Assembly: GCF_001602525.1 (NCBI RefSeq)
Contig: NZ_LSYT01000002.1
Coordinates: forward strand, 744,001-808,000
Reading direction: 5' to 3'
DNA: 64,000 nucleotides
Origin: Flavobacterium chilense
GTDB taxonomy: Bacteria > Bacteroidota > Bacteroidia > Flavobacteriales > Flavobacteriaceae
A program made the translations under genes and the position numbers. Position 1 is the stretch's first letter; every line of letters starts with the position of its first letter. The notes below the pieces were generated by a model. The model searched no databases, was not told the DNA's origin, and saw only the letters and a program-made list of their open reading frames with translations. Shown here piece after piece: positions 1 through 64,000 of the stretch.

Positions 1-2588
1 GCAGAACCTCCGCTTACATTATAAACCGTATTTCCGTTAGCGTCAACACGAGGTTTATATCCTTTTATAATACTGTAAGGGCGCCCCACATCACTTGTTA
101 TCGTAACATAACCGTTTACAGAGGTTGCCATTGTAATTGAGTTTAACTGATCTGTAAGTGCTTCAACAGTGTTTTTGTTGTAAGATCCGTTGAAACTTGC
201 ATCCCAGGAGAAGTTTTCTGAGTTAATGATTTTTCCGCTCAATAAAACTTCAACTCCTTTGTTTCTCATTTTTCCAAGATTCAGTAAAGCTGTACTTGAT
301 CCTGAAGCATTAGAAATTGTAGTTTCGACAATATCATTTGTTGTAGCACGATTATACCAGGCAAAATCAAGGTTTAAACGGTTGTGGAAAAATCCTAAAT
401 CGGTTCCAATTTCAAATGTAGTAGAAGTCAACGGACTTAAAGTTGGATTTGGAACTCTTGAACTTGTTGGCCCTTGTAATTGCTGTCCGTTATGTCCGCC
501 CTGAATCATAGAATAAGATTGATTTAACGCATACGGATCCGGAGTTGCGCCACCTACTTGTGCCCAAGAGCTTCTTAGTTTGGCAAATGAAACAAATTCC
601 GGCATTGTAACAATATCTGATAAAATTACACTGGTACCTACCGAAGGATAAAATACAGTATTGTTTTCTTTTGAAAGTGTAGAGAACCAATCCTGGCGGC
701 CTGTAATGTTTAAGAATACGATGTTTTTATAATCTAAATCCGCAGCAGCATAAACTGAATTTGTTTTGGTTTTTCCGTAAGGATAGCTGTATGTTAATGT
801 AGATAAATTGCTTAAAGCATAAAAGTCATCTAATACAAAGTTTGAACCTTCAACTCTGGTTTCGTCTCTTAAGTTGGTGCGGGAGTTCACTCCAATTAAA
901 GCATTTAAAGAGAAGTTGTCTACAATATTTTTCTTGGTATAGTTAAGAATGGCTTCAGAATTCAGATTTGATATTTTCATTCTTGATCCCTGAGCATAAC
1001 CAACCGGATTGTTTAAAGTTGTTTTTGGAATATATCCGAAGAATTCATAGTCAGTGAAATCCTGTCCAATTCGACCTTGTAGAAATAATTCCGGAGTAAA
1101 ATTTAATTTTACATTCAACATTCCGATAAAACGATTTTTAGTATCGCTGTTTTTAATTTTATTAATAACAAAATAAGGGTTTGTAGCCACAGCAACCGGA
1201 TTCCATGCTTGCTCGATACCATTTGCATCATATCCCGGAGAAAGATTTCTGATATCAACAGTATTGGCAATCATATAAGTTCCCCAGTTTGGGTTTGCTT
1301 CAGCATCAGAAACCGTAACTCTGTTGTTTGATTTTTCTATATTGTATTGCGCTACGACATCAAATTTTAACCAATTGGTCAAGTTTACATTACTGGCAAT
1401 GTTGACACTTTTTCGATTAAAATCAGAATTGGGTACAACACCTTTGTTGTCCATGTTCGAAAATGAAAGTCTTCCGGTAGCTTTCTCGTTTCCTCCTGAT
1501 AAAGCCAGCGAGTTAATGAAAGTTGTTCCTGTATTATAGAAGTTTTTGATATTGTTTTTTTGTGCTACATAGGGTCTTGCAACTCCGTCAAACTGAACCA
1601 CATCAGTTCCGTCTATTTTAGCACCCCACGACCATCGTCCGTCAGCAATGGCTTCGGCCTGATTGGTTGGCTTTTTTCCATTAGCTCCTGAACCGTATTC
1701 ATATTGCCAGTCCGGAATAATAGATGGTGTTTCAAAAGTGAATGAAGTATTATAATCTACTCCAATTCCTTTTTGAGCAGCACCTCTTTTGGTCTGAATC
1801 AGGATAACACCATTTGCAGCATTTGCTCCGTAAAGTGCAGCTGCGGTTCCACCTTTTAAGACTGTTATGGTTTTAATATCATCAGCGTTAATAACAGAAG
1901 TTCCGTCGCCTCGGTCAACATTAATTCTGGTAGATCCAGGTCCGTTTCCAATTCCTGGTAAATTAAGTTGTGTATTGTCAATTGGTAAATCATTGACTAC
2001 ATACATAGGCTGGTTGTTTCCGTTCAGGGAACCATTTCCTCTTATTACAACTCTGCTTGAACCGTTAGGTCCTGTTGCAGTGCTGCTCACGTTAACACCG
2101 GCAATTTTCCCCACCAAAGCATTTGCAATATTGGTTTCTTTAGCTTTTGTGAATTCAGTTCCTTTTAACTCTGTTACAGCATAAGCAACAGCTTTACTGC
2201 TTTTTTTAACTCCTAATGCGGTTACTAAAACCTGATCTAAAACATTTTCTGCAGGTTTTAAACGAATTTCTAAATCTTTGGTATTGTCAAGTTTGTATTC
2301 TAAAGTTCCATAACCCATGTATGAAATGATGATGTGAGTTTCATTTTCGGGGATATTTAGTTTGAATTTTCCGGTTTCATCAGTTATGGTCGCTATTTTG
2401 TTATTGCTTTTTGCATAAATTGTCGCTCCGGCAATTGGCATTCCGTCATCCTGACCCACTACCTGGCCTGTGATTTCAACCTGGCTGCTTTTTTGTTCAA
2501 AAAGATGCTTTTTAATTGCAGCCTCTTTTGCATTTGCAGAGAAGATCATCCCCCCAACAAACACTAATGAAATTAGCTTTTTTTTCAT
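1..2588 (-). CDS. SusC/RagA-family TonB-linked outer membrane receptor, C-terminus cut by window start
   Basis: Reading the minus strand from an ATG at 2586-2588 gives an open frame of over 860 codons running off the left edge. It begins with a signal peptide (MKKKLISLVFVGGMIFSAKA). A carboxypeptidase-regulatory-like domain follows (ITGQVVGQDDGMPIAGATIY, about residues 38-115), then a TonB plug with the SusC hallmark LYGANAANGVILIQTKRG, then an aromatic-rich beta-barrel region. Family members import glycans or peptides through the outer membrane together with a SusD lipoprotein, which would lie beyond the left edge. The substrate cannot be told from what is visible. Confidence 0.93.
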   Translation of the reverse strand, partial: MKKKLISLVFVGGMIFSANAKEAAIKKHLFEQKSSQVEITGQVVGQDDGMPIAGATIYAKSNNKIATITDETGKFKLNIPENETHIIISYMGYGTLEYKLDNTKDLEIRLKPAENVLDQVLVTALGVKKSSKAVAYAVTELKGTEFTKAKETNIANALVGKIAGVNVSSTATGPNGSSRVVIRGNGSLNGNNQPMYVVNDLPIDNTQLNLPGIGNGPGSTRINVDRGDGTSVINADDIKTITVLKGGTAAALYGANAANGVILIQTKRGAAQKGIGVDYNTSFTFETPSIIPDWQYEYGSGANGKKPTNQAEAIADGRWSWGAKIDGTDVVQFDGVARPYVAQKNNIKNFYNTGTTFINSLALSGGNEKATGRLSFSNMDNKGVVPNSDFNRKSVNIASNVNLTNWLKFDVVAQYNIEKSNNRVTVSDAEANPNWGTYMIANTVDIRNLSPGYDANGIEQAWNPVAVATNPYFVINKIKNSDTKNRFIGMLNVKLNFTPELFLQGRIGQDFTDYEFFGYIPKTTLNNPVGYAQGSRMKISNLNSEAILNYTKKNIVDNFSLNALIGVNSRTNLRDETRVEGSNFVLDDFYALSNLSTLTYSYPYGKTKTNSVYAAADLDYKNIVFLNITGRQDWFSTLSKENNTVFYPSVGTSVILSDIVTMPEFVSFAKLRSSWAQVGGATPDPYALNQSYSMIQGGHNGQQLQGPTSSRVPNPTLSPLTSTTFEIGTDLGFFHNRLNLDFAWYNRATTNDIVETTISNASGSSTALLNLGKMRNKGVEVLLSGKIINSENFSWDASFNGSYNKNTVEALTDQLNSITMATSVNGYVTITSDVGRPYSIIKGYKPRVDANGNTVYNVSGGS

Positions 2589-2809
2589 AATACTTTGGTT
2601 TTCATGTTTTTTTTGGTTTTTATTGGCGATCAAATATATATATTTATTTTACACGTTTGCATTTTTTTTGCACAAAATGCATTTTTTTTGCAATATTTTT
2701 TATTGAAGTATTTTTATAATCTTAAAGAACTGCCGTTTGCAAAGGTGTTTTGAGAAAATTTTGCAAGATGTGTTTTTTTGTTTGCAAATAAATTTTTGCT
2801 GAAAATTCG

Positions 2810-2817
2810 TATTTTTG
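2810..2817 (+). promoter_or_regulatory. Possible Bacteroidota -7 promoter element (TATTTTTG)
   Basis: TATTTTTG fits the TAnnTTTG consensus and ends four bases before the ATG at 2822, so a transcript from here would be nearly leaderless. The match is weak evidence in T-rich DNA. Confidence 0.3.
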
Positions 2818-2821
2818 AAAT

Positions 2822-3589
2822 ATGAAAATAGCACTTATACAATCAGATCTTCATTGGGAAGATGCTTCGGCAAACAGAAAAAGCTTTGAATCGAAAATAA
2901 ATCAGATCGATTCGAGTGTTAATTTGGTAGTACTTCCGGAAATGTTTTCAACAGGATTTACGATGAATGCGTCGGCAGTTGCAGAACGTATGGATGGTGA
3001 AACGGTTTTATGGCTGCAAACTATAGCAAAACAAAAAAACTTCGCTATTACAGGAAGTTTGATTGTTGTAGAAAACGAGAAATATTATAACCGAATGTTG
3101 TTTGTTTTTCCATCTGGCGAAATTCAGTATTATAACAAACGTCATTTGTTTTCATTTGCGGGTGAGGATAAATTTTATACCGCAGGAAATGATAAGGTTA
3201 TCGTAGAATATCTGGGCTGGAAGATTTGTCTGCAAATTTGTTACGATTTAAGATTTCCGGTTTTTGCCCGAAATGTCGAAAATTATGATTTGCTTTTATA
3301 TGTTGCCAATTGGCCAAAGGTTCGCACAAATGCCTGGGATTCTTTGTTGAAAGCACGTGCAATCGAAAATTTAAGTTATGTTGTAGGTGTAAATAGGATA
3401 GGACTTGATGCCAACAATTATGAACACGTAGGACATTCGCAAGTGGTTGATTTTTTAGGAAATTTTACTTTGGAGCCACAAGAAGCTGAAGCTACTTTTA
3501 TAGTAGAATTAGATAAAAATGCAATGTTGGAAACCCGAAAAAAACTTGATTTTTTAAGTGATAAAGATTTTTTTGAGATTAAAATCTAG
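2822..3589 (+). CDS. Carbon-nitrogen hydrolase, omega-amidase (YafV/NIT2) type
   Basis: A 255-residue nitrilase-superfamily protein with the full Glu-Lys-Cys triad: E40 in VVLPEMFSTGF, K106 in YYNKRHLF and C140 in LQICYDLRFPVF. The length and the CYDLRFP motif fit the YafV/Nit2 omega-amidase branch, which hydrolyses alpha-ketoglutaramate and alpha-ketosuccinamate in the cytoplasm. It has no signal peptide. It is transcribed away from the susC-like gene, with no obvious functional link to its neighbours. Family is clear; exact substrate is inferred. Confidence 0.87.
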   Translation: MKIALIQSDLHWEDASANRKSFESKINQIDSSVNLVVLPEMFSTGFTMNASAVAERMDGETVLWLQTIAKQKNFAITGSLIVVENEKYYNRMLFVFPSGEIQYYNKRHLFSFAGEDKFYTAGNDKVIVEYLGWKICLQICYDLRFPVFARNVENYDLLLYVANWPKVRTNAWDSLLKARAIENLSYVVGVNRIGLDANNYEHVGHSQVVDFLGNFTLEPQEAEATFIVELDKNAMLETRKKLDFLSDKDFFEIKI

Positions 3590-3882
3590 AATGCTTTTTT
3601 ATTTTTTAGCTACTTAAGAGCCGTAAAGAATATTTAAATTAAAGACTTTATTCTGATTCTAATCAGAATGTAAATCAAATTCCTGCGACTAATGGAATAT
3701 TTTTTAGATGTCTGTTTTTTCTACTTTTTTTTTGTTTTTTCAATAGCATATTAATATAAAATTATTATTTTTATTGAAGTTATTTTATAATTTTTTCTAA
3801 AAAGAAACCGGGTGCACATGGCGGATTTGAGAAATATTATGAAGAAATTTTTAAATCTATTAATTAACCTTTGAACAAAATC

Positions 3883-4131
3883 ATGAAAAAAATTAAAGAA
3901 TTGATTCAATTGAACACTATTAGTTCACTTACTGTAAATGAAATGAAAAATACCTTTGCCGGAAATGAACCCTTAGAGAAGCCAGATGATGATGTTAATG
4001 GTACACAATATTGTAAATGGACTTGTATTAGTGGAACTTCATCAGGAAAGACTGGTAATTCGCCTTATGCTTACACAACTAGTATTGCAACTTCTATCTG
4101 TGGAGTAGGGAATTTTAGCGTAGTTTGTTAA
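3883..4131 (+). CDS. Small peptide with double-glycine-type leader and Cys-containing tail, possible RiPP/bacteriocin precursor
   Basis: The frame is open from TTG 3871, but the ATG at 3883 gives an 82-residue product that looks better. Its N-terminus (MKKIKELIQLNTISSLTVNE, then MKNTFAGNE) resembles Bacteroidota natural-product precursor leaders, where a hydrophobic helix ends near a Gly-Gly or Ala-Gly cut site. The tail after the AGN is rich in Ser, Thr and Gly and has four cysteines (near YCKWTC, TSICG and the C-terminal VVC). No maturase, peptidase-transporter or immunity gene lies beside it. The leader assignment is an inference. The alternative is a secreted peptide of unknown role or a spurious ORF. 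Confidence 0.5.
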   Translation: MKKIKELIQLNTISSLTVNEMKNTFAGNEPLEKPDDDVNGTQYCKWTCISGTSSGKTGNSPYAYTTSIATSICGVGNFSVVC

Positions 4132-4149
4132 ATAATAGCTTCTAAATGA

Positions 4150-4186
4150 AAAAACCTCGAAATTTTTAAACTTCGAGGTTTTTTTA
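4150..4186. terminator. Bidirectional intrinsic terminator
   Basis: AACCTCGAA pairs with TTCGAGGTT across a short loop, with A-runs and T-runs on either side. It sits between the convergent peptide gene and the Ig-like lipoprotein gene and can serve both. Confidence 0.85.
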
Positions 4187-4196
4187 TGCTTTTTAT

Positions 4197-5885
4197 TTAG
4201 AACGCTTTTCTCTTTTTTTCATCGTCTTTTTTCTTCTTTTTGTCTAATTTCTTCTCGACTTCGGGATTAAAAGGAACACTTAAGTCGATATTCTGATCCA
4301 CATCCCAATTCGTTCGCACATCGACTGGCGTTTGATAATAAAATACTTCTTCTGCGTATGTTTTATTCAGATAGCTTCCTGAATCATATTTTTTATTCTT
4401 ATTGTCATCGTAGATGATTCGAATAGTGAATTTGTCAGGAACTAATAAATTGAATTCAATTTTAGTCTTCCCTTCAGAATAATCGCTGGCATATACCACA
4501 TCTCCTTTTGCATTAGTAGCCTCAACTATTATAGGAAAGCGTTTTACATTTTGTAAATTCAAAACCAGATTACCGTAATCAGCATATTCTTTTGTTGATA
4601 ATTTGTATACCAGAGTATCGTTTGACTTTTCGTAGAAATCAGTTAAAGCTCCCGGTAAAAAAGTAAAGTTGTATTTTTCTACAGGTTCTTTCTTGAAATC
4701 TATATAAAGCTTTTGCTCGAATTCGTCATATTCAGTTTTAAAATCGACAGCAACAGAGTCTTTGTTGACTAATTTGATTTTTGACTTGTCAAATTTAACT
4801 AAAGGAGTGGCAGACTCTAAAGTAAAGCGTTCCCTGAAATTGATTATACCATTTTGAACTGCTGTAATATTCAAAGTATCTTTCTTTTGGTCCTTAATTT
4901 TAAAATTGAATTTCTTGTCATAATTTGGTGCGGTAACTTCCATAGACAATGAATCTGCCTTGATTGGTTTAAACCAAACCTGCAGGGAATCTTTTTTAGG
5001 GAATTGTGTGACAATGGTTTCCAGAATATCGTTATGGTTTTTCAGGACAATTTTAGGTTTGGAAGTTTTAAAATCCTGTTTTCCTTCATAAGGTAAATAT
5101 AATCTGTTTCCCGAAGCCTGTATTGGTTTCAGTGTTTTTAGCGGAAGCGTTTCTTTAAATAACTCCAACTCAAAAACAGTATCATTAGGAATTGTAATAT
5201 AGTGTTTAATAAAGCCTATTTTGTCGTCTTTCGGATTAAATCTGTTATTTGCGCCTTTATCTTTTAAAGCCATTAAAAGGTATTTTCCGGCCTTTAAATT
5301 CTCTAATTTAAAAGTTCGCAAACTGTCAAGAGTATTTGTAATATATCTTGGGCTTTGCTTGTAAATTACTGAATCCTTAAAAGTATCATTGATTTCGTAA
5401 AGCATTACCGATACAAAATTGTCTACATTTTTTTCGTAAGCATCTTTAATTTGTCCACTAATAGAAAGGGAATCAATATATGGTCCTGTCGAAAAAATAT
5501 ACTTGAACTGATTGATAGCATTACCTTCGTTATTATCTGCAATACTTTGTCCGAAGTTAAAACTGTAAGTAGTATTGGGCTGTAAAGTATCTTTTATTTT
5601 TATAGTAAGTACTTTAGTTGCCGTAGTAGGTAAAATCAATGGCTCATGTTTCATTGGTGGTGAAATAATAAGCTGTTTGTTGAGGTTTTTTAGTTTTATA
5701 TATTCATCAAAACCCAAGATAATTTCGTTGCCTTTAAAATTAGTAGTCATATTTTTAGGCGAACTGAATTTTAAAACGGGTGCCAGAGTATCTTTTAGTC
5801 CACCTGTAATACTGCCTCTTTTGGCGCAGCTCATCATTAAAAGTGCAAGTAAAAATGAAATATATCTAAAGTTGTTTTTCAACAT
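4197..5885 (-). CDS. Ig-like (Big_5-type) domain lipoprotein
   Basis: I choose the ATG at 5885 (product MLKNNFRYISFLLALLMMSC) rather than an upstream in-frame ATG at 5909, because it gives a normal lipoprotein leader with lipobox LMMSC. The mature protein starts with the pattern KDTLAPVLKFSSPKN followed by an FDEYIKL segment, typical of the SbsA-like Ig (Big_5) domain of Bacteroidota lipoproteins. The C-terminus is very Lys-rich. It is probably envelope-anchored; its role is unknown. It stands alone on the minus strand. Confidence 0.75.
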   Translation of the reverse strand: MLKNNFRYISFLLALLMMSCAKRGSITGGLKDTLAPVLKFSSPKNMTTNFKGNEIILGFDEYIKLKNLNKQLIISPPMKHEPLILPTTATKVLTIKIKDTLQPNTTYSFNFGQSIADNNEGNAINQFKYIFSTGPYIDSLSISGQIKDAYEKNVDNFVSVMLYEINDTFKDSVIYKQSPRYITNTLDSLRTFKLENLKAGKYLLMALKDKGANNRFNPKDDKIGFIKHYITIPNDTVFELELFKETLPLKTLKPIQASGNRLYLPYEGKQDFKTSKPKIVLKNHNDILETIVTQFPKKDSLQVWFKPIKADSLSMEVTAPNYDKKFNFKIKDQKKDTLNITAVQNGIINFRERFTLESATPLVKFDKSKIKLVNKDSVAVDFKTEYDEFEQKLYIDFKKEPVEKYNFTFLPGALTDFYEKSNDTLVYKLSTKEYADYGNLVLNLQNVKRFPIIVEATNAKGDVVYASDYSEGKTKIEFNLLVPDKFTIRIIYDDNKNKKYDSGSYLNKTYAEEVFYYQTPVDVRTNWDVDQNIDLSVPFNPEVEKKLDKKKKKDDEKKRKAF

Positions 5886-6024
5886 AATTGTTTCTGAATT
5901 TGATTGCACAAAATAACGATTATATTTGCTTTAATTGAAATATTTTATCCATTTATTAGGATTTCACACTGAGCTTCGTTCTAATTTTTTTTGATTTTGA
6001 AATTATCAGGATGATATAATTTCT

Positions 6025-6032
6025 TACTTTTG
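6025..6032 (+). promoter_or_regulatory. Bacteroidota-type -7 promoter element (TACTTTTG)
   Basis: TACTTTTG matches TAnnTTTG and lies 25 bases before the proposed TTG start at 6058. It is a reasonable promoter for the three-gene operon 6058-9791. Confidence 0.4.
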
Positions 6033-6057
6033 GTTTCAAATATAATTTTTCCAGGTT

Positions 6058-7062
6058 TTGATAAGAAGGTTTTTTATTGGTTTACTGTTTTTTTTGTTGA
6101 TTTCCTGCAGCAAAAATGAAAAGCCAATTGTAGCTTTTTATTATTGGAAAACTAATCTGAAATTTTCAGAAGCAGAAAAAACGGCTCTGAAAGATAATGA
6201 TGTTCATAAGCTTTATGTTCGCTATTTTGACATCGGACTTCATCCTCAAACCCAAAAACCATTTCCGGTAAGTCCTATTCATTTTTATGAAAACATGCAG
6301 GAATTTGAAATTGTTCCGGTTGTTTTTATTCAAAATAAAGTAATGCTGGAAAAGAATCCTGATATTGAAGATCTGGCAAAAAAGACGATTCATTTAATTA
6401 CTGAAATCAACACTAAAAATAAAATTAAGTGTGCCGAAATTCAAATCGATTGCGACTGGACTTTAAACAGTAAAGACAATTATCTTAAATTTATTGAGCA
6501 GGTTAAAAAGCTTTCAAAGAAAAAACTTTCGGCAACCATCAGGCTTCATCAGGTTAAATACTTTAAGAAAACCAAAATTCCAAATGTAGATAATGGTGTT
6601 TTGATGTTTTATAATATGGGAAATATTGCGCCAGATTCATTAAACTCGATTTACAGCCGAAAAATCTCAGAAAGATATCTTAAAAGTTTAAAAAAATATC
6701 CTATGCATCTTGATTATGCACTGCCTATTTATTCGTGGGCAATTCATATCAGGAACCAGAAAGTTTTAGGATTGCGTTCGAAATTAAATGTCAGTGAACT
6801 CAAAAAAGATAAAAACTTTGAGCAGATTAGCCCAATATTTTTCAGGGTAAAACAATCTAATTACAAAAATGGTGTTTATTACGAAGAAAATGATCTGCTT
6901 AAAACAGAGATGATTTCTCCAGAAGATTTAAAAGAGATGGCTGAGGATTTAAATGACAATAAAGCCCAGTCTCCAAAAGAAATTATATTTTACGATTTAG
7001 ACGAATTCAATTTAAATAATTATGAAAAGAATATTTTTAAGCAAGTTGTTTCTTGGTTTTAG
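6058..7062 (+). CDS. Uncharacterised lipoprotein, first gene of a three-gene operon
   Basis: A 334-residue protein starting with TTG at 6058; no in-frame ATG lies near enough to keep the leader. The leader MIRRFFIGLLFFLLISCSKN has a clear lipobox (LISC). The body has alternating hydrophobic and charged stretches (for example IKCAEIQIDCDWT and VLMFYNMGNIAPDS) that suggest a TIM-barrel-like fold, but I do not recognise a family with confidence. Its 3' end overlaps the next gene by 41 bases, implying translational coupling. Confidence 0.7.
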   Translation: MIRRFFIGLLFFLLISCSKNEKPIVAFYYWKTNLKFSEAEKTALKDNDVHKLYVRYFDIGLHPQTQKPFPVSPIHFYENMQEFEIVPVVFIQNKVMLEKNPDIEDLAKKTIHLITEINTKNKIKCAEIQIDCDWTLNSKDNYLKFIEQVKKLSKKKLSATIRLHQVKYFKKTKIPNVDNGVLMFYNMGNIAPDSLNSIYSRKISERYLKSLKKYPMHLDYALPIYSWAIHIRNQKVLGLRSKLNVSELKKDKNFEQISPIFFRVKQSNYKNGVYYEENDLLKTEMISPEDLKEMAEDLNDNKAQSPKEIIFYDLDEFNLNNYEKNIFKQVVSWF

Positions 7063-9385
7063 TGCGACTTTCCTTTTTGCCTACGGAATAATTTATGCCT
7101 GTGGAGGAGGAGACGATTGGGATTTTTTTGGTTATAACTCGAATTTCACTCCGGAAACCTTTGCAGACAAATCTTATACGCCACTTTTTTTGTCGGGTAG
7201 TATTTTTTACGGAATTGGTTTTGATACCGAGCATAATTCCCGTTTCAATAAAGATATTAAATCAGATTGGGGAACTTATCTTAAAGGAAAAATTGATACT
7301 ACAACAGTAAATTATTTTTTAATTGGAGATGAAAAACCGAGTTATTATTCGGATAATAAAAATACGATTAAAAATAAAGAAGAGATTGCAAGTCTTCATG
7401 TCTATTTTAAAAATAAAAAAGAGAATGCATCGTCTTTAAAATGGGGTAAAAAAATACCACTGAAAGATGAAAAAGTAAAAAGCTTTGTTGAGTTTCTGTA
7501 TTTGGCACAAAAAATAGAAACGGTTTCAATTAATAAAGATTATTGGAGTTATGAGCCTGTTGTGGCAAAAACATTCAATGATGCGAAAATGATTCAGTCA
7601 ATAGAGAATGTTTACAATACTATTTCAGATCCTTTCTTGAGAAACAGATATTGGTTTCTTACCATGAAAGCTCGTTTTTACAGTAATAATAAACAAAAAG
7701 CAATTGAGTTTTTTAATAAAACGGAAAGCTCGGTTCCTAAAAATACATTGTATTACCGTGCGCTTTCATATGTTGCCGGAATCAATCATGCACAAAAGAA
7801 ATATGCGGTTGCTAACTATTTATATGCGCAGGTTTTTGACAAATGTCCGGAATTAAGAATAGTTACAGCTTATAGTTTTAGTCCAAAAAATGAAACAGAC
7901 TGGAATAAAGCGCTCACAATGGCAAAAAATAATAAAGAGAAAGCGGCACTTTGGGCTGTTCACGGATATTATAAAGATGAAAAACAGGCAATTGAAAAAA
8001 TCTATGAATTAGATCCTAAAAGTGAGCATTTAAATTATCTCGCAACAAGATTGGTAAATGGGCTTGAACAATCTATAAATAATTCATTTCAGCAGGATGC
8101 AGGAGACGATAAGCCTAAAAAAATATTGACTATTGCAGAAAATAAAAAAGAAAATCAAGTTAAAGTTGATCAAAAAGCATTGGATTTAGTTGCTAAAATT
8201 TCGGCGGCAGGAAATACAGACAGACCTTATTTGTGGGATTTGTCTCTTGGGTATTTACAGAGTTTAAAGGGAGATTATGCAAATGCAGATAAGAATTTTG
8301 ATAAAGCGGTAAAAACGCTTCCTAAAACAGAATTGGCAGGAATGCAGCTTCGTTTGTTGCGTTTTGTCAATAACCTGAACAAAATTGATAAGCTGACGGA
8401 CAAAAACGAAAAAACAATTCTGGCTGATTTGAATTGGCTATACAACGAGCTTCCAAAAAACTATAAAGGACAAGAGTTTCGTTATCAAAATGCTTCTTCA
8501 TGGAGCAGAAGTTATTTGTCTACGCTTTACAGAGAAAAAGGAAATCCGGTATTGGCTGAGATTTTTGGTGAATCACGTTACAGTTATTGGAACGATGGAA
8601 ATGCTTTTTATGATGATGAGAAGAATCTGCAGGGCATAAAAACATTTTTGGCTAAGCCAAATAAAACCGAAATTGAGAATATTGGAGCAGGAATTTATAG
8701 TTTGAAACTAAAAGATATTAATAATTTTCAGGCTGTTCAGGCGACTTTCAAAAATAAAATTCCGGAAGCAATTGAATTTATGAAGCAGACAGATTCCGTA
8801 CAGTATTATAAGTTTTTAGGCAATCCGTTTAACGGAAGTATAAAGGATTGCCACGATTGCGATCATGCTGCTTATCAAAAAAGAAAATATACACAAATGG
8901 ATTTCCTGACTACTATTAAGGAAATGCAGGATAAGCTGGCTAAAAATGAAGATGTTTATACCAATAGTTTATTGTTAGGAAATGCCTTTTACAATATTTC
9001 GCATTTTGGAAACGGAAGAACTTTTTACGAAATTACGATTGTAGGTTATGGTTCAAGTCCATATTCGTTTAGAGATTCCATGAAAAAAATGATTACTAAT
9101 TGTGATGTTCCTAAAATGTATTATCAAAAAGCTTTACAGGCAGCAACAACAAAAGAGCAGAAAGCGAAATGTGTCTATTTAATTTCGAAGTGCGAACGAA
9201 ATGAGTATTATAACACTAAGTATAATAGTGTTAGATATTGGTGGGATGCAAATGATGATAAAGTAAACTTTATTGCCTGGGATGGATTTAAGATGCTTCA
9301 GAAGGATTACTCGGATACTAAATATTACCAGGATGTAATTGCAGAATGTGGTTACTTTAATACGTATGTTAATCAATTAAAATAA
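7022..9385 (+). CDS. Large exported protein of unknown function, TPR-like helical repeats
   Basis: A 787-residue protein with an N-terminal hydrophobic leader ending in AYGIIYACGGG, which may be a lipobox-like cut before Cys followed by Gly-Gly-Gly-Asp-Asp. The middle has repeated helical segments (KAIEFFNKTESSVPKNTLYY, and ANADKNFDKAVKTLPKTELA) like tetratricopeptide repeats. The gene starts 41 bases inside the preceding lipoprotein gene and ends two bases before the epimerase gene. The two envelope proteins probably act together; no enzyme motif is visible. Confidence 0.72.
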   Translation: MKRIFLSKLFLGFSATFLFAYGIIYACGGGDDWDFFGYNSNFTPETFADKSYTPLFLSGSIFYGIGFDTEHNSRFNKDIKSDWGTYLKGKIDTTTVNYFLIGDEKPSYYSDNKNTIKNKEEIASLHVYFKNKKENASSLKWGKKIPLKDEKVKSFVEFLYLAQKIETVSINKDYWSYEPVVAKTFNDAKMIQSIENVYNTISDPFLRNRYWFLTMKARFYSNNKQKAIEFFNKTESSVPKNTLYYRALSYVAGINHAQKKYAVANYLYAQVFDKCPELRIVTAYSFSPKNETDWNKALTMAKNNKEKAALWAVHGYYKDEKQAIEKIYELDPKSEHLNYLATRLVNGLEQSINNSFQQDAGDDKPKKILTIAENKKENQVKVDQKALDLVAKISAAGNTDRPYLWDLSLGYLQSLKGDYANADKNFDKAVKTLPKTELAGMQLRLLRFVNNLNKIDKLTDKNEKTILADLNWLYNELPKNYKGQEFRYQNASSWSRSYLSTLYREKGNPVLAEIFGESRYSYWNDGNAFYDDEKNLQGIKTFLAKPNKTEIENIGAGIYSLKLKDINNFQAVQATFKNKIPEAIEFMKQTDSVQYYKFLGNPFNGSIKDCHDCDHAAYQKRKYTQMDFLTTIKEMQDKLAKNEDVYTNSLLLGNAFYNISHFGNGRTFYEITIVGYGSSPYSFRDSMKKMITNCDVPKMYYQKALQAATTKEQKAKCVYLISKCERNEYYNTKYNSVRYWWDANDDKVNFIAWDGFKMLQKDYSDTKYYQDVIAECGYFNTYVNQLK

Positions 9386-9386
9386 G

Positions 9387-9791
9387 ATGGTAAATAAAAT
9401 AGAACATATCGGAATTGCTGTTAAAAACATAGATGATGCAAATGTCTTGTTTGAAAAATTATTAGGCGTCCCGTCCTATAAAATGGAATCTGTAGAGAGT
9501 GAAGGGGTTTTGACTTCTTTTTTTCAAACCGGAACAAATAAAATTGAGTTATTAGTGGCAACAAATCCGGAAAGTCCAATTGCAAAGTTTTTAGAAAAAA
9601 AAGGAGAGGGAATTCATCATATTGCTTTTGATGTAGAAGATATTCATGCTGAAATAGCACGGCTAAAAAACGAAGGTTTTGTGTTGATTAATGAAGAACC
9701 AAAGAAAGGTGCGGATAATAAATTAGTGGTTTTTTTACATCCAAAAAACACAAATGGTGTTTTGGTGGAGCTTTGTCAGGAAATTAGATAA
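9387..9791 (+). CDS. mce: Methylmalonyl-CoA epimerase
   Basis: A 134-residue glyoxalase/VOC-fold protein that interconverts (R)- and (S)-methylmalonyl-CoA in propionate/succinyl-CoA metabolism. The sequence shows KIEHIGIAVKNID at the N-terminus with the first metal-binding His, GEGIHHIAFDVED with the second, and a C-terminal NGVLVELCQ with the Glu ligand. Length and motif order match the family throughout. It starts two bases after the preceding stop, so it is in that operon although no functional link to the envelope proteins is evident. Confidence 0.92.
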   Translation: MVNKIEHIGIAVKNIDDANVLFEKLLGVPSYKMESVESEGVLTSFFQTGTNKIELLVATNPESPIAKFLEKKGEGIHHIAFDVEDIHAEIARLKNEGFVLINEEPKKGADNKLVVFLHPKNTNGVLVELCQEIR

Positions 9792-9938
9792 AAAAATATC
9801 AATTTTTTGTTCTGAATAATGCATTGAAAATCAATCTTGTTTTTGAAACATTGCCTTTGAATTGAAATTAAATGCAAATCATGTCTTAAAATATTTGGAG
9901 TGAATGAAAAATAGTAGTAATATTGCAACCTCTAAACC

Positions 9939-10012
9939 GGTCCTATAGCTCAGCTGGTTAGAGCACCTGACTCATAATCAGGTGGTCCCTGGTTCGAGCC
10001 CAGGTGGGACCA
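9939..10012 (+). tRNA. tRNA with CAT anticodon (tRNA-Ile2 or elongator tRNA-Met)
   Basis: The cloverleaf closes well. The acceptor is GGTCCTA paired with TGGGACC, with an A discriminator. The anticodon stem CCTGA/TCAGG encloses the 7-base loop CTCATAA, and the T-arm has the usual TTCGA loop. The CCA end is not encoded. CAT can be Met or the lysidine-modified Ile2; the stem-loop resembles Ile2, but I cannot decide by eye. The last bases are the insertion site of element 1. Confidence 0.92.
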
Positions 10013-10013
10013 C
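10001..10013 (+). repeat. attL of element 1: 13-bp direct repeat in the tRNA 3' end
   Basis: CAGGTGGGACCAC forms the 3' end of the tRNA and recurs exactly at 20943-20955. The element supplies this copy, which keeps the tRNA intact. Confidence 0.82.
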
Positions 10014-10042
10014 AAACCGCACTAATTTAGTGCGGTTTTTTT
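10014..10042 (+). terminator. Terminator after the tRNA, inside element 1
   Basis: AAACCGCACTAA pairs with TTTAGTGCGGTTT, followed by a T-run. It lies just inside the element, so the element brings a replacement terminator for the tRNA; the older one probably remains at 20969-21000. Confidence 0.85.
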
Positions 10043-10114
10043 GTTTAAATCCCTTATTTTACAAGGGTTTACGTTTTATTGATAAATAAAATTATCAATA
10101 AATATCAATCCTTT

Positions 10115-10143
10115 TTCTACTGGTTTTCTACCGGAGTTCTACC
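10115..10143 (+). promoter_or_regulatory. Candidate integrase arm sites, left end of element 1 (three repeats)
   Basis: TTCTACT, TTCTACC and TTCTACC start at 10115, 10126 and 10137, exactly 11 bp apart (about one helical turn). Two related units with the same spacing sit at the other end (20864-20881). This fits arm-type binding sites of a tyrosine integrase; the binding role is inferred. Confidence 0.6.
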
Positions 10144-10194
10144 AAATTTATATAAAATCTTTGTTTACATTTGCTTTCTAAATACGCAAATATT

Positions 10195-11388
10195 ATGAAC
10201 AAAACACGTTACACACCTGTTTTCAACCGTAAGAAAAAGTTGAATACATTAGGGAAAGCACTTATACAAATTGAGTGCTATTTGAATGGTAAGAATAAAT
10301 ATTTTTCTACCCAAATTTATGTTGAGCCAATCTATTGGAACAATAAAAACAGAACGATTAAAACGGATTATCCCAATGCAATTAAATTAAACAAGCAAAT
10401 TGCTGAAACAATTAGAAATCTTGAAAATTTCGAACTGGATAAGATAAATGCGGGAAAGCCATTTAATTTAGGAATGCTAACCGATTTTTTTAAAGGAGAG
10501 AGCGTAAATTCTTTTACGGAGTTTATGGAAATAGAAATTGAAAAAATGAACCTGACAGAATCTACCAAAAAGAATCACAGGACAACGTTAGCAAGGTTAA
10601 AAGAATTTAAAAAGGTAATCTATTTTGAAGATATAACATTTGAACTTTTAAATGATTTTGACATTTTTTTGCGAAAAATAGAAATTACGTTTAAGGATGC
10701 ACCATCTAAAAAGCTAATGCAAAATACTATTTGGAAATATTTTAAAAATATGAAAACCTATGTAAATCTTGCTATAAATAAGGATTTAATGAATGTACAG
10801 CAGTATCCATTTAGAAAATTTAAAGTAAAGCAACAGGATAGCAACAAAGTTTTTCTTACTCCAGAAGAAATTGATCAAATGCAGGATTTAGTACTAACGG
10901 GCGACAATATAAAGCTTCAATATATCAAAGATTTGTTCATGTATAGCGTTTATACTGGATTAAGGTTTAGTGATGTTTTAAGTATGCAAAAACGAGAACT
11001 AGTTGCAATCGGTGGTAACACTTGGCTTATAAAGAAAATGGAGAAAACGGATGAAAGTGTTAGGATACCAATTTATACGATTTTCAACGGTAAGCCGATT
11101 GAAATAATTAATAAATACAATCGATTCAATAGTATATTTTGCTTTGAACAGATCACAAACCAGTATGCAAATAGGACTTTAAAAATATTAGCCGGTCTGG
11201 CCGGAATAAACAAAAAAATTACTTTTCATACTGCAAGGCATACAACGGCTACATATTTACTTTATAAAGGTGTGAGCTTAACAACAGTCCAAAAAGTGTT
11301 AGGACACAAGAAAATTGCAACTACTCAGATTTACGGGCATATTATGGATAATACTATAGAAAAAGAATTGATTGCAGTAAATTTTTAA
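10195..11388 (+). CDS. int: Tyrosine recombinase/integrase of element 1
   Basis: The ATG at 10195 (MNKTRYTP) is preferred over an upstream TTG at 10171. The 397-residue product has an N-terminal arm-binding domain (about 1-90), a SAM-like core-binding domain (about 105-205) and a C-terminal catalytic domain. Catalytic residues are visible: R257 in YTGLRFSDV, H345 and R348 in TFHTARHTTA, H371 in VLGHKKI and Y380 in TQIYGHI. It resembles Bacteroidota transposon/ICE-type integrases. It lies immediately inside the tRNA-proximal end, as expected for the enzyme that made the 13-bp att repeats. Confidence 0.95.
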   Translation: MNKTRYTPVFNRKKKLNTLGKALIQIECYLNGKNKYFSTQIYVEPIYWNNKNRTIKTDYPNAIKLNKQIAETIRNLENFELDKINAGKPFNLGMLTDFFKGESVNSFTEFMEIEIEKMNLTESTKKNHRTTLARLKEFKKVIYFEDITFELLNDFDIFLRKIEITFKDAPSKKLMQNTIWKYFKNMKTYVNLAINKDLMNVQQYPFRKFKVKQQDSNKVFLTPEEIDQMQDLVLTGDNIKLQYIKDLFMYSVYTGLRFSDVLSMQKRELVAIGGNTWLIKKMEKTDESVRIPIYTIFNGKPIEIINKYNRFNSIFCFEQITNQYANRTLKILAGLAGINKKITFHTARHTTATYLLYKGVSLTTVQKVLGHKKIATTQIYGHIMDNTIEKELIAVNF

Positions 11389-11503
11389 ATGTATAAAAGA
11401 CTATAAAACAATATTTTATTACAATGTTAATAACTGAATTCAGGCGTCAAACATTTATTAGCAATTAGTATTACTTTTATATTTCAATTTAAAAGGAAAC
11501 AAG

Positions 11504-11722
11504 ATGGAAATCAATTTAGGGAAAATTAGTGTAATATATCCAAATGAAAATAGTCCCGAATATAGAAATATAACATTAGCTACAGACGGCGAATTTTTAC
11601 AAATTAATATCTTAGATGATAAATCGCACTCTATAGGAATTACACTAGAAAAAAACGAAGTTGAGTTACTAAGTGATGCTTTAAAACTTATTTTAAAGAA
11701 TAAATTAATTGAATCAGTTTAG
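11504..11722 (+). CDS. Hypothetical 72-residue protein
   Basis: A short protein after an AAGGAAACAAG leader, which gives a usable ribosome site. It alternates beta-like hydrophobic stretches (EFLQINILDD, SIGITLEKNEVELL) and has a helical C-terminus. No family is recognised. It lies between the integrase and the convergent XRE gene. Confidence 0.6.
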   Translation: MEINLGKISVIYPNENSPEYRNITLATDGEFLQINILDDKSHSIGITLEKNEVELLSDALKLILKNKLIESV

Positions 11723-11770
11723 ATTTTATTTCTAACTTTTAAGATTATAACCGTCTACATAGGCGGTTTT

Positions 11771-12292
11771 TTATTTACTGTAATGATATTTTACACTTGT
11801 AAAATTATATAAATCCTCATAAATGGAAAACAAACATTCTTTAGTAATATTCAAAAAATCAATTAGAAATCTATATTCGTATTTAATTGATTTACTAAAC
11901 AAAATGTTGTTTTCATTTAAATTTAGTCTATCCGAAGTTCTCAGAAATTGTTGTAGAAATTTGTCTTCATCATAGGTATAGTCAGTATTAATACACATTG
12001 CTTTTATCAAATCTTTTACTTGATCAATTCTTCCCAGATTTGTTGCAATAATAGTTATCAAAATATCACTCTCATTTTCATTGCCAATTAAACCAGATTT
12101 TTCATAAGGCAATCCCATTTCTTTAGGGAAAGAATTTTGCAATTTCAAAATCATTTTTTTAGACAATTTCACTTCCCCAGCTTCAATTTTTGTTATTGTA
12201 CTCCTACTAACACCTAAAATTTCTCCAAACTCGCTTTGCGTAAGTCTTTGACTTTCACGTATTTGCTTTAGATTAACATCTTTTTTATCCAT
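11771..12292 (-). CDS. XRE-family transcriptional regulator, probable element repressor
   Basis: A 173-residue protein with an N-terminal Cro/CI-type helix-turn-helix (about residues 8-60): LTQSEFGEILGVSRSTITKI contains both helices. The C-terminal half is helical and unassigned. It is transcribed divergently from a small HTH-like gene at 12413, across a 120-bp region with repeated GAGTAA boxes, the layout of a lysogeny-type switch. It probably represses the element's rightward operon. Confidence 0.82.
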   Translation of the reverse strand: MDKKDVNLKQIRESQRLTQSEFGEILGVSRSTITKIEAGEVKLSKKMILKLQNSFPKEMGLPYEKSGLIGNENESDILITIIATNLGRIDQVKDLIKAMCINTDYTYDEDKFLQQFLRTSDRLNLNENNILFSKSIKYEYRFLIDFLNITKECLFSIYEDLYNFTSVKYHYSK

Positions 12293-12293
12293 A

Positions 12294-12377
12294 TTTGAGT
12301 AATTTTTTGAGTAATTTAATGCGTAATAAAATATTTAATTATACATTTGTGAAGCAATATTACTCTTTTTTGAGTAA
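12294..12377. promoter_or_regulatory. Operator-like GAGTAA repeats between divergent regulators
   Basis: TTGAGTAA occurs twice in tandem near the XRE start (12295-12315), and an inverted pair TTACTC/GAGTAA with a 6-T spacer lies at 12360-12377 near the rightward gene. These are natural binding sites for the XRE protein or its partner. Confidence 0.6.
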
Positions 12378-12412
12378 AAAATACAAAAAAAGTATCATTA
12401 AAAATTAAAAAC

Positions 12413-12631
12413 ATGGACATTCAAGAAATTAAAAAACAATTACCTAGTGGAGCAGTAAAACAAATAGCATCTCGAAGTGGTGTTAATTATTGTACAGTTC
12501 AGCGTTTTTTCAGTGGAGAAAAAACAAAAGAAAACTTAAATCTTTTAAAAGTTACTACTGAATTTTTAAAAGAATATAAAACGGCAAAATATGAAGCTGA
12601 AAAAGAACTTCAAGCAGTTGCAAGTGCGTAA
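12413..12631 (+). CDS. Small HTH-like protein, Cro-type candidate
   Basis: A 72-residue protein. The segment GAVKQIASRSGVNYCTVQRF resembles a helix-turn-helix, and the rest is a charged helix. Position opposite the XRE repressor and small size suggest the antagonistic regulator or first gene of the rightward operon. The HTH is recognised by pattern only. Confidence 0.65.
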   Translation: MDIQEIKKQLPSGAVKQIASRSGVNYCTVQRFFSGEKTKENLNLLKVTTEFLKEYKTAKYEAEKELQAVASA

Positions 12632-12648
12632 GATTTTTAGAAAACCTT

Positions 12649-12996
12649 ATGGAAAAGCTAGAATTTTCAACAAACTGGAATAATAAACTGGATTGCAAAT
12701 GTTTTACAACTATTAGGATTTACAACCTATCAAAGCATTTTAGAGGAAATCAGTTCGAAGTTTTTTTACAAAAAAAGTTTAAAACTAAAGCACTGGTATT
12801 AGGAACTATACTAACAAAACTAGATCAACTAAGCGATTACGTTTGTTATTTAGATACAGGATATAACAAAGAAGAGACTACAGCAATTTTAAAAAAGATG
12901 TACCCACATATTGACTTTAAAAAACAAAAAATTTGCATTGTTCTGCTACAAAGGATTGAACCGATAAAACCAATACAACCAACACTTTTTAATTAA
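12649..12996 (+). CDS. ASCH/PUA-like small protein, tentative
   Basis: A 115-residue protein. The pattern FSTNWNNKLDCKCFTTIRI followed by a conserved-looking DTGYNKEET resembles ASCH-like proteins found in Bacteroidota phages and mobile elements, which bind RNA or nucleic acid. I cannot confirm the family by eye. It is the second gene after the switch. Confidence 0.55.
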   Translation: MEKLEFSTNWNNKLDCKCFTTIRIYNLSKHFRGNQFEVFLQKKFKTKALVLGTILTKLDQLSDYVCYLDTGYNKEETTAILKKMYPHIDFKKQKICIVLLQRIEPIKPIQPTLFN

Positions 12997-13144
12997 TAAC
13001 TCATTGAAAAATAAATATAAAGCCAAAAATAAAAAGCTATCCTTTCAAAAACTTAAGGCAAGTTCAGGTATTGATAATTATAAAAGGTCAAGAATATAAA
13101 AGTCGTCCAAACAAGATAAAACCTTATTTAAACACCATTTAAAA

Positions 13145-13759
13145 ATGAATAACAAAGATTTAGTATTTAGTGCTTTGATGGGAAGCAAATCATTTAAAAC
13201 TGTAGAGCGATTAAGTATTGTACAAAATGATTTGACCGTAAAAGGTTTACCAAATATCCCTTTTTTAAGTACCAAACAAGAAGTTGATAGAATACCGGAA
13301 AATCAACAATATTTTCCTTTATCATTTTCTTTTACCTCGACTGGTACTAAATGGTTATTTCCATTTGAGCCTATTATTAATATTACTGGTGGTAATGAAA
13401 TAACAAAGTCGAATGTATCAAAGCACGGTGTAGATAAAAAAGGGCATGCTTATGCAGGCACAATGAAAACGCGATCTTATGTGAAAGATTATGAAATTAC
13501 TATTACCGGAGTACTTATAGGCAAACAACTTACAGGTAAACCGGAAGATTGTTTCCCGAGAACACAAATGAAGGAACTTTTTGAATATTTAATTTTTTCA
13601 GGTCATATATATGTCTACTCACATGTACTGGAACTTATGGGGATAAATCAAATTGTAATTGTAGACTATAGTTTTCCATTCACAAAAGGCGAAAATGTAC
13701 AAGCCTACGAAATAAAAGCCTTAAGTGATTTTCCAGTCAGTTTAATAGTAAAAGACTAA
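13145..13759 (+). CDS. DUF6046-like phage-associated protein
   Basis: A 204-residue protein. The middle section (FPFEPIINITGGNEITKSNV, then YEITITGVLIG) and the C-terminal NVQAYEIKALSDFPVSLIV match my memory of the DUF6046 family from Bacteroidota phages, whose members look like tail or baseplate components. No other structural phage gene is visible in the element, so its role here is unclear. The assignment needs a profile search. Confidence 0.55.
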   Translation: MNNKDLVFSALMGSKSFKTVERLSIVQNDLTVKGLPNIPFLSTKQEVDRIPENQQYFPLSFSFTSTGTKWLFPFEPIINITGGNEITKSNVSKHGVDKKGHAYAGTMKTRSYVKDYEITITGVLIGKQLTGKPEDCFPRTQMKELFEYLIFSGHIYVYSHVLELMGINQIVIVDYSFPFTKGENVQAYEIKALSDFPVSLIVKD

Positions 13760-13773
13760 CCTAAAATACATAA

Positions 13774-14058
13774 ATGAAACACTGGAGCGAATTTTTAGAC
13801 CAGAAAACCCATGCCATAAAAAGGATGGGTAAACTAGCAAATTCATTGACTTTTGAAGTTCAAAGCAAAGAGCTTGAATTGCAAAATGCTAAATTAAATT
13901 TAGAACGATTCGAAAATCAAATTTGCAATAAAATTGCTGAAAATTATTCCAGCGAATGTGAGTTTGAAAGTGCGATACAAGGCGCTAAAAATAGAGCCAA
14001 CTTATGGAATAATGAACCGACGAATACACACAAACCACACACAGTAAAAAATTATTAA
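13774..14058 (+). CDS. Hypothetical coiled-coil protein (94 residues)
   Basis: Starts 14 bases after the DUF6046-like gene. The central segment (LTFEVQSKELELQNAKLNLE) has a heptad-like pattern typical of a coiled coil. No family is recognised; it probably belongs to the same operon. Confidence 0.6.
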   Translation: MKHWSEFLDQKTHAIKRMGKLANSLTFEVQSKELELQNAKLNLERFENQICNKIAENYSSECEFESAIQGAKNRANLWNNEPTNTHKPHTVKNY

Positions 14059-14077
14059 CATCAAATACGCAAAAAAA

Positions 14078-14410
14078 ATGAGCACAGCAAAACAGACTAC
14101 AATTACAGATTACAATCCCAAAGCATTTAAAGAAATAGATAAGGATTTATTTTTTAGTACTAATGAAAACGAGCCTGTAATTAAACAAATTACTTATTCA
14201 GATTTCGAATGTATTGGTAGTGATTTAAAAACAATTTTAAACGCAATTGAAATTATTGGCTTTAATGGTCATCCTTCTGATTTAGCGCTTTGTGCCTGTC
14301 TTGCGGGTATTGCACAAAAACTAGTTCCGAGTGATGAACTGGATTTTTTAGACAGGCTTTTAATTAAGACGGATAAAAATAAAAACGATTTCATAGAAAT
14401 TAAAAAATAA
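14078..14410 (+). CDS. Hypothetical protein (110 residues)
   Basis: An acidic cytoplasmic protein without a recognised domain. It starts 19 bases after the previous stop in a run of same-strand genes. It has a Cys-containing LALCACLAGIAQKL helix. Confidence 0.6.
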   Translation: MSTAKQTTITDYNPKAFKEIDKDLFFSTNENEPVIKQITYSDFECIGSDLKTILNAIEIIGFNGHPSDLALCACLAGIAQKLVPSDELDFLDRLLIKTDKNKNDFIEIKK

Positions 14411-14416
14411 TTCAAT

Positions 14417-14566
14417 ATGGGAAAAATAATAAGAATTGAAAATATATTGATTCATAATGAAAACATGATCTTAACTGCGACAAAAACAAGAATTAAGCTT
14501 TTTGGAAAAGCAATCATAAGCTACCAAAAACAAAGCAATTTAAATACTTTACAATTATGCAAATAG
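14417..14566 (+). CDS. Small basic hypothetical protein (49 residues)
   Basis: ATG at 14417 opens a 49-codon frame (MGKIIRIENILIHNEN...) ending at TAG 14564-14566. It fills the gap between neighbours and overlaps the next gene by 10 bases, which supports translation. It has no recognised domain. Confidence 0.45.
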   Translation: MGKIIRIENILIHNENMILTATKTRIKLFGKAIISYQKQSNLNTLQLCK

Positions 14567-14862
14567 AAGATATCGAGGCAATGATACCCGATTTTAGCGA
14601 AGATATGCTAATCGATTTTAAGACAAATCAAAATGACTTTAAGGCTCTAACTGTTCAAAGAGTTTTTGAAATGCTTTCCAAAAGAAAAATCAGTTCTGCC
14701 ATAGCTAAAACAAATGATTTTTGGGAGCGAATTCATTCAAATATGGAGCTTTTTAGAGCTAGAGTAATCGATGAAATTGACAATGTGATCAAAGCCGATT
14801 TTTCAAATGAGCAAAGGCAAGATTACTTTTTTGATTACGTAGAGAGAAACACAAACAACTAA
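14557..14862 (+). CDS. Hypothetical protein (101 residues)
   Basis: An all-helical acidic protein (MQIEDIEAMIPDFSEDMLID...) overlapping the small upstream frame by 10 bases. No family is recognised. It is part of the 12.4-15.8 kb operon-like run. Confidence 0.6.
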   Translation: MQIEDIEAMIPDFSEDMLIDFKTNQNDFKALTVQRVFEMLSKRKISSAIAKTNDFWERIHSNMELFRARVIDEIDNVIKADFSNEQRQDYFFDYVERNTNN

Positions 14863-14888
14863 CATTAAAATACTTAAAAATAAAATTT

Positions 14889-15500
14889 ATGAGTTTCAAA
14901 AAAATATTTATAGAAAAAAATGATAGTGCAATTAATGGCGAAATAAACCAATTGCAAACCGGACAGAATTATTTTCAAGACTATATAAACAAAGTCTTTG
15001 ACTTGGGCATTACAGATATTGAAAGTGATGATTTAGAACAATTGTTTGCAAATCCAAAGTGTTTTATTACTGATAAACTTACTAAGGGCGAAACCCTGCA
15101 AGTTGCCGGAATGAATTTAAATAAAGAAAAGGTCTTTGAATTACTGGAGAAGCCAGCCGGTACAGAATCTTTAATTATGGAAATTGAAGCCGATATTTTA
15201 GATAAGACTAAAAGAGAATATTTTGTATGGAACGTAAAAAACTATAAAATAGAAAATAGAAATGTTGTAATAAGTGCGGAAACACTCGAATTTATTGCAA
15301 ATAAATATTCCCTGTTTATTGAAAATGAAAACCAGCAACTAGCCTATAATAAATTAAAAGAGATTGAAAGGCTAATGAATGAAATCAACAGTTTACAAGG
15401 TCGAAAAATATCTCTTGATATGGAGCTTAACGATTTTATGAAAAAGGATAGTAACCATCTTTTAAAACTAGATTCACACTTTATTAAATCATTCAAATAA
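14889..15500 (+). CDS. Hypothetical protein (203 residues) with C-terminal coiled coil
   Basis: The N-terminal half alternates beta-like and acidic stretches; the C-terminal third (KLKEIERLMNEINSLQGRKI) is predicted coiled coil. No domain is recognised. It ends seven bases before the excisionase-like gene. Confidence 0.6.
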   Translation: MSFKKIFIEKNDSAINGEINQLQTGQNYFQDYINKVFDLGITDIESDDLEQLFANPKCFITDKLTKGETLQVAGMNLNKEKVFELLEKPAGTESLIMEIEADILDKTKREYFVWNVKNYKIENRNVVISAETLEFIANKYSLFIENENQQLAYNKLKEIERLMNEINSLQGRKISLDMELNDFMKKDSNHLLKLDSHFIKSFK

Positions 15501-15507
15501 TAAATTT

Positions 15508-15792
15508 ATGGATACTAATATAGCAGTAATTACGGTGCCCTTACAAGATTGGAACGACATTAAAACCCAATTAAATAATATTTCAAAATCTATATTAGAA
15601 ATTAAAAACAAGGGACAAAAAGAAAATCTCACACCAAAAGAAGCAATGGAAGTATTAAAATGTAGCCGGAACACCTTACAAAGCTATATAGACAAAGGCT
15701 TTTTCAATGTTATCAAAATGAAGTCGGAAAAATACAGTAAGGTAATAATCAAAAGAGCAGATATTGATTTCTTTATTGAAAGCAGGGCATAA
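15508..15792 (+). CDS. Excisionase-like helix-turn-helix protein of element 1
   Basis: A 94-residue protein with a short coiled N-terminus and a MerR/excisionase-type DNA-binding domain: LTPKEAMEVLKCSRNTLQSY, then a wing ending VIIKRADIDFFIES. Such proteins direct integrase toward excision or act as replication regulators. It directly precedes the Rep gene; the same order occurs in element 2. A terminator follows it. Confidence 0.78.
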   Translation: MDTNIAVITVPLQDWNDIKTQLNNISKSILEIKNKGQKENLTPKEAMEVLKCSRNTLQSYIDKGFFNVIKMKSEKYSKVIIKRADIDFFIESRA

Positions 15793-15817
15793 AAAAACCC
15801 CTAGAAAGGGGTTTTTA
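15793..15817 (+). terminator. Intrinsic terminator after the excisionase-like gene
   Basis: AAAAACCCC and GGGGTTTTT pair across a 6-base loop, with the stop codon immediately upstream. Confidence 0.85.
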
Positions 15818-15877
15818 TATTGTAACTAAAACCAAATACGCAAATATTAATGTTTAGCACATTGCAAATATATAAAA

Positions 15878-16834
15878 ATGATTGACAATATCACAATGAT
15901 AAAGAGGTCTTTGTCAGAGGTTGAAAAAAAGAGTATTATAAAATCCAGCCGTTTAGTGTGCAATTCGCTAAACGGCTTGATCTATTATGACAATCGTACA
16001 ACAAAAAATTTTACTGGAGGACTATTTATAAAAATTGATCAAAGCAACAAACTTAAAATAACAGGAAGCTTACACAAATATTCTTCCTATTTAAAAAATG
16101 GAAGTTTAACAAATTTTGACAGCTTTACCATGAATGAAGCAAAAGCAACGTTCGAAGAATTGATCTTAAATACCGGAATAAATCCCGTGAAAATAGAAAT
16201 TACATTTTTTGAAATAGGTTTAAATGTAAAATTGCCTATTGAAACAAAAGCAATTTTAGAAACGATACATAGTATCGGGAAGCATAAAGAAAAGATTTTT
16301 CTAATTGATGCAAACCACAAAGGAGCTAGTCAAATAACAACCGAGCGCCATAGAGATTATAGAGTTTATTTTAAAGTATATGATAAAGTTTTTGAAATGA
16401 TGGACAAACAACACAAGAGGACTCCGTCAGGAATAAATATAATCAGAGTTGAAACGGTACATAGGAGATGCGAGAAAGTGTATTTACAAAATTTTCTTGA
16501 TTTTGAATTTTTGCAAAGATTGCAAAACTCCTTTTTTAATGAATGGGATAATCTCAATTTTTACAATGATATAAATGCACCAAAGGGCACACAGCGAAGT
16601 AAAATAGATTTGATACGCAATATCATATATAAAGGAAAAAATGAGGTCTTAAAGCAATATAAAAATCAATATGAAAACAATGTACTCAGTAAAAGACAAT
16701 TTTATTCAGTACGTGATTTTTTAGAAAATTGGGAAGCTGTGAGGCATGAATTTGACATTAAGAATAGTAAAATAGTTCCGTTTTGGGTACAGGCTTATGA
16801 TTCTGAAAAACAATTAGTTAAGACAATTAGTTAA
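15878..16834 (+). CDS. rep: Replication initiator-like protein (phage gpII/plasmid Rep type) of element 1
   Basis: A 318-residue protein beginning MIDNITMIKR. Visible hallmarks shared with the element 2 homologue are a GSLHKY segment, IEITFFEIGLN, and FKVYDK followed by IIRVET. This pattern is that of the filamentous-phage gpII/X-like replication initiators seen in Bacteroidota mobile elements. Such enzymes nick an origin for rolling-circle replication. The catalytic Tyr cannot be assigned by eye. A 616-bp non-coding region with hairpins and repeats follows directly and may be the origin. Confidence 0.62.
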   Translation: MIDNITMIKRSLSEVEKKSIIKSSRLVCNSLNGLIYYDNRTTKNFTGGLFIKIDQSNKLKITGSLHKYSSYLKNGSLTNFDSFTMNEAKATFEELILNTGINPVKIEITFFEIGLNVKLPIETKAILETIHSIGKHKEKIFLIDANHKGASQITTERHRDYRVYFKVYDKVFEMMDKQHKRTPSGINIIRVETVHRRCEKVYLQNFLDFEFLQRLQNSFFNEWDNLNFYNDINAPKGTQRSKIDLIRNIIYKGKNEVLKQYKNQYENNVLSKRQFYSVRDFLENWEAVRHEFDIKNSKIVPFWVQAYDSEKQLVKTIS

Positions 16835-17013
16835 ATGAATTGATACGTGTTGATAAATTAAATGAATGGGATAGCGGTTTGTACAGAAGTTACACTTATG
16901 TAACTCAGTTAACTAATTGAAAAACAAATTATTAAACAGGAAAAGGATATATAATGATATTTATTGATAAAAAAAACAAATTAAAAAGCGCACGTATAGT
17001 CCCAAAAAAAATT

Positions 17014-17056
17014 TGTGGAAACTTGTAATATACTCCCGATAGGGAGCACGGCCACA
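17014..17056. other. Nested hairpin in the candidate origin
   Basis: An inner stem CTCCC/GGGAG (17033-17037 and 17042-17046) with a GATA loop lies within an outer arm TGTGG (17014-17018) and CCACA (17052-17056). It is the most GC-rich spot in an AT-rich intergenic region. Nicking sites of rolling-circle initiators are often presented in such hairpins. Confidence 0.45.
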
Positions 17057-17128
17057 CTTTTATTGAGTTAGTATAGTATTTACAGCATAACACAAGTGTA
17101 ACTACTTAACAAAATGAATCCAATAATA

Positions 17129-17363
17129 AAAAAGGTCGAAATGATACTGAATTTTACTGTGGATAGTTGAATTATTCAAAAACAACCCTTAGCACTGATT
17201 AATGACAATGTTTTATAGATGAAAAATTATTTTCAATCAATCGAACGTATTAAAAAGGTCGAAAATAATAAAGAGTAGCTCACTTAACAGAAAAAAAATA
17301 GATGGGGGTATCTAAAATTTATTTACTGAAAATAAAATCAAAAAACAGCAAAAACAACCCTTA
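17129..17363 (+). repeat. Two interleaved direct-repeat pairs (iteron-like)
   Basis: AAAAAGGTCGAAA occurs at 17129-17141 and 17252-17264. AAAAACAACCCTTA occurs at 17178-17191 and 17350-17363. The order is A-B-A-B, suggesting duplication of a unit or paired binding sites upstream of the HTH gene at 17451. Confidence 0.65.
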
Positions 17364-17450
17364 ATGAAAACATGAGAATTTTTGTTCTTAAAAGGGATTT
17401 AAGTACCATTTAACTACTACGATATTTAAGTAATTTCATAAACACCCGAA

Positions 17451-17777
17451 ATGAAAAACCAGAAAAAAAAATTGTCCGAACCAAAACAAAGAAATACCTA
17501 CACGCTTGATGATAAAGCCAAAGTAAAAAAATATTATTTAATTGGTTTGTCACTTGCCGAAACGGGAAAGCTTACTGATACTCTAATCAGAACAATAGAA
17601 AAATGGTACATAGCTGAAAACTGGAAAAGTCAAAGAGAAACAACTCAAATAAAAATAAAAGCAAATGATCTTTATAACTCGGGAATGAGTTATAGGGAAA
17701 TAGGAATTGCATTAGGAAAGAGTCAAAGTACAATTTCACGATATTTAAAAGTAGTAAGAAATGAAAGTAACAATTAG
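17451..17777 (+). CDS. Helix-turn-helix DNA-binding protein (108 residues)
   Basis: Two HTH-like segments are visible, one around YYLIGLSLAETGKLTDTLIR and one at MSYREIGIALGKSQSTISRY. This is similar to the DNA-binding part of phage small terminases or resolvase-type regulators. It overlaps the next gene by 17 bases and lies just after the repeat-rich region, which it might bind. Confidence 0.65.
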   Translation: MKNQKKKLSEPKQRNTYTLDDKAKVKKYYLIGLSLAETGKLTDTLIRTIEKWYIAENWKSQRETTQIKIKANDLYNSGMSYREIGIALGKSQSTISRYLKVVRNESNN

Positions 17778-18483
17778 AGAATTACAAAAAATAGGATACA
17801 GAAAAACTGTTTTAATTGGTTTGTTTTTATCCAATAAAGGCAAGGCATATAATTACATCACTAAAAGAGAGTGCAAGCCTACTGCTAGTGGTTACATAAC
17901 GTTTAATGGCAAAACATATAATTTGGCTAAGATGCTTTTAGAAACTTTTAAAAAAGAATCAGTGAGAGCCGGAAAAATATTGTTTTTAAACGGTAATAGT
18001 AAAGATTTTGACATAAACAATATATCTTATGCTGTTGGAACACACTACACAGCTCCAAGCGAAGCCAGTTTAATAAATTGCATAAGGTTGTATTTTGAAA
18101 TCCCGAAAAAGCTAACACGACATGATATTTTTTTTAAAGATTATTTGAACAGGATAGTACATTTGAGAGGCTTTATTTGCTCGCATGAGGGAAACGATTT
18201 TAATCTGTTCCTTGAATGGTTAAAACCGTTTACACAGAGTCGAAGTAAAGCTCAAGTAAGTGTAAAAAACGGGTATACAATAGTAAACGGAACAAATGCA
18301 ATAAATAAATATTTAAGTCTTTTAGTAAACGAATGCTTAAAAGATCAGGAAGCCTACATTCTAAAAATTAATGATTTTTCTCCCAAACCATTGACCGCAA
18401 TCCAAAAATTAAAAATAGCAAATGAAACGTTATTACAAATGAGGTTAACTGCTAGAATACCACTAAGGAAACCGAAAAATTAA
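17761..18483 (+). CDS. Hypothetical protein (240 residues)
   Basis: The ATG lies 17 bases inside the upstream HTH gene, implying coupling. The N-terminal half (about 35-100) with TASGYITFNGKTYNLAKMLL then GKILFLNGNSKDFDINNI resembles degenerate HNH/NUMOD-type modules of mobile proteins, but the catalytic His residues are not apparent. The product is basic, consistent with nucleic-acid binding. Confidence 0.55.
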   Translation: MKVTIRELQKIGYRKTVLIGLFLSNKGKAYNYITKRECKPTASGYITFNGKTYNLAKMLLETFKKESVRAGKILFLNGNSKDFDINNISYAVGTHYTAPSEASLINCIRLYFEIPKKLTRHDIFFKDYLNRIVHLRGFICSHEGNDFNLFLEWLKPFTQSRSKAQVSVKNGYTIVNGTNAINKYLSLLVNECLKDQEAYILKINDFSPKPLTAIQKLKIANETLLQMRLTARIPLRKPKN

Positions 18484-18504
18484 ACTAATTTGAATTAAAG
18501 TAAT

Positions 18505-18741
18505 ATGCAAAATAAAAACGTGAGAAATGGTATTCAGATCAATAAATTAAGAAGATACAAGCTTATTATGGATTTATACAAAAAAATGGTTGCTGAGCAT
18601 CCTTATACTCCAATTACAAAAATTCACAAAGAATATATTTATCCGGTCTATCCAATTTCAAGATCAACTCTCTATGAAATTTTATGTACTCCAATAAATA
18701 AATTGTTGTCTGAGTATGAAGAACAAAACAAAAAAAATTAA
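18505..18741 (+). CDS. Hypothetical basic protein (78 residues)
   Basis: A small basic protein with a helical pattern ending ISRSTLYEILCTPINKLL, HTH-like in appearance. It is the last gene of the 17.45-18.74 kb group. No family is recognised. Confidence 0.5.
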   Translation: MQNKNVRNGIQINKLRRYKLIMDLYKKMVAEHPYTPITKIHKEYIYPVYPISRSTLYEILCTPINKLLSEYEEQNKKN

Positions 18742-19053
18742 AGTACCTAAAATTGCATTTTTCTATTGAAATAGTCTGTATAGGACTTGAATTAATTTTG
18801 TTTTTGGTCTGTAAATCAATGGTTTAATGTTTTTTATTTTTTATAGGTAGAAAAATGGTATAGAAAACATAAAATATCGGTTGATATATGAATTAAAAAT
18901 CTACACTTAGTAACTTTTTTTTTACAAATTTATATAACATATACAAAATAATGTATTTTTACACATGCAATATAGCAGATAACCAAAATATATCCTATTA
19001 AACATTTTCTATTTTCTTTGTTTAATATGGAATTAAATAAACCATAAATCATA
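18742..19053. other. 312-bp intergenic region before the cargo pair
   Basis: Very AT-rich, with no ORF and no strong hairpin. It separates the element's backbone from the cargo and should contain the cargo promoter, though no clear TAnnTTTG box stands out. Confidence 0.5.
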
Positions 19054-20043
19054 ATGACTTTACAACAAATATTAGATCAAATACCGCACATAAGTAATAG
19101 AAATTACTGGCTTGTTAGAACTGAGGGCGGAAAAAATTATGACTCATTTTTAGCTGGAAAGTTCATTGGAATTGGATATAATAAAATAACACTAGAGGAT
19201 ATTAAGGCGGGTAATACTCGTGATGAAGTGGGGGTTACAATATTAGCAAATAAAATTAAAAAAGCATATGGAGAAGACGAAGCAAGACCAAAACACTCTG
19301 CCAGACAGCTTTTAAAATTTGCGTATGAAATTAAAAAAGGGGACATTATTATGATTCCAAGCGAAAATTCCGAATATATACAATTTGCGGAAATTTCAAA
19401 TACAATTGCTTTTAATGAGTTAAATAATAAATTTGATTGTGATTTAATAAAGAGAAAGCAAATTAAATTACTTAGGCAAGTAACTAAAGCAAGTTTAGAC
19501 CCTAAGTTGTTTAAACTAATGTTTTCCCATCATACTATAACAAATGCCGATCAATACGGGGAAGTTATTGATAAAATAATAAATGGTATCTTTGTAAAAG
19601 AAGATCATGCGCATTTAGTCCTTGAAGTGCAAGCGAAAGATGATGTTAAAGCAAGAAGTCTTTTTAAAATGGGAGATATTGCTTTGGATTTGCTAGATGA
19701 ATTTTGCGAAGCTGAGGATTTAGATTATAAATCAGACGATTTTGATATAAAACTAGCTGTTCAATCTCCTGGTTTCATAGAGATATCTGGACTTGGAATG
19801 GGTGGGATAATTATACTAGGAATTATAATTGTGGCAATAGCTGGAGGTGGCTTTAGTTTAACTTATAAAAAAGATTTAAAGACCGAAATAAAATCAGACG
19901 GGATCATTGAGAAAGTGCGAAAATTTTTGACTACACGCAAAAACAATGATATAAAAACCGAACTACTTAAAAAGCATATGGATAGTTTAGAAATTAAAGA
20001 TCCAAAAGAATTAATTGAGATATTAAAACAGCTTGATAAATAA
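19054..20043 (+). CDS. PUA/EVE-like sensor fused to a membrane segment, candidate defence effector
   Basis: A 329-residue protein. Residues 17-43 (NYWLVRTEGGKNYDSF, then FIGIGYN) resemble the PUA-like N-terminal domain seen in restriction-type proteins that read nucleic acids. A single glycine-rich membrane helix is at about 248-270 (GGIIILGIIIVAIAGGG), followed by a basic helical tail. A nucleic-acid-sensing domain joined to a membrane segment suits an abortive-infection effector. It is followed three bases later by a two-helix membrane protein. The family is not recognised and the function is inferred from layout. Confidence 0.6.
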   Translation: MTLQQILDQIPHISNRNYWLVRTEGGKNYDSFLAGKFIGIGYNKITLEDIKAGNTRDEVGVTILANKIKKAYGEDEARPKHSARQLLKFAYEIKKGDIIMIPSENSEYIQFAEISNTIAFNELNNKFDCDLIKRKQIKLLRQVTKASLDPKLFKLMFSHHTITNADQYGEVIDKIINGIFVKEDHAHLVLEVQAKDDVKARSLFKMGDIALDLLDEFCEAEDLDYKSDDFDIKLAVQSPGFIEISGLGMGGIIILGIIIVAIAGGGFSLTYKKDLKTEIKSDGIIEKVRKFLTTRKNNDIKTELLKKHMDSLEIKDPKELIEILKQLDK

Positions 20044-20045
20044 CA

Positions 20046-20264
20046 ATGAATAAATTATTAAACATATTATCCTTACTTGGAAGTTTTTTAATAGTATTTG
20101 GAGTTTTATTCCTTGTGCAAGATATTACTATTGGAAGAATTTATTATGTTAAAAATTTAATTGTATATAATTTTTTACCGTTTAAATATTTAGTATTTAC
20201 AGCTAGCTCTTTGTTGATTATTTTACGATTTGTAGATTTCTATATTCCGAAACGAGGTAAGTAA
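20046..20264 (+). CDS. Small membrane protein paired with the PUA-like gene
   Basis: A 72-residue protein with two predicted membrane helices (ILSLLGSFLIVFGVLFLV and YLVFTASSLLIILRFV) and a basic C-terminus. It starts two bases after the stop of the upstream gene, so the two are almost surely co-expressed. It might be a partner, a pore component or an immunity factor for the larger protein. Confidence 0.6.
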   Translation: MNKLLNILSLLGSFLIVFGVLFLVQDITIGRIYYVKNLIVYNFLPFKYLVFTASSLLIILRFVDFYIPKRGK

Positions 20265-20372
20265 AGATTTTAATAATTTTTAGAATTAAGTAATTCTTAA
20301 CTTCTTTAAAAAAATATAACGACAGCTGATCTATGAGCCTTTCTTCTTTGTAAATTTACAAAAAATGATATT

Positions 20373-20717
20373 ATGAAAGCTTACGAAACAGTAATTGACA
20401 AAAGAAAGTACACGATTCTATATGAAATTGATGAAGAAGAAATGAAAAAGTTGATGTATAGTAATGATTGTATTTTGAATATTACATGCACTCCGAATGA
20501 AGATGATTTTCTGACTGTAAAACAATTTCATTTAATCTTTGATGAAAGAAAAGAAGCTGATCTTTTTTTGGAAATAAATTGGCTATTACAAACTGATTTT
20601 TATAAAGGAATAGACTTTTTGAAAGCCAATAGGACAATTGGATATACTATGACTAGTGGCAGTACTTATATAGATGAAATTAGTTTTGGATACTATGCTC
20701 CATTTTACCCTAACTAA
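20373..20717 (+). CDS. Hypothetical protein (114 residues), last gene of element 1
   Basis: An acidic soluble protein (MKAYETVIDKRKYTILYEID...) without a recognised family. It is 108 bases after the small membrane gene, so it may have its own promoter. Position at the element end marks it as cargo. Confidence 0.55.
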   Translation: MKAYETVIDKRKYTILYEIDEEEMKKLMYSNDCILNITCTPNEDDFLTVKQFHLIFDERKEADLFLEINWLLQTDFYKGIDFLKANRTIGYTMTSGSTYIDEISFGYYAPFYPN

Positions 20718-20863
20718 TTTCGTCATAAACCTGTTTTAAATAGTCTGTTAATAAAATCTTTATGTACTTCGGAGCTTTTTAATGAACGGTGCATAACTAA
20801 GAAACTAGGAACTGTTGTAATGTTATTCTTATATTTAGATATGAAAATGTAAAATTTGAATTT

Positions 20864-20881
20864 TTTTACCATATTTCTACC
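20864..20881 (+). promoter_or_regulatory. Candidate integrase arm sites, right end of element 1 (two repeats)
   Basis: TTTTACC at 20864 and TTCTACC at 20875 are 11 bp apart, matching the spacing and sequence of the three left-end units at 10115-10143, in the same orientation. Confidence 0.55.
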
Positions 20882-20942
20882 CAAAATTAAAAATTAAAAT
20901 AAATCACTGATAATTAGCGTTTTGTGCTAAGTAGTTCAGTTT

Positions 20943-20955
20943 CAGGTGGGACCAC
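20943..20955 (+). repeat. attR of element 1
   Basis: An exact copy of the 13-bp tRNA end CAGGTGGGACCAC, with no tRNA body upstream. It is the displaced original 3' end of the tRNA. Confidence 0.82.
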
Positions 20956-20968
20956 TTTTTTAGAATAG

Positions 20969-21000
20969 AAAACCTTTACAGTAATGTAAAGGTTTTTTTA
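20969..21000 (+). terminator. Displaced original tRNA terminator
   Basis: AAAACCTTTACA and TGTAAAGGTTTT pair with a GTAA loop and a T-run. It sits 14 bases after attR, where the tRNA terminator would have been before insertion. The following 300 bases to 21300 hold no gene. Confidence 0.8.
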
Positions 21001-21300
21001 TGATTTATTGTTTTGTATGTAGTTTGAATAATTTACTTTTATAAAATACGTTATTATAAAAACTAAATTGTAGAATTATACGTAAGTAATAAAAAGCTAA
21101 AAGGGTATTTCTGGGTTTAATTCTTACGTTAAAAATCTATTGCAGCTTTTGTTGAGTTTTTTTGATTTAAATCTTGCGTTTTTGTAAAAAACTTATAAAT
21201 TTGCCAAGCATTTGTGTGTAAGCCCCTGTTTTTGTGCGAATTGTATTAAAATGAAGTAAAACTAACAACCTACCTTGCTGTAGTCCAGCATGTTAAAGTT

Positions 21301-21534
21301 ATGGAGAAAATAAAGATTTTTTTTGTTACAATTTTTTTGACTTTGATAAATGTATCAATTGCTAGTGCTGCACCCGCTACTCCGCCGCCAGCTCCAATGG
21401 CAGCAGCTGCTCCGCCACCGCCACCGCCAGGAGGGGCTATTGATCAAAATTTGATTCTTTTGCTAATATGTGCGTTGCTTTTTGGAATGTACACTATATA
21501 TAAATATAATTTAAAAAGAAAAGCTTCAATGTAA
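21301..21534 (+). CDS. Small Pro/Ala-rich exported membrane protein
   Basis: A 77-residue protein with a signal peptide (about 1-23), a Pro/Ala-rich linker (residues 25-45) and one membrane helix (NLILLLICALLFGMYTIY), ending in a basic tail. The function is unknown. Similar small proteins are common in Flavobacterium. The terminator overlaps its stop codon. Confidence 0.7.
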   Translation: MEKIKIFFVTIFLTLINVSIASAAPATPPPAPMAAAAPPPPPPGGAIDQNLILLLICALLFGMYTIYKYNLKRKASM

Positions 21535-21552
21535 TTGAAGCTTTTCTTTTTA
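21513..21552. terminator. Bidirectional terminator
   Basis: A 17-bp perfect stem around AAAGCTTCAA/TTGAAGCTTT with a 5-base loop. It overlaps the end of the 77-residue gene and faces the convergent riboflavin synthase gene. Confidence 0.85.
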
Positions 21553-21567
21553 AATGGTTTTGTGTAG

Positions 21568-22158
21568 TTATTTGTTTATTGAGTAAAGTCGGGAAATGTA
21601 TTTTCCAACAACATCAAATTCCAGATTTATTTTTGTTCCAACTTTAAAATTTTTAAAATTGGTGTTTTCAAAAGTATACGGGATAATCGATACGCTAAAT
21701 TCATTTGTTTTAGAGTTCACAACAGTCAGGCTAACTCCGTTAACAGTTATGGAGCCTTTTTCGATAGTGATATTGTTTAGGTTTTTGTCGTATTCAAAAG
21801 TGTAATTCCAGCTTCCGTGTGCTTCTTCGATTTTAATGCAGGTTCCGGTTTGGTCTACATGTCCCTGGACTATATGTCCGTCAAGACGATCGCCAAGCTT
21901 CATGCCTCTTTCCAGGTTTACAATGTCGCCTTCTTTCCAATCTGAAATATTTGTTTTTAAAATGGTTTCATCAATAGCAGTTACGATATAAAATGAATCT
22001 TTTATTGCTACCACTGTCAGGCAAATGCCATTGTGCGAAACGCTTTGGTCTATTTTTAACTCATTTGTAATTGAAGAATCTACAGTAATATGAAGATTGC
22101 TTTGTTCTTTTCGTATTTCGTGAATCCTTCCTAGGGTTTCTATAATTCCTGTAAACAT
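21568..22158 (-). CDS. ribE: Riboflavin synthase, alpha subunit
   Basis: A 196-residue protein that dismutates two 6,7-dimethyl-8-ribityllumazine molecules to riboflavin. It has the invariant start MFTGIIETLG and two lumazine-binding repeats of about 95 residues, marked by SVSHNGICLTV and SITVNGVSLTV, with GDRLDGHIVQGHVD between. Length is normal. It is divergent from pdxA, with about 57 bases between the starts. No FMN riboswitch is visible upstream. Confidence 0.95.
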   Translation of the reverse strand: MFTGIIETLGRIHEIRKEQSNLHITVDSSITNELKIDQSVSHNGICLTVVAIKDSFYIVTAIDETILKTNISDWKEGDIVNLERGMKLGDRLDGHIVQGHVDQTGTCIKIEEAHGSWNYTFEYDKNLNNITIEKGSITVNGVSLTVVNSKTNEFSVSIIPYTFENTNFKNFKVGTKINLEFDVVGKYISRLYSINK

Positions 22159-22174
22159 TGTTGTTTTATTTTAC

Positions 22175-22182
22175 TAAATTTG
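22175..22182 (+). promoter_or_regulatory. Promoter -7 element of pdxA (TAAATTTG)
   Basis: A perfect TAnnTTTG match, 33 bases before the pdxA ATG. Confidence 0.6.
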
Positions 22183-22215
22183 CACATCAAAATTAGTAAT
22201 AAATAACCTGAGCTC

Positions 22216-23265
22216 ATGAATAAAAAAGCAGAAAATATAATTGTTGGAATTTCAATTGGAGATTTAAACGGTATTGGAAGCGAAGTTATATTGAAAACAT
22301 TCGAAGATTCTCGTATGTTGGAAATGTGTACGCCAGTTATTTTTGCAAATGCTAAAATACTTTCGTTTGTTAAAAAAAGCTTTACATCAACGGTTCAGTT
22401 TCATGGAGTAGATAAATTGGATCAGATTGTTGCCGGAAAAGTCAATGTATTTAATCTTTGGAAAGAAGGAGTTGATATTAATTTAGGTAAAAATGATGAA
22501 AAAATAGGAGAATATGCTATAAAATCATTTGTAGCGGCAACCAAAGCTTTGAAAGAAGGTTTGATAGATGTTTTGGTTACAGCTCCAATAAATAAATATA
22601 ATATTCAGTCTGAAAGTTTTAAATTTCCCGGGCATACTGATTATTTAAATCAGGAGCTAGAAGGAAATGCGTTAATGATGATGGTGCAGGATAATCTGAG
22701 AGTGGGATTGTTAACGGATCATGTTCCTTTAAGTGAAGTATCATCACATTTAACAGAAGAATTAATTACAAGAAAAATTGAAACAATCAGAAAGTCGTTA
22801 ATTCAGGATTTTAGTATAGTAAAGCCAAAAATTGCAGTTTTAGGATTGAATCCGCATGCAGGAGATGGTGGAGTGATTGGTAAAGAGGATGATTTGGTTT
22901 TAAAACCGACTTTGAAGAAAATATTCGATAGCGGAACGATGGTTTTTGGTCCGTTTCCGGCTGATGGTTTTTTTGGAAGCGGTCAGTATGAAAAATATGA
23001 TGCCATTGTTGCAACGTATCACGATCAGGGATTAATTCCGTTTAAAACATTATCTTTCGGAAAAGGAGTAAATTATACAGCAGGTTTAAATAGAGTAAGA
23101 ACGTCGCCGGATCACGGTACAGCTTATGATATTGCCGGAAAAGACATGGCAGATTTTAACTCTTTTAAAGAAGCAGTTTATCTCGCAATAGATATTTTTC
23201 GCTCGCGTAATCAGTATGAGGAGATTAGTGAAAAACCTCTTAAAATAAAAGAAAAACAGTTATAA
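22216..23265 (+). CDS. pdxA: 4-hydroxythreonine-4-phosphate dehydrogenase
   Basis: A 349-residue enzyme of pyridoxal-5'-phosphate synthesis, oxidising 4-phosphohydroxy-L-threonine with NAD. Conserved stretches are GISIGDLNGIGSEV at the N-terminus, the metal and substrate His segments FPGHTDYL, LGLNPHAGDGG and ATYHDQGLIPFK, and the end motif RTSPDHGTAYDIAGK. Length is typical. It is followed by DUF177-rpmF with its own promoter. Confidence 0.96.
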   Translation: MNKKAENIIVGISIGDLNGIGSEVILKTFEDSRMLEMCTPVIFANAKILSFVKKSFTSTVQFHGVDKLDQIVAGKVNVFNLWKEGVDINLGKNDEKIGEYAIKSFVAATKALKEGLIDVLVTAPINKYNIQSESFKFPGHTDYLNQELEGNALMMMVQDNLRVGLLTDHVPLSEVSSHLTEELITRKIETIRKSLIQDFSIVKPKIAVLGLNPHAGDGGVIGKEDDLVLKPTLKKIFDSGTMVFGPFPADGFFGSGQYEKYDAIVATYHDQGLIPFKTLSFGKGVNYTAGLNRVRTSPDHGTAYDIAGKDMADFNSFKEAVYLAIDIFRSRNQYEEISEKPLKIKEKQL

Positions 23266-23308
23266 ACAAAAAAAGGTGAATAAGATTATTAGTTTTATAA
23301 TAATTTTA

Positions 23309-23316
23309 TATCTTTG
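23309..23316 (+). promoter_or_regulatory. Promoter -7 element of the DUF177-rpmF unit (TATCTTTG)
   Basis: A perfect TAnnTTTG match, 55 bases upstream of the DUF177 start. Confidence 0.6.
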
Positions 23317-23371
23317 CACCCCAATTCAGGTATCTGAGTTCTAGATACGAATTGGTCAAATTGATGTTGAA

Positions 23372-23920
23372 ATGAGCAAAACAAAAGAATTTTTAATTCC
23401 TTTCATAGGGTTAAAGCTAGGAAAACACCATTTTGAGTATCAAATAAGTAACGCGTTCTTTGAGAACTTTGATTACGACGAATTTCAAAGTTCGGATATC
23501 AAAGTGAGTTTAGTTTTAGACAAAAAGAGCAACATGTTAGAGTTGAATTTTAAACACAAAGGAACAGTTAATGTGCCATGTGATCTGACAAGCGAAGATT
23601 TTGATTTGCCTTTGAAAGGGAAAATGAAATTGATTGTTCGTTTTGGGGAAGAATTCAATAATGATAATGAAGAATTGTTGATCTTACCACACGGAGAGCA
23701 TGAAATAGATATCGCACAGTATATTTATGAAATGATTGCACTTTCGGTACCGCTAAAACGAGTTCATCCAGGAGTAAAAGACGGAAGTTTGCAAACTGAA
23801 GCTTTGAAAAAACTAAATGAACTGACAGTGAAAACAGTCAAAGAAGAAAAAGAAGAGAGTAAAGAAGAAGATATTGACCCGCGTTGGGACAAATTAAAAC
23901 AACTATTAACGGATAAATAA
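23372..23920 (+). CDS. DUF177 (YceD) family protein
   Basis: A 182-residue protein with the family's metal-free centre (CDLTSEDFDLPLKGKMKLIV) and the acidic C-terminus DPRWDKLKQLL. In most bacteria this gene sits before rpmF, as here (9-base gap), and is linked to 23S rRNA or ribosome maturation. The exact role is unsettled. Confidence 0.9.
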   Translation: MSKTKEFLIPFIGLKLGKHHFEYQISNAFFENFDYDEFQSSDIKVSLVLDKKSNMLELNFKHKGTVNVPCDLTSEDFDLPLKGKMKLIVRFGEEFNNDNEELLILPHGEHEIDIAQYIYEMIALSVPLKRVHPGVKDGSLQTEALKKLNELTVKTVKEEKEESKEEDIDPRWDKLKQLLTDK

Positions 23921-23929
23921 TATAGTAAA

Positions 23930-24124
23930 ATGGCACATCCTAAGAGAAAAGTCTCGAAAACAAGAAGAGATAAGAGAAGAACACATTATAAAGCTACAGT
24001 AGCTCAAATCGCTACATGTCCTATTACTGGAGAAGCACATTTATACCACAGAGCTTACTGGCATGAAGGTAAAATGTACTACAGAGGGCAAGTTGTTATC
24101 GATAAATCTGAAGCGGTTGCTTAA
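23930..24124 (+). CDS. rpmF: 50S ribosomal protein L32
   Basis: A 64-residue basic protein beginning [20 protein letters not shown], the standard L32 N-terminus. The later [11 protein letters not shown] has one Cys, so the four-Cys zinc version is absent. Located after DUF177 as usual. Confidence 0.97.
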
Positions 24125-24147
24125 TACGTTTTTGTAAATTATACTAG

Positions 24148-24175
24148 AACTCTCACATAGTGAGAGTTTTTTTTG
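24148..24175 (+). terminator. Terminator after rpmF
   Basis: AACTCTCAC/GTGAGAGTT with a 3-base loop and a T-run. Confidence 0.88.
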
Positions 24176-24297
24176 TTGGTTATAATTTTCGTATTTTAGG
24201 AAATTATGTACAAACTAATTTCGTTTTTTTTTGTAATTTTCAAGTCTTTTAAAAATTTTTCAAATATGCTGTATTTGAAAGGAAATAATAAAATATA

Positions 24298-25296
24298 ATG
24301 AATACAATCACAGCCGCAATTACCGCTGTTGGAGCCTATGTTCCAGATTTTGTACTTTCAAATAAAGTACTGGAAACAATGGTCGATACTAATGACGAAT
24401 GGATCACTACTCGTACCGGAATTAAAGAAAGAAGAATTCTTAAAGATGCTGATAAAGGAACATCTTTTCTGGCTATAAAAGCAGCCCAGGATTTAATAGC
24501 AAAAGCTAATATTGATCCATTAGAGATTGATATGGTAATAATGGCGACAGCTACTGCAGATATGCCGGTAGCCTCTACAGGAGTTTATGTTGCAACACAG
24601 ATTGGAGCTACAAACGCCTTTGCTTATGATTTGCAGGCAGCCTGTTCAAGTTTTTTATACGGAATGTCAACTGCAGCTGCATACATACAGTCAGGACGAT
24701 ATAAAAAAGTATTATTAATTGGTGCTGATAAAATGTCATCAATTGTAGATTATACAGACAGAGCAACTTGTATTATTTTTGGAGATGGAGCAGGAGCAGT
24801 TTTGTTCGAACCAAACCATGAAGGTTTAGGTTTACAGGATGAATATCTGCGAAGCGATGGTTTAGGACGCGATTATCTTAAAATTTCTGCCGGAGGTTCT
24901 CTAATTCCAACTACAGAAGAGACTGTAAAAAACAGACAGCACAATATTATTCAGGACGGAAAAACGGTATTTAAATTTGCTGTTACCAATATGGCAGATG
25001 CAAGCGAATTGATCTTGAAAAGAAATAATTTGAGTCATGAGGATGTAAGTTGGTTAGTGCCACATCAGGCAAACAAACGTATTATTGATGCTACTGCAAG
25101 CAGAATGAATCTTGAAGATTCAAAAGTATTAATGAATATTGAAAAATTCGGAAATACGACTTCGGCAACATTGCCTTTAGTGTTAAATGACTTTGAACAC
25201 CTATTCAAAAAAGGAGATAACATTATTTTTGCCGCTTTTGGTGGTGGATTCACATGGGGATCAATTTACCTAAAATGGGCTTACGATAAAAAATAA
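24298..25296 (+). CDS. fabH: 3-oxoacyl-ACP synthase III
   Basis: A 332-residue condensing enzyme that starts fatty-acid synthesis from acyl-CoA and malonyl-ACP. The triad is visible: C116 in QAACSSFLYG, His in WLVPHQANKR and Asn in KFGNTTSATLPL. DTNDEWITTRTGIKERRI is the family's N-terminal signature. It lies before accB and accC, a fatty-acid initiation cluster. Confidence 0.95.
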   Translation: MNTITAAITAVGAYVPDFVLSNKVLETMVDTNDEWITTRTGIKERRILKDADKGTSFLAIKAAQDLIAKANIDPLEIDMVIMATATADMPVASTGVYVATQIGATNAFAYDLQAACSSFLYGMSTAAAYIQSGRYKKVLLIGADKMSSIVDYTDRATCIIFGDGAGAVLFEPNHEGLGLQDEYLRSDGLGRDYLKISAGGSLIPTTEETVKNRQHNIIQDGKTVFKFAVTNMADASELILKRNNLSHEDVSWLVPHQANKRIIDATASRMNLEDSKVLMNIEKFGNTTSATLPLVLNDFEHLFKKGDNIIFAAFGGGFTWGSIYLKWAYDKK

Positions 25297-25319
25297 ATCA
25301 AAACTAAAAACGAATCATT

Positions 25320-25808
25320 ATGGATTTAAAAGAAATTCAAAACCTAATCAAATTTGTAGCAAATTCGGGAGTTGCAGAAGTAAAGTTAGAAATGGATGAT
25401 GTAAAAATCACCATTAGAACAACTTTAGAAGGAAATGTAACAGAGACTACATATGTTCAACAATTACCTGCTCAGGCTGCATTGCCACAAGCAGTTGCTC
25501 CTCAACAAGTAGCTCCGGTAGTTGTAAATGTGAGCCCTGAGGCTCCGGCGGTAGCTGAAGATTCTAAATATATTACTATTAAATCTCCAATTATCGGAAC
25601 ATTCTACAGAAAACCATCTCCGGATAAACCGGTTTTCACTGAAGTTGGAAGCAGTATTTCAAAAGGTGATGTTCTTTGTGTAATTGAAGCAATGAAATTA
25701 TTTAACGAAATCGAATCAGAAGTTTCAGGTAAAATTGTAAAAATTCTTGTTGATGATATGTCTCCTGTAGAATTTGACCAACCTTTATTTTTAGTTGATC
25801 CATCATAA
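25320..25808 (+). CDS. accB: Acetyl-CoA carboxylase biotin carboxyl carrier protein
   Basis: A 162-residue protein with an N-terminal helical domain, a Pro/Ala/Val-rich linker (about 48-78) and a C-terminal biotinyl domain. The biotin lysine is K126 in IEAMKLFNE. Starts 23 bases after fabH and precedes accC. Confidence 0.96.
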   Translation: MDLKEIQNLIKFVANSGVAEVKLEMDDVKITIRTTLEGNVTETTYVQQLPAQAALPQAVAPQQVAPVVVNVSPEAPAVAEDSKYITIKSPIIGTFYRKPSPDKPVFTEVGSSISKGDVLCVIEAMKLFNEIESEVSGKIVKILVDDMSPVEFDQPLFLVDPS

Positions 25809-25918
25809 ATAAATTTAGATTTTAGATTTTAGATTTTAGAAGGATTCGCAATAAAAACTTTGTTAATCATCTAAAATTATCTAATTATCAAATTGTCTAA
25901 TTATCTAATTAAAATAAG

Positions 25919-27268
25919 ATGTTTAAAAAAATATTAATTGCGAATAGAGGAGAAATTGCACTTCGTGTAATTCGTACATGTAAAGAAATGGGAATCAAAA
26001 CTGTAGCAGTTTACTCTACAGCAGATGCAGAAAGTCTACATGTTAAGTTTGCTGACGAAGCGGTTTGTATTGGTCCTCCTCCAAGTAACTTATCGTATTT
26101 AAAAATGTCAAATATTATTGCTGCTGCAGAAATTACAAATGCAGATGCAATACACCCAGGATACGGTTTTCTTTCTGAGAATGCAAAATTCTCAAAAATT
26201 TGTCAGGAACACGGAATCAAATTTATTGGTGCCGCTCCTGAAATGATTGACAGAATGGGAGACAAAGCTTCTGCAAAAGCAACTATGAAAGCTGCAGGAG
26301 TTCCATGTGTACCAGGTTCAGACGGATTATTAGAATCTTTTGAACAAACACAAAAATTAGCAAAAGAATTTGGTTACCCGGTTATGCTTAAAGCTACTGC
26401 CGGTGGTGGTGGAAAAGGAATGCGTGCTGTCTGGAAAGAAGATGAATTGTTGAAAGCATGGGAAAGTGCACGTCAGGAAGCTGCTGCTGCATTTGGAAAT
26501 GACGGAATGTACATGGAGAAACTTATTGAAGAACCACGTCATATCGAAATTCAGGTTGTTGGAGATTCATACGGAAAAGCATGTCACCTTTCTGAAAGAG
26601 ATTGTTCTGTACAACGTCGTCACCAAAAATTGACAGAAGAAACACCTTCGCCTTTCATGACAGATGAATTGCGTACTGCAATGGGAGAAGCTGCTGTAAA
26701 AGCTGCTGAATTTATTAAGTACGAAGGAGCAGGAACAGTAGAATTTCTTGTTGACAAACACAGAAACTTCTATTTCATGGAAATGAATACCCGTATTCAG
26801 GTAGAACACCCAATTACGGAACAAGTAATTGATTACGATTTAATTCGTGAGCAAATTATGGTGGCTGCCGGAATTCCAATTTCCGGAAAAAACTACTTAC
26901 CAGAATTACACGCTATCGAATGTCGTATTAATGCCGAAGATCCTTATAATGATTTTCGCCCTTCACCAGGAAAAATTACGACACTACATATGCCAGGAGG
27001 ACACGGAGTTCGTTTAGATACTCACGTTTACTCAGGTTATACTATTCCGCCAAATTACGATTCAATGATTGCTAAGTTGATTACAACGGCACAATCCCGT
27101 GAAGAAGCTATTAGTAAAATGCGTAGAGCTTTAGATGAATTTGTTATCGAAGGCGTAAAAACTACAATTCCTTTCCATAGACAATTAATGGATGATCCAA
27201 GATATATTGCAGGAGATTATACAACTGCATTTATGGATACATTTAAAATGAAACCTATAGAAGAATAA
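25919..27268 (+). CDS. accC: Acetyl-CoA carboxylase biotin carboxylase subunit
   Basis: A 449-residue ATP-grasp enzyme that carboxylates the biotin on AccB. It has the N-terminal [17 protein letters not shown], the glycine-rich ATP loop [25 protein letters not shown], and [14 protein letters not shown] in the active site. Separated from accB by 110 bases with short TTAGATTT repeats, possibly a processing or weak-terminator site. Confidence 0.97.
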
Positions 27269-27271
27269 TAC

Positions 27272-27300
27272 AAAGGCTGTCAATTTTGACAGCCTTTTTT
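27272..27300 (+). terminator. Terminator after accC
   Basis: AAAGGCTGTCAA/TTGACAGCCTTT with a T-run, immediately downstream of the stop. Confidence 0.9.
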
Positions 27301-27318
27301 ATTTTACCACGAATTTTG

Positions 27319-27356
27319 AACCCAATAAGTTTTTAAAAACCTATTGGGTTTTTTGT
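27319..27356. terminator. Second hairpin, probable terminator
   Basis: AACCCAATA/TATTGGGTT imperfect stem with a T-run. The rest of the gap up to 27569 has an inverted repeat TAAAAGCC/GGCTTTTA (27455-27480) that might be a regulatory site for the gene cluster that follows. Confidence 0.65.
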
Positions 27357-27569
27357 TTGCAAATACAAAGTAAACACTATTTGTGTATACTTTTTACACA
27401 CTCATTCAGGTAATTACACACTTTTTAAAGTCTTGTGTTTTTGGCATGATTTGGTAAAAGCCTTTAAAATTAGGCTTTTACATGCATTGGGGTATCATAT
27501 AACGATTGCGGCATAATAATTTCATTATCTAAAGCGTAAACAACTATTAAATAATTAAAATATACACTT

Positions 27570-27866
27570 ATGAAAAATTTATTCTTATCAGCCGCAATTG
27601 TTTTAGGAGGTTTAACATCATTCGCATCAACAACTCCAATTACAAATACAATCGTTAAAACGATTTCTATCGTAGACGAATATACAGAAATCAAATTGGA
27701 AGAATTACCGGCTCCTATTACTGAAGCTTTGAAAAAAGAATATCCTGATGCCGTAATTACAAAAGCGTATAAAAACGAAAAATCAGAATACAAATTAGAC
27801 GTTACTGTTGGAGAAAAAGTAGGTAATCTTTTTGCTAATGCTGACGGAAGCTGGATTAAAAAATAA
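27570..27866 (+). CDS. PepSY-like small secreted protein, paralogue 1 of 6
   Basis: A 98-residue protein with a signal peptide (MKNLFLSAAIVLGGLTSFAS) and a mature domain of the PepSY-like (beta-lactamase-inhibitor-like) type: LEELPAPITEALKKEYPDA, then KAYKNEKSEYKLDVTV and a C-terminal NADGSWIKK. Probably periplasmic or secreted. Nearly identical in its leader DNA to paralogue 2, so duplicated recently. Confidence 0.8.
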   Translation: MKNLFLSAAIVLGGLTSFASTTPITNTIVKTISIVDEYTEIKLEELPAPITEALKKEYPDAVITKAYKNEKSEYKLDVTVGEKVGNLFANADGSWIKK

Positions 27867-27976
27867 TCTAAAACAATCTCAGGATTAAAAACAATCAAAC
27901 AATCTAAATTAGGTTCTTATGGAAATTCAAATTAAGAATACTAAAATTAAATTAACAATATTAAAATACAACTATC

Positions 27977-28273
27977 ATGAAAAATTTATTTTTATCAGCC
28001 GCAATCGTTTTGGGAGGTTTAACATCATTTGCTTCAACTTCGCCAATTTCAAATACAATCGTAAAAACAGTTTCAATTCAGGAGGGGTACACTGAAATTA
28101 AAGTAGAAGAAGTTCCTGCAGCAGTGACTGATGCTCTTAAAAAAGCCTATCCGGATGCAATACTTTCTAAAGCATACAAAAATGCAAGTTCACAATACAA
28201 ATTAGAGGTGACTGTAGGAGACAAAGTAGGTTCTCTTTATGCAAATGCAGATGGATCCTGGATTAAAAAATAA
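27977..28273 (+). CDS. PepSY-like small secreted protein, paralogue 2 of 6
   Basis: A 98-residue protein with the same leader as paralogue 1 and the core VEEVPAAVTDALKKAYPDA, KAYKNASSQYKLEVTVGDK, ending NADGSWIKK. The 110-base gap from paralogue 1 has AT-rich repeats but no terminator. Confidence 0.8.
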   Translation: MKNLFLSAAIVLGGLTSFASTSPISNTIVKTVSIQEGYTEIKVEEVPAAVTDALKKAYPDAILSKAYKNASSQYKLEVTVGDKVGSLYANADGSWIKK

Positions 28274-28302
28274 TTAAAAACTAACCGTAAAAAACTATCA
28301 CT

Positions 28303-28593
28303 ATGAAAAAGTTAATCTTATCGGCAGCTATCCTGTTAGGAGGGTTGTCAATGCAGGCAGGGAATGTTGTCGTGACCAGTTCAATGGTGCAATCTGTAAA
28401 CATTCAGGACGAATATAAAGAAGTTGATGCAGTTCCGGCTGCTATCAAAACAGCATTAGACAATGCTTATCCGGGAGTAAAACTGGACAAAGCATATGTA
28501 AATGATAAAAAAGAGTATAAAATAGAGATTACCGTTAGAGGTGAAAAATCTACAGTTTATACTGATGCTTCTGGTAATATTCTTAAAAAGTAA
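28303..28593 (+). CDS. PepSY-like small secreted protein, paralogue 3 of 6
   Basis: A 96-residue protein with leader MKKLILSAAILLGGLSMQAG and core VDAVPAAIKTALDNAYPGVK, KAYVNDKKEYKIEITV. It follows paralogue 2 after 29 bases, so it is probably co-transcribed. Confidence 0.8.
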   Translation: MKKLILSAAILLGGLSMQAGNVVVTSSMVQSVNIQDEYKEVDAVPAAIKTALDNAYPGVKLDKAYVNDKKEYKIEITVRGEKSTVYTDASGNILKK

Positions 28594-28621
28594 TTAACAC
28601 TAACCCATAAAGACTATTATT

Positions 28622-28918
28622 ATGAAAAAATTAATCTTATCAGCAGCAATTATTTTAGGAGGCTTAACGGTTCAGGCAACTACTCCGGCAGTAAAAATAT
28701 CAATGACACCAGCAGTAATGGTTCAGGATGAATTTACAGAAGTTAGTTTAGATGCTATTCCCGCAGCTGTAAAATCAACTGTTGAAAAATCTTTTCCTAA
28801 CACAAAGCTTGAAAAGGCTTATAAAAATGAAAAGAACGAGTACAAACTTGAAATTTCAAATGGTGACAAAAAGTACACTGTTTATACAGACGCTTCAGGA
28901 AACATTATAAAAAAATAA
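28622..28918 (+). CDS. PepSY-like small secreted protein, paralogue 4 of 6
   Basis: A 98-residue protein. After the leader come LDAIPAAVKSTVEKSFPNTK and KAYKNEKNEYKLEISNGDKK, ending DASGNIIKK. Spacing to paralogue 3 is 28 bases. Confidence 0.8.
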   Translation: MKKLILSAAIILGGLTVQATTPAVKISMTPAVMVQDEFTEVSLDAIPAAVKSTVEKSFPNTKLEKAYKNEKNEYKLEISNGDKKYTVYTDASGNIIKK

Positions 28919-28962
28919 TGCCTAATTTTATCAGCTAATACTAATTAAAAAAATCAAACAAT

Positions 28963-29268
28963 ATGAAAAAATTAATTTTATCAGCTGTAATCGTTTTAGG
29001 AAGTTTATTTATGAATGCCGAAGCGGCAATAATAAAAAAATCGGTCCTGAATGTTGTAAAAGTTCAGGACGATTTTAAAGAAATTAAATTAGATGCTCTT
29101 CCTCAAGAAGTAAAATCTACTATAGAGAAATCTTTTCCGGGTTCTACGCTTGTAAAGGCTTATGTGAACCCAAAGAAACAATATAAACTAGAACTTAATT
29201 CAGGTGCAAGCCAGAGTAAGCATTTTGTTTTTACAGATGACAAAGGAGTCATCGCTCCAAAATATTAA
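28963..29268 (+). CDS. PepSY-like small secreted protein, paralogue 5 of 6
   Basis: A 101-residue, more diverged copy with LDALPQEVKSTIEKSFPGST and KAYVNPKKQYKLELNSGASQ. The C-terminus FTDDKGVIAPKY differs from the other copies. Confidence 0.78.
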   Translation: MKKLILSAVIVLGSLFMNAEAAIIKKSVLNVVKVQDDFKEIKLDALPQEVKSTIEKSFPGSTLVKAYVNPKKQYKLELNSGASQSKHFVFTDDKGVIAPKY

Positions 29269-29278
29269 AATAAATATT

Positions 29279-29575
29279 ATGAAAAAGTTAGTCCTATCAG
29301 TAGTAATAATTCTGGGAAGTTTATCAACCTACGCTCATACTGCCATTGTACAGGAGCAAGTAAAAAAAGTTGTAACTGTTCAGACAGAATATACAGAGGT
29401 GACTACAGATGCTGTGCCAGCTGCTGTAAAAACAGCTCTTCAGACCGCTTATCCTAATGCAAAATTGGTAAAAGCGTATGTAAACGAAAAGAAAGAATAT
29501 AAACTTGAAATATCAGTTGGGGATCAGAAGGCTACTGTTTTTTCAGATGTCAATGGCAACTGGTTGAAGATATAA
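29279..29575 (+). CDS. PepSY-like small secreted protein, paralogue 6 of 6
   Basis: The ATG at 29279 is chosen because it gives the family leader MKKLVLSVVIILGSLSTYAH; a longer upstream frame only overlaps paralogue 5. Core: TDAVPAAVKTALQTAYPNAK and KAYVNEKKEYKLEISVGDQK. A terminator follows, ending the cluster. Confidence 0.8.
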   Translation: MKKLVLSVVIILGSLSTYAHTAIVQEQVKKVVTVQTEYTEVTTDAVPAAVKTALQTAYPNAKLVKAYVNEKKEYKLEISVGDQKATVFSDVNGNWLKI

Positions 29576-29608
29576 ATTAGGTGAATTTAGATTTATGTTT
29601 TTGGTGAA

Positions 29609-29641
29609 AAAGAGATTGCTTATAGCAATCTCTTTTTTTTT
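29609..29641 (+). terminator. Terminator of the PepSY-like cluster
   Basis: AAAGAGATTGCT/AGCAATCTCTTT with a TAT loop and an 8-T run. Confidence 0.9.
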
Positions 29642-29704
29642 GCATAATTTTGTGAAAAGACAATTTTAATAGTCTTATTTTAGCAAAAAAGTCCCATAAA
29701 ACAG

Positions 29705-31054
29705 ATGCCAAAGATATTACTGATAGAAGATGATATTTCGTTTTGCAAATTATTAGAAAAGTTTCTGATAAAAAATGCATTCGACGTAACTATTGCTTTC
29801 TCTGCTGCAGAAGCCAGAGTAGCTATCAAAAAAGAATCATTTGATTTGATTTTGACAGATCTTCGTTTACCGGATTCTGATGGTATTGGACTTATGTCTG
29901 AATTTAAAACGGCATATCCTGAAATTCCTGTTATACTCATGACAGGGTATTCTGATGTAAATACTGCTGTTAAAGCCATAAAAAATGGCGCTGCAGATTA
30001 TATCTCAAAACCGTTTAATCCGGATGAGGTTTTATTGGTCATTACCAATGCGCTTAAAACTCAGGAAACCGAAATTGAAGATACTCCCGTAAAACAAAAG
30101 AAAGCCGTTAAAAAGCAACCCGTTACTGAAAATGAGTTTGTAAAAGGAATTTCTGTTGCTTCAAAAAAATTACTGGATCATATACATTTGGTTAGCCCGA
30201 CAGATATGTCGGTTTTGATCATTGGAGAAAGCGGAACCGGAAAAGAAATCATTGCCAAAAGTATCCATCAGCAAAGTACGAGAAAAAACAATAATTTTAT
30301 TGCAGTTGACTGCGGTGCTATTCCGAAAGAACTGGCAGCGAGTGAATTTTTCGGACATTTAAAAGGATCGTTTACCGGAGCTATAAGCGACAAAATGGGC
30401 TATTTTGAAGCGGCTAATGGCGGAACACTTTTTCTGGACGAAATAGGGAATCTATCATATGAAAATCAAATACAATTATTAAGAGCTTTACAGGAACGTA
30501 AAATAAAACCTGTTGGAAGCAATAAAGAAATAAACGTTGATATACGCATTATTACAGCTACAAATGAAGATTTGCGTGAAGCTGTAAAAAATGGTGATTT
30601 TAGAGAGGATTTATACCATAGAATCAACGAATTCTCGATTCAGTCGCCATCATTAAAAGACAGAGACGAAGATTTGATGGTTTTTGCCGATTATTTCCTG
30701 GAAAAGGCCAATCAGCAATTAAATAAAGATATTATTGGGTTTTCTCCGGAAGTTGTTACGATATTTCAAAATTACAACTGGCCGGGAAATTTACGTGAAT
30801 TACAAAACTGTGTAAAACGTGCTACCCTTTTGTCTCAGGGAGATTTTATCGAAAGCGAAGTTTTGCCTGCTGAATTCTTTCAGATTCAGAAACAACAAAG
30901 CAATAATGGGAATTTCTCTTTGTCAGAAAACGAAAAAGAAGCGATCATTCATGCCTTGTCAAAAGCTCAAAATAATAAATCTGAAGCGGCAAAATTGCTC
31001 AAAATTACCCGAAAGACATTGTATAATAAACTGAAACAATACAATATCGATTAA
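29705..31054 (+). CDS. Sigma-54-dependent NtrC-type response regulator
   Basis: A 449-residue protein with a receiver domain (about 1-120, phospho-acceptor D52 in ILTDLRLPDSDG), an AAA+ sigma-54 interaction domain (about 145-370) and a Fis-type HTH (about 405-449; SEAAKLLKITRKTLYNKLKQ). Walker A is GESGTGKEI, Walker B GGTLFLDEIGN, and the sigma-54 contact loop reads GSFTGA. The histidine kinase gene is convergent and the stops overlap by 4 bases. It lies downstream of the PepSY-like cluster, a plausible target. Confidence 0.94.
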   Translation: MPKILLIEDDISFCKLLEKFLIKNAFDVTIAFSAAEARVAIKKESFDLILTDLRLPDSDGIGLMSEFKTAYPEIPVILMTGYSDVNTAVKAIKNGAADYISKPFNPDEVLLVITNALKTQETEIEDTPVKQKKAVKKQPVTENEFVKGISVASKKLLDHIHLVSPTDMSVLIIGESGTGKEIIAKSIHQQSTRKNNNFIAVDCGAIPKELAASEFFGHLKGSFTGAISDKMGYFEAANGGTLFLDEIGNLSYENQIQLLRALQERKIKPVGSNKEINVDIRIITATNEDLREAVKNGDFREDLYHRINEFSIQSPSLKDRDEDLMVFADYFLEKANQQLNKDIIGFSPEVVTIFQNYNWPGNLRELQNCVKRATLLSQGDFIESEVLPAEFFQIQKQQSNNGNFSLSENEKEAIIHALSKAQNNKSEAAKLLKITRKTLYNKLKQYNID

Positions 31055-33489
31055 ACAATTTCTTTGTTTAAAGCTGTGAAAAGTAATGCTGATTTTGATT
31101 TTAAAACTTTAAAAAGATCATCCAAATCAGAAATTTCCAGATCTTTTCTTTCAAGAGCCTTTAAGATTTCACCAATTTCACGTGCCTGAATTTGTTTAAA
31201 CATAGGCGCAATTCTGTGGGCAATAGTATTAATTTCGATTATATTCTTTTCTGTAATTGCAGTTTCCAGAAAAGTCAGGTTTTCGCTGCTGTTCTCTATA
31301 AACGATTTTAAAACCTCTTTTAAAGCCTCGTTGTCATTTCCTAAAAATTCTTTTAATGTTTCAAGAGAGTATAGCTGAGATGAAGTTTGCATTTCATCTT
31401 CATTGATCTGAACATTCGGTAAAGTGTCATTTTCTAAAATAAGCTGAATCGTCTCCAGTAATATTCTGGGTGAATATGGTTTTTTGATTACCGTAGTAAA
31501 ACCGGCTTCAGAGTAAACGGCAGCATCAAGGTCAGTTCTTCCGGTTAGAGCGATTATAGGCTGATTTTGATAATTGGAATATCCTGAATTCCTTAATTTT
31601 TTCAGAAACATAAAGCCGTCCATTTCCGGCATTTGGATATCAGTAATTACAAAATCAAATTTAGTGTTCTGAATGGTTTCTAAAGCCTTTACAGCACTGT
31701 TGAAAGATAAAACCTGATGTCCTTCCTGTCTTAAAACACCACTCGTTAAATTCAGTAAATTAATATCGTCGTCAATAACAATAAAAGTTTGTTTTTGAGT
31801 ATTCTTTAAGATTGGTTTTTTAGTTTCAACAGTAACATTTTGGCTATGATCAAATAATAATGGGAGTTGAATTTCAAAAGTGCTTCCTTTTCCAAAAGTG
31901 CTTTCAAGACTTAAAGTGCCACCTAGTATAGAAATTATTTTTTGGCAAATAGACAAGCCTAAACCAGTTCCGCCATATTTCTTTTCAATACTTTCATTCG
32001 CCTGGGCAAATTCCTCAAAAACTAATTTTTGATTTCCTTTCTCAATTCCAATTCCGGAATCCTGAATCGTGATGATGAAATTTCCGTCATTTTCAGTATA
32101 AGCACTTATTTTAATAAAACCTTCTTCGGTAAACTTATAAGCGTTTCCGATAATATTACTCAAGATTTGTTTCAGTCGAAACGGATCACCAACAATTCTT
32201 GTATTCAGCTTTTCATCAACATTAATAATAAGTTCAATGTTCTTTTGCTTGTAAACGGTCTGAATACTTTTGGCAACTTCATCAATAATTTCAGGTAATA
32301 AAAACGGAACCTTTTCGATCGTTATTTTTCCTGCTTCGATTTGGGAAAAGTCCAGTAAATCCTGAACCAGTTGCGTAATATATTCTGATGAATTTTTGAT
32401 GTTTTTAATAAAGTAAGACTGCTTTGTATTCACATCAGAATTCCCTAAAAGCTCAGAATAGCCCACAATGGTGCTCAAAGGCGTTTTTAAATCGTGACTT
32501 ACAGTCGAGATTAATTGTTCGCGGCTTTTAAGTAAATTCTTGGTTTTGAAATTGGCAATTTCAAGCTGTTTTTTATAGACTTGAGATTTAGAGTAATCAC
32601 TCACAATTAGAATCGAGAAAAACAAAGTCAGAACCAAACCAATAATAGCCGAAGCCGTTACAATTTCGTTTACTTTTTTAAGTGATTTTTCTTTTAATGA
32701 ATTGTTTTTTATCGAGTTGATGATGATTTCCCTTTCGATAATCCGAAGTACTTTTCGAAGCTGGTCAGAAATCGCTATTTCATTTTTGAGTAGTTTATTT
32801 TCCTCAAAATTTAGTGATTCTTTTTTCTTTTCCGCCTTAAGTTTTACATTGCTTAATAGTTTTTTCGAATTGGCTAAAATAGAATCCGAAGCCTTTTTAC
32901 TCAATGTATTTGTGCTGTCATCCGGAATGTTCTGATTCAGATAATCAACATATTTCTGAAGGACATTTCGCTGATACGCTCCTAATTGATTTGGGTTTTT
33001 ATTGAAATCCTGAAGTTCTAATTTTCGAAGTTTAAACTCCATTTTAGTAATTTCATCAATAGCCGTATTTACCGAAACTTCATCTTCGGCTTTGTTTTTT
33101 ATCGTTTTTAACTGTCTAATGTTTTTAGTTTTCTCAGCCAGTAAATACGTAACACTATCCAGTAATGTTTTTTGATATTCTGTTGTAACAATTTGTTTTA
33201 AAGTGTCAATTCTGGATCTTAAGGAGTCTGTTTCAATAAGATAACTTTTAAAATCTTCTTCAGAATTGGTCTGGATTGTTTTACGCGCTAAACTTTCGGT
33301 TTTGTATACATTCGAAAACAATTTGCTGACTCTTAAAATCTTGGTTTTTTCGAAAGCAATTTTACTTTCAAGTTTGTTGTAAACCACATTTTCAGAATAT
33401 AAAAACCATCCAACAGTAACCACCAAAGCCAGTAATGCAACATAACTGAATAAAACTTTGAGTGCTGTATAACTTTTTTTACTCTCCAT
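31051..33489 (-). CDS. Hybrid histidine kinase with receiver and Hpt domains
   Basis: The start is uncertain: ATG 33489 (MESKKSYTALK) or 33534 in the same frame; I prefer 33489 because the membrane leader follows directly. Two membrane helices (near the N-terminus, and about residue 280-300: TASAIIGLVLTLFFSILIV) flank a helical periplasmic sensor. Then come HisKA (phospho-His in VSHDLKTPLS, about residue 332), HATPase (NIIGNAYKFT, DSGIGIEKG, GGTGLGLSICQK), a receiver (DFVITDIQMPEMDGF) and a C-terminal Hpt (AHRIAPMFKQ). This suits a phosphorelay to the convergent regulator. Confidence 0.93.
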   Translation of the reverse strand: MESKKSYTALKVLFSYVALLALVVTVGWFLYSENVVYNKLESKIAFEKTKILRVSKLFSNVYKTESLARKTIQTNSEEDFKSYLIETDSLRSRIDTLKQIVTTEYQKTLLDSVTYLLAEKTKNIRQLKTIKNKAEDEVSVNTAIDEITKMEFKLRKLELQDFNKNPNQLGAYQRNVLQKYVDYLNQNIPDDSTNTLSKKASDSILANSKKLLSNVKLKAEKKKESLNFEENKLLKNEIAISDQLRKVLRIIEREIIINSIKNNSLKEKSLKKVNEIVTASAIIGLVLTLFFSILIVSDYSKSQVYKKQLEIANFKTKNLLKSREQLISTVSHDLKTPLSTIVGYSELLGNSDVNTKQSYFIKNIKNSSEYITQLVQDLLDFSQIEAGKITIEKVPFLLPEIIDEVAKSIQTVYKQKNIELIINVDEKLNTRIVGDPFRLKQILSNIIGNAYKFTEEGFIKISAYTENDGNFIITIQDSGIGIEKGNQKLVFEEFAQANESIEKKYGGTGLGLSICQKIISILGGTLSLESTFGKGSTFEIQLPLLFDHSQNVTVETKKPILKNTQKQTFIVIDDDINLLNLTSGVLRQEGHQVLSFNSAVKALETIQNTKFDFVITDIQMPEMDGFMFLKKLRNSGYSNYQNQPIIALTGRTDLDAAVYSEAGFTTVIKKPYSPRILLETIQLILENDTLPNVQINEDEMQTSSQLYSLETLKEFLGNDNEALKEVLKSFIENSSENLTFLETAITEKNIIEINTIAHRIAPMFKQIQAREIGEILKALERKDLEISDLDDLFKVLKSKSALLFTALNKEIV

Positions 33490-33611
33490 ATTATTTGTTT
33501 GGGATTGAGGACGTTTTTTAATGTTGGAATGCACTGCAATTTATCTAAAAATTTAATCTAAGAAAAGTAAAAACAAACCAAATATTTACATAATTCAAAG
33601 ATCCGAAAAAC

Positions 33612-33652
33612 AAAATAGCCGCAGATTATATAAAATCTACGGCTATTTTTTA
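33612..33652. terminator. Terminator near the S9 peptidase 3' end
   Basis: An imperfect AAAATAGCCG/CGGCTATTTT stem with a T-run, just downstream of the S9 peptidase stop on the minus strand. Confidence 0.78.
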
Positions 33653-33669
33653 TTTTAAAATTTATTTGA

Positions 33670-35571
33670 TTAAAGTGTTTCGCTTAACCATTTAAAAAAT
33701 TCACCTTGCCAAACCTGAGCATTTTGAGGATGTAAAACCCAGTGATTTTCATCAGGGAAATATACAAATCTGCTTTTGATACCTCTTAACTGAGCAGCCT
33801 GAAAAGCTTCTTGTCCTTGTCCGATTGGCACACGGAAATCTTTTCCTCCCTGAAAAATCAAGATAGGTCTGTTCCAGTTTTGTACCAAAGTTGCAGGGTT
33901 AAAAGTAGTATATGTTTTTTGGGCAACAGCATTATCTTTTTCCCAGTAAGGGCCACCAAAATCCCAGTTGTTAAAGAAAACCTCTTCAGTAGTCCCTAAC
34001 ATACTTACCGTATTGAAAACACCATCATGAGCAATAAATGTTTTGAAACGGTTTTTGTGAATTCCGGCTAAATAAAATACAGAATATCCTCCGTAACTAG
34101 CGCCAACACAACCTAAACGTGATTTGTCTACATAATTTTCTTTAGATACATCATCAATTGCAGATAGGTAATCGTCCATAACCTGTCCGCCCCAGTCTTT
34201 ACTAATTTGCTCATTCCATTCAACACCATGTCCTGGCATTCCGCGACGGTTTGGTGCAACTACCACATAACCTTTAGCAGCCATTAATGAAAAATTCCAA
34301 CGGAAAGAATACGATTGTGTCAAGGCACTTTGAGGTCCTCCCTGGCAGAATAATAAAGTTGGGTATTTTTTAGAAGCATCAAAATTTGGAGGTAAAATTA
34401 CCCAAACCAACATTTTTTTACCATCTGTAGTTGTAACATAACGCTTCTCAGTTTTACTAAGTGCTAATGTTTTGTATGTTTCTGTATTTACATTCGAAAT
34501 TTGTTTCCAGGTATTTTTCTTTAAGTTAAAAGAATAAATTTCTGGAGCATGATTCATGTCATTTCGCGTAACAATAAGATCATCACCTGCAAAACCAACC
34601 AAATCATTTACATCAAAATCTCCATTTGTTAACTGACGAACCTGAATGGCAATTTTTGTCAAACCAGGAAAGTTTACCGTAAAAATTTGTTTTGTACCAT
34701 CTACCGGAGCCACAAAATAAACAGTTTTACCATCTTTACTCCAGATAAAATTATCTACAGTTCCGTCCCAGTTTGCCGTTAAGTTTGTTTTGATTCCTTT
34801 AAATTCAACAATAAGGTCGTTTTTATCAGCTTCATAACCGTCACGTTTCATTTGTAACCAGGTTAAGTTTCCTGTTGGAGAAAACTGTGGCGCTGTATCA
34901 TAACCTAAATTACCTTCGGTTCTGTTTATCGTTTTCTGAGTTTCTAAATTATACTCATAAATATCTGTATTAGTAGAAATCGCATATTGAGTTCCTGCTT
35001 TTTTCTTGCATACATATAAAATGCTTTTTCCGTCAGGAGACCAGATGTAATCTTCGTCGCCACCAAAAGGTTTTTGTGGAGAATCGAAATTTTCACCTTT
35101 CAGGATGTCAATTCCTTTTGCTCCGTCTTTGTTTTCTTTATAAAAAACGTGATTAAATTTCCCTTCATTCCAGGTATCCCAGTGGCGATAATCTAAACCG
35201 TCATAAATTTGAGCATCAGATTTGTCCAGTTTCGGATAGAAATCTTTTCCCAAAACCTTTTCTAATTTTACCTCTTCATTGTACACTAAAAATTTTCCGT
35301 CAGGCGAAATGTTTTTGTCAGCCAAAACCTCTTTTGTGTCTTTAATTTCAGTTGCAGTTCCTCCATTTACAGGTATAATGTAAAATTTAGAAGATGATTT
35401 ATTTTCTTCTACAGAAGGTGTTGAAACCTTAAAAACAACATTTTTTGCATCTTTTGAAAGTCCAAGTGCACTCACTCTTCCTAATTTCCATAACAACTCT
35501 GGAGACATTACATTCTGTCCGATAGCGTTTAAACTCATCATTATTAAGGTTGTAAATAATACTTTTTTCAT
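33670..35571 (-). CDS. S9-family serine peptidase (acylaminoacyl/dipeptidyl peptidase type), exported
   Basis: A 633-residue protein with a short signal peptide (MKKVLFTTLIMMSLNAIGQ), an N-terminal beta-propeller (about 25-370, with repeated WSPDGKS and FIWSKDGKTV blades) and a C-terminal alpha/beta hydrolase. The triad is visible: S492 in VGASYGGYS, D578 in FQGGKDFRVP and H610 in DENHWVLH. It probably trims peptides in the periplasm or at the cell surface. Confidence 0.93.
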   Translation of the reverse strand: MKKVLFTTLIMMSLNAIGQNVMSPELLWKLGRVSALGLSKDAKNVVFKVSTPSVEENKSSSKFYIIPVNGGTATEIKDTKEVLADKNISPDGKFLVYNEEVKLEKVLGKDFYPKLDKSDAQIYDGLDYRHWDTWNEGKFNHVFYKENKDGAKGIDILKGENFDSPQKPFGGDEDYIWSPDGKSILYVCKKKAGTQYAISTNTDIYEYNLETQKTINRTEGNLGYDTAPQFSPTGNLTWLQMKRDGYEADKNDLIVEFKGIKTNLTANWDGTVDNFIWSKDGKTVYFVAPVDGTKQIFTVNFPGLTKIAIQVRQLTNGDFDVNDLVGFAGDDLIVTRNDMNHAPEIYSFNLKKNTWKQISNVNTETYKTLALSKTEKRYVTTTDGKKMLVWVILPPNFDASKKYPTLLFCQGGPQSALTQSYSFRWNFSLMAAKGYVVVAPNRRGMPGHGVEWNEQISKDWGGQVMDDYLSAIDDVSKENYVDKSRLGCVGASYGGYSVFYLAGIHKNRFKTFIAHDGVFNTVSMLGTTEEVFFNNWDFGGPYWEKDNAVAQKTYTTFNPATLVQNWNRPILIFQGGKDFRVPIGQGQEAFQAAQLRGIKSRFVYFPDENHWVLHPQNAQVWQGEFFKWLSETL

Positions 35572-35700
35572 AATAAAATTCTAATTTTCGTGGGCTAAAA
35601 ATACGAATATAATTTAGCAAGTAAATGTTAAAAAGCATTAAACCATATAAGAAATATAAGTTCATTTAAATTTCAATAAAGCAAGAATGTAACTAACATC

Positions 35701-36054
35701 ATTTATTACAATTGTCACCCTGAGCGAAGTCGAAAGCTAGTTGTGCAATAAAGGGCTTCGACTCCGCTCAGCCTGACAGAGATTTAGAATTAAAATTAAT
35801 GAGATCTATATTTGATCGTATTCATCTGCAATTGTCATTTATTACAATTGTCACCCTGAGCGAAGTCGAAGGCTCGTTGTGCAATAAAGGGCTTCGACTC
35901 CGCTCAGCCTGACAGAAATTTAGAACTAAAATTAATGAGATCTATATTTGATCGTATTCATCTGCAATTGTCATTTATTACAAAATTGTCACCCTGAGCG
36001 AAGTCGAAGGCTCGTTGTGCAATAAAGGGCTTCGACTTCACTTAACCTGACGGC
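35701..36054 (+). repeat. Tandem 136-bp repeat, about 2.6 copies, with palindromic core
   Basis: Units start at 35701, 35837 and 35973. Each holds an imperfect inverted repeat whose arms begin TGTCACCCTGAGCGAAGTCG and end GACTCCGCTCAGCCTGACA, separated by about 20 bases. The third copy is shortened and diverged (GACTTCACTTAACCTGAC). It is intergenic, between the S9 peptidase and the FAD oxidoreductase genes. The palindrome type is common in Flavobacterium genomes as a REP/MITE-like element; mobility is inferred. The rest of 35572-36175 holds no gene. Confidence 0.88.
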
Positions 36055-36175
36055 TGTACGAAAATTAAAATCTATGTTAATCCTTTTAATAGGTGTTAAA
36101 AAGAAAACATTTAAATGAACTTATATTCCTTATATGGTGAGCCAAAAATCATTATTTTTATAAAAAAGTCTAAAG

Positions 36176-37288
36176 ATGGAACTAAGCTACTGGGAATTAA
36201 AAAACTGGTTCACAAATGTTGATTACACTATTGTGGGCAGTGGCATTGTGGGATTACATGCTGCATTACGCTTACGCGAAAGATTTCCAACAGCAAAAAT
36301 TCTGGTTTTAGAAAAAGGCATGCTGCCACAAGGCGCAAGTACAAAAAATGCTGGTTTTGCTTGTTTTGGAAGCCTTTCTGAAATCATGGAAGATTTAAAA
36401 ACCCATTCAGAAGAAGATGTAATTAACCTGATCGAAAAACGGTGGAAAGGATTGCAATTACTCCGAAAAAGACTTGGAGATGCGGCAATTGATTTTAAAC
36501 CTCATGGCGGATATGAATTGTTTCTAAAAGAAGATGAAAGCGGATTCAATGAATGCCTTTCAAAACTGCCATTTGTCAATGAAATTTTAAGACCACTTTT
36601 TAAAGCTGATGTTTTTTCTAAAGAAACAGATCGGTTTGGGTTTAAAAACATTGAGGAATATTTGATTTTTAATCCCTTTGAAGCCCAGATCGATACCGGA
36701 AATATGATGCAGGAATTGCTGAGACAAGCCGTTTCTGAAGGTATTTTAATTCTGAATCAGCAAGCCGTAACCTCATATGCCGATTTAGGAAATCAGGTTG
36801 AAATTGTATTGAATGATTTTAGCTTCATCTCAAAGAAAATACTTTTTGCTACCAATGGTTTTGCTAATGCGATTACAAAAGGTGCTGTACAACCGGCGAG
36901 AGCACAGGTTTTAATTACAGAACCCATTCCGGATTTAGATATAAAAGGTACTTTTCATCTGGATCGGGGTTATTATTATTTCAGAAATATAGACAATAGA
37001 ATTTTACTTGGCGGAGGGCGAAACCTTGATTTTGAAACGGAAACTACGACAGAATTTGGGCAAACGAAAATTGTACAAAATAAATTGGAGGATTTACTTA
37101 AAAATGTAATTTTACCAAATCAGGATTTCCGGATTGCTCATCGTTGGAGCGGAATCATGGGAATAGGAAATAGTAAAAATCCTGTTGTTACACAATTGTC
37201 TGAAAACGTGTTCTGTGGAGTGCGTTTAGGCGGAATGGGAGTAGCAATTGGGAGTCTAATAGGAACAGAATTAGCAGATTTAATATAA
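36176..37288 (+). CDS. FAD-dependent oxidoreductase (DAO family)
   Basis: A 370-residue protein with an N-terminal FAD-binding dinucleotide fold: TIVGSGIVGLHAALRLRERF. A GASTKNAGFACFG segment follows, typical of glycine/sarcosine oxidase-like D-amino-acid-oxidase enzymes, then the C-terminal HRWSGIMGIGNSKNPVV and RLGGMGVAIGS. It is cytosolic; substrate unknown. The stop overlaps the mtgA start by one base, so the two are coupled. Confidence 0.87.
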   Translation: MELSYWELKNWFTNVDYTIVGSGIVGLHAALRLRERFPTAKILVLEKGMLPQGASTKNAGFACFGSLSEIMEDLKTHSEEDVINLIEKRWKGLQLLRKRLGDAAIDFKPHGGYELFLKEDESGFNECLSKLPFVNEILRPLFKADVFSKETDRFGFKNIEEYLIFNPFEAQIDTGNMMQELLRQAVSEGILILNQQAVTSYADLGNQVEIVLNDFSFISKKILFATNGFANAITKGAVQPARAQVLITEPIPDLDIKGTFHLDRGYYYFRNIDNRILLGGGRNLDFETETTTEFGQTKIVQNKLEDLLKNVILPNQDFRIAHRWSGIMGIGNSKNPVVTQLSENVFCGVRLGGMGVAIGSLIGTELADLI

Positions 37289-38061
37289 TGGCAGTAACCA
37301 AAAAACCGGCACCAAAAACAACCGCAAACAAACCAAAACCTAAAACAGCACCCAAAAAGAGCAATCGTTCTTTTGGAGAAAAAGTAAAATGGTTTTTTAT
37401 AAAATTATTTTTATGGTTTTTTGGAGTTTCAATCGCATCGGTTATATTTTTTAAATATGTTCCGGTTCCTTTTACACCACTGATGATTATTCGTGCTATC
37501 GAAAATAAATTAGATGGAAAAGAAGTTTATTTTGATCACGACTGGGAACCTATCGATAAGATTTCAATGAATTTACAAAAAGCTGTGATTGCCAGTGAAG
37601 ACGGAACGTTTTTAAAACACAATGGTTTTGATTTTAAAGCACTTCAAAAAGCTTACAAAAGTAACGAACGCGGACGCCGAATTCGTGGCGGAAGTACCAT
37701 TTCGCAACAAACCGCAAAAAATGTCTTTTTATGGCAGGGTAAAAGTTATTTTAGAAAAGGCTTAGAAGCGTATTTTACCGTTTTAATTGAGTTAATCTGG
37801 GGTAAAGAACGTATCATGGAAGTATATTTGAATAGTATCGAAATGGGCGATGGGGTTTATGGAGCTTATGCCGCAACAGAACATTGGTACCGTCGTGATG
37901 CTTCGAGTTTAACTCCAATGCAGGCAGCCGGAATTGCAGCGATATTACCAAATCCGAGAAAGTTTAAAGCCACAGGTTCTTCCAGTTACATCAATCGCAG
38001 AAAAGAAAGAATTGTTCGTGAAATGCGCGCTGTTGGAAAAATAAATTATAATGCGAAATAA
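37288..38061 (+). CDS. mtgA: Monofunctional biosynthetic peptidoglycan transglycosylase
   Basis: A 257-residue GT51 protein with a Lys/Pro-rich cytoplasmic tail, one membrane helix (about 35-60) and the glycosyltransferase domain. Catalytic E104 lies in AVIASEDGTFLKHNGFD. RRIRGGSTISQQTAKNVFLW and YLNSIEMGDGVYGAYAA are the other family blocks. It polymerises lipid II glycan strands on the outer face of the inner membrane and has no transpeptidase domain. Confidence 0.95.
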   Translation: MAVTKKPAPKTTANKPKPKTAPKKSNRSFGEKVKWFFIKLFLWFFGVSIASVIFFKYVPVPFTPLMIIRAIENKLDGKEVYFDHDWEPIDKISMNLQKAVIASEDGTFLKHNGFDFKALQKAYKSNERGRRIRGGSTISQQTAKNVFLWQGKSYFRKGLEAYFTVLIELIWGKERIMEVYLNSIEMGDGVYGAYAATEHWYRRDASSLTPMQAAGIAAILPNPRKFKATGSSSYINRRKERIVREMRAVGKINYNAK

Positions 38062-39007
38062 AAATTCTTTTATTGCGCTTTTAATCCTGACCACAGCTTT
38101 GGCTTTTGGTCAGGCAAAAACAACAGAGGTTGGTTTAATTACAGATAATGATCTATACACATCGTCTAAAAATGATATGTATTATACCAATGGTCTGGAA
38201 CTTTTCTATCGTTTTTTATCGAAAAATGATAATCCGGAAATCAATAAAAAAATCACTGAATTCAGACTGGGACAATATATTTATAATCCGAGATTTATTA
38301 ATGAAGCAGCTGTTAGCATTAACGATCGTCCGTTTACGGGGTATCTTTTTGTCGAAGCGGGGAGAAGCTTTTTTTACCAAAATGAATCGGTTTTAAAAAC
38401 AGATTTTCAATTAGGTTTTATGGGACCAAATGCTTTAGGCAGACAAACTCAGGAAAGTTTTCATCATCTTATAGGATATAAAAGGGTATATGGCTGGGAA
38501 AACCAATTGCATAATGCTTTTGCAGTTCAGGCGCATGTGATGTATTCCAAGAAATTATTTCCAACAAAACACAATGATTTTATAGATCTGCATTTTCAGT
38601 CTGAAGCTAATTTGGGAACTATCTTTGATGGCCTTTCTACAGGTTTTCTAACCCGAATTGGTTTTAAAAAATTACTCCCAATTTACGATTCTAATATGCA
38701 TGATGCTTCGGTAAGTTCTCAACCGCAATACAATGTCAGAGAGTTTTACTTTTATGCCATGCCAAGTGTCAATTACCAATTTTACGACGCAACGATTGAA
38801 GGAAGTATGTTTAGCAATACCAGTCCGGTAACTTTTGATCTGGAACCACTTCGTTTTAATGCCGAGTTTGGTTTAAAATACAGACACAACCACTTCAATA
38901 TGTCGTATTCTTTTATTTATCGTGGACGTGAATTAAATGATCCCAATACAAATACGAATACAGGTTATTTCTTTGGATCGATCAGGTTTGGGTATTTACT
39001 GAACTAA
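38051..39007 (+). CDS. LpxR-like lipid A deacylase family outer membrane protein
   Basis: A 318-residue protein with a signal peptide (about 1-21) and an N-terminal block TDNDLYTSSKNDMYYTNG that matches the LpxR family's D-N-D...YYTNG signature, followed by aromatic beta strands and a C-terminal strand ending GSIRFGYLLN. Family members remove the 3'-acyloxyacyl chain of lipid A at the outer membrane. It overlaps mtgA by 11 bases. Confidence 0.82.
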   Translation: MRNKNSFIALLILTTALAFGQAKTTEVGLITDNDLYTSSKNDMYYTNGLELFYRFLSKNDNPEINKKITEFRLGQYIYNPRFINEAAVSINDRPFTGYLFVEAGRSFFYQNESVLKTDFQLGFMGPNALGRQTQESFHHLIGYKRVYGWENQLHNAFAVQAHVMYSKKLFPTKHNDFIDLHFQSEANLGTIFDGLSTGFLTRIGFKKLLPIYDSNMHDASVSSQPQYNVREFYFYAMPSVNYQFYDATIEGSMFSNTSPVTFDLEPLRFNAEFGLKYRHNHFNMSYSFIYRGRELNDPNTNTNTGYFFGSIRFGYLLN

Positions 39008-39108
39008 GTTTATGAAGTTAGCAGATTTCACACAGCAAGGTATTGAAAATGCAGTGTTATTTTAATAACGAATATTACATAAATAAAAATCTTAATCTTT
39101 AATTTGAA

Positions 39109-40029
39109 ATGATTTATAAAATAGCCGGAAGAATTACGATAACATTTTTGTTTTGTATGTTATTTATAGCATGCACACCTAAAGAAAAAATCAACTTTGA
39201 AATAGCACCTGTTAATTTTTTAGATAAAAAATATCAGGAAAATGGTTTTGTTTTACCCGATACTTCAAAAACGGTTCGTACTTATCCGTCATATCTTTCT
39301 TCTGATGATTTGGGTGTTTTTAGTGTTAATTATATTGGAAAAACAGGAAGTGATCAGTTTTTTTGGGAAGCAGATTATATGTTTGGTTTTTTCTCTAATG
39401 AAAATAAAGCTGCAATTGAAAATCCTAAAGTATTAGATCAAAAGGTAAAAGAAGTTCTAAAAAAGCATTTAAATAAATATTACATAATTGCAGAGTATTT
39501 CCCGAAAGAAGAAATGGCTGAATATAACAGTCCCGAAGACTTTAAAATGAAAGACAATGCTTTGATTTATTTCTATTTGTATGACAATAATAAATGGATT
39601 TTTATTAAAAAAATAGCATCAAACAAAATAGATAAAAAAGGCATTACACTGTACAATGATTTACTTTTAGAATATAAATTAAAAGACGCAAAGCCAATAC
39701 CAAAAGAGTTTCAGGGTAAATTTTCCGTAAATGTTGAAACAGAAATAACGTCAACCGGAATGGCAAATATAACGTATCATTTTTCTATTTTGAAAGACAA
39801 AGTTATGTTGGAGATGGAATCTTTTCATGAGCCTGTAACATGTATGGGAACATATAAAGCACTGCAGCATGAAAATGTTTTAGACCTATTTTATGTTGAA
39901 AATGATGATATCAGGTGTAAGGAAATTAATCATGCTTTCTCTATTAAAAAAGAAAACGATAAATACTACATAAAAGGCGCCGGAAGTTTGGCAACGAGTG
40001 AAGACTGGGTTGAATTGAATAAAAGTTAA
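39109..40029 (+). CDS. Uncharacterised lipoprotein (306 residues)
   Basis: The leader has a clear lipobox (FCMLFIACTPKE). The C-terminal half has short beta-strand pattern segments (ITYHFSILKDKVMLEMESFH). No family is recognised. It is the last plus-strand gene before the minus-strand array. Confidence 0.72.
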   Translation: MIYKIAGRITITFLFCMLFIACTPKEKINFEIAPVNFLDKKYQENGFVLPDTSKTVRTYPSYLSSDDLGVFSVNYIGKTGSDQFFWEADYMFGFFSNENKAAIENPKVLDQKVKEVLKKHLNKYYIIAEYFPKEEMAEYNSPEDFKMKDNALIYFYLYDNNKWIFIKKIASNKIDKKGITLYNDLLLEYKLKDAKPIPKEFQGKFSVNVETEITSTGMANITYHFSILKDKVMLEMESFHEPVTCMGTYKALQHENVLDLFYVENDDIRCKEINHAFSIKKENDKYYIKGAGSLATSEDWVELNKS

Positions 40030-40086
40030 AAATAAAGATCAATTTTTAAAAAAATTATTGTTCCCAAATTTTTCCTCCTGCTGGTT

Positions 40087-40133
40087 CGAGCATCTTGCTC
40101 GTACCTCCTTTGCGGTCACGGGCAAGATGCCCG
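40087..40133. repeat. REP-like double hairpin
   Basis: CGAGCA-TCT-TGCTCG at 40087-40101 and CGGGCA-AGA-TGCCCG at 40119-40133 are two small hairpins that are also near-inverted copies of each other. They are clearly more GC-rich than their surroundings. The flanking region 40030-40253 carries no gene. Confidence 0.75.
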
Positions 40134-40253
40134 CGCTAGCTGGGGGAATGGTAATTCCTGTCAAAAAAATTACAATTTTTAGTGTTTTATTCATTCTAAA
40201 AGAGCTTTTTGTAAACGGTTGATAATGTTTGGTATATTTTTTCTTATTTGAAC

Positions 40254-40730
40254 TTATTCTCCTGACCAAAAATAATAGAGGTAATAGGCGTCATCATCAA
40301 TGAATAGTACTTTTTCTTCGTCCCAATTGGGATTCATTATTAAATATTCTTGTTCAATTTTGGTTTTAAGGCATTCCGATAAATAGATGTCAAACCTCTT
40401 TTTTTCTGATGAATCGGCAACCTTGCAAATTCCTACTCGGTTACTGTATAATTGCCATTGTGTATAATTCCAAAGCTCATCTACAATTAAGGTTGCATAA
40501 AAATTATCCATTCCCTCACTGCCATACCAAGTTTGAGTATATAACCAAAATTCTATTAAGTTATCGTAGTCTGTTTTATTTCCTTTTAATACAATAGTTT
40601 GTCCCGTTATGTATTCAGTCTTTACCAGTTCTATGGGCTTTTTATTTTTTAAGTTATACTCCAATAAATGGGTAGAAAAATCAATTATCTTTAGTGGTGT
40701 TATTTCTTCAAAATGTATTTTATCTGCCAT
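40254..40730 (-). CDS. Hypothetical soluble protein (158 residues)
   Basis: I choose the ATG at 40730 (MADKIHFEEITPLK) over one 9 codons upstream. Acidic, Trp/Tyr-rich C-terminal half (NWDEEKVLFIDDDAYYLYYF) without recognised family. It resembles small immunity-type proteins only in size and acidity. It is the left end of the minus-strand accessory array. Confidence 0.55.
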   Translation of the reverse strand: MADKIHFEEITPLKIIDFSTHLLEYNLKNKKPIELVKTEYITGQTIVLKGNKTDYDNLIEFWLYTQTWYGSEGMDNFYATLIVDELWNYTQWQLYSNRVGICKVADSSEKKRFDIYLSECLKTKIEQEYLIMNPNWDEEKVLFIDDDAYYLYYFWSGE

Positions 40731-41002
40731 ACTATGAATATTGTGTTTATTTGTCAAGTTCGTCTTGTTTAAAATTGCTCCACTACCGAAATCCTTTCAT
40801 CTGTTACGCACTTTGTTATTTATAATTTCTGCTCATTTTTATTATCTTAACTTCTATAATTACATAAAAGGACTTTACTTTCTATACCGCCACACGAAAG
40901 GATTCTTGCGGTAGCGGGGGTAGCGGGGAAACTGTCTTATTACACAAACTCCGCCAGACGTTGTAGAGGAAGAAAAGTGGGAGTATCTCAATTGTTCCAT
41001 GT

Positions 41003-41956
41003 TTATTTACGGATTATCACCAACTCATCACTTTCTTTAGGCAAATACAATTTAACTGAATAAAATGCTACCCCTTTTGTTTTGCCATTTCTTATCAATG
41101 GACTTTCCCCGTAAGCATCTATTGTTTTTCCGTTCATTTCTTTTGTGTGGTGTATTCTTTCTAATGTTACCAGTTTGCCATTTCCATATATTTTCATTGT
41201 GTAGTCTTCGAGCGGAGCCATCCTGTTTTTTCGCTCTTTAATAGAGGCTGCTTCTTCGCTAAAAATATTGTTAACATATTTTTCATCTGAATAATTGAAT
41301 ATGATTGTCTCCTGTCGTCTTTGCTGCGTTAATGCTCCCCATTTCTCTCCATCGCCATCATTTAAAATATCCCATAGTTTCTGATAATAAGCCACTACTT
41401 TCTGCTGCAATATTTGTTTATCCATTTTTCGTAAGTCCTGTCCCTTGCTCCAGCCCTCCATTTCATAAGGCAGTTCTACAGTGAACTCACCTTTTACTTC
41501 GTAATAGGGAACACGTTTATCTATTTTTTCAATAGGGTAACTTTTTATGTATTCATACGTGTCGGGCATAGCGCCTTCCCCCACAGGTATTTTGTCGTAC
41601 TTAGAAAGTCCTACTTTTAAAAAGAACAATGTCTTTGGATCAATGCCGCCTTTTGCTGCGTCCTCCGGTTCGGGATAAACTATTATCCTGAAACTGTAAG
41701 TGCCGCTTTTTAATATGGCCTGATTGATGCTAATAAGGGTATTATGCATTCCCGTCTCGTTTTCTCTTTCTATTAAAACATCATTCATATAGGCTTCATA
41801 AGGCCCGGGAATAGTAACATCTAATCCATAAACTGTTCTTTTATCGTTCTTGTATGTATACGCTTTCAATTCTGGTGTCGTTTTTTTGTCCTGGCTATGG
41901 CATTGGGTTAGCAACAGACTTGTAAGCAGGATCAGTAATAGTTTTGCTTTAAGCAT
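41003..41956 (-). CDS. Uncharacterised lipoprotein (317 residues)
   Basis: The ATG at 41956 gives a normal leader (MLKAKLLLILLTSLLLTQCH, lipobox LLTQC), better than the upstream ATG at 41980. The body has a YGLDVTIPGPYEAYMNDVL domain and a C-terminal block YTMKIYGNGKLVTLER, which is repeated in a degraded relative just upstream (42069-42280). The function is unknown. Confidence 0.68.
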   Translation of the reverse strand: MLKAKLLLILLTSLLLTQCHSQDKKTTPELKAYTYKNDKRTVYGLDVTIPGPYEAYMNDVLIERENETGMHNTLISINQAILKSGTYSFRIIVYPEPEDAAKGGIDPKTLFFLKVGLSKYDKIPVGEGAMPDTYEYIKSYPIEKIDKRVPYYEVKGEFTVELPYEMEGWSKGQDLRKMDKQILQQKVVAYYQKLWDILNDGDGEKWGALTQQRRQETIIFNYSDEKYVNNIFSEEAASIKERKNRMAPLEDYTMKIYGNGKLVTLERIHHTKEMNGKTIDAYGESPLIRNGKTKGVAFYSVKLYLPKESDELVIIRK

Positions 41957-42068
41957 ACGTTTTTTATAGTATAATTTCATGTTACCTGATTACTTCTAAA
42001 GTTGTCTTTCCTTTTCGGGCGATGAAAAAAAGGGCAAAAAGTTTTCATTTGTTTTGTTTTCGTTTTTT

Positions 42069-42280
42069 AATTTTCAAACTCGCCTGCTAACGCAGGGTCT
42101 CCAACATAATCTTTTCGTTGAAGTGTAAACAGTTTTCCGTTGCCATAATATTTAACAATGCAGTTTTCTAACGGATAAGCTTTAAGGCCTTTTTGTCCTC
42201 AACCGTTTATATAATTTTCTTCAATAATGGTATTATTGGTTTTACTGTCATAAAATAAGGCTTGGGCTTCTCCGGCCGAC
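42069..42280 (-). pseudogene. Degraded C-terminal fragment of a relative of the 41003-41956 lipoprotein
   Basis: On the minus strand the frame reads AQALFYDSKTNNTIIEEN, an in-frame TGA after YING, then CIVKYYGNGKLFTLQRKDY. The last part matches YTMKIYGNGKLVTLER of the intact gene, and the first part matches its QETIIFNYSDEKYV region. The internal stop and missing 5' part show decay. Confidence 0.75.
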
Positions 42281-42472
42281 GTGAGCATTTTTCTCTTCTA
42301 TTTCTCCAATAGCAGTTACAACAACTTCTTTCACTGAAAAATTACTTTCAGTTAAATTATTGGTCTGACTGATGTTCCATTGAACAAAGAGATAAACAAT
42401 GCTTAAGTAGGGCACAAAAATTCCAATACTTATGATTAACCCTATTTTTAATTCTCGCAAAAATTTCTTCAT
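42248..42472 (-). CDS. Hypothetical membrane protein (74 residues), uncertain
   Basis: ATG at 42472; one strong membrane helix (LIISIGIFVPYLSIVYLFV). The C-terminus runs into the pseudogene fragment, so the reading frame may have been truncated or joined by decay, perhaps the N-terminal part of the broken gene. Confidence 0.4.
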   Translation of the reverse strand: MKKFLRELKIGLIISIGIFVPYLSIVYLFVQWNISQTNNLTESNFSVKEVVVTAIGEIEEKNAHVGRRSPSLIL

Positions 42473-42482
42473 AACAGTTGAG

Positions 42483-42935
42483 TTATTGTTTTACGATCCA
42501 TCTTTTTCTAAAATGTAAATAAACAATAAGACTTATTATTAAATGCGGTAAAGTCAGTATTGCTGAAATTTTCCAACCTGATTTCAGCATATCAAAATCA
42601 AATTCATCTATCGATAAGTCACTTACCATAAAGCAAAAGAATATTACAAAAGGAATCAGACAATAAGTTGCTAATGAATAGAAATGATTCTTTCTGACAG
42701 GCTCATAAAGATTTATAAAAATAGTAACGGATGAGAGTGACAGGAACAAAACAGATTTTAAGAAGAAGAAAAAAGCCAAGCTGGTTATTAAAAACATAAA
42801 CAATCCTTTAGTGTCATCTTGTATCTCAAATAAACGATATAATAAGCTACCTGAAATCAAAAGATTGAACGTGACAATCAGCAGCCAGACTTTTATAAAG
42901 TAAATTGTCATTCCTTTTTTTGTATTGTTTGTCAT
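42483..42935 (-). CDS. Hypothetical polytopic membrane protein (150 residues)
   Basis: Four hydrophobic segments are visible (VWLLIVTFNLLISGSLL, FMFLITSLAFFFFLKSVLFL, FYSLATYCLIPFVIFFCFMV, ISAILTLPHLIISLIVYLHF) with a basic tail. No family is recognised. Confidence 0.6.
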   Translation of the reverse strand: MTNNTKKGMTIYFIKVWLLIVTFNLLISGSLLYRLFEIQDDTKGLFMFLITSLAFFFFLKSVLFLSLSSVTIFINLYEPVRKNHFYSLATYCLIPFVIFFCFMVSDLSIDEFDFDMLKSGWKISAILTLPHLIISLIVYLHFRKRWIVKQ

Positions 42936-42963
42936 GTTGTTTTGATTTAAGTTTAACTATCTG

Positions 42964-43395
42964 TTATCCCGAATGATCAATATACAAATACCATAAACCA
43001 TTTATTTTTTGCATTATTCCGGAAAAGTACCCTGCACTATTTTTACCATTAGGCGAAGCGACACTAAATTTAGCACTCACAAAAACACTTTTTTTGGAGA
43101 GCGGTTCAACAACAAAGTCAGTCATGGTTAAGACTCCCATTCTTTCTTTAGGCCAGTATTTTTTGAAAAAAGAAGCGATATTGTCACGTCCTTGTACTAC
43201 ACCGCCACTATAAATCATGCGAACAGAATCTGTAGGAGCATAAAAGTTCAGATAACCATCAAGATCGCCGTTGTTCCAGCATGTTTGTTGCGCTTTTAGC
43301 CGATCTAATACCTGCTCAACAACTTTGGTCTGAGAAGTGCTTTTGACTGTTAGGAATAGAAAACATCCCATAAAAATAAATTTTAAGTAACGCAT
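42964..43395 (-). CDS. Exported SnoaL/DUF4440-like (NTF2-fold) protein
   Basis: A 143-residue protein with a signal peptide (MRYLKFIFMGCFLFLTVKST) and a cone-fold domain: LKAQQTCWNNGDLDGYLNFY, then RDNIASFFKKYW and GLWYLYIDHSG. The pattern matches the NTF2/SnoaL/DUF4440 superfamily. The ligand is unknown. Reported extracytoplasmic members may be binding proteins or enzymes. Confidence 0.72.
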   Translation of the reverse strand: MRYLKFIFMGCFLFLTVKSTSQTKVVEQVLDRLKAQQTCWNNGDLDGYLNFYAPTDSVRMIYSGGVVQGRDNIASFFKKYWPKERMGVLTMTDFVVEPLSKKSVFVSAKFSVASPNGKNSAGYFSGIMQKINGLWYLYIDHSG

Positions 43396-43560
43396 ATTGT
43401 TGATTTTATCAGGTAAATAAAATGGTTAATAGTAATGACATAAGTTGCTTATCATCTGCAATTGATATTTTCCGGTTTTTATGATCTAAACAAACAACTA
43501 TAAGTTGATAATGCTCAAATAATCAATAGAATAAAAATATAAAACCTGTGAGAAGGGAAT

Positions 43561-43605
43561 AGCTTGTAAAAGCCATTTTTGTATCAAAATAAGTTTTTTA
43601 AAAGA
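43561..43605 (+). repeat. Dispersed intergenic repeat, copy A
   Basis: The segment starting AGCTTGTAAAAGC resembles copies at 47418 and 51117, which share AGCTATAATTGTAT and AAAATAAG/GG. Copy A has diverged to AGCCATTTTTGTATC. It lies upstream of the DUF4440-like gene. Confidence 0.55.
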
Positions 43606-43679
43606 CAAATGGCTATTCTTTTTTCGGATTTTGATAAAAGGACTTTTTACTATTACAAGCTATAAAATGCAGAATGAGA

Positions 43680-44240
43680 CTAATCGTTCTCTAAATTTTT
43701 AGATAAATCCTGCCATTTTTTATTGAGATATTCTGTTATAGTATTTAATAAATCCGGATTTATATCGGCTGTTGTCTGTACGTTACTGCTTAAAAAAGCT
43801 TTGTTTTTTTCAAAATGAATATAAGCCTGAACTTCGTTGTCTCCCCAGAAAAAAGGGTAAACGATTGCTATGTTTTCGTTGCTTTCGCTTATATATTTTT
43901 CCATGCCAATGATAAAGGCAAACATAGGCAGCATTTCAAGATAGTTTTCACTAAAAAACAGCATTCCCCATTTCCATTCTTCAGTAGTTTCATCATAATC
44001 AGAAAAACCAAAAGCCTGCTCATACTCAAGCCAGCCATCAAGAATAGCCTGGTTGTTAGTATCATTATAAGTGCATAAATGTTCTTTGGTCAGATCCATT
44101 TTAGAATGCATCTGGCGGCTATCCCACCATTCGAGCCAATTATTATTTAATTCGGGTTCTTCCGGCGCACTGCTTAGAAACTTTTCCAGTTGAGGTTTCG
44201 TGATTTTTACTTTACAGAATAAGGTGCTTAATTCAGACAT
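43680..44240 (-). CDS. Soluble acidic protein, possible SUKH/SMI1-type immunity protein (186 residues)
   Basis: Acidic, Trp/Tyr/Phe-rich (EWKWGMLFFSENYLEMLPMF, IAIVYPFFWGDNEVQAYIHF). The composition resembles immunity-type SUKH-like or related families, but the fold cannot be fixed by eye. It sits among other immunity-like genes. Confidence 0.5.
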   Translation of the reverse strand: MSELSTLFCKVKITKPQLEKFLSSAPEEPELNNNWLEWWDSRQMHSKMDLTKEHLCTYNDTNNQAILDGWLEYEQAFGFSDYDETTEEWKWGMLFFSENYLEMLPMFAFIIGMEKYISESNENIAIVYPFFWGDNEVQAYIHFEKNKAFLSSNVQTTADINPDLLNTITEYLNKKWQDLSKNLEND

Positions 44241-44327
44241 GATTTAAAATTTAGTGATGTTGTTTTTTGAATAGAAATTATTTGTGCTATGCTTTTTTTT
44301 CTTTTTATTAATAATGTTGTAACCTTT

Positions 44328-45353
44328 TTAATGCCTGTTATCACATTGAAGAAAAATTTCTTCATTTGATTTGTCAATAACAGAAATTGACGGACAGCCA
44401 AAAGAAACATATTCGAAACCAAAAACAACAGGCGGTTTATTTTTAAAGAGTTTACCTGTCCACTGATTAATGGGTTCACTTGGATTTTCATAGTTTAAAA
44501 GTGAAGGTGAAGAACTTTCGCTTTCGGTTATCATTTTTTCAAGAATAATATCATTTGTTTTTGAGTCAACAACAAGCAAACGTCTGCCATAGATGTTTTT
44601 TTGGGCCGCAAAATAATCCTGTAGAAAATATTGCAGGCTGTCTGTTTCATAGCGATAGGCATTGCCTGCCTTTGTATTCTTTAAATAAGCAGTTATTTCT
44701 TTACTGATGGCTTTTTTGGGATAGGCTTTTGTATCAATTTTTTTCCATACTATTGGCTTTAACTGTTTTTGTGCAAAGGGATTTTCTTTACCAACATATA
44801 CCAGGATATTATTGTAATAGTCACTAAAGCCTTTTAAATCACTTTTGTTAATTTCGAAACCAATCATATAGTTGTAATAATCATAAGGCCAATCCTGCTC
44901 TGACATGTAAGCGTTTATCATGGCACTGACATTTAGATTTTTTACAACAAACGAAGCCAGTTTGTTTTTTGAGTAATCGTACACAAATACGGAGTCAGTT
45001 TCGGCAATATTGGTTTTCGATAAAAATCTTTTTCGGTATTTTTTTTCTAATGTGAAATATTCGGATTTCTTTATTCCCATTTTTTTTATGTCGGGCAAAA
45101 CCAATGTATCATTTTGGGTACTTAAAGAATAAATGTCCGAAAGAGAGGTAAAGGCTACAGCGTTGCTGTCTCTTGGCTCAAGTGTAAACAGGTTAATACT
45201 TTCTTTTCGCGGAGCTTCTTCATTCTCTATGGTGTCTGTGTTAACAATGGTATTTTTAGTTAAAGCCGGAGGAGCTTTTTTAACAGCATTTTTGTTGTTG
45301 CAGGCAAGCAGGAGTAAAAGGGCTGTACAACAGACATATATTTTTATTTTCAT
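44328..45353 (-). CDS. Uncharacterised lipoprotein (341 residues)
   Basis: The leader MKIKIYVCCTALLLLLACNN has an LLLAC lipobox. The body has a SPSLLNYENPSEPINQWTGK segment and a C-terminal SCPSISVIDKSNEEIFLQCD. No family is recognised. The start overlaps the upstream membrane gene stop by 4 bases. Confidence 0.68.
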   Translation of the reverse strand: MKIKIYVCCTALLLLLACNNKNAVKKAPPALTKNTIVNTDTIENEEAPRKESINLFTLEPRDSNAVAFTSLSDIYSLSTQNDTLVLPDIKKMGIKKSEYFTLEKKYRKRFLSKTNIAETDSVFVYDYSKNKLASFVVKNLNVSAMINAYMSEQDWPYDYYNYMIGFEINKSDLKGFSDYYNNILVYVGKENPFAQKQLKPIVWKKIDTKAYPKKAISKEITAYLKNTKAGNAYRYETDSLQYFLQDYFAAQKNIYGRRLLVVDSKTNDIILEKMITESESSSPSLLNYENPSEPINQWTGKLFKNKPPVVFGFEYVSFGCPSISVIDKSNEEIFLQCDNRH

Positions 45354-45892
45354 GGGGTCAGGTTTATATTTATTTTTCTTTGGCGTCTTGTAAACAGCAT
45401 AAGTAAAGCATAATTAAAAAGTATTATGGCAAGACTTCCAAAAATGAGTGGAAACCAACTGTCGATACACAAAAGCATAATAATGCCCAAAAAAGTGAAT
45501 ACAACACCTATGACAGGATGCATAAAATACAGCCATTTTTTATAAACTATATTGTACTTCGTTTTTAAAATTCCCAGACAAAAAAAGGTTACTGTGAGTT
45601 GTATGAGTATAAAAGGCAAATACCAAAGCTTTGCATCGCCATTGTTTTGGATTTTATGATTTACTACAAAATCCTGAAATGCTAATTCTTCTTCTCTTTT
45701 ATCAGGAGATAGTTCATGTAATGACAAATCCTGCATGCCTATAGGAGAGTAAAAAATTACTTTGAAGGATGGACGGTATTTTATAAAAAGAAAAGGTTCA
45801 TAAAATTCATCATCACGGAAAAGCCCGACAAAAAGCCAGCTAATTATAAAGAAAACAATCCCTAAAGTTATATATTGATTTGGTCTTGTCAT
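45350..45892 (-). CDS. Hypothetical membrane protein (180 residues)
   Basis: An N-terminal helix (TLGIVFFIISWLFVGLF), then a soluble part, and three helices at the C-terminal half (LPFILIQLTVTFFCLGIL, FMHPVIGVVFTFLGIIML, SLAIILFNYALLMLF). It is coupled to the lipoprotein gene by a 4-base overlap, so the two probably act together at the inner membrane. Confidence 0.6.
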   Translation of the reverse strand: MTRPNQYITLGIVFFIISWLFVGLFRDDEFYEPFLFIKYRPSFKVIFYSPIGMQDLSLHELSPDKREEELAFQDFVVNHKIQNNGDAKLWYLPFILIQLTVTFFCLGILKTKYNIVYKKWLYFMHPVIGVVFTFLGIIMLLCIDSWFPLIFGSLAIILFNYALLMLFTRRQRKININLTP

Positions 45893-45927
45893 ATTTTAAA
45901 GTTCAAATTCCAGTGATTTAATAACTG

Positions 45928-46197
45928 CTAATATACTAAAAGCCAAATAATACCGAGTCCTGTACAAATCAGGCTAAATAGTATTTTAAGAATTCGGGCA
46001 ATTTTAAAACCAAATGTCTCTATAACCCATTGTGTGCCCCAGATAGTACCCGGCTTGTCCTCATAAACCCAGCTCCAGCGTTTAATGGCTCCAATAAAAA
46101 ATACTATGCCCAACACAATAAATACCCAGCCAAACTGTGCCGGATTTTCTTTAAAAAAAGTATCAATGTTATTTGACAGGTATTCTATTTTGTTCAT
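45928..46197 (-). CDS. Imm17-like two-helix immunity protein
   Basis: An 89-residue protein with two membrane helices (WVFIVLGIVFFIGAIKRW and ILFSLICTGLGIIWLLVY) and a middle GFKIARIL segment. The size and the W-V...GA-x-x-R-W pattern match my memory of the Imm17 family from polymorphic-toxin immunity loci. No toxin lies nearby. Confidence 0.6.
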   Translation of the reverse strand: MNKIEYLSNNIDTFFKENPAQFGWVFIVLGIVFFIGAIKRWSWVYEDKPGTIWGTQWVIETFGFKIARILKILFSLICTGLGIIWLLVY

Positions 46198-46348
46198 GAT
46201 TGGTATAAAAACATGGTGAATTGTCTTTTTATGTTTGATTATATACTTTGAAAATAATGTTTTCGAATGTCGTAACTCTTTCTGTAAACGCCTTTTGTGA
46301 AGTCAGTAGATAGGATAAATTAAAAAACAATTGAAAATTAGATCAGTA

Positions 46349-46708
46349 TTACTCCGTTCCCCAATACTCCAATTGTATTTTTTTAGGAAGCTTTTTGACC
46401 ACTTCTTCTACAGAATGTTTGATCCAATGCTTTAACGTTTCATCGTTCATATCACGATTAGGCTCAATAGTATTCCAGAATTTTTTATTAAAATGCCATG
46501 CTGCTTTTACGCAGTTATAGGTGTCGCGTAAGTCGACAGCTTTTTCGGGGTCACATTTTACAGTGATTTTAAGTTCAGGATCGTTTAAAGGAATTACTGC
46601 AAACCATTTATCATATATTCTAAAAATAAGATATTCATCCTTAAAAGGCATATACTCTGTTGCATCTTTTATCGAAAGGCAATATTCCCGAAGTTCTTCT
46701 ATATTCAT
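46349..46708 (-). CDS. MmcQ/YjbR-family protein
   Basis: A 119-residue protein with MNIEELREYCLSIKDATEYM, then YDKWFAVI, LKITVKCDPEKAVDLRD and LKHWIKHSVEEVVKKLPKK, the standard order of the YjbR double-wing DNA-binding fold. Length is normal. The physiological role is unknown. Confidence 0.85.
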   Translation of the reverse strand: MNIEELREYCLSIKDATEYMPFKDEYLIFRIYDKWFAVIPLNDPELKITVKCDPEKAVDLRDTYNCVKAAWHFNKKFWNTIEPNRDMNDETLKHWIKHSVEEVVKKLPKKIQLEYWGTE

Positions 46709-46879
46709 TGTTTTTCATTTAAAGTTCAACGATTTTGTATTTTGAATATTTTTATTAAAGGGATACCATGAAGATTTTTTTATTTATGTGTTTGAAAACG
46801 ATGAAGATAATGACTTAAAAATGACTTGCAAAATTTGTTAAAGAATCGATAATATGTTTGCTCTTAAAACTTTGATTGA

Positions 46880-47308
46880 TCACCCAAACATGGTTGCATC
46901 GTCAAAATTTTCTCCATCAAACGATTGTGCAATTAAGGAGTGATTACCGAACATTCCGTTTTCAGAATAAAAAAAGTCAATGCAGGAATCTGACAAGAAT
47001 GAAACACTTTTTAAAGTCAAATTTTTACTGAATGACTTTTCGTTTAGTTCGACTTCTCCTTCTTCTTCCTCTCTCCAATCTTCATTATAGCTGTTTAAAT
47101 ATTCTTCTATAATTTTTTGTCTTGCTTTTTTTTCATAAAAGTCAAAATTCCCCATTATTTTATTTGCCAATTCAATAGTTTTTTCAATTTCTACATCGTC
47201 AGGGTCAAGGGAAATTTTTATCTTTTGTTCATTAATTGTCACAATTGTTTGATAAGCATTTTCTATGTTAGGATTTACTTTTAAATTTTCTTTTGTAATT
47301 GTATACAT
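46880..47308 (-). CDS. DUF2262-like protein (142 residues)
   Basis: The ATG at 47308 (MYTITKENLK) is preferred over one 18 codons upstream. The C-terminal block NGMFGNHSLIAQSFDGENFD and the earlier IKISLDPDDVEIEKTIELA match the DUF2262 pattern as I remember it. Soluble and acidic. In other genomes DUF2262 proteins appear in immunity-type gene arrays. Confidence 0.6.
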   Translation of the reverse strand: MYTITKENLKVNPNIENAYQTIVTINEQKIKISLDPDDVEIEKTIELANKIMGNFDFYEKKARQKIIEEYLNSYNEDWREEEEGEVELNEKSFSKNLTLKSVSFLSDSCIDFFYSENGMFGNHSLIAQSFDGENFDDATMFG

Positions 47309-47417
47309 GGCAATATGTTTTTTAGTAGTCTTCCTTTTGTCTAATAAAAATCTAAACTTCAATTTAGATTAAAAAATTTCGAAACACATAAAATTATAAA
47401 AAGTTAAACATGAAAAT

Positions 47418-47455
47418 AGCTTGTAAAAGCTATAATTGTATCAAAATAGGTTTTA
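47418..47455 (+). repeat. Dispersed intergenic repeat, copy B
   Basis: AGCTTGTAAAAGCTATAATT continuing GTATCAAAATAGG. It shares CTTGTAAAAGCTATAATTGT with copy C at 51117 and about half of this with copy A at 43561. Confidence 0.65.
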
Positions 47456-47465
47456 ATGCAAAAGC

Positions 47466-47933
47466 CTATTCAAGAACAGAGTATTTATGCTTGTACTTTT
47501 TTGAAATATAGTTTGTAAAAAATACAGTGCTAACAGATAAAACCAAAATGGGGAAAATAGAAAAAGAAAAGGTGTAATAAAGTTCTTCATCAAAAGCATA
47601 GGTGCTCCAGGAAGATTCTCTGTCGACAAAGATGTTATAATTCCAGAAAAACCAAACAGAAATTAAGAATATGAGTTCAAGAACAACTTTTATGTATATG
47701 TTTTTAATGAAGGAAACCAGGATAAATACAATTGTTAAAAAAATGGTTGTCAATAATGAGATAAAAAAAGCATCTTCGAAAAACAGGCAATCAAGACAGC
47801 CGCTGGACATTTTTTCAGAAAGAGTTCCCATTGACCAGTAAATCTCGAAAATAGTAACTGCAAAAATTAATAACCCTAATAAGAAAGATTTTTTTAAAAG
47901 TTGGATTGCTTTGTTTTTAAAAGTCTGCTTCAT
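47466..47933 (-). CDS. Hypothetical membrane protein (155 residues)
   Basis: Four hydrophobic segments: LLGLLIFAVTIFEIYWSMG, AFFISLLTTIFLTIVFILVS, VVLELIFLISVWFFWNYNIF and FSIFPILVLSVSTVFF. Residues around CLDCLF form a short Cys pair. No family is recognised. Confidence 0.58.
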   Translation of the reverse strand: MKQTFKNKAIQLLKKSFLLGLLIFAVTIFEIYWSMGTLSEKMSSGCLDCLFFEDAFFISLLTTIFLTIVFILVSFIKNIYIKVVLELIFLISVWFFWNYNIFVDRESSWSTYAFDEELYYTFSFSIFPILVLSVSTVFFTNYISKKYKHKYSVLE

Positions 47934-47947
47934 TTTTTATAATAAAC

Positions 47948-48547
47948 CTATTTATCCGTTTTTTCATTTTCAATATAATTCTCAACTATTTTTAAAAATT
48001 CATCTTTCGTTAAAAAGCGTTTAAAAAAGTCCTCTAACGTTCCTTCGTTTTCAATTTCACTAAAAAACACTTCGTGATCTGTTGAATAAACAGTTGGATT
48101 TTCGGGATTTGGATCTGTCAGACAAACAAAATAGTGATCCGGAAATCCATACGAATAACAAATACAGATAAAATCTAAGTCCTGACCAGTTACAACTTCT
48201 CTAATTTCACTTTCCTCTACAAGTCCGTCGAGTTCATCAAAGTCATCTGAACCTTCTTTAAAAGGGGTAAACAGAAAATTTCTATAAAAAGCCTGTCCGT
48301 ATGGAATTTCATGGTCAGAAAAAAAGTGGTTCAGTAAGTTGTTGTAAAATTCTTGTTTGTCATCTAAATATAACTGACGGTTCTTTGAATAAAATTCATC
48401 AATTCCATACAATTCATCGTCGAAATCATTTGGGTATAACGGATGTTTAAATTCAATTGATTCGAGATCTTCCTGTAAAGAATTTCTTTTTACATTATCT
48501 ATATTGCCTCCCAATCTTTGAATTTGCAGTACTATTTCGTGTTTCAT
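47948..48547 (-). CDS. SUKH-like (SMI1/KNR4) immunity-type protein
   Basis: The ATG at 48547 (MKHEIVLQIQRLGG) is chosen; the longer frame adds an unlikely hydrophobic leader. The C-terminal pattern NPTVYSTDHEVFFSEIENEG then LEDFFKRFLTKDEF is typical of SUKH-like proteins that follow toxins. 199 residues, acidic and soluble. Confidence 0.6.
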   Translation of the reverse strand: MKHEIVLQIQRLGGNIDNVKRNSLQEDLESIEFKHPLYPNDFDDELYGIDEFYSKNRQLYLDDKQEFYNNLLNHFFSDHEIPYGQAFYRNFLFTPFKEGSDDFDELDGLVEESEIREVVTGQDLDFICICYSYGFPDHYFVCLTDPNPENPTVYSTDHEVFFSEIENEGTLEDFFKRFLTKDEFLKIVENYIENEKTDK

Positions 48548-48698
48548 TTTTTGGTTAAATTTACAGTTTTTTATTTTTCCAGCTGTTAGGCAGATAATAC
48601 AATAAATTAGTAATACCACATGCTAAGGTTCATTTGTTAGGTGTGCATAAGCAAACATACTAAGACAATGTTTTTATTTGAACAATGGATAACAAATT

Positions 48699-49136
48699 TT
48701 AAAGTAAAGCAGATTTAATCTTTTTTACATCACGCTGAAAAACATTTAATTCTGTTATTGATATCACTTTGCCTGTTGCTTTTTCTTTAATTACAAAATC
48801 GTAATATGTTTTTCTTAATAAAAAAAATATTGGTCGTTCTTTAAACGGAAGATGTTTTTCCTGTATGACAAAATTGTATGCTGAAGATAAATATTCAGAT
48901 TTACCAATAATTATTTTATCTGTTTCGATAACGCATTTATTATTTCGATAACTTGATATTATTAAAAGAGGCAATAGTATAAATCCAAATAAGCTAAAAG
49001 CACCAATATAAATTATGGAGTTTTGATTTAATACCAGTCCATAAACGAGATTGTAGAATGAACCAATTGTAATAGGTATTGCTAATATTGAATAAAAGAT
49101 GACTATCGTTTTAGATAAGCAAATTGTTAGTTTCAT
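48699..49136 (-). CDS. Hypothetical PH-like membrane protein (145 residues), tandem partner
   Basis: Two N-terminal helices (IVIFYSILAIPITIGSFY, IIYIGAFSLFGFILLPLLII) and a soluble beta-rich C-terminus like bacterial PH domains. It overlaps the next upstream gene by 4 bases and shares its layout, so the two may be old duplicates. Confidence 0.55.
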   Translation of the reverse strand: MKLTICLSKTIVIFYSILAIPITIGSFYNLVYGLVLNQNSIIYIGAFSLFGFILLPLLIISSYRNNKCVIETDKIIIGKSEYLSSAYNFVIQEKHLPFKERPIFFLLRKTYYDFVIKEKATGKVISITELNVFQRDVKKIKSALL

Positions 49137-49585
49137 GCTGATTGTTGTTTTATGGCTTTCTTTAATTCTTCAATGATATAAAATGGCGGAAGATTATTGA
49201 CATTACGTATAAATCCACGATTTTTTTCAGACAAACCTAAAATGTCCAGTCTTTTAAGTTTCTTATTACTTTCATATTTTACAGCAATTATGTAAGTCCA
49301 TCCCCAGTTTTTTCGATATTCGGGGATTAGGTACTTTATAGTCGATAAATCAATAGATTTTTCACTGCCAAAAGTTCTTTTATAAAAAAGTTTATTTCCG
49401 TCGACATAGGCTTTTACGGGATAAATAAATAGAAAAGCAATACAGGCAATTATAAAAAATCCAATGAATACAAGCCTTATTTCCTGTGTGTTAATGAAAA
49501 ATATTCCTGTACTGATTATTATAAAAGGAAGTATTTTGTAGAGATAGAGAGCTTTTTGTCCTTTTCCCTGAAGTAAATCTGTCAT
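49133..49585 (-). CDS. Hypothetical PH-like membrane protein (150 residues)
   Basis: Two helices (YKILPFIIISTGIFFINTQ, RLVFIGFFIIACIAFLFIY) followed by a beta-rich C-terminal domain (LFYKRTFGSEKSIDLSTIKY). Coupled by a 4-base overlap to the downstream gene. Confidence 0.55.
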   Translation of the reverse strand: MTDLLQGKGQKALYLYKILPFIIISTGIFFINTQEIRLVFIGFFIIACIAFLFIYPVKAYVDGNKLFYKRTFGSEKSIDLSTIKYLIPEYRKNWGWTYIIAVKYESNKKLKRLDILGLSEKNRGFIRNVNNLPPFYIIEELKKAIKQQSA

Positions 49586-49623
49586 GTTTTTTTGATTAAG
49601 GTTTAATATTTTGTTTTAGTGTA

Positions 49624-50805
49624 TTAAGACATAGCAAGCAGAAGTTCAACAGTTTTGCGTTTGGCATGATCTAACAAGGCAAGCGTTGTAGGAGTTTGAT
49701 TTTTGTTGTTTAATGCATTTGGGTCAGCGCCGGCATCTATAAGTAGTTTGGCTTTGCGATATACATTTTTTGCTGTTTCGCGATCGCCAGCCGTATATGA
49801 TGTACAAACTTTATGTAACAAAGTGTCGCCATTATTATCTTTTGTATGTGCATCTATAAAACCTTTGTCTAAAACGAATTTCAAAACTTCCAGGGATTTA
49901 TTTGCTAATAAAGAGATAGCTGATATAATTTCTCCATAATGTCCTGTGGCGGTTTGCGAAAAGCTCGCACCCATTTCTATCAGTTTAGAAAGTAGTTGCA
50001 AGTCTGAATTGTTGCCCTTGAAACGTTTCATAAAAGCAATAAAAGAGGTCTCGCCATAATGGTTAACCATTTCAAAATCCGGCACTGCATATTTTTTCAT
50101 TAAGTCAAATGCTTCGTTGCGATCACCATAAGATATGACATAATAAAATGCAGAACATTTGTAATTATCAGTTTCATTGGGATCTGCACCATAATCCATC
50201 AATGTTTTTATATACTGGTAGTTCCTTTTTTTTATGGCATAAATTAAAGTTGTTTCGCCGTCGTTATTTTTTTGATTGATATTAATACCGGCTTCAATCA
50301 ACAAAACAAACCATACTAGTTTGGTTTCTTCAATTATAACATGCCAATAACTATCAATAATTTGATGAAGATAACCTGAGTTTGTGTTGTCTTTGTAGTT
50401 AATATTGCATCCTGCATGTATAAGCAGCGATATAAATTCTGGTGCTAACCCGCTACTAAACCCGTGAGACAGTAAGGTTTTGCCTTTTATTTCCTTGTTT
50501 ATGTTTTTTGTGTTTGAAACCAGATACCTAAAAAAGGCTATGTTTTTTTCGTTTGCCGGAGTATTGTAATCAAAGGCTGAGTAAATTGTATCTGTAAAAG
50601 TGTTGTATTTAGATAAATCCAATTCAAAATTACTACTGCCAAACAGGGCATAAGCCAAATTGCCCGCACCTTCATTTATCAGGCATTGTATAGGATGTAA
50701 TAAATTTTCATGTAAAGACCATTCGCCCTGAAAATCATATCCCTGTATCAGATAATCGTGTAAAGCCTGAGCATCTAAAAAGTCTAGTGTACCTATTGTA
50801 AACAT
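49624..50805 (-). CDS. Ankyrin-repeat protein (393 residues)
   Basis: At least six ankyrin repeats are visible, for example NDGETTLIYAIKKRNYQYIK, LMDYGADPNETDNYKCSAFY and AKLLIDAGADPNALNNKNQT. No signal peptide is evident. In Bacteroidota, ankyrin proteins often appear as toxin-immunity or anti-predator proteins, but the role here is unknown. It is the last gene before the truncated secreted peptide at 50918. Confidence 0.82.
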   Translation of the reverse strand: MFTIGTLDFLDAQALHDYLIQGYDFQGEWSLHENLLHPIQCLINEGAGNLAYALFGSSNFELDLSKYNTFTDTIYSAFDYNTPANEKNIAFFRYLVSNTKNINKEIKGKTLLSHGFSSGLAPEFISLLIHAGCNINYKDNTNSGYLHQIIDSYWHVIIEETKLVWFVLLIEAGININQKNNDGETTLIYAIKKRNYQYIKTLMDYGADPNETDNYKCSAFYYVISYGDRNEAFDLMKKYAVPDFEMVNHYGETSFIAFMKRFKGNNSDLQLLSKLIEMGASFSQTATGHYGEIISAISLLANKSLEVLKFVLDKGFIDAHTKDNNGDTLLHKVCTSYTAGDRETAKNVYRKAKLLIDAGADPNALNNKNQTPTTLALLDHAKRKTVELLLAMS

Positions 50806-50917
50806 AAAATCTCTTTTTGAGTTTATTAGTTAAAATCATATATGATGTAGGTATAATGTCATATTGAAAAATGAATGTTGAAGTTTTTATTATTAGAAAA
50901 GGGGCTAAAATCTTATA

Positions 50918-51052
50918 TTAATTTGCTAAAACAGTATATCCAAGTTCCCAATTATTTAATTGTTCGGTTTTTAAATTGATTTGTCCATATAATGAGATTC
51001 TTAGTAAAAATGAAAAAGCAACAAAAAATAGTACTGAAATGTTTTTATTCAT
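50918..51052 (-). CDS. Short secreted-type peptide, probably truncated (44 residues)
   Basis: ATG at 51052 gives MNKNISVLFFVAFSFLLRIS, a clear signal peptide, then only about 20 residues before a stop. It may be the remnant of a longer exported protein. Confidence 0.4.
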   Translation of the reverse strand: MNKNISVLFFVAFSFLLRISLYGQINLKTEQLNNWELGYTVLAN

Positions 51053-51116
51053 GTGAAAAATATTTGAATTTAAAATCTTCGCGCATAAAAATAGAATTAC
51101 TACAGTTTTTAAAGGT

Positions 51117-51150
51117 CTTGTAAAAGCTATAATTGTATTAAAATAAGCCA
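51117..51150 (+). repeat. Dispersed intergenic repeat, copy C
   Basis: CTTGTAAAAGCTATAATTGT continuing ATTAAAATAAG, matching copy B at 47418. Confidence 0.6.
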
Positions 51151-51277
51151 GAATAGGAGTTTACGAAGGAATGTAAAGTGTTAATCTGGCTGGCTCTGAA
51201 TTCTTAAAATACGATGCTTAACATTTTGGTAATGTGTTGAATAGTTTAAAACTTTATTTTTATTTAAAATTAGAACT

Positions 51278-51454
51278 ATGGAAATTAACTGGATTGTAAT
51301 AGGAGTTGTAGCATTGTTAGTCGTTATTTTGGTTGTGTTAACGATTAGAAAAAACCAAAAAGAAAAAAAGAAACTAACAGACTTGCTGAATAATGATTTT
51401 AAAAAGGCTGAAAAAGACAGGGTTGATGCTGAAGATTCTGCAAATGAAAGATAG
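51278..51454 (+). CDS. Small single-helix membrane protein (58 residues)
   Basis: ATG at 51278 to TAG 51454. One membrane helix (WIVIGVVALLVVILVVLTI) is followed by a Lys-rich charged tail. A terminator lies 27 bases downstream. The function is unknown; such genes are common in Flavobacterium. Confidence 0.68.
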   Translation: MEINWIVIGVVALLVVILVVLTIRKNQKEKKKLTDLLNNDFKKAEKDRVDAEDSANER

Positions 51455-51481
51455 TCAGAAAACTTTGTTGAAGAAAAACAC

Positions 51482-51518
51482 AAAACCCTTGTAAAACTAA
51501 ATTTACAAGGGTTTTGTT
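51482..51518. terminator. Bidirectional terminator, original tRNA-Ala terminator
   Basis: AAAACCCTTGTAAA/TTTACAAGGGTTTT stem. It serves the 58-residue gene and, on the minus strand, sat directly after the tRNA-Ala 3' end before element 2 inserted. Confidence 0.85.
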
Positions 51519-51520
51519 TT

Positions 51521-51566
51521 GTGGAGAATACCGGATTCGAACCGGTCACCCCTTGCCTGCCAGGCA
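51521..51566 (-). pseudogene. Displaced 3' half of tRNA-Ala, left end of element 2
   Basis: On the minus strand it reads from the anticodon loop through a T-arm (ACCGG paired with CCGGT) to ATTCTCC plus A and C. It lacks the D-arm and 5' acceptor. It shares GTGGAGAATAC and a 21-base segment (51546-51566) with the intact tRNA at 61725-61798, but its T-stem differs. Confidence 0.85.
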
Positions 51567-51680
51567 TGAATAAAAATTTATCTTTTGTTTAGAGATGATT
51601 GTTTTTTATAGTAAAACCAGTTGTTTGACATTTTCTGTTTTTCATCTATTTGCTTTTGTTTTCTCTTTATTTTAATAATG

Positions 51681-51709
51681 TTTGACCTATGTTTAACCTA
51701 TGTTTAGCT
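51681..51709 (+). promoter_or_regulatory. Candidate integrase arm sites, left end of element 2 (three repeats)
   Basis: TTTGACC, TTTAACC and TTTAGCT start at 51681, 51692 and 51703, 11 bp apart. Two of them recur at the right end (61655-61672) with the same spacing and orientation. Confidence 0.65.
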
Positions 51710-51734
51710 TGAATAATTGCATTGATTGAAAGTT

Positions 51735-52379
51735 TTATTTCATAAACAATTCTGCAATTTCTTTATCTTTAAACATGCCCTCAAATAATTTTTTCATAGC
51801 TTCTGGCATATAAGTCTTATATGAGCCTGCACCAAATGCAACATTGCCACCTAACTTTTCTTTACCATCAATTGATTTGTATTTTAATAAAGTACCATCC
51901 TTATCATAAATATATAAGTTTATTTTATAGTATAAAAATTGAATCATGTAGCCATCAGTATTTAGTTGATCAAATACTAGTAAAACCTTTTTATCTCCTT
52001 GTAAGCTTAGTAATTGTGATTTTATTGTTTTTTCATCTTCTTGCCATTTGGTTGACAGGCTATTTACTTTTATATCATATCTGTCTAATGAGTTAACTAT
52101 ATTGTTTGTTAAGTCTAGTATTAAACTGTTTTTACTTTCTGTTCCTATTGGGTAAGCTATCCCAACATTACTTCTCATGTATCCAACAAAATCTGGTTTT
52201 CTTGATCCATCAATCACAGCTTCTCTATGATCTAAAAGAGCTAAGTCTATATTCTTGGTTTTAATATCAAATAAATCTAATTTAAGGTCATTATATTTCA
52301 CTTTCCTTCCTACTGCACAACTAGTTAGTAGAATACAGCTAAATACAACTAGCCCTGCTTTTTTCATTTTTTTCATCAT
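51735..52379 (-). CDS. Uncharacterised lipoprotein of element 2 (214 residues)
   Basis: A leader with lipobox LLTSCAVG. Start uncertain among three close ATGs (52379, 52376, 52367). The mature part has DLALLDHREAVIDGSRKPDF and a C-terminal TYMPEAMKKLFEGMFKDKEI. No family is recognised. Unusual cargo for a small integrative element; it may alter the surface. Confidence 0.65.
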   Translation of the reverse strand: MMKKMKKAGLVVFSCILLTSCAVGRKVKYNDLKLDLFDIKTKNIDLALLDHREAVIDGSRKPDFVGYMRSNVGIAYPIGTESKNSLILDLTNNIVNSLDRYDIKVNSLSTKWQEDEKTIKSQLLSLQGDKKVLLVFDQLNTDGYMIQFLYYKINLYIYDKDGTLLKYKSIDGKEKLGGNVAFGAGSYKTYMPEAMKKLFEGMFKDKEIAELFMK

Positions 52380-52472
52380 TGTTACGTTTTGAATTCTATT
52401 TATATAAATTGATTTTGTTATATGTTGATAATATATGGAATCCTCTTTTTTGAAATCTTAAAAATATCTACA

Positions 52473-52483
52473 GTACCAGGAGC
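52473..52483 (+). repeat. GTACCAGGARC motif, copy 1
   Basis: GTACCAGGAGC lies in the gap before the lipoprotein gene. Similar words occur at 54584 and 57132, each intergenic. Confidence 0.45.
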
Positions 52484-52524
52484 CAAAATAGGATAATGTG
52501 GAAATTGATATGAAGAGTAGATTA

Positions 52525-52929
52525 TTAGAACCATAATCTAAAAATTACTAACTCACTAGGTTTACTTCTATTCCAACCTCTTGAATGTCCATATGCAAAG
52601 GCTGGCTTGCCTCTAATGAAAGTAATTTCAATTTCAGAATTTGTACCTCTTGTTAATGGTGGAGCAAAGGTCTTAACCTCATTACCATTTTTATCTGTGC
52701 TTTTTGCAATCTCTAATTTATATATTAAAACAGTTTCTTTGTTAGGAAGATCTATTTCAAGACTGCCATCAGGAATGAGAGTAACAGAATCAATAAATGC
52801 ATTTTCAGTTGTCTGACTCCAAGTATTATTTTGAATATCAATTAAAACTTCTGTTTTTGATACATCATACTTTTGACAGTAAACAGTAATACTTATTAAT
52901 AACATTGCAAGTGTAGTTACATATTTCAT
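52525..52929 (-). CDS. Small exported protein of element 2 (134 residues)
   Basis: A signal peptide (MKYVTTLAMLLISITVYCQK) and a mature beta-rich part with NKETVLIYKLEIAKSTDKNG. No family is recognised. Divergent from the XRE regulator at 53030, whose operator lies between. Confidence 0.58.
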   Translation of the reverse strand: MKYVTTLAMLLISITVYCQKYDVSKTEVLIDIQNNTWSQTTENAFIDSVTLIPDGSLEIDLPNKETVLIYKLEIAKSTDKNGNEVKTFAPPLTRGTNSEIEITFIRGKPAFAYGHSRGWNRSKPSELVIFRLWF

Positions 52930-52969
52930 TCTAAAAAGGTTTTAGTTAGTTACAAATATACACAGTATC

Positions 52970-52999
52970 ATATTTGATAACAATAAATTTATCAAATAT
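52970..52999. promoter_or_regulatory. Operator: 11-bp perfect inverted repeat between divergent genes
   Basis: ATATTTGATAA (52970-52980) and TTATCAAATAT (52989-52999) are exact inverted copies, 8 bases apart, between the small exported-protein gene and the XRE gene. This is the form expected for XRE-dimer binding. Confidence 0.72.
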
Positions 53000-53029
53000 C
53001 ACAACTTTTGATTTTATAATAATTAAAGG

Positions 53030-53263
53030 TTGAATAAAAAGGATTTTCAAATAGCATTAGGTCAAAGAATAAGACAGTTGAGAGAAGATAGAAATATTTC
53101 TCAGACTGAATTAGGAATCTTGTGCAATATTGAGAGGACTAATATGAGCAGAATTGAAACAGGTAATACAAACCCTTCAAGCTACTTACTCTATGTGATT
53201 TCTGAAAAACTAGATGTAAAAGCATCAGAATTACTCAATTTTAATTTAACTTCAGAAAAATAA
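53030..53263 (+). CDS. XRE-family regulator of element 2 (77 residues)
   Basis: A compact Cro/CI HTH protein: ALGQRIRQLREDRNISQTEL and SYLLYVISEKLDVKASELL. Starts with TTG at 53030, since a stop lies two codons upstream. It probably regulates itself and the divergent secreted gene. Confidence 0.8.
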   Translation: MNKKDFQIALGQRIRQLREDRNISQTELGILCNIERTNMSRIETGNTNPSSYLLYVISEKLDVKASELLNFNLTSEK

Positions 53264-53451
53264 AAAGCTATTAATATTAATCTTTAGTTTATTTAAGTTT
53301 AAAGGTTTAATAAAAAAAATTAATATTTTAAATACCTATACATGCTCAAATTTCTAAAACACCAGGAATTGAAAAGTATTCTTTAAAATAAAAAAGTTAC
53401 ACTTTTTCCTTTATTGCAATATAGCATTATGAAAAAATGCAACTTTTCTTT

Positions 53452-53886
53452 TTACATAAAACCATCTTGAACAAAACTAAAAAAGCTAATTCTACTAATA
53501 ATAAAGTGATCTATTAAAGGGATATCTAATAAGTCACAAGCATCCTTTAATCTCCTGGTAATTTTTTTATCTGCCTCACTTGGCATAAGATTTCCACTTG
53601 GATGGTTATGTGCTAGGATAATACCTGAAGCATTACACTTTAGAGCAATACCTAAAACAATTCTAATATCAACAATAGTTCCTGAAGTCCCTCCTTTTGA
53701 GAGTTCATAAATACCCAGAACAAAATTTGCTCTATTAAGTAAAATAACTTTACATTCTTCTTGAAATTCTATAATATCTGTATTCCATTGAGATAAAATA
53801 AATTCAAAGGTTTGCCTGCAATTGGTTAGTTTTATTTTTTCTGTCTGATTAGTTGAATAACTAACATTTATTTCTGCTACTTCCAT
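53452..53886 (-). CDS. RadC-like JAB-domain protein
   Basis: A 144-residue protein with the JAMM metal motif: H93, H95, S103 and D106 in LAHNHPSGNLMPSEAD. RadC-like proteins are common in Bacteroidota mobile elements; their function in DNA processing is not settled. It has its own neighbours in the recombination group with the next genes. Confidence 0.88.
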   Translation of the reverse strand: MEVAEINVSYSTNQTEKIKLTNCRQTFEFILSQWNTDIIEFQEECKVILLNRANFVLGIYELSKGGTSGTIVDIRIVLGIALKCNASGIILAHNHPSGNLMPSEADKKITRRLKDACDLLDIPLIDHFIISRISFFSFVQDGFM

Positions 53887-53964
53887 AAAATTAGTTTTTG
53901 GAAAAGAAAACCTGCTCTATGTTGAAAATCAATTCAACACAAAGCAGATTATTTCTATATTTCA

Positions 53965-54360
53965 TTAAGCATGTTCTAGTTCAAGTTTTCCATTCTTTGA
54001 AAAAACATTCTGATTAGGTTTGAAATCCTCATAACTGGGTTCTTGTGGTCTTTTTACCTCTAGTATTTCTTGTGTATACACATATCTGTGTGACATCATA
54101 ATAACCTCACCTGATTCTTTATTTATATACTCATAAGGATCACATTCTTCTTTTATGATTTGCCCTTGCATTTGAGTTCCTATAAGGGCTTTACAAGTCA
54201 CCTCATCAAAGGTTGCTGGAATAAAAGCTTTCTTTGCTGTAGCATAAAAATTGCCAGTAACTTTGCTTTGAATCATTTCAATACCACCTTGAGCTTCTAA
54301 AACAAAAAAAACTTTCCCTTCTTCTGTTTGTCTTTCTTTAAAATTAATAATTGTTACCAT
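53965..54360 (-). CDS. Hypothetical mobile-element protein (131 residues)
   Basis: A soluble protein (MVTIINFKERQTEEGKVFFV, then NFYATAKKAFIPATFDEV) resembling an OB-fold or accessory replication protein. It occurs beside RadC-like genes in other Bacteroidota elements as I remember. The function is unproven. Confidence 0.5.
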   Translation of the reverse strand: MVTIINFKERQTEEGKVFFVLEAQGGIEMIQSKVTGNFYATAKKAFIPATFDEVTCKALIGTQMQGQIIKEECDPYEYINKESGEVIMMSHRYVYTQEILEVKRPQEPSYEDFKPNQNVFSKNGKLELEHA

Positions 54361-54912
54361 TTTTGAGTTTTTGAATTGAGTTTTCTAAATAGATATTATT
54401 ACTATGCTTTAAAATTTCAACTATCACCTTGAATTTTGCACTTACTGTTTGAATATCATTTTAGCACAATGATTATCATTGCTCCAAATTAGTGAGGGTT
54501 TTTAGAGTAGTTGACTTTGTAAAGTATTTTAAAAATGAGCAATTCAAGCTATATATTTCAATAGAGTTAGTTAATAAATAATTGTACCAGGAACAAAAAT
54601 GATTTCCATTTTCACAAATTGTACCCATTCCAAAACTTATCTCAACTTTACAATCAACAATTAAAAAGATTAGCTATGAAAATTAGATTGAATATATTTC
54701 TTTAGCATTATATTAATCGTGGAGCAAAAAAGCCATTACATATAAATTGGGGCGGGATAGCTAGATATCTGAATGAGCCAGTGCTACTTATTAGGGGTAG
54801 ATTGAGCTCTTGAAATTTTATAAATTTTTTTTTACAAAAAAAAATTACCTTTAGGCTCATAATTAAAACAAATAACACACTAGAGAAATAAATTTATTAG
54901 AACTATTTTATA
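54361..54912. other. 552-bp non-coding region before the defence-like pair
   Basis: No ORF of note. It has the palindrome AATGATTATCATT near 54468, a GTACCAGGAAC copy (54584-54594) and an AT-rich end that probably holds the promoter for the plus-strand pair. Confidence 0.5.
54584..54594 (+). repeat. GTACCAGGARC motif, copy 2
   Basis: GTACCAGGAAC in the non-coding region before the defence-like pair. Confidence 0.45.
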
Positions 54913-55872
54913 ATGGGAGGAGAAACATCAAAAAGAAGTGGAGAACACGGAGAAGAAATTGTAGAAAAATTTTTAAGGGAAATTATTGGATACTCTAATA
55001 TTCAAACTGGTAAGAAATTAGAATGTGTCTACAAACAAAAACATGCCATAGCTACTTCAGGTAGTAGATTAACTCATGGTATTGATGCTTTAATTTATGG
55101 CAAAAACAATTTAAAAGACAATAATTTAGAAATTGGTATTATTTCAATCAAACACACAATTGATAAATATCCAACCCTTACAACATTTGATGCAAAATTT
55201 CAAGAGTATTTCAAGGAATTAGTCTACACTATTAGCTGTTTTAAAAAACATACATTAAATTCTGAAATAAACCAATCTAATATTGCTGAAGGTGTGACTA
55301 GTTCTGATTATGTTGGAATATTATTTTGGCTATCTAATAAAGACAGGAATAATGATGATGAATGGAACATTAGAAAAAGAATAACTGCCAAAGCTACAAG
55401 TATTGATAACGAAGTTTATGATAAAATTTTGATAGTTGACAATGATATTTTTGGTTTTCTGTATGAAAATATTTTAACTATAAAACAAACTTATGAGAAG
55501 GTAGATTTTATATATCCTAAAACAGGATTTAATATTTCAAGTAACAACCTTGGTTATGGACAAAAACTTCCATTATTATATTTAAATTCTAATATAATAC
55601 CTTTAAGAATTGAAGATAAATCCAAAAAACATTTATACCTGCTAATTAAAGATGATTTAACAGAAGAAAGCTTTATTAGCTTGATAAATCTAGCAAAAAA
55701 CTTAAACACTCTTCAAACAACAGATAACACTATTTTTTCATTTCCAAATTATAATAAATTTGAACATGAGCAAATTGTAGAAAAAGTACTTGCTCTAAAT
55801 AATATAGACGAGAATTTTAGAAGCCAAATAAAAATTGTGAAACATAAAATTGACTTTAGAAATAATGAATAA
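54913..55872 (+). CDS. GapS4a-like PD-(D/E)XK-type protein, first gene of a candidate anti-phage pair
   Basis: A 319-residue protein. The N-terminus (GGETSKRSGEHGEEIVEKFL, THGIDALIYG with D58, then IISIK with K80) fits a PD-(D/E)XK-type nuclease fold: conserved Glu in GEEIVEKF, D58, then S-x-K. The overall pattern, including LVYTISCFKKH, resembles the GapS4a protein of the GAPS4 anti-phage system described from Gamma-Mobile-Trio elements. The next gene overlaps by 8 bases. Confidence 0.6.
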   Translation: MGGETSKRSGEHGEEIVEKFLREIIGYSNIQTGKKLECVYKQKHAIATSGSRLTHGIDALIYGKNNLKDNNLEIGIISIKHTIDKYPTLTTFDAKFQEYFKELVYTISCFKKHTLNSEINQSNIAEGVTSSDYVGILFWLSNKDRNNDDEWNIRKRITAKATSIDNEVYDKILIVDNDIFGFLYENILTIKQTYEKVDFIYPKTGFNISSNNLGYGQKLPLLYLNSNIIPLRIEDKSKKHLYLLIKDDLTEESFISLINLAKNLNTLQTTDNTIFSFPNYNKFEHEQIVEKVLALNNIDENFRSQIKIVKHKIDFRNNE

Positions 55873-56977
55873 TATACTTCCAAATGGTACAGAACTAAGG
55901 GATCTACTCTCTGATTCTGTTTTAACAACAAATCACATACATAGATTACTAAGGGATAAAGGTATTATAGCTCAGAATTCTGATAAAAACTCAGCTTTTC
56001 CAATATACATGTCACTATTACTTTCTCCCCAAGAGTTTAATTATTTATCTGAAAAAAACAGTGAAAAAGAAGAAAAGGAGAAAGTTGCATCTGTGGTTAT
56101 TCCAATAGATGAAAATATTGAATTAGCAGATTTTTGTATAGACTTAAATATTCATGAAATTTTGAGTAATAAGCTTACTTATAAACCAACTTATGAAGTA
56201 ATTGGTAGTCCAATCTTAGTTATCAATAATGATGAAATTGATTATGAAATAAGACTTAAGTCAACTTCTAATATTAAAGGATGGTCAAGCAGAGAGTCTT
56301 ACCATAATGCCTCTCTTAATTTTAAAAAAGAAAAAGACAAATTAATTGTAACAAAAATCCACACCTCAAAAGATTCAGAAAAAGTACTTAATTTTGCTTT
56401 AGACAACTATGAAGAGCAATTAAATAATAAGGGTTACACTAGAAAGGGTAAAAAAATAGACAGAATTTTATTTAATGATTTTACTAATGAAAATAGGTTC
56501 AGTTTTTTCTATTCATTTGCAAAAGATTTTAAAAATGTCCTAGAATTTGAGGAGATTACTGACATAGATATACTTCCAGATTATGAGGACAGCAAGGCAT
56601 TACCAGAGTCATTGAAAGATTTTTTAGAAAACGTTAATACTCTAAATCTAAAAGGAAAAAAATTGCAAGGACATATATTTATAACTCAAAAAGAAAATCA
56701 CAATTTCATACAATTAAAATCAATAAAATTCAAATATAAATTGAGCAAATTAGGTTGTGATGGAAACTGTGTTATTGAATTTGAATTTCCTGACAAGAAG
56801 AATATGGACATTTCTGAATTTCAATTTAATATTTCAAATTTATCAATTAATAAAGAAGATAGAGAAAAAGTAACCCTTAGGACAATTACAAAAAAAATTA
56901 ATGGTGTTTTGAATAGTCATAAATTAGATAACTATGAGCTGTACCAAAGTAAAAACATTGAGGAACTTCAATCTTAA
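55865..56977 (+). CDS. GapS4b-like partner protein
   Basis: The ATG at 55865 (MNNILPNGTELRDLLSDSVL) is chosen over a TTG at 55850 and overlaps the first gene by 8 bases. The N-terminus with TTNHIHRLLRDKGIIAQN and LLLSPQEFNYLSEK matches my memory of the GapS4b family. The middle and C-terminal parts are unassigned. The coupling supports a two-gene system. Confidence 0.58.
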   Translation: MNNILPNGTELRDLLSDSVLTTNHIHRLLRDKGIIAQNSDKNSAFPIYMSLLLSPQEFNYLSEKNSEKEEKEKVASVVIPIDENIELADFCIDLNIHEILSNKLTYKPTYEVIGSPILVINNDEIDYEIRLKSTSNIKGWSSRESYHNASLNFKKEKDKLIVTKIHTSKDSEKVLNFALDNYEEQLNNKGYTRKGKKIDRILFNDFTNENRFSFFYSFAKDFKNVLEFEEITDIDILPDYEDSKALPESLKDFLENVNTLNLKGKKLQGHIFITQKENHNFIQLKSIKFKYKLSKLGCDGNCVIEFEFPDKKNMDISEFQFNISNLSINKEDREKVTLRTITKKINGVLNSHKLDNYELYQSKNIEELQS

Positions 56978-57003
56978 TACTATTTAAAAATATTCCAATA
57001 ACA

Positions 57004-57038
57004 AACCCAACCCCTAAATTAAGAGGTTGGGTTCTTCT
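57004..57038 (+). terminator. Terminator after the defence-like pair
   Basis: AACCCAACC pairs with GGTTGGGTT across a 12-base loop. The T-run is short (TTCTTCTC), so this is a moderate terminator. Confidence 0.7.
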
Positions 57039-57131
57039 CAACTCAAACCCAATAGCAATCTCCATTACCAACTAGTACTTTTGCTTGTCAATTTTGTTTA
57101 AATTGAAGTAGTAACATTTTCATATTGAGAG

Positions 57132-57142
57132 GTACCAGGAAC
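57132..57142 (+). repeat. GTACCAGGARC motif, copy 3
   Basis: GTACCAGGAAC between the pair and the convergent Sak4-like gene. Confidence 0.45.
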
Positions 57143-57201
57143 CTGAATATATTATTTTGCTTTACTGGCATTACCTATTTGTCTCCTGGTTTTATTTTAG
57201 T

Positions 57202-58071
57202 TCAATTGTGGTAAGTAGTACTTCCATTAATATTCAATGTTTTAGGGTTCAATAATAGTTCTTTTGGGCTAATAACATCTTTTTGAAGTTTGAAATCATA
57301 CTCTAATAATTCCCTCCAATTACTGTATTGGTTATAGAGAGCTTTCAACTCTTCAACAGTTTTAGTAGTTCTGATTTTCTCTCTTGCATCTTGCAAATTA
57401 GTTCCACTATTGCACCATTCCAAAATCTTTTTGCCAGTCTGAGAATTTATTACAAATTTAGGTTTACCCATAAACAAGCCTGTTCTGTCCTTACTTGATA
57501 CTGCAAAATGATTGATGTCAATTTCAAAGACTAAAGTAAATTCATAATCTAAATCATTTCTTTGAATAGCCTTTAGTCCAACTTTTTCAGGAATAAACTT
57601 TCCATCTTTTTGATTCAAAACATAATCTTGTTTTGTTCTCATAGTTGCTATAATGTGAGTATCTACCTGTAAAATTTTATCAATGAAAGCATTTTGTCTT
57701 GGTGTTACTTTTGCCCAATTGGTAAATGAGTTACCTGCTAATGAACTATGATAGTTAAGCAATTCTTCCCAAGCCTGAGAAATTGAATCTATAACAATAA
57801 CTTCCATTCCTGCTTTTTCACATACTTCAATAGCTTTAATATAATTTTCTGGTGTAAATGGTGGTTTGAGTGAGAGTACATTATATTGCCCTAAATGGGC
57901 ATATAAATCAGCACTACCATTTTCACTGTCTATGACTGCTACTTTACTAAAGTCTCCATTTGCTAGACCTTGAGCAAGTAATAAAGCACTCATACTTTTC
58001 CCACCTCCTGAAGGAGACTGTAAAGCCATTTTTATTTTAGCTTTTCTTCTTTCTGATTGTCTTAGTTGCAT
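57202..58071 (-). CDS. Sak4-like AAA/RecA-type ATPase (phage nucleotide-binding protein)
   Basis: A 289-residue protein with Walker A SPSGGGKS (about 19-26), Walker B VIVIDSISQAW (D95) and IDSENGSADLYAHL between. This is the order of the phage Sak4/AAA_24 RecA-like recombinases, which anneal single strands with an SSB. It may assist the element's replication or recombination, next to the integrase. Confidence 0.8.
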   Translation of the reverse strand: MQLRQSERRKAKIKMALQSPSGGGKSMSALLLAQGLANGDFSKVAVIDSENGSADLYAHLGQYNVLSLKPPFTPENYIKAIEVCEKAGMEVIVIDSISQAWEELLNYHSSLAGNSFTNWAKVTPRQNAFIDKILQVDTHIIATMRTKQDYVLNQKDGKFIPEKVGLKAIQRNDLDYEFTLVFEIDINHFAVSSKDRTGLFMGKPKFVINSQTGKKILEWCNSGTNLQDAREKIRTTKTVEELKALYNQYSNWRELLEYDFKLQKDVISPKELLLNPKTLNINGSTTYHN

Positions 58072-58107
58072 AATTTATAAGATTAATGTTTAATAAAAAA
58101 AGACTTG

Positions 58108-59355
58108 CTAAACAGCAAATCTTAATTGGTTGTAATTTTCTAAAGGTTCTTGAAGCAATTTTTCATTTGCATCATCAATAATATCATTGTCAAAATCTTT
58201 TAAATACACAGTTGTAATGCCAACATCTCTATGTCCCATTGACTGACTTATTATATCTGTGGAAATTCCTTTCTCTTTTAAATTTGTGGCAAAACTATGC
58301 CTTGCTACATAACTTGTTATAGGTTTGTTTATTCCAACTGCTAGTGCAATGTCTTTTAAATCTTTGTTGAATTTTTTTAGTTTAGCAGTTTTTCTATTAT
58401 CAATTTGAGTAGGTGTTAATCCTTCTTTTAGTAGGATAGGAAAGATATAGTCAGTAGATTTTTGAAGACTTTTATAATAACTAAGGATTTCTTCTACTGG
58501 TTTTAAAATCTTAACTGCAAATTTTCCTTTAGTTTTAGAACGTATATATACTATTTTATCACCTTCAATATTAGACCACCTAAGTTTCATAATGTCATGA
58601 AAATTCATGCCTCTTGAGTAATATGAAAAAACAAATAGCTTTTTAGCTTCTACCAAATGAGGATATTTATTTTCATTTAATTCTTCAATCAATTTAATTT
58701 CTGATCTCATTAAAGCTCTTTTATTATTGCTTTTTTTTAGTTTTGAAATTTTATAGGCTTTAAAGGGGTAGTGCTTATTGTCTACTAATTCATTTCTAAT
58801 AGCATCATTATAGACAGCTCTTAATTGTCTCATTTTAACACTAATGCCACCATCTTCATTTTTATTGGCTCTTAAATAAGTTTCATATTTGTCAAGTAAA
58901 GGAGGTGTAATGTCTTTGAAAAGCATTTGTTTATTTTGTGAGAACTTAAAAAATGACTTTTTAGTTTCATTATACGCCTTTGCATTTCCTATCCTTCCTG
59001 CTTGTGTCAAATCATTAATCTTGTTGTTCCAAAAATCAACAACACTTACATTGTTCCCAGATTTACCTCTGAATTTTTCCTCAAATTGAGTTAGTGTAAA
59101 GTCAATTCCTTCAAGATTAAAATCATCAATTATTTTTAATGCTTTTACTTTTATGTTAAGGAGTACCCTATTTCTTTGCAAATAGTTTGTGTGATTCTTT
59201 TTAAATTGACCAGTAGCTTCATCCCAGTCTTTTCTTAAGCATTCCATATTTAATGAAATTACTTTTGGCTTTCTATCTTTTATTATTCTTAACACTATAG
59301 GAAACAATCCTTCTTTAGTTATTTTATCTCTTAATATAATTTTAATGCTTGCCAT
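58108..59355 (-). CDS. int: Tyrosine recombinase/integrase of element 2
   Basis: A 415-residue protein with an N-terminal arm-binding domain (about 1-95), a SAM-like domain (about 105-205) and a catalytic domain. Catalytic residues: R248 in YYSRGMNFHD, R352 and H353 in SYVARHSFAT, H375 in SMGHRDVGI and Y384 in TTVYLKDF. The usual first His of the H-x-x-R box is Ser here, as in some Bacteroidota integrases. It lies after the Rep gene and acts on the tRNA-Ala site. Confidence 0.94.
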   Translation of the reverse strand: MASIKIILRDKITKEGLFPIVLRIIKDRKPKVISLNMECLRKDWDEATGQFKKNHTNYLQRNRVLLNIKVKALKIIDDFNLEGIDFTLTQFEEKFRGKSGNNVSVVDFWNNKINDLTQAGRIGNAKAYNETKKSFFKFSQNKQMLFKDITPPLLDKYETYLRANKNEDGGISVKMRQLRAVYNDAIRNELVDNKHYPFKAYKISKLKKSNNKRALMRSEIKLIEELNENKYPHLVEAKKLFVFSYYSRGMNFHDIMKLRWSNIEGDKIVYIRSKTKGKFAVKILKPVEEILSYYKSLQKSTDYIFPILLKEGLTPTQIDNRKTAKLKKFNKDLKDIALAVGINKPITSYVARHSFATNLKEKGISTDIISQSMGHRDVGITTVYLKDFDNDIIDDANEKLLQEPLENYNQLRFAV

Positions 59356-59415
59356 GATATTTTTGATTTAGTTTGACAAATTCCAACAATAGGAAGAATG
59401 GAATTTGTCATTTTT

Positions 59416-60309
59416 TTAGTTAGTAATTAAGTGATTGAATTGTGTTATCAATTGATTTCTCAAGTAGTTCTTTTCCTTTAAAAGATTATGCTTTTTCAAT
59501 AGTGATAAATATTTGTTTTTGTGAGTCATCTTTTTCTGTCTTTTATTTTGAGATGTAAGTTGCTCCCAAAATGAAAAACTTGAATACATATTTAATTTCT
59601 CAAAATCCTCTAAGCCTGTTACTTCAAATGAAAAGTCATCAACAATTAATAATTCCTCAAATCGATTTAACGAATAATGAAATAGCTTATTCAATTTCTC
59701 CTTGTTTTTTAAATCATTAATATTAAATACACCAAGCTTATTAAACTCTTTCTGACTTATAAACTTAATTTCAAACCTTAAAATGTTCTTGTCTTTAATA
59801 CCATACTGTTTAGCTTTATCATAAATCTTAATGATGTAATTGTAGTGTTCAAACATCAGTAAATAGCCATTGCCTTTAAACTTTTTTACAGCTGAATGCC
59901 TTTCAAGCTTGTGCATTAGAATACTTTTAGATATTAAGTCTTTTGCTTCTACTGGTATTCTAATATTTAAACCAAATTCTAATTGAGTTAGTTTTGTTGT
60001 AGTAATGTCAATTATCTTATCTTTTAAATAATCAACTGTTGAACATAATTGAGAATAATTAAAATCATTGTGGTTGTGTCCATCTCCTTCTAATAATAAG
60101 TTATTAAGCTTATGCATAGAGTTCTTCACATAACCACTTGTTTCATTGACAGCTATCTCCATGTTTTCAAGATTTGTTTTATATGGATACAATATTTCTG
60201 TTGAATTCATTTCCAATACAGAATAAATTTTCGGGAATAATTCTGGCTTAAGAATAGATGTCTCTAGCCTTCTCTTATCACTATAGTGAACTCTTATAAA
60301 ATCAATCAT
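59416..60309 (-). CDS. rep: Replication initiator-like protein of element 2
   Basis: A 297-residue protein beginning MIDFIRVHYSDKR, homologous by pattern to the element 1 Rep: HKLNN, TQLEFGLNIRIPVEAKDLI, IIKIYDKAKQY and ILRFEIKFISQKEF. The YDK...R-x-E order fits gpII/X-like initiators. It overlaps the excisionase-like gene by 4 bases (ATGA), so they are co-translated. No origin-like non-coding region follows it as in element 1. Confidence 0.62.
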   Translation of the reverse strand: MIDFIRVHYSDKRRLETSILKPELFPKIYSVLEMNSTEILYPYKTNLENMEIAVNETSGYVKNSMHKLNNLLLEGDGHNHNDFNYSQLCSTVDYLKDKIIDITTTKLTQLEFGLNIRIPVEAKDLISKSILMHKLERHSAVKKFKGNGYLLMFEHYNYIIKIYDKAKQYGIKDKNILRFEIKFISQKEFNKLGVFNINDLKNKEKLNKLFHYSLNRFEELLIVDDFSFEVTGLEDFEKLNMYSSFSFWEQLTSQNKRQKKMTHKNKYLSLLKKHNLLKEKNYLRNQLITQFNHLITN

Positions 60310-60602
60310 GACTTTAATTTTTGAGTTCGACTTAAGTAAGAGCCTACTTCATTATCAAGTTCAGCAATTGAATTTGATTTACTGCTTAATACCCAATTTT
60401 CAAGTTCTGATTTTTTGAAATATATTTTCTTGCCACCAGGATTATAAAAAGGGATTTCCTTTTTGCTAGTCATCTTGTAAAGTGCAGACTTTGATAAATT
60501 CAAGTATTCTGCCCCCTCATCAAGAGTTAAAATTTCTTTACTTAGAGCATATTGTTTTTTTAACAATGCTTCTATTTCTAATATTTTTTGGAATAAGTCC
60601 AT
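60306..60602 (-). CDS. Excisionase-like helix-turn-helix protein of element 2
   Basis: A 98-residue protein: a short coiled N-terminus, then LTLDEGAEYLNLSKSALYKM as the HTH and a wing IPFYNPGGKKIYFKKSELEN. It has the size and position of the element 1 counterpart (15508) and is directly coupled to rep. Confidence 0.8.
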   Translation of the reverse strand: MDLFQKILEIEALLKKQYALSKEILTLDEGAEYLNLSKSALYKMTSKKEIPFYNPGGKKIYFKKSELENWVLSSKSNSIAELDNEVGSYLSRTQKLKS

Positions 60603-60665
60603 AACTTAAATGTTATGGATATGCGCATATCCTTGTTAATAATAGAACAAAGAAAAGCAACAAAA

Positions 60666-60697
60666 AACCCTTTGTTTTCAAAGTGTAACAAAGGGTT
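60666..60697 (-). terminator. Terminator after the 294-residue gene
   Basis: AACCCTTTGTT/AACAAAGGGTT inverted repeat with a T-run on the minus strand. Confidence 0.75.
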
Positions 60698-60725
60698 AAG
60701 TCAAAGTGTAAGGTATTGTGTAAGG

Positions 60726-61610
60726 TTATTTCAAATACTCCTTTTTTAGATTTGAAATGTATTTGTCTATTCTGGATTTTTCTATATCTATCTTATCTTT
60801 ACCCCTAGACAAAGAGACATAAATATCATTGCCTTTAAAAGGCTTGTTTTGCTTGTTTAAGAAAACTTTGCTTAGTTCAACTTTAGTATGATTAAATTCA
60901 TAGAAAAATGGTTTTAAAGATTCTAAAAAATATCCTGCAACATAATTATTGCAAAAAAATCTAATCTTATTTTCTAATAGTTCTGGGTTTGATGAAGTGA
61001 AAGCATTTATAAAATCAATCTCCTTGATTTCAGAATCATCAATTATATTTAATGTATATGCCATTTCATATAGACTAATATAAAATGAATACTTTAAATC
61101 TTTATCTCTGAAAAATGTAATGTCAGTTTCTTTTATTAAATACTTAAAAACATTATGATATTCTATTAAGGTTGGAAATCTGTCTTTTATAAGAATTATG
61201 ATTTCAATCAATTTCTTTTCTACTAGATTAATATCAGCATCTTCCAGCTTTATGACTCTCTTTAAAAGAAGCTCAATGTCATCATTAATACCTTTTAAAT
61301 AAGCAACATTATTAACAACTCCTGGTTTTTTTAAAATTTCTGACTCTATATTTTTGTAAATTGATTTATTTTCAAAAGTCATTAGTTTGTCCAAAAAATC
61401 TTCTATCTTAATAATATCAATTACAAAAATTGGATTTGTACCATTATCATCAACCATTTCCTCCTTCATGTAATAATTATACTCTTGAATGTAGGAATAC
61501 CCATTTTTTTGAAAAGTTGAATTTCTATTAAAGGATTCTCTTACTGATTGTATACTATTTACAAAAAGCATATTAAAATAAAATGAAAGTAATGTATTTG
61601 GTGAATTCAT
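60726..61610 (-). CDS. Unknown cargo protein of element 2 (294 residues)
   Basis: A helical, acidic cytoplasmic protein. It has a C-terminal basic helix (DKIDIEKSRIDKYISNLKKE) and several long amphipathic helices. No family is recognised. It lies just inside the right end, transcribed alone with its own terminator, a position often used for cargo. Confidence 0.6.
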   Translation of the reverse strand: MNSPNTLLSFYFNMLFVNSIQSVRESFNRNSTFQKNGYSYIQEYNYYMKEEMVDDNGTNPIFVIDIIKIEDFLDKLMTFENKSIYKNIESEILKKPGVVNNVAYLKGINDDIELLLKRVIKLEDADINLVEKKLIEIIILIKDRFPTLIEYHNVFKYLIKETDITFFRDKDLKYSFYISLYEMAYTLNIIDDSEIKEIDFINAFTSSNPELLENKIRFFCNNYVAGYFLESLKPFFYEFNHTKVELSKVFLNKQNKPFKGNDIYVSLSRGKDKIDIEKSRIDKYISNLKKEYLK

Positions 61611-61654
61611 AAAACTTTTTTTAATAACTCATAAACACAAAGAAAGTACAAATG

Positions 61655-61672
61655 TTTGACCTATGTTTAACC
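61655..61672 (+). promoter_or_regulatory. Candidate integrase arm sites, right end of element 2 (two repeats)
   Basis: TTTGACC at 61655 and TTTAACC at 61666, 11 bp apart, identical in word and spacing to the first two left-end units. Confidence 0.65.
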
Positions 61673-61681
61673 TAGTGAAAT

Positions 61682-61712
61682 AAAAAAAGGCTCTACATTG
61701 CTGTAAAGCCTT
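61682..61712 (-). terminator. Terminator of tRNA-Ala, supplied by element 2
   Basis: AAGGCTCTACA/TGTAAAGCCTT with one mismatch and a T-run on the minus strand, just inside the element. Confidence 0.75.
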
Positions 61713-61724
61713 AATTTTAGTGAG

Positions 61725-61798
61725 TGGAGAATACGAGATTCGAACTCGTCACCCCTTGCCTGCCAGGCAAGTACTCTAGCCAAATGAGCTAATCCCCC
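61725..61798 (-). tRNA. tRNA-Ala (GGC anticodon)
   Basis: The acceptor GGGGGAT pairs with ATTCTCC through G-U wobbles, with an A discriminator. The anticodon stem CTTGC/GCAAG has loop CTGGCAG (anticodon GGC), and the T-arm is ACGAG/CTCGT. The CCA end is not encoded. The 5' half is chromosomal; the 3' half was supplied by element 2. Confidence 0.92.
61749..61769 (-). repeat. att repeat in the anticodon region of tRNA-Ala, right end of element 2
   Basis: A 21-base exact match to 51546-51566, ending in the anticodon loop and stem (GCCTGCCAGGCA on the plus strand). Confidence 0.82.
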
Positions 61799-61906
61799 AA
61801 ATCGTTAGCAAATAAAGTCAATTAATTTTCAAAAAACAAATTTCAAATAGCGTTCGGGTGAAATTATTTTTCAAAAACGTAACTTTACAATCAAATCTAT
61901 TTTTTT

Positions 61907-62671
61907 ATGAGTTCAGAAAATCAGAAAGGTTCTTTACAGACTATTTTTAATCATAATGTCGCAACGGTTCAATTTGGTCATCCTGCGAGTAATTCTTTTC
62001 CGCGTGAATTGTTAAATCGTCTAACTGCCGAAATCAATTCTTTAAGTCTTAATGAAACAGTCTCTGTTATTGTTTTGCAAAGCGAAGGCGCTAAAGTTTT
62101 TTGTTCCGGTGCTTCGTTTGATGAGCTTTTGCAGGTAGAAAATGAAAAACAGGGAGCAGAATTTTTTTCCGGTTTTGCCCATTTGATTAATGCCATGCGC
62201 AATTGTTCTAAACTAATTATTGGTCGTGTTCAGGGCAAAGCTGTTGGAGGAGGAGTTGGTATTATTGCAGCCTGCGATTATGTTTTGGCTACACCGGAAA
62301 GTGCCGTAAAATTATCTGAACTAGCCATTGGTATTGGTCCGTTTGTGATTGAACCGGCTGTTTCCCGTAAAATAGGAAAAGCTGCAATGGCCGAAATGAC
62401 TTTGGCAGCACACGAATGGAAACCGGCAGAATGGGCTTTAGAAAACAAACTTTTTTCTGCACTTCATCAGGCAGACAAACTGGATGAAGCTGTTGTAGAT
62501 TTTGCACAAAAATTAAGTTCCTATAATCCGGAAGCGTTATTCGAAATGAAGAAAATTATCTGGGAAGGAACTGAACATTGGGAATCGTTACTGATAGAGC
62601 GTGCAGCAATTACCGGAAAATTAGTCCTGTCTGATTTTTCCAGAAATGCCTTAAGACAATTTAAAAAATAA
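61907..62671 (+). CDS. Enoyl-CoA hydratase/isomerase family protein
   Basis: A 254-residue crotonase-fold protein. The oxyanion-hole segments are SEGAKVFCSGASFDEL and GRVQGKAVGGGVGIIAACDY, and SAVKLSELAIGIGPFV lies where the catalytic Glu often sits. Length is standard. It probably acts in fatty-acid or amino-acid CoA metabolism; the reaction cannot be named. Confidence 0.87.
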   Translation: MSSENQKGSLQTIFNHNVATVQFGHPASNSFPRELLNRLTAEINSLSLNETVSVIVLQSEGAKVFCSGASFDELLQVENEKQGAEFFSGFAHLINAMRNCSKLIIGRVQGKAVGGGVGIIAACDYVLATPESAVKLSELAIGIGPFVIEPAVSRKIGKAAMAEMTLAAHEWKPAEWALENKLFSALHQADKLDEAVVDFAQKLSSYNPEALFEMKKIIWEGTEHWESLLIERAAITGKLVLSDFSRNALRQFKK

Positions 62672-62675
62672 GAAA

Positions 62676-62852
62676 ATGAATATTGCTTTATTTCTTCAGC
62701 AAGTAGATGTTGCAGAGAAAATTAAAAATGCTCCTGATAGCGGTTATCAGATTGGAGTGGTCATTGGATCGTTTATTCCGTTCATAGTTTTGATCGGAAT
62801 TGCATACTGGATGTATAACAAAGCTAAAAAAAGAAATGAAAACGGTTATTAA
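62676..62852 (+). CDS. Small single-helix membrane protein (58 residues)
   Basis: ATG 62676 to TAA 62852, starting 4 bases after the hydratase stop, so probably in its operon. The product is MNIALFLQQVDVAEKIKNAP, then one membrane helix (VIGSFIPFIVLIGIAYWMY), with a Lys-rich tail. Confidence 0.7.
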   Translation: MNIALFLQQVDVAEKIKNAPDSGYQIGVVIGSFIPFIVLIGIAYWMYNKAKKRNENGY

Positions 62853-62856
62853 TTTG

Positions 62857-62864
62857 TAAATTTG
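62857..62864 (+). promoter_or_regulatory. Promoter -7 element of the queD-like gene (TAAATTTG)
   Basis: A perfect TAnnTTTG match, 19 bases before the ATG at 62884. Confidence 0.6.
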
Positions 62865-62883
62865 CAACCTAAAATTCAAATCG

Positions 62884-63336
62884 ATGAGTAATATCAGAAT
62901 TACAAAACAATTTAGTTTCGAAACCGGGCATGCTTTATACGGTTACGACGGAAAATGCAAAAACGTTCACGGGCACAGTTATAAATTATCGGTAACAGTT
63001 ATTGGTTCACCAATCACAGACCGATCGAATGTGAAATTCGGAATGGTAATCGATTTTTCTGATCTGAAGAAAATTGTAAAAGAAGAAATCGTCGATCAGT
63101 TTGATCATGCTACAGTTTTTAACGAAACAACACCACATATCGAATTGGCAAATGAATTAAAAAACCGTGGTCATCATGTAATTTTAGTCGATTATCAGCC
63201 TACCAGCGAAAATATGGTAGTTGATTTTGCTGATAGAATCAGAGCACGTTTGCCTAAAGAAATTTCTCTATTCTCTCTTAAACTTCAGGAAACAGAATCT
63301 TCGTTTGCCGAATGGTACGCGTCTGATAATTTGTAA
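62884..63336 (+). CDS. queD: 6-carboxytetrahydropterin synthase family protein
   Basis: A 150-residue T-fold enzyme of the queuosine pathway (7,8-dihydroneopterin triphosphate to CPH4) or pterin route. Zn ligands H16, H29 and H31 and the catalytic C25 are visible in FSFETGHALYGYDGKCKNVH. Later FDHATVFNE and ETESSFAEWYA fit the family. Assignment as QueD rather than PTPS is by bacterial context. Confidence 0.85.
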   Translation: MSNIRITKQFSFETGHALYGYDGKCKNVHGHSYKLSVTVIGSPITDRSNVKFGMVIDFSDLKKIVKEEIVDQFDHATVFNETTPHIELANELKNRGHHVILVDYQPTSENMVVDFADRIRARLPKEISLFSLKLQETESSFAEWYASDNL

Positions 63337-63404
63337 AAAGTCGAAAGTCGAAAGTCAAAAGTCGAAAGTCAAAAGTCGAAAGTCGAAAGTCGAAAGTCAA
63401 AAGT
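63335..63404 (+). repeat. Short tandem repeat of AAAGTCG/AAAGTCA units
   Basis: Seven- to eight-base units (AAAGTCG and AAAAGTC variants) are repeated about nine times between queD and lpxH. A further stretch of AATCTAA-type units runs to 63470. Probably a neutral slippage-derived repeat. Confidence 0.85.
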
Positions 63405-63472
63405 TTTTATCTTAATATCTAAAAATCTAAGAAATCTAGTAATCTAAGAAGTCCAACAATCTAATAATCTAA

Positions 63473-64000
63473 ATGAAAAAAGTATATTTTGCTTCTGATC
63501 AGCATTTTGGTGCACCAACTCCTGAATTGAGTTTGCCTCGCGAACAGAAATTTGTGGCCTGGTTAGATGTTGTAAAACAAGATGCCGAAGCTATTTTTCT
63601 ATTGGGAGATTTGTTCGATTTTTGGTTTGAATACAAAACAGTAGTACCAAAGGGTTTTGTACGTGTATTAGGAAAACTGGCAGAAATCAGAGATAGCGGA
63701 ATCCCGATTTATTTTTTTGTAGGGAACCATGATTTGTGGATGAACGATTATTTTGAAACCGAACTGAATATTCCGGTATATCATGATAATAAGGAATTTA
63801 CTTTTAACGGAAAAACGTTTTTAATTGGACACGGTGACGGAAAAGGCCCCGGAGATAAAGGTTATAAACGAATGAAAAAGGTATTTACAAATCCGTTTTC
63901 AAAATGGCTTTTCCGTTGGCTGCACCCTGATGTCGGCGTAAGTCTGGCGCAATATTTATCGGTTAAAAACAAATTGATTTCAGGCGATGAAGATGTGAAG
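63473..64000 (+). CDS. lpxH: UDP-2,3-diacylglucosamine diphosphatase, C-terminus cut by window end
   Basis: The visible 176 codons start MKKVYFASDQHFG and contain the calcineurin-like metal motifs LGDLFDFWFE, VGNHDLWM and LIGHGDGKGP. LpxH hydrolyses UDP-2,3-diacylglucosamine to lipid X in lipid A synthesis at the inner membrane. The SDQHFG variant (Gln for His neighbour order) is normal in Bacteroidota. Confidence 0.9.
   Translation, partial: MKKVYFASDQHFGAPTPELSLPREQKFVAWLDVVKQDAEAIFLLGDLFDFWFEYKTVVPKGFVRVLGKLAEIRDSGIPIYFFVGNHDLWMNDYFETELNIPVYHDNKEFTFNGKTFLIGHGDGKGPGDKGYKRMKKVFTNPFSKWLFRWLHPDVGVSLAQYLSVKNKLISGDEDVK

Follow-up and report, generated by a model that had tools for sequence, protein, structure and literature searches.

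A stretch of 64,000 nucleotides from the Flavobacterium chilense genome (hereafter the window) carries two overlapping genes which, judging from their family profiles, almost certainly form a genuine and intact two-gene GAPS4 anti-phage system. Regarding its mode of action, we consider it fairly probable that the pair, which is the cargo of an integrated element, works as a triggered GapS4a nuclease under the control of GapS4b. A wider reading is favoured a little less firmly: GAPS4 may be a modular chassis with an exchangeable nuclease, as represented by a mostly Bacteroidota clade, present in this same genome, in which the GapS4a active site appears lost, a Cap4/LmuA-type nuclease stands in front, and both subunits form one chain constantly followed by a gene for NA37. 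Under the same reading, NA37 would be a third GAPS4 component, possibly a reader of DNA or of its topology. The features concerned are collected in Table 1.

Table 1. Features of the GAPS4 element (window positions) and the NA37 gene of the fused locus (positions in L010)
Feature	Position	Strand	Basis and remarks
Left attachment core (22 bp), repeating the anticodon-arm region of tRNA-Ala	51545..51566		Beside the displaced tRNA 3' part (about 51521-51544); limits by eye
24-bp exact repeat, putative integrase arm site (left)	51677..51700
Small HTH regulator	53030..53263	+	PF13560 1.7e-09
RadC-like JAB-domain protein	53452..53886	-	PF04002 4.7e-36; homologues in L062, L113, L114
131-aa backbone protein, cargo slot border	53965..54360	-	Homologues in related elements
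gapS4a, predicted PD-(D/E)XK nuclease subunit, 319 aa	54913..55872	+	NF047933, AlphaFold2 model, fold matches, motif tally (E14, D58, S78, K80)
gapS4b, partner, probably sensor, 370 aa from ATG	55865..56977	+	NF047934; no assigned fold
AAA_24 ATPase, backbone, other cargo slot border	57202..58071	-	PF13479 4.1e-18; homologues beside other cargo
Tyrosine integrase	58108..59355	-	PF00589 1.1e-18, with SAM-like and arm-binding domains
297-aa element protein, no family	59416..60309	-	No Pfam/NCBIfam match
Excisionase-like helix-turn-helix protein	60306..60602	-	TIGR01764 48 bits (cut-off 28.8); PF12728
294-aa element protein, weak DUF6617	60726..61610	-	PF20322 17.3 bits, below cut-off 27
24-bp exact repeat, putative integrase arm site (right)	61651..61674
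tRNA-Ala (GGC), integration site	61724..61798	-
Right attachment core, inside the intact tRNA-Ala	61748..61769		Repeat search; limits by eye
NA37 gene after the fused gene, window's genome	L010 10202-11239

The initial annotation had proposed a GAPS4-type pair and had named profile searches and PADLOC as ways of checking it. Both full-length proteins exceeded the curated NCBIfam cut-offs: GapS4a reached 320.2 bits against NF047933 (cut-off 270, profile positions 1-302 of 302, E 1.3e-95) and GapS4b 313.6 bits against NF047934 (cut-off 300, positions 1-355 of 355, E 1.4e-93), the margin of the latter being only 13.6 bits. PADLOC (version 2.0.0 of 2023) matched neither protein. GAPS4 and these two profiles reportedly go back to Mahata et al. 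in 2024, and a PD-(D/E)XK nuclease core is a trait of the GapS4a family. Pfam provided nothing for GapS4b and a single chance-level match for GapS4a (E 0.97), and a PDB sequence search with GapS4a returned two chance-level matches only, both to acetolactate synthase. The short segments on which the proposal had been based were all found, namely GEEIVEKF, THGIDALIYG and IISIK in GapS4a, LRDKGI and LLLSPQEF in GapS4b, and the overlap of the coupled genes was indeed exactly 8 bases (55865-55872), with both frames intact. A TTG codon 15 bases upstream of the gapS4b ATG offers an alternative start and a product of 375 aa. The order a then b, with both genes adjacent and co-directional, was common to all 17 two-gene loci compared.

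The pair of the window is diverged from every sampled relative. Its GapS4a shared 36% identity with the closest one in the tree set (G324), and its GapS4b 28% over the tree columns, or 31% in BLAST (G681). The initial annotation had also suggested an extension of the known range of GAPS4. This is only partly supported, as the genes recur in the phylum and the order and the window locus is thus no lone outlier. Among 395 phylum genomes, six had GapS4a-like genes; the fused form described below occurred in two of these six and was the sole form in one. GapS4b was present in 8 of 395 order genomes. Seven of 395 genomes of the class gave GapS4b matches, including two (G1045 and G999) taken as chance and discarded, with 20.4 and 18.4 bits over 73 and 88 profile positions in ORFs that looked outer-membrane or secreted by eye. 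Searches by tblastn with the window proteins (E 1e-5) found no match among 50,697 phage records and the pair in two of 72,556 plasmid records, from Pantoea and Ewingella. Six IMG/VR contigs bore GAPS4 pairs; on two near-identical viral contigs, L057 and L060, GAPS4 cargo (about 5000-7070) had neighbors which appeared phage-tail-like by eye, and L060 was dropped from the counts for its near identity to L057.

Residues E14, D58, S78 and K80 of GapS4a were invariant in all 17 two-gene homologues, that of the window among them, and the residue tallies reported here were identical under three MAFFT modes. The AlphaFold2 model of the window protein (pLDDT 79.3, pTM 0.81, from a 13-row alignment) displayed a helix-strand-strand-strand-helix core as in PD-(D/E)XK enzymes, D58 and K80 lying on consecutive strands. 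In VIA-align, where best Z-scores of 7-8 are common without kinship and where a family missing from the lists is not thereby excluded, the model matched Upx 9wuf (Z 10.4, 3.3 A over 133 residues), AF1548 1y88 (Z 9.6, 2.6 A over 117), Shedu SduA 8ps4 (Z 8.8, 4.3 A over 166), XisH 2inb (Z 8.7, 3.4 A over 122; another XisH row at 8.6) and McrC 6hz4 (Z 8.0, 4.8 A over 139), these matches covering residues of about 7-224. The matched PDB regions count among nuclease folds. By Foldseek, the sole match below 1e-3 was acetyl-CoA carboxylase 5trc, with SduA 8ps5 at 1.4e-3; since these E-values are weak, the fold call is based on the Z-scores and the conserved residues. On the strength of the model, the N-terminal part (about residues 7-193) is predicted to be a PD-(D/E)XK nuclease fold that has kept its putative catalytic residues, as the initial annotation had supposed. 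Residues of about 180-313 matched RPB5-like chains of the ASFV RNA polymerase (Z 8.6 and 8.3) and, at lower scores, EndoMS, Cap4 and EcoO109I (Z 6.2-7.1), which suggests that the predicted C-terminal half could be a second nuclease-like domain devoid of the motif.

The small Bacteroidota integrative element on which the pair had been placed was recovered as a unit of about 10.2 kb integrated at tRNA-Ala. Its 22-base core lies within a 55-base repeat of 85% identity, the copies being 10,203 bases apart. The integrase scored 19.7 bits against the GmtY model (cut-off 340), well short of GmtY, and the element can thus not be called a gamma-mobile-trio element; no other Gmt-named match was obtained from NCBIfam among the eight element proteins scanned. 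To the left of the element (47948-50805, minus strand), the window encodes a cluster of small proteins, in part membrane-like, together with one of ankyrin-like appearance by eye.

Among 150 genomes of the genus, 15 gave matches to the AAA gene. With two weak or broken ones set aside, there remained 13 genomes, the window's own included, and 14 loci. Eight of the 13 non-window loci, together with L062 from another family of the same order, were compared with the window as nine relatives. A slot between the AAA gene and the gene of the 131-aa protein was observed in the window, L062, L113, L114, L115 and L116; L119 and L120 showed a different gene order around the AAA gene, and no 131-aa gene was present within the stretch covered for L117 and L118. 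Homologues of the 131-aa protein were 54-63% identical in L062, L113, L114 and L115, and 48-51% identical in L116, L119 and L120. The slot of L062 held a GAPS4 pair (37% and 31% identical to that of the window) among other genes, one of whose proteins had only a weak PADLOC match (LeoBC, 0.002). That of L114 held LmuA, LmuB, a CBASS cyclase, QueC, TGT and OGG (8974-15586, minus strand; PADLOC), an LmuB gene lay near the AAA gene of L117 (PADLOC), and two slot proteins of L116 had no PADLOC match. Defence genes thus accompany the AAA gene in the window and in three of the nine relatives (L062, L114 and L117), the PADLOC scan having covered genes of L062, L114, L116 and L117; the slots of L113 and L115 contain one and two genes, respectively.

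The genome of the window (G000:C18) contains a second GAPS4-related gene and therefore both the two-gene and the fused form. A whole-genome GapS4a search gave a weak match inside an 891-aa gene (L010 7527-10202, plus strand), in whose product NCBIfam recognized GapS4a at residues 205-485 and GapS4b at 530-884, nearly full-length and below the cut-offs. An 895-aa homologue from Chryseobacterium cheonjiense (genome G012, L042), a species of the same order as the window's, had a similar layout. The fused proteins L009 and L008 scored 136.1 and 161.5 bits for GapS4a (cut-off 270) and 145.6 and 129.6 bits for GapS4b (cut-off 300); according to these two scanned sequences, the fused form is homologous to GAPS4 and is no member by the curated cut-offs. 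A scan of one genome per species from 84,980 species, with patterns drawn from the fused nuclease domain only, retrieved 18 fusion loci, 16 of which were full-length. L039, which at first resembled a fusion of the nuclease domain with a MAD3 part (152-1018), was rejected, its tail being an ABC-transporter end by eye and the MAG contig probably chimeric; L041, broken near a contig end, was left out. With the copy of the window's own genome, this made 17 distinct fusions, a few of them near-copies (e.g. L025 and L040). Most hosts belonged to Bacteroidota (Flavobacterium, Dokdonia, Lunatimonas, Chryseobacterium, Paludibacteraceae and unnamed MAGs); two further MAGs bore the labels Clostridia and Woesearchaeota, although MAG labels may be wrong. 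A search of viral contigs with a few peptide patterns found no fusion, and a profile built from a two-sequence fusion alignment gave chance matches only against the PDB.

All 17 fusions, each from a different record, had full-length open frames (884-898 aa) and formed one clade with 100/100 support in the GapS4a tree and in the GapS4b tree. At the position aligned with K80, none of the 17 had a lysine (L in eight, I in six, and E, Y and D in one each), nor was there any lysine within two columns of it. E14 was likewise kept in 0 of 17; D58 was still D in nine and S78 still S in ten, so that the proposed loss of activity in the fused GapS4a part is deduced from the lysine and E14, given that D58 and S78 are partly retained. 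The added first 200 residues or so displayed D43 and a QxK motif (K59, L042 numbering) in 17 of 17 fusions and in four of four plasmid homologues. Residues 1-98 of L042 matched the PADLOC endonuclease effector PDLC00735 (2.9e-14), and a weak match to a type II restriction family (mREase_II, E 0.0079) fell on its residues 432-503. The first 190 residues or so were used from a fusion model with an overall pLDDT of 66.2 and pTM of 0.37 (blocks 11-140 mostly at 78-88). This N-terminal domain aligned with LmuA 9ux7 (Z 10.6, 3.4 A over 158 residues), Cap4 6wam (Z 10.3, 4.4 A over 160) and HerA-DUF (Z 9.2); by Foldseek, the sole match below 1e-3 was acetyl-CoA carboxylase 6g2d, followed by SduA at 1.1e-3 and Cap4 at 2.0e-3. 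The top VIA row, Hachiman 8zue, was set aside for its rmsd of 21.4, and KA1-like matches of the GapS4b part (Z about 8) were too weak to be used.

The same nuclease domain also heads proteins without BLAST-detectable GapS4 parts on plasmids of Agrobacterium, Aminobacter, Priestia and Mesobacillus. The Agrobacterium plasmid (L043 2678-7080) combines a helicase-related gene, an MzaB-like ATPase and the Cap4-type nuclease-domain protein, possibly another defence system. Beside the fused gene of the window's genome (L010 435-5501, minus strand), PADLOC indicated a defence island with DRT-type reverse transcriptase (UG6), nitrilase and DnaG-like genes. Next to the fused locus of G012 (L011 3915-6555, minus strand), it indicated a type III-A retron RT with a PRTase; a tmRNA gene lay nearby, as did an ORF that was integrase-like by eye. 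Among the neighbors scanned, four plus NA37 in L010 and three in L011, PADLOC detected neither a nucleotide cyclase nor LmuB.

A gene for the nucleoid-associated protein NA37 (PF04245) directly followed the fusion in 17 of 17 cases, at a spacing of -4 bases in ten, -1 in five and +2 in two. Two copies were identified by Pfam (3.2e-34 and 2.1e-34) and the others by BLAST (40-49% identity to the copy of the window's genome). Among the 16 testable two-gene loci (L061, whose sequence ends at gapS4b, is excluded), NA37 came after gapS4b in five (G253, G285, G487, G935 and G778) and was absent from 11, including the window. These five loci fell on one branch side, supported at 100/99 for GapS4a and 92/88 for GapS4b. 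An origin of the fusion from this group was considered and abandoned, the trees giving a long branch that separates the fusion clade from all two-gene loci. The immediate 3' position of NA37 after two-gene GAPS4 was noted in L013, L014, L064, L065 and L066, where it is a possible third component.

NA37 is also common outside the GAPS4 context (42 of 119 genomes of the order), and 29 such loci had no GapS4-like ORF within flanks of about 1.5 kb. In a tree of 52 NA37 rows, 19 of 22 GapS4-linked copies stood apart (95/86) and three did not, so that a single dedicated clade was not established. No published tie between NA37 and defence was found in the literature covered, which comprised no preprints. 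The fused, NA37-coupled form is probably undescribed so far, as far as literature other than preprints and the founding GAPS4 paper is concerned.

The fused relatives are the best evidence for a division between effector and sensor in GAPS4. They have lost the lysine, gained a nuclease of Cap4/LmuA type and kept the rest of GapS4a together with GapS4b. The simplest account is an exchange of effectors, in which the GapS4a active site was lost once a Cap4-type nuclease had been fused in front. If this swap is read correctly, the GapS4a nuclease would be the effector and the remainder would sense or control; GapS4b, which has no confident fold match, is proposed as sensor by elimination only. In the mechanism that we propose, GapS4a would be held inactive together with GapS4b, presumably in a complex. 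Upon infection, GapS4b and probably also the C-terminal GapS4a half would recognize a phage-linked cue, and the nuclease would then cut DNA, stopping either the phage or the infected cell. Where NA37 is present, one may guess that it presents DNA or its topological state to the GAPS4 complex.

Neither an infection sensor nor self-damage would be needed if GapS4ab were a stand-alone restriction-like enzyme, reading a property of the incoming DNA (its modification, structure or ends) and cutting this DNA directly. The fold neighbors of GapS4a, including McrC, SduA and several restriction enzymes, agree with such an enzyme, as does the lack of a co-directional ATPase or cyclase in the unit, the AAA gene being on the opposite strand and beside other cargo in relatives; NA37, as a nucleoid-associated family, would also suit it as third gene at some loci. 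However, fusions that keep the GapS4a body and GapS4b alongside a nuclease of the CBASS/Lamassu type would, as an indirect argument, be better explained by a triggered effector, and we hold direct restriction to be unlikely, if worth serious consideration.

An overlapping gene pair that lies on a mobile element and includes a nuclease gene also recalls a toxin-antitoxin module, with GapS4a as toxin, GapS4b as antitoxin and element maintenance as main role. This is quite improbable: GapS4b is larger than the nuclease, and on two related elements the same AAA gene has defence genes next to it. Moreover, both halves are held in one chain in the 17 fusions, so that a separable antitoxin could not act there by decay. 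The last alternative, by which the fused gene would stem from faulty assembly or annotation or be GAPS4 in decay, could draw on the low scores of two fusions (136-162 against 270 bits for GapS4a, 130-146 against 300 for GapS4b) and on two of 18 loci looking chimeric (L039) or broken (L041), but is largely refuted, as an artefact, by the number of intact copies, and its chances are negligible in view of 17 intact frames from 17 records in one fully supported clade, all followed by NA37 at -4, -1 or +2.

With the triggered nuclease as the preferred reading, the fusions would separate the GAPS4 effector from its sensor through a natural removal of the GapS4a active site and the addition of a different nuclease. 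If right, this also names the residues to mutate, provides a third gene (NA37) and makes the GAPS4 trigger directly testable. The window locus itself contributes an intact and diverged GAPS4 from a type of Bacteroidota element that also bears Lamassu and CBASS genes.

Comparison with known systems gives the following picture. GAPS4 was described in the setting of gamma-mobile-trio elements, whereas the pair of the window sits on a Bacteroidota tRNA-Ala element with an integrase below the GmtY cut-off. Upx, Shedu SduA, XisH, AF1548 and McrC have a fold core like that of GapS4a residues 7-224 or so, but the PDB sequence search revealed no sequence relationship with them, and their partner proteins differ from GapS4b. 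Cap4, LmuA and HerA-DUF, from CBASS, Lamassu and related systems, resemble in fold the N-terminal domain of the fused relative (Z 9.2-10.6 over about 160 residues); only in the latter, however, is this domain joined to GapS4a- and GapS4b-like parts.
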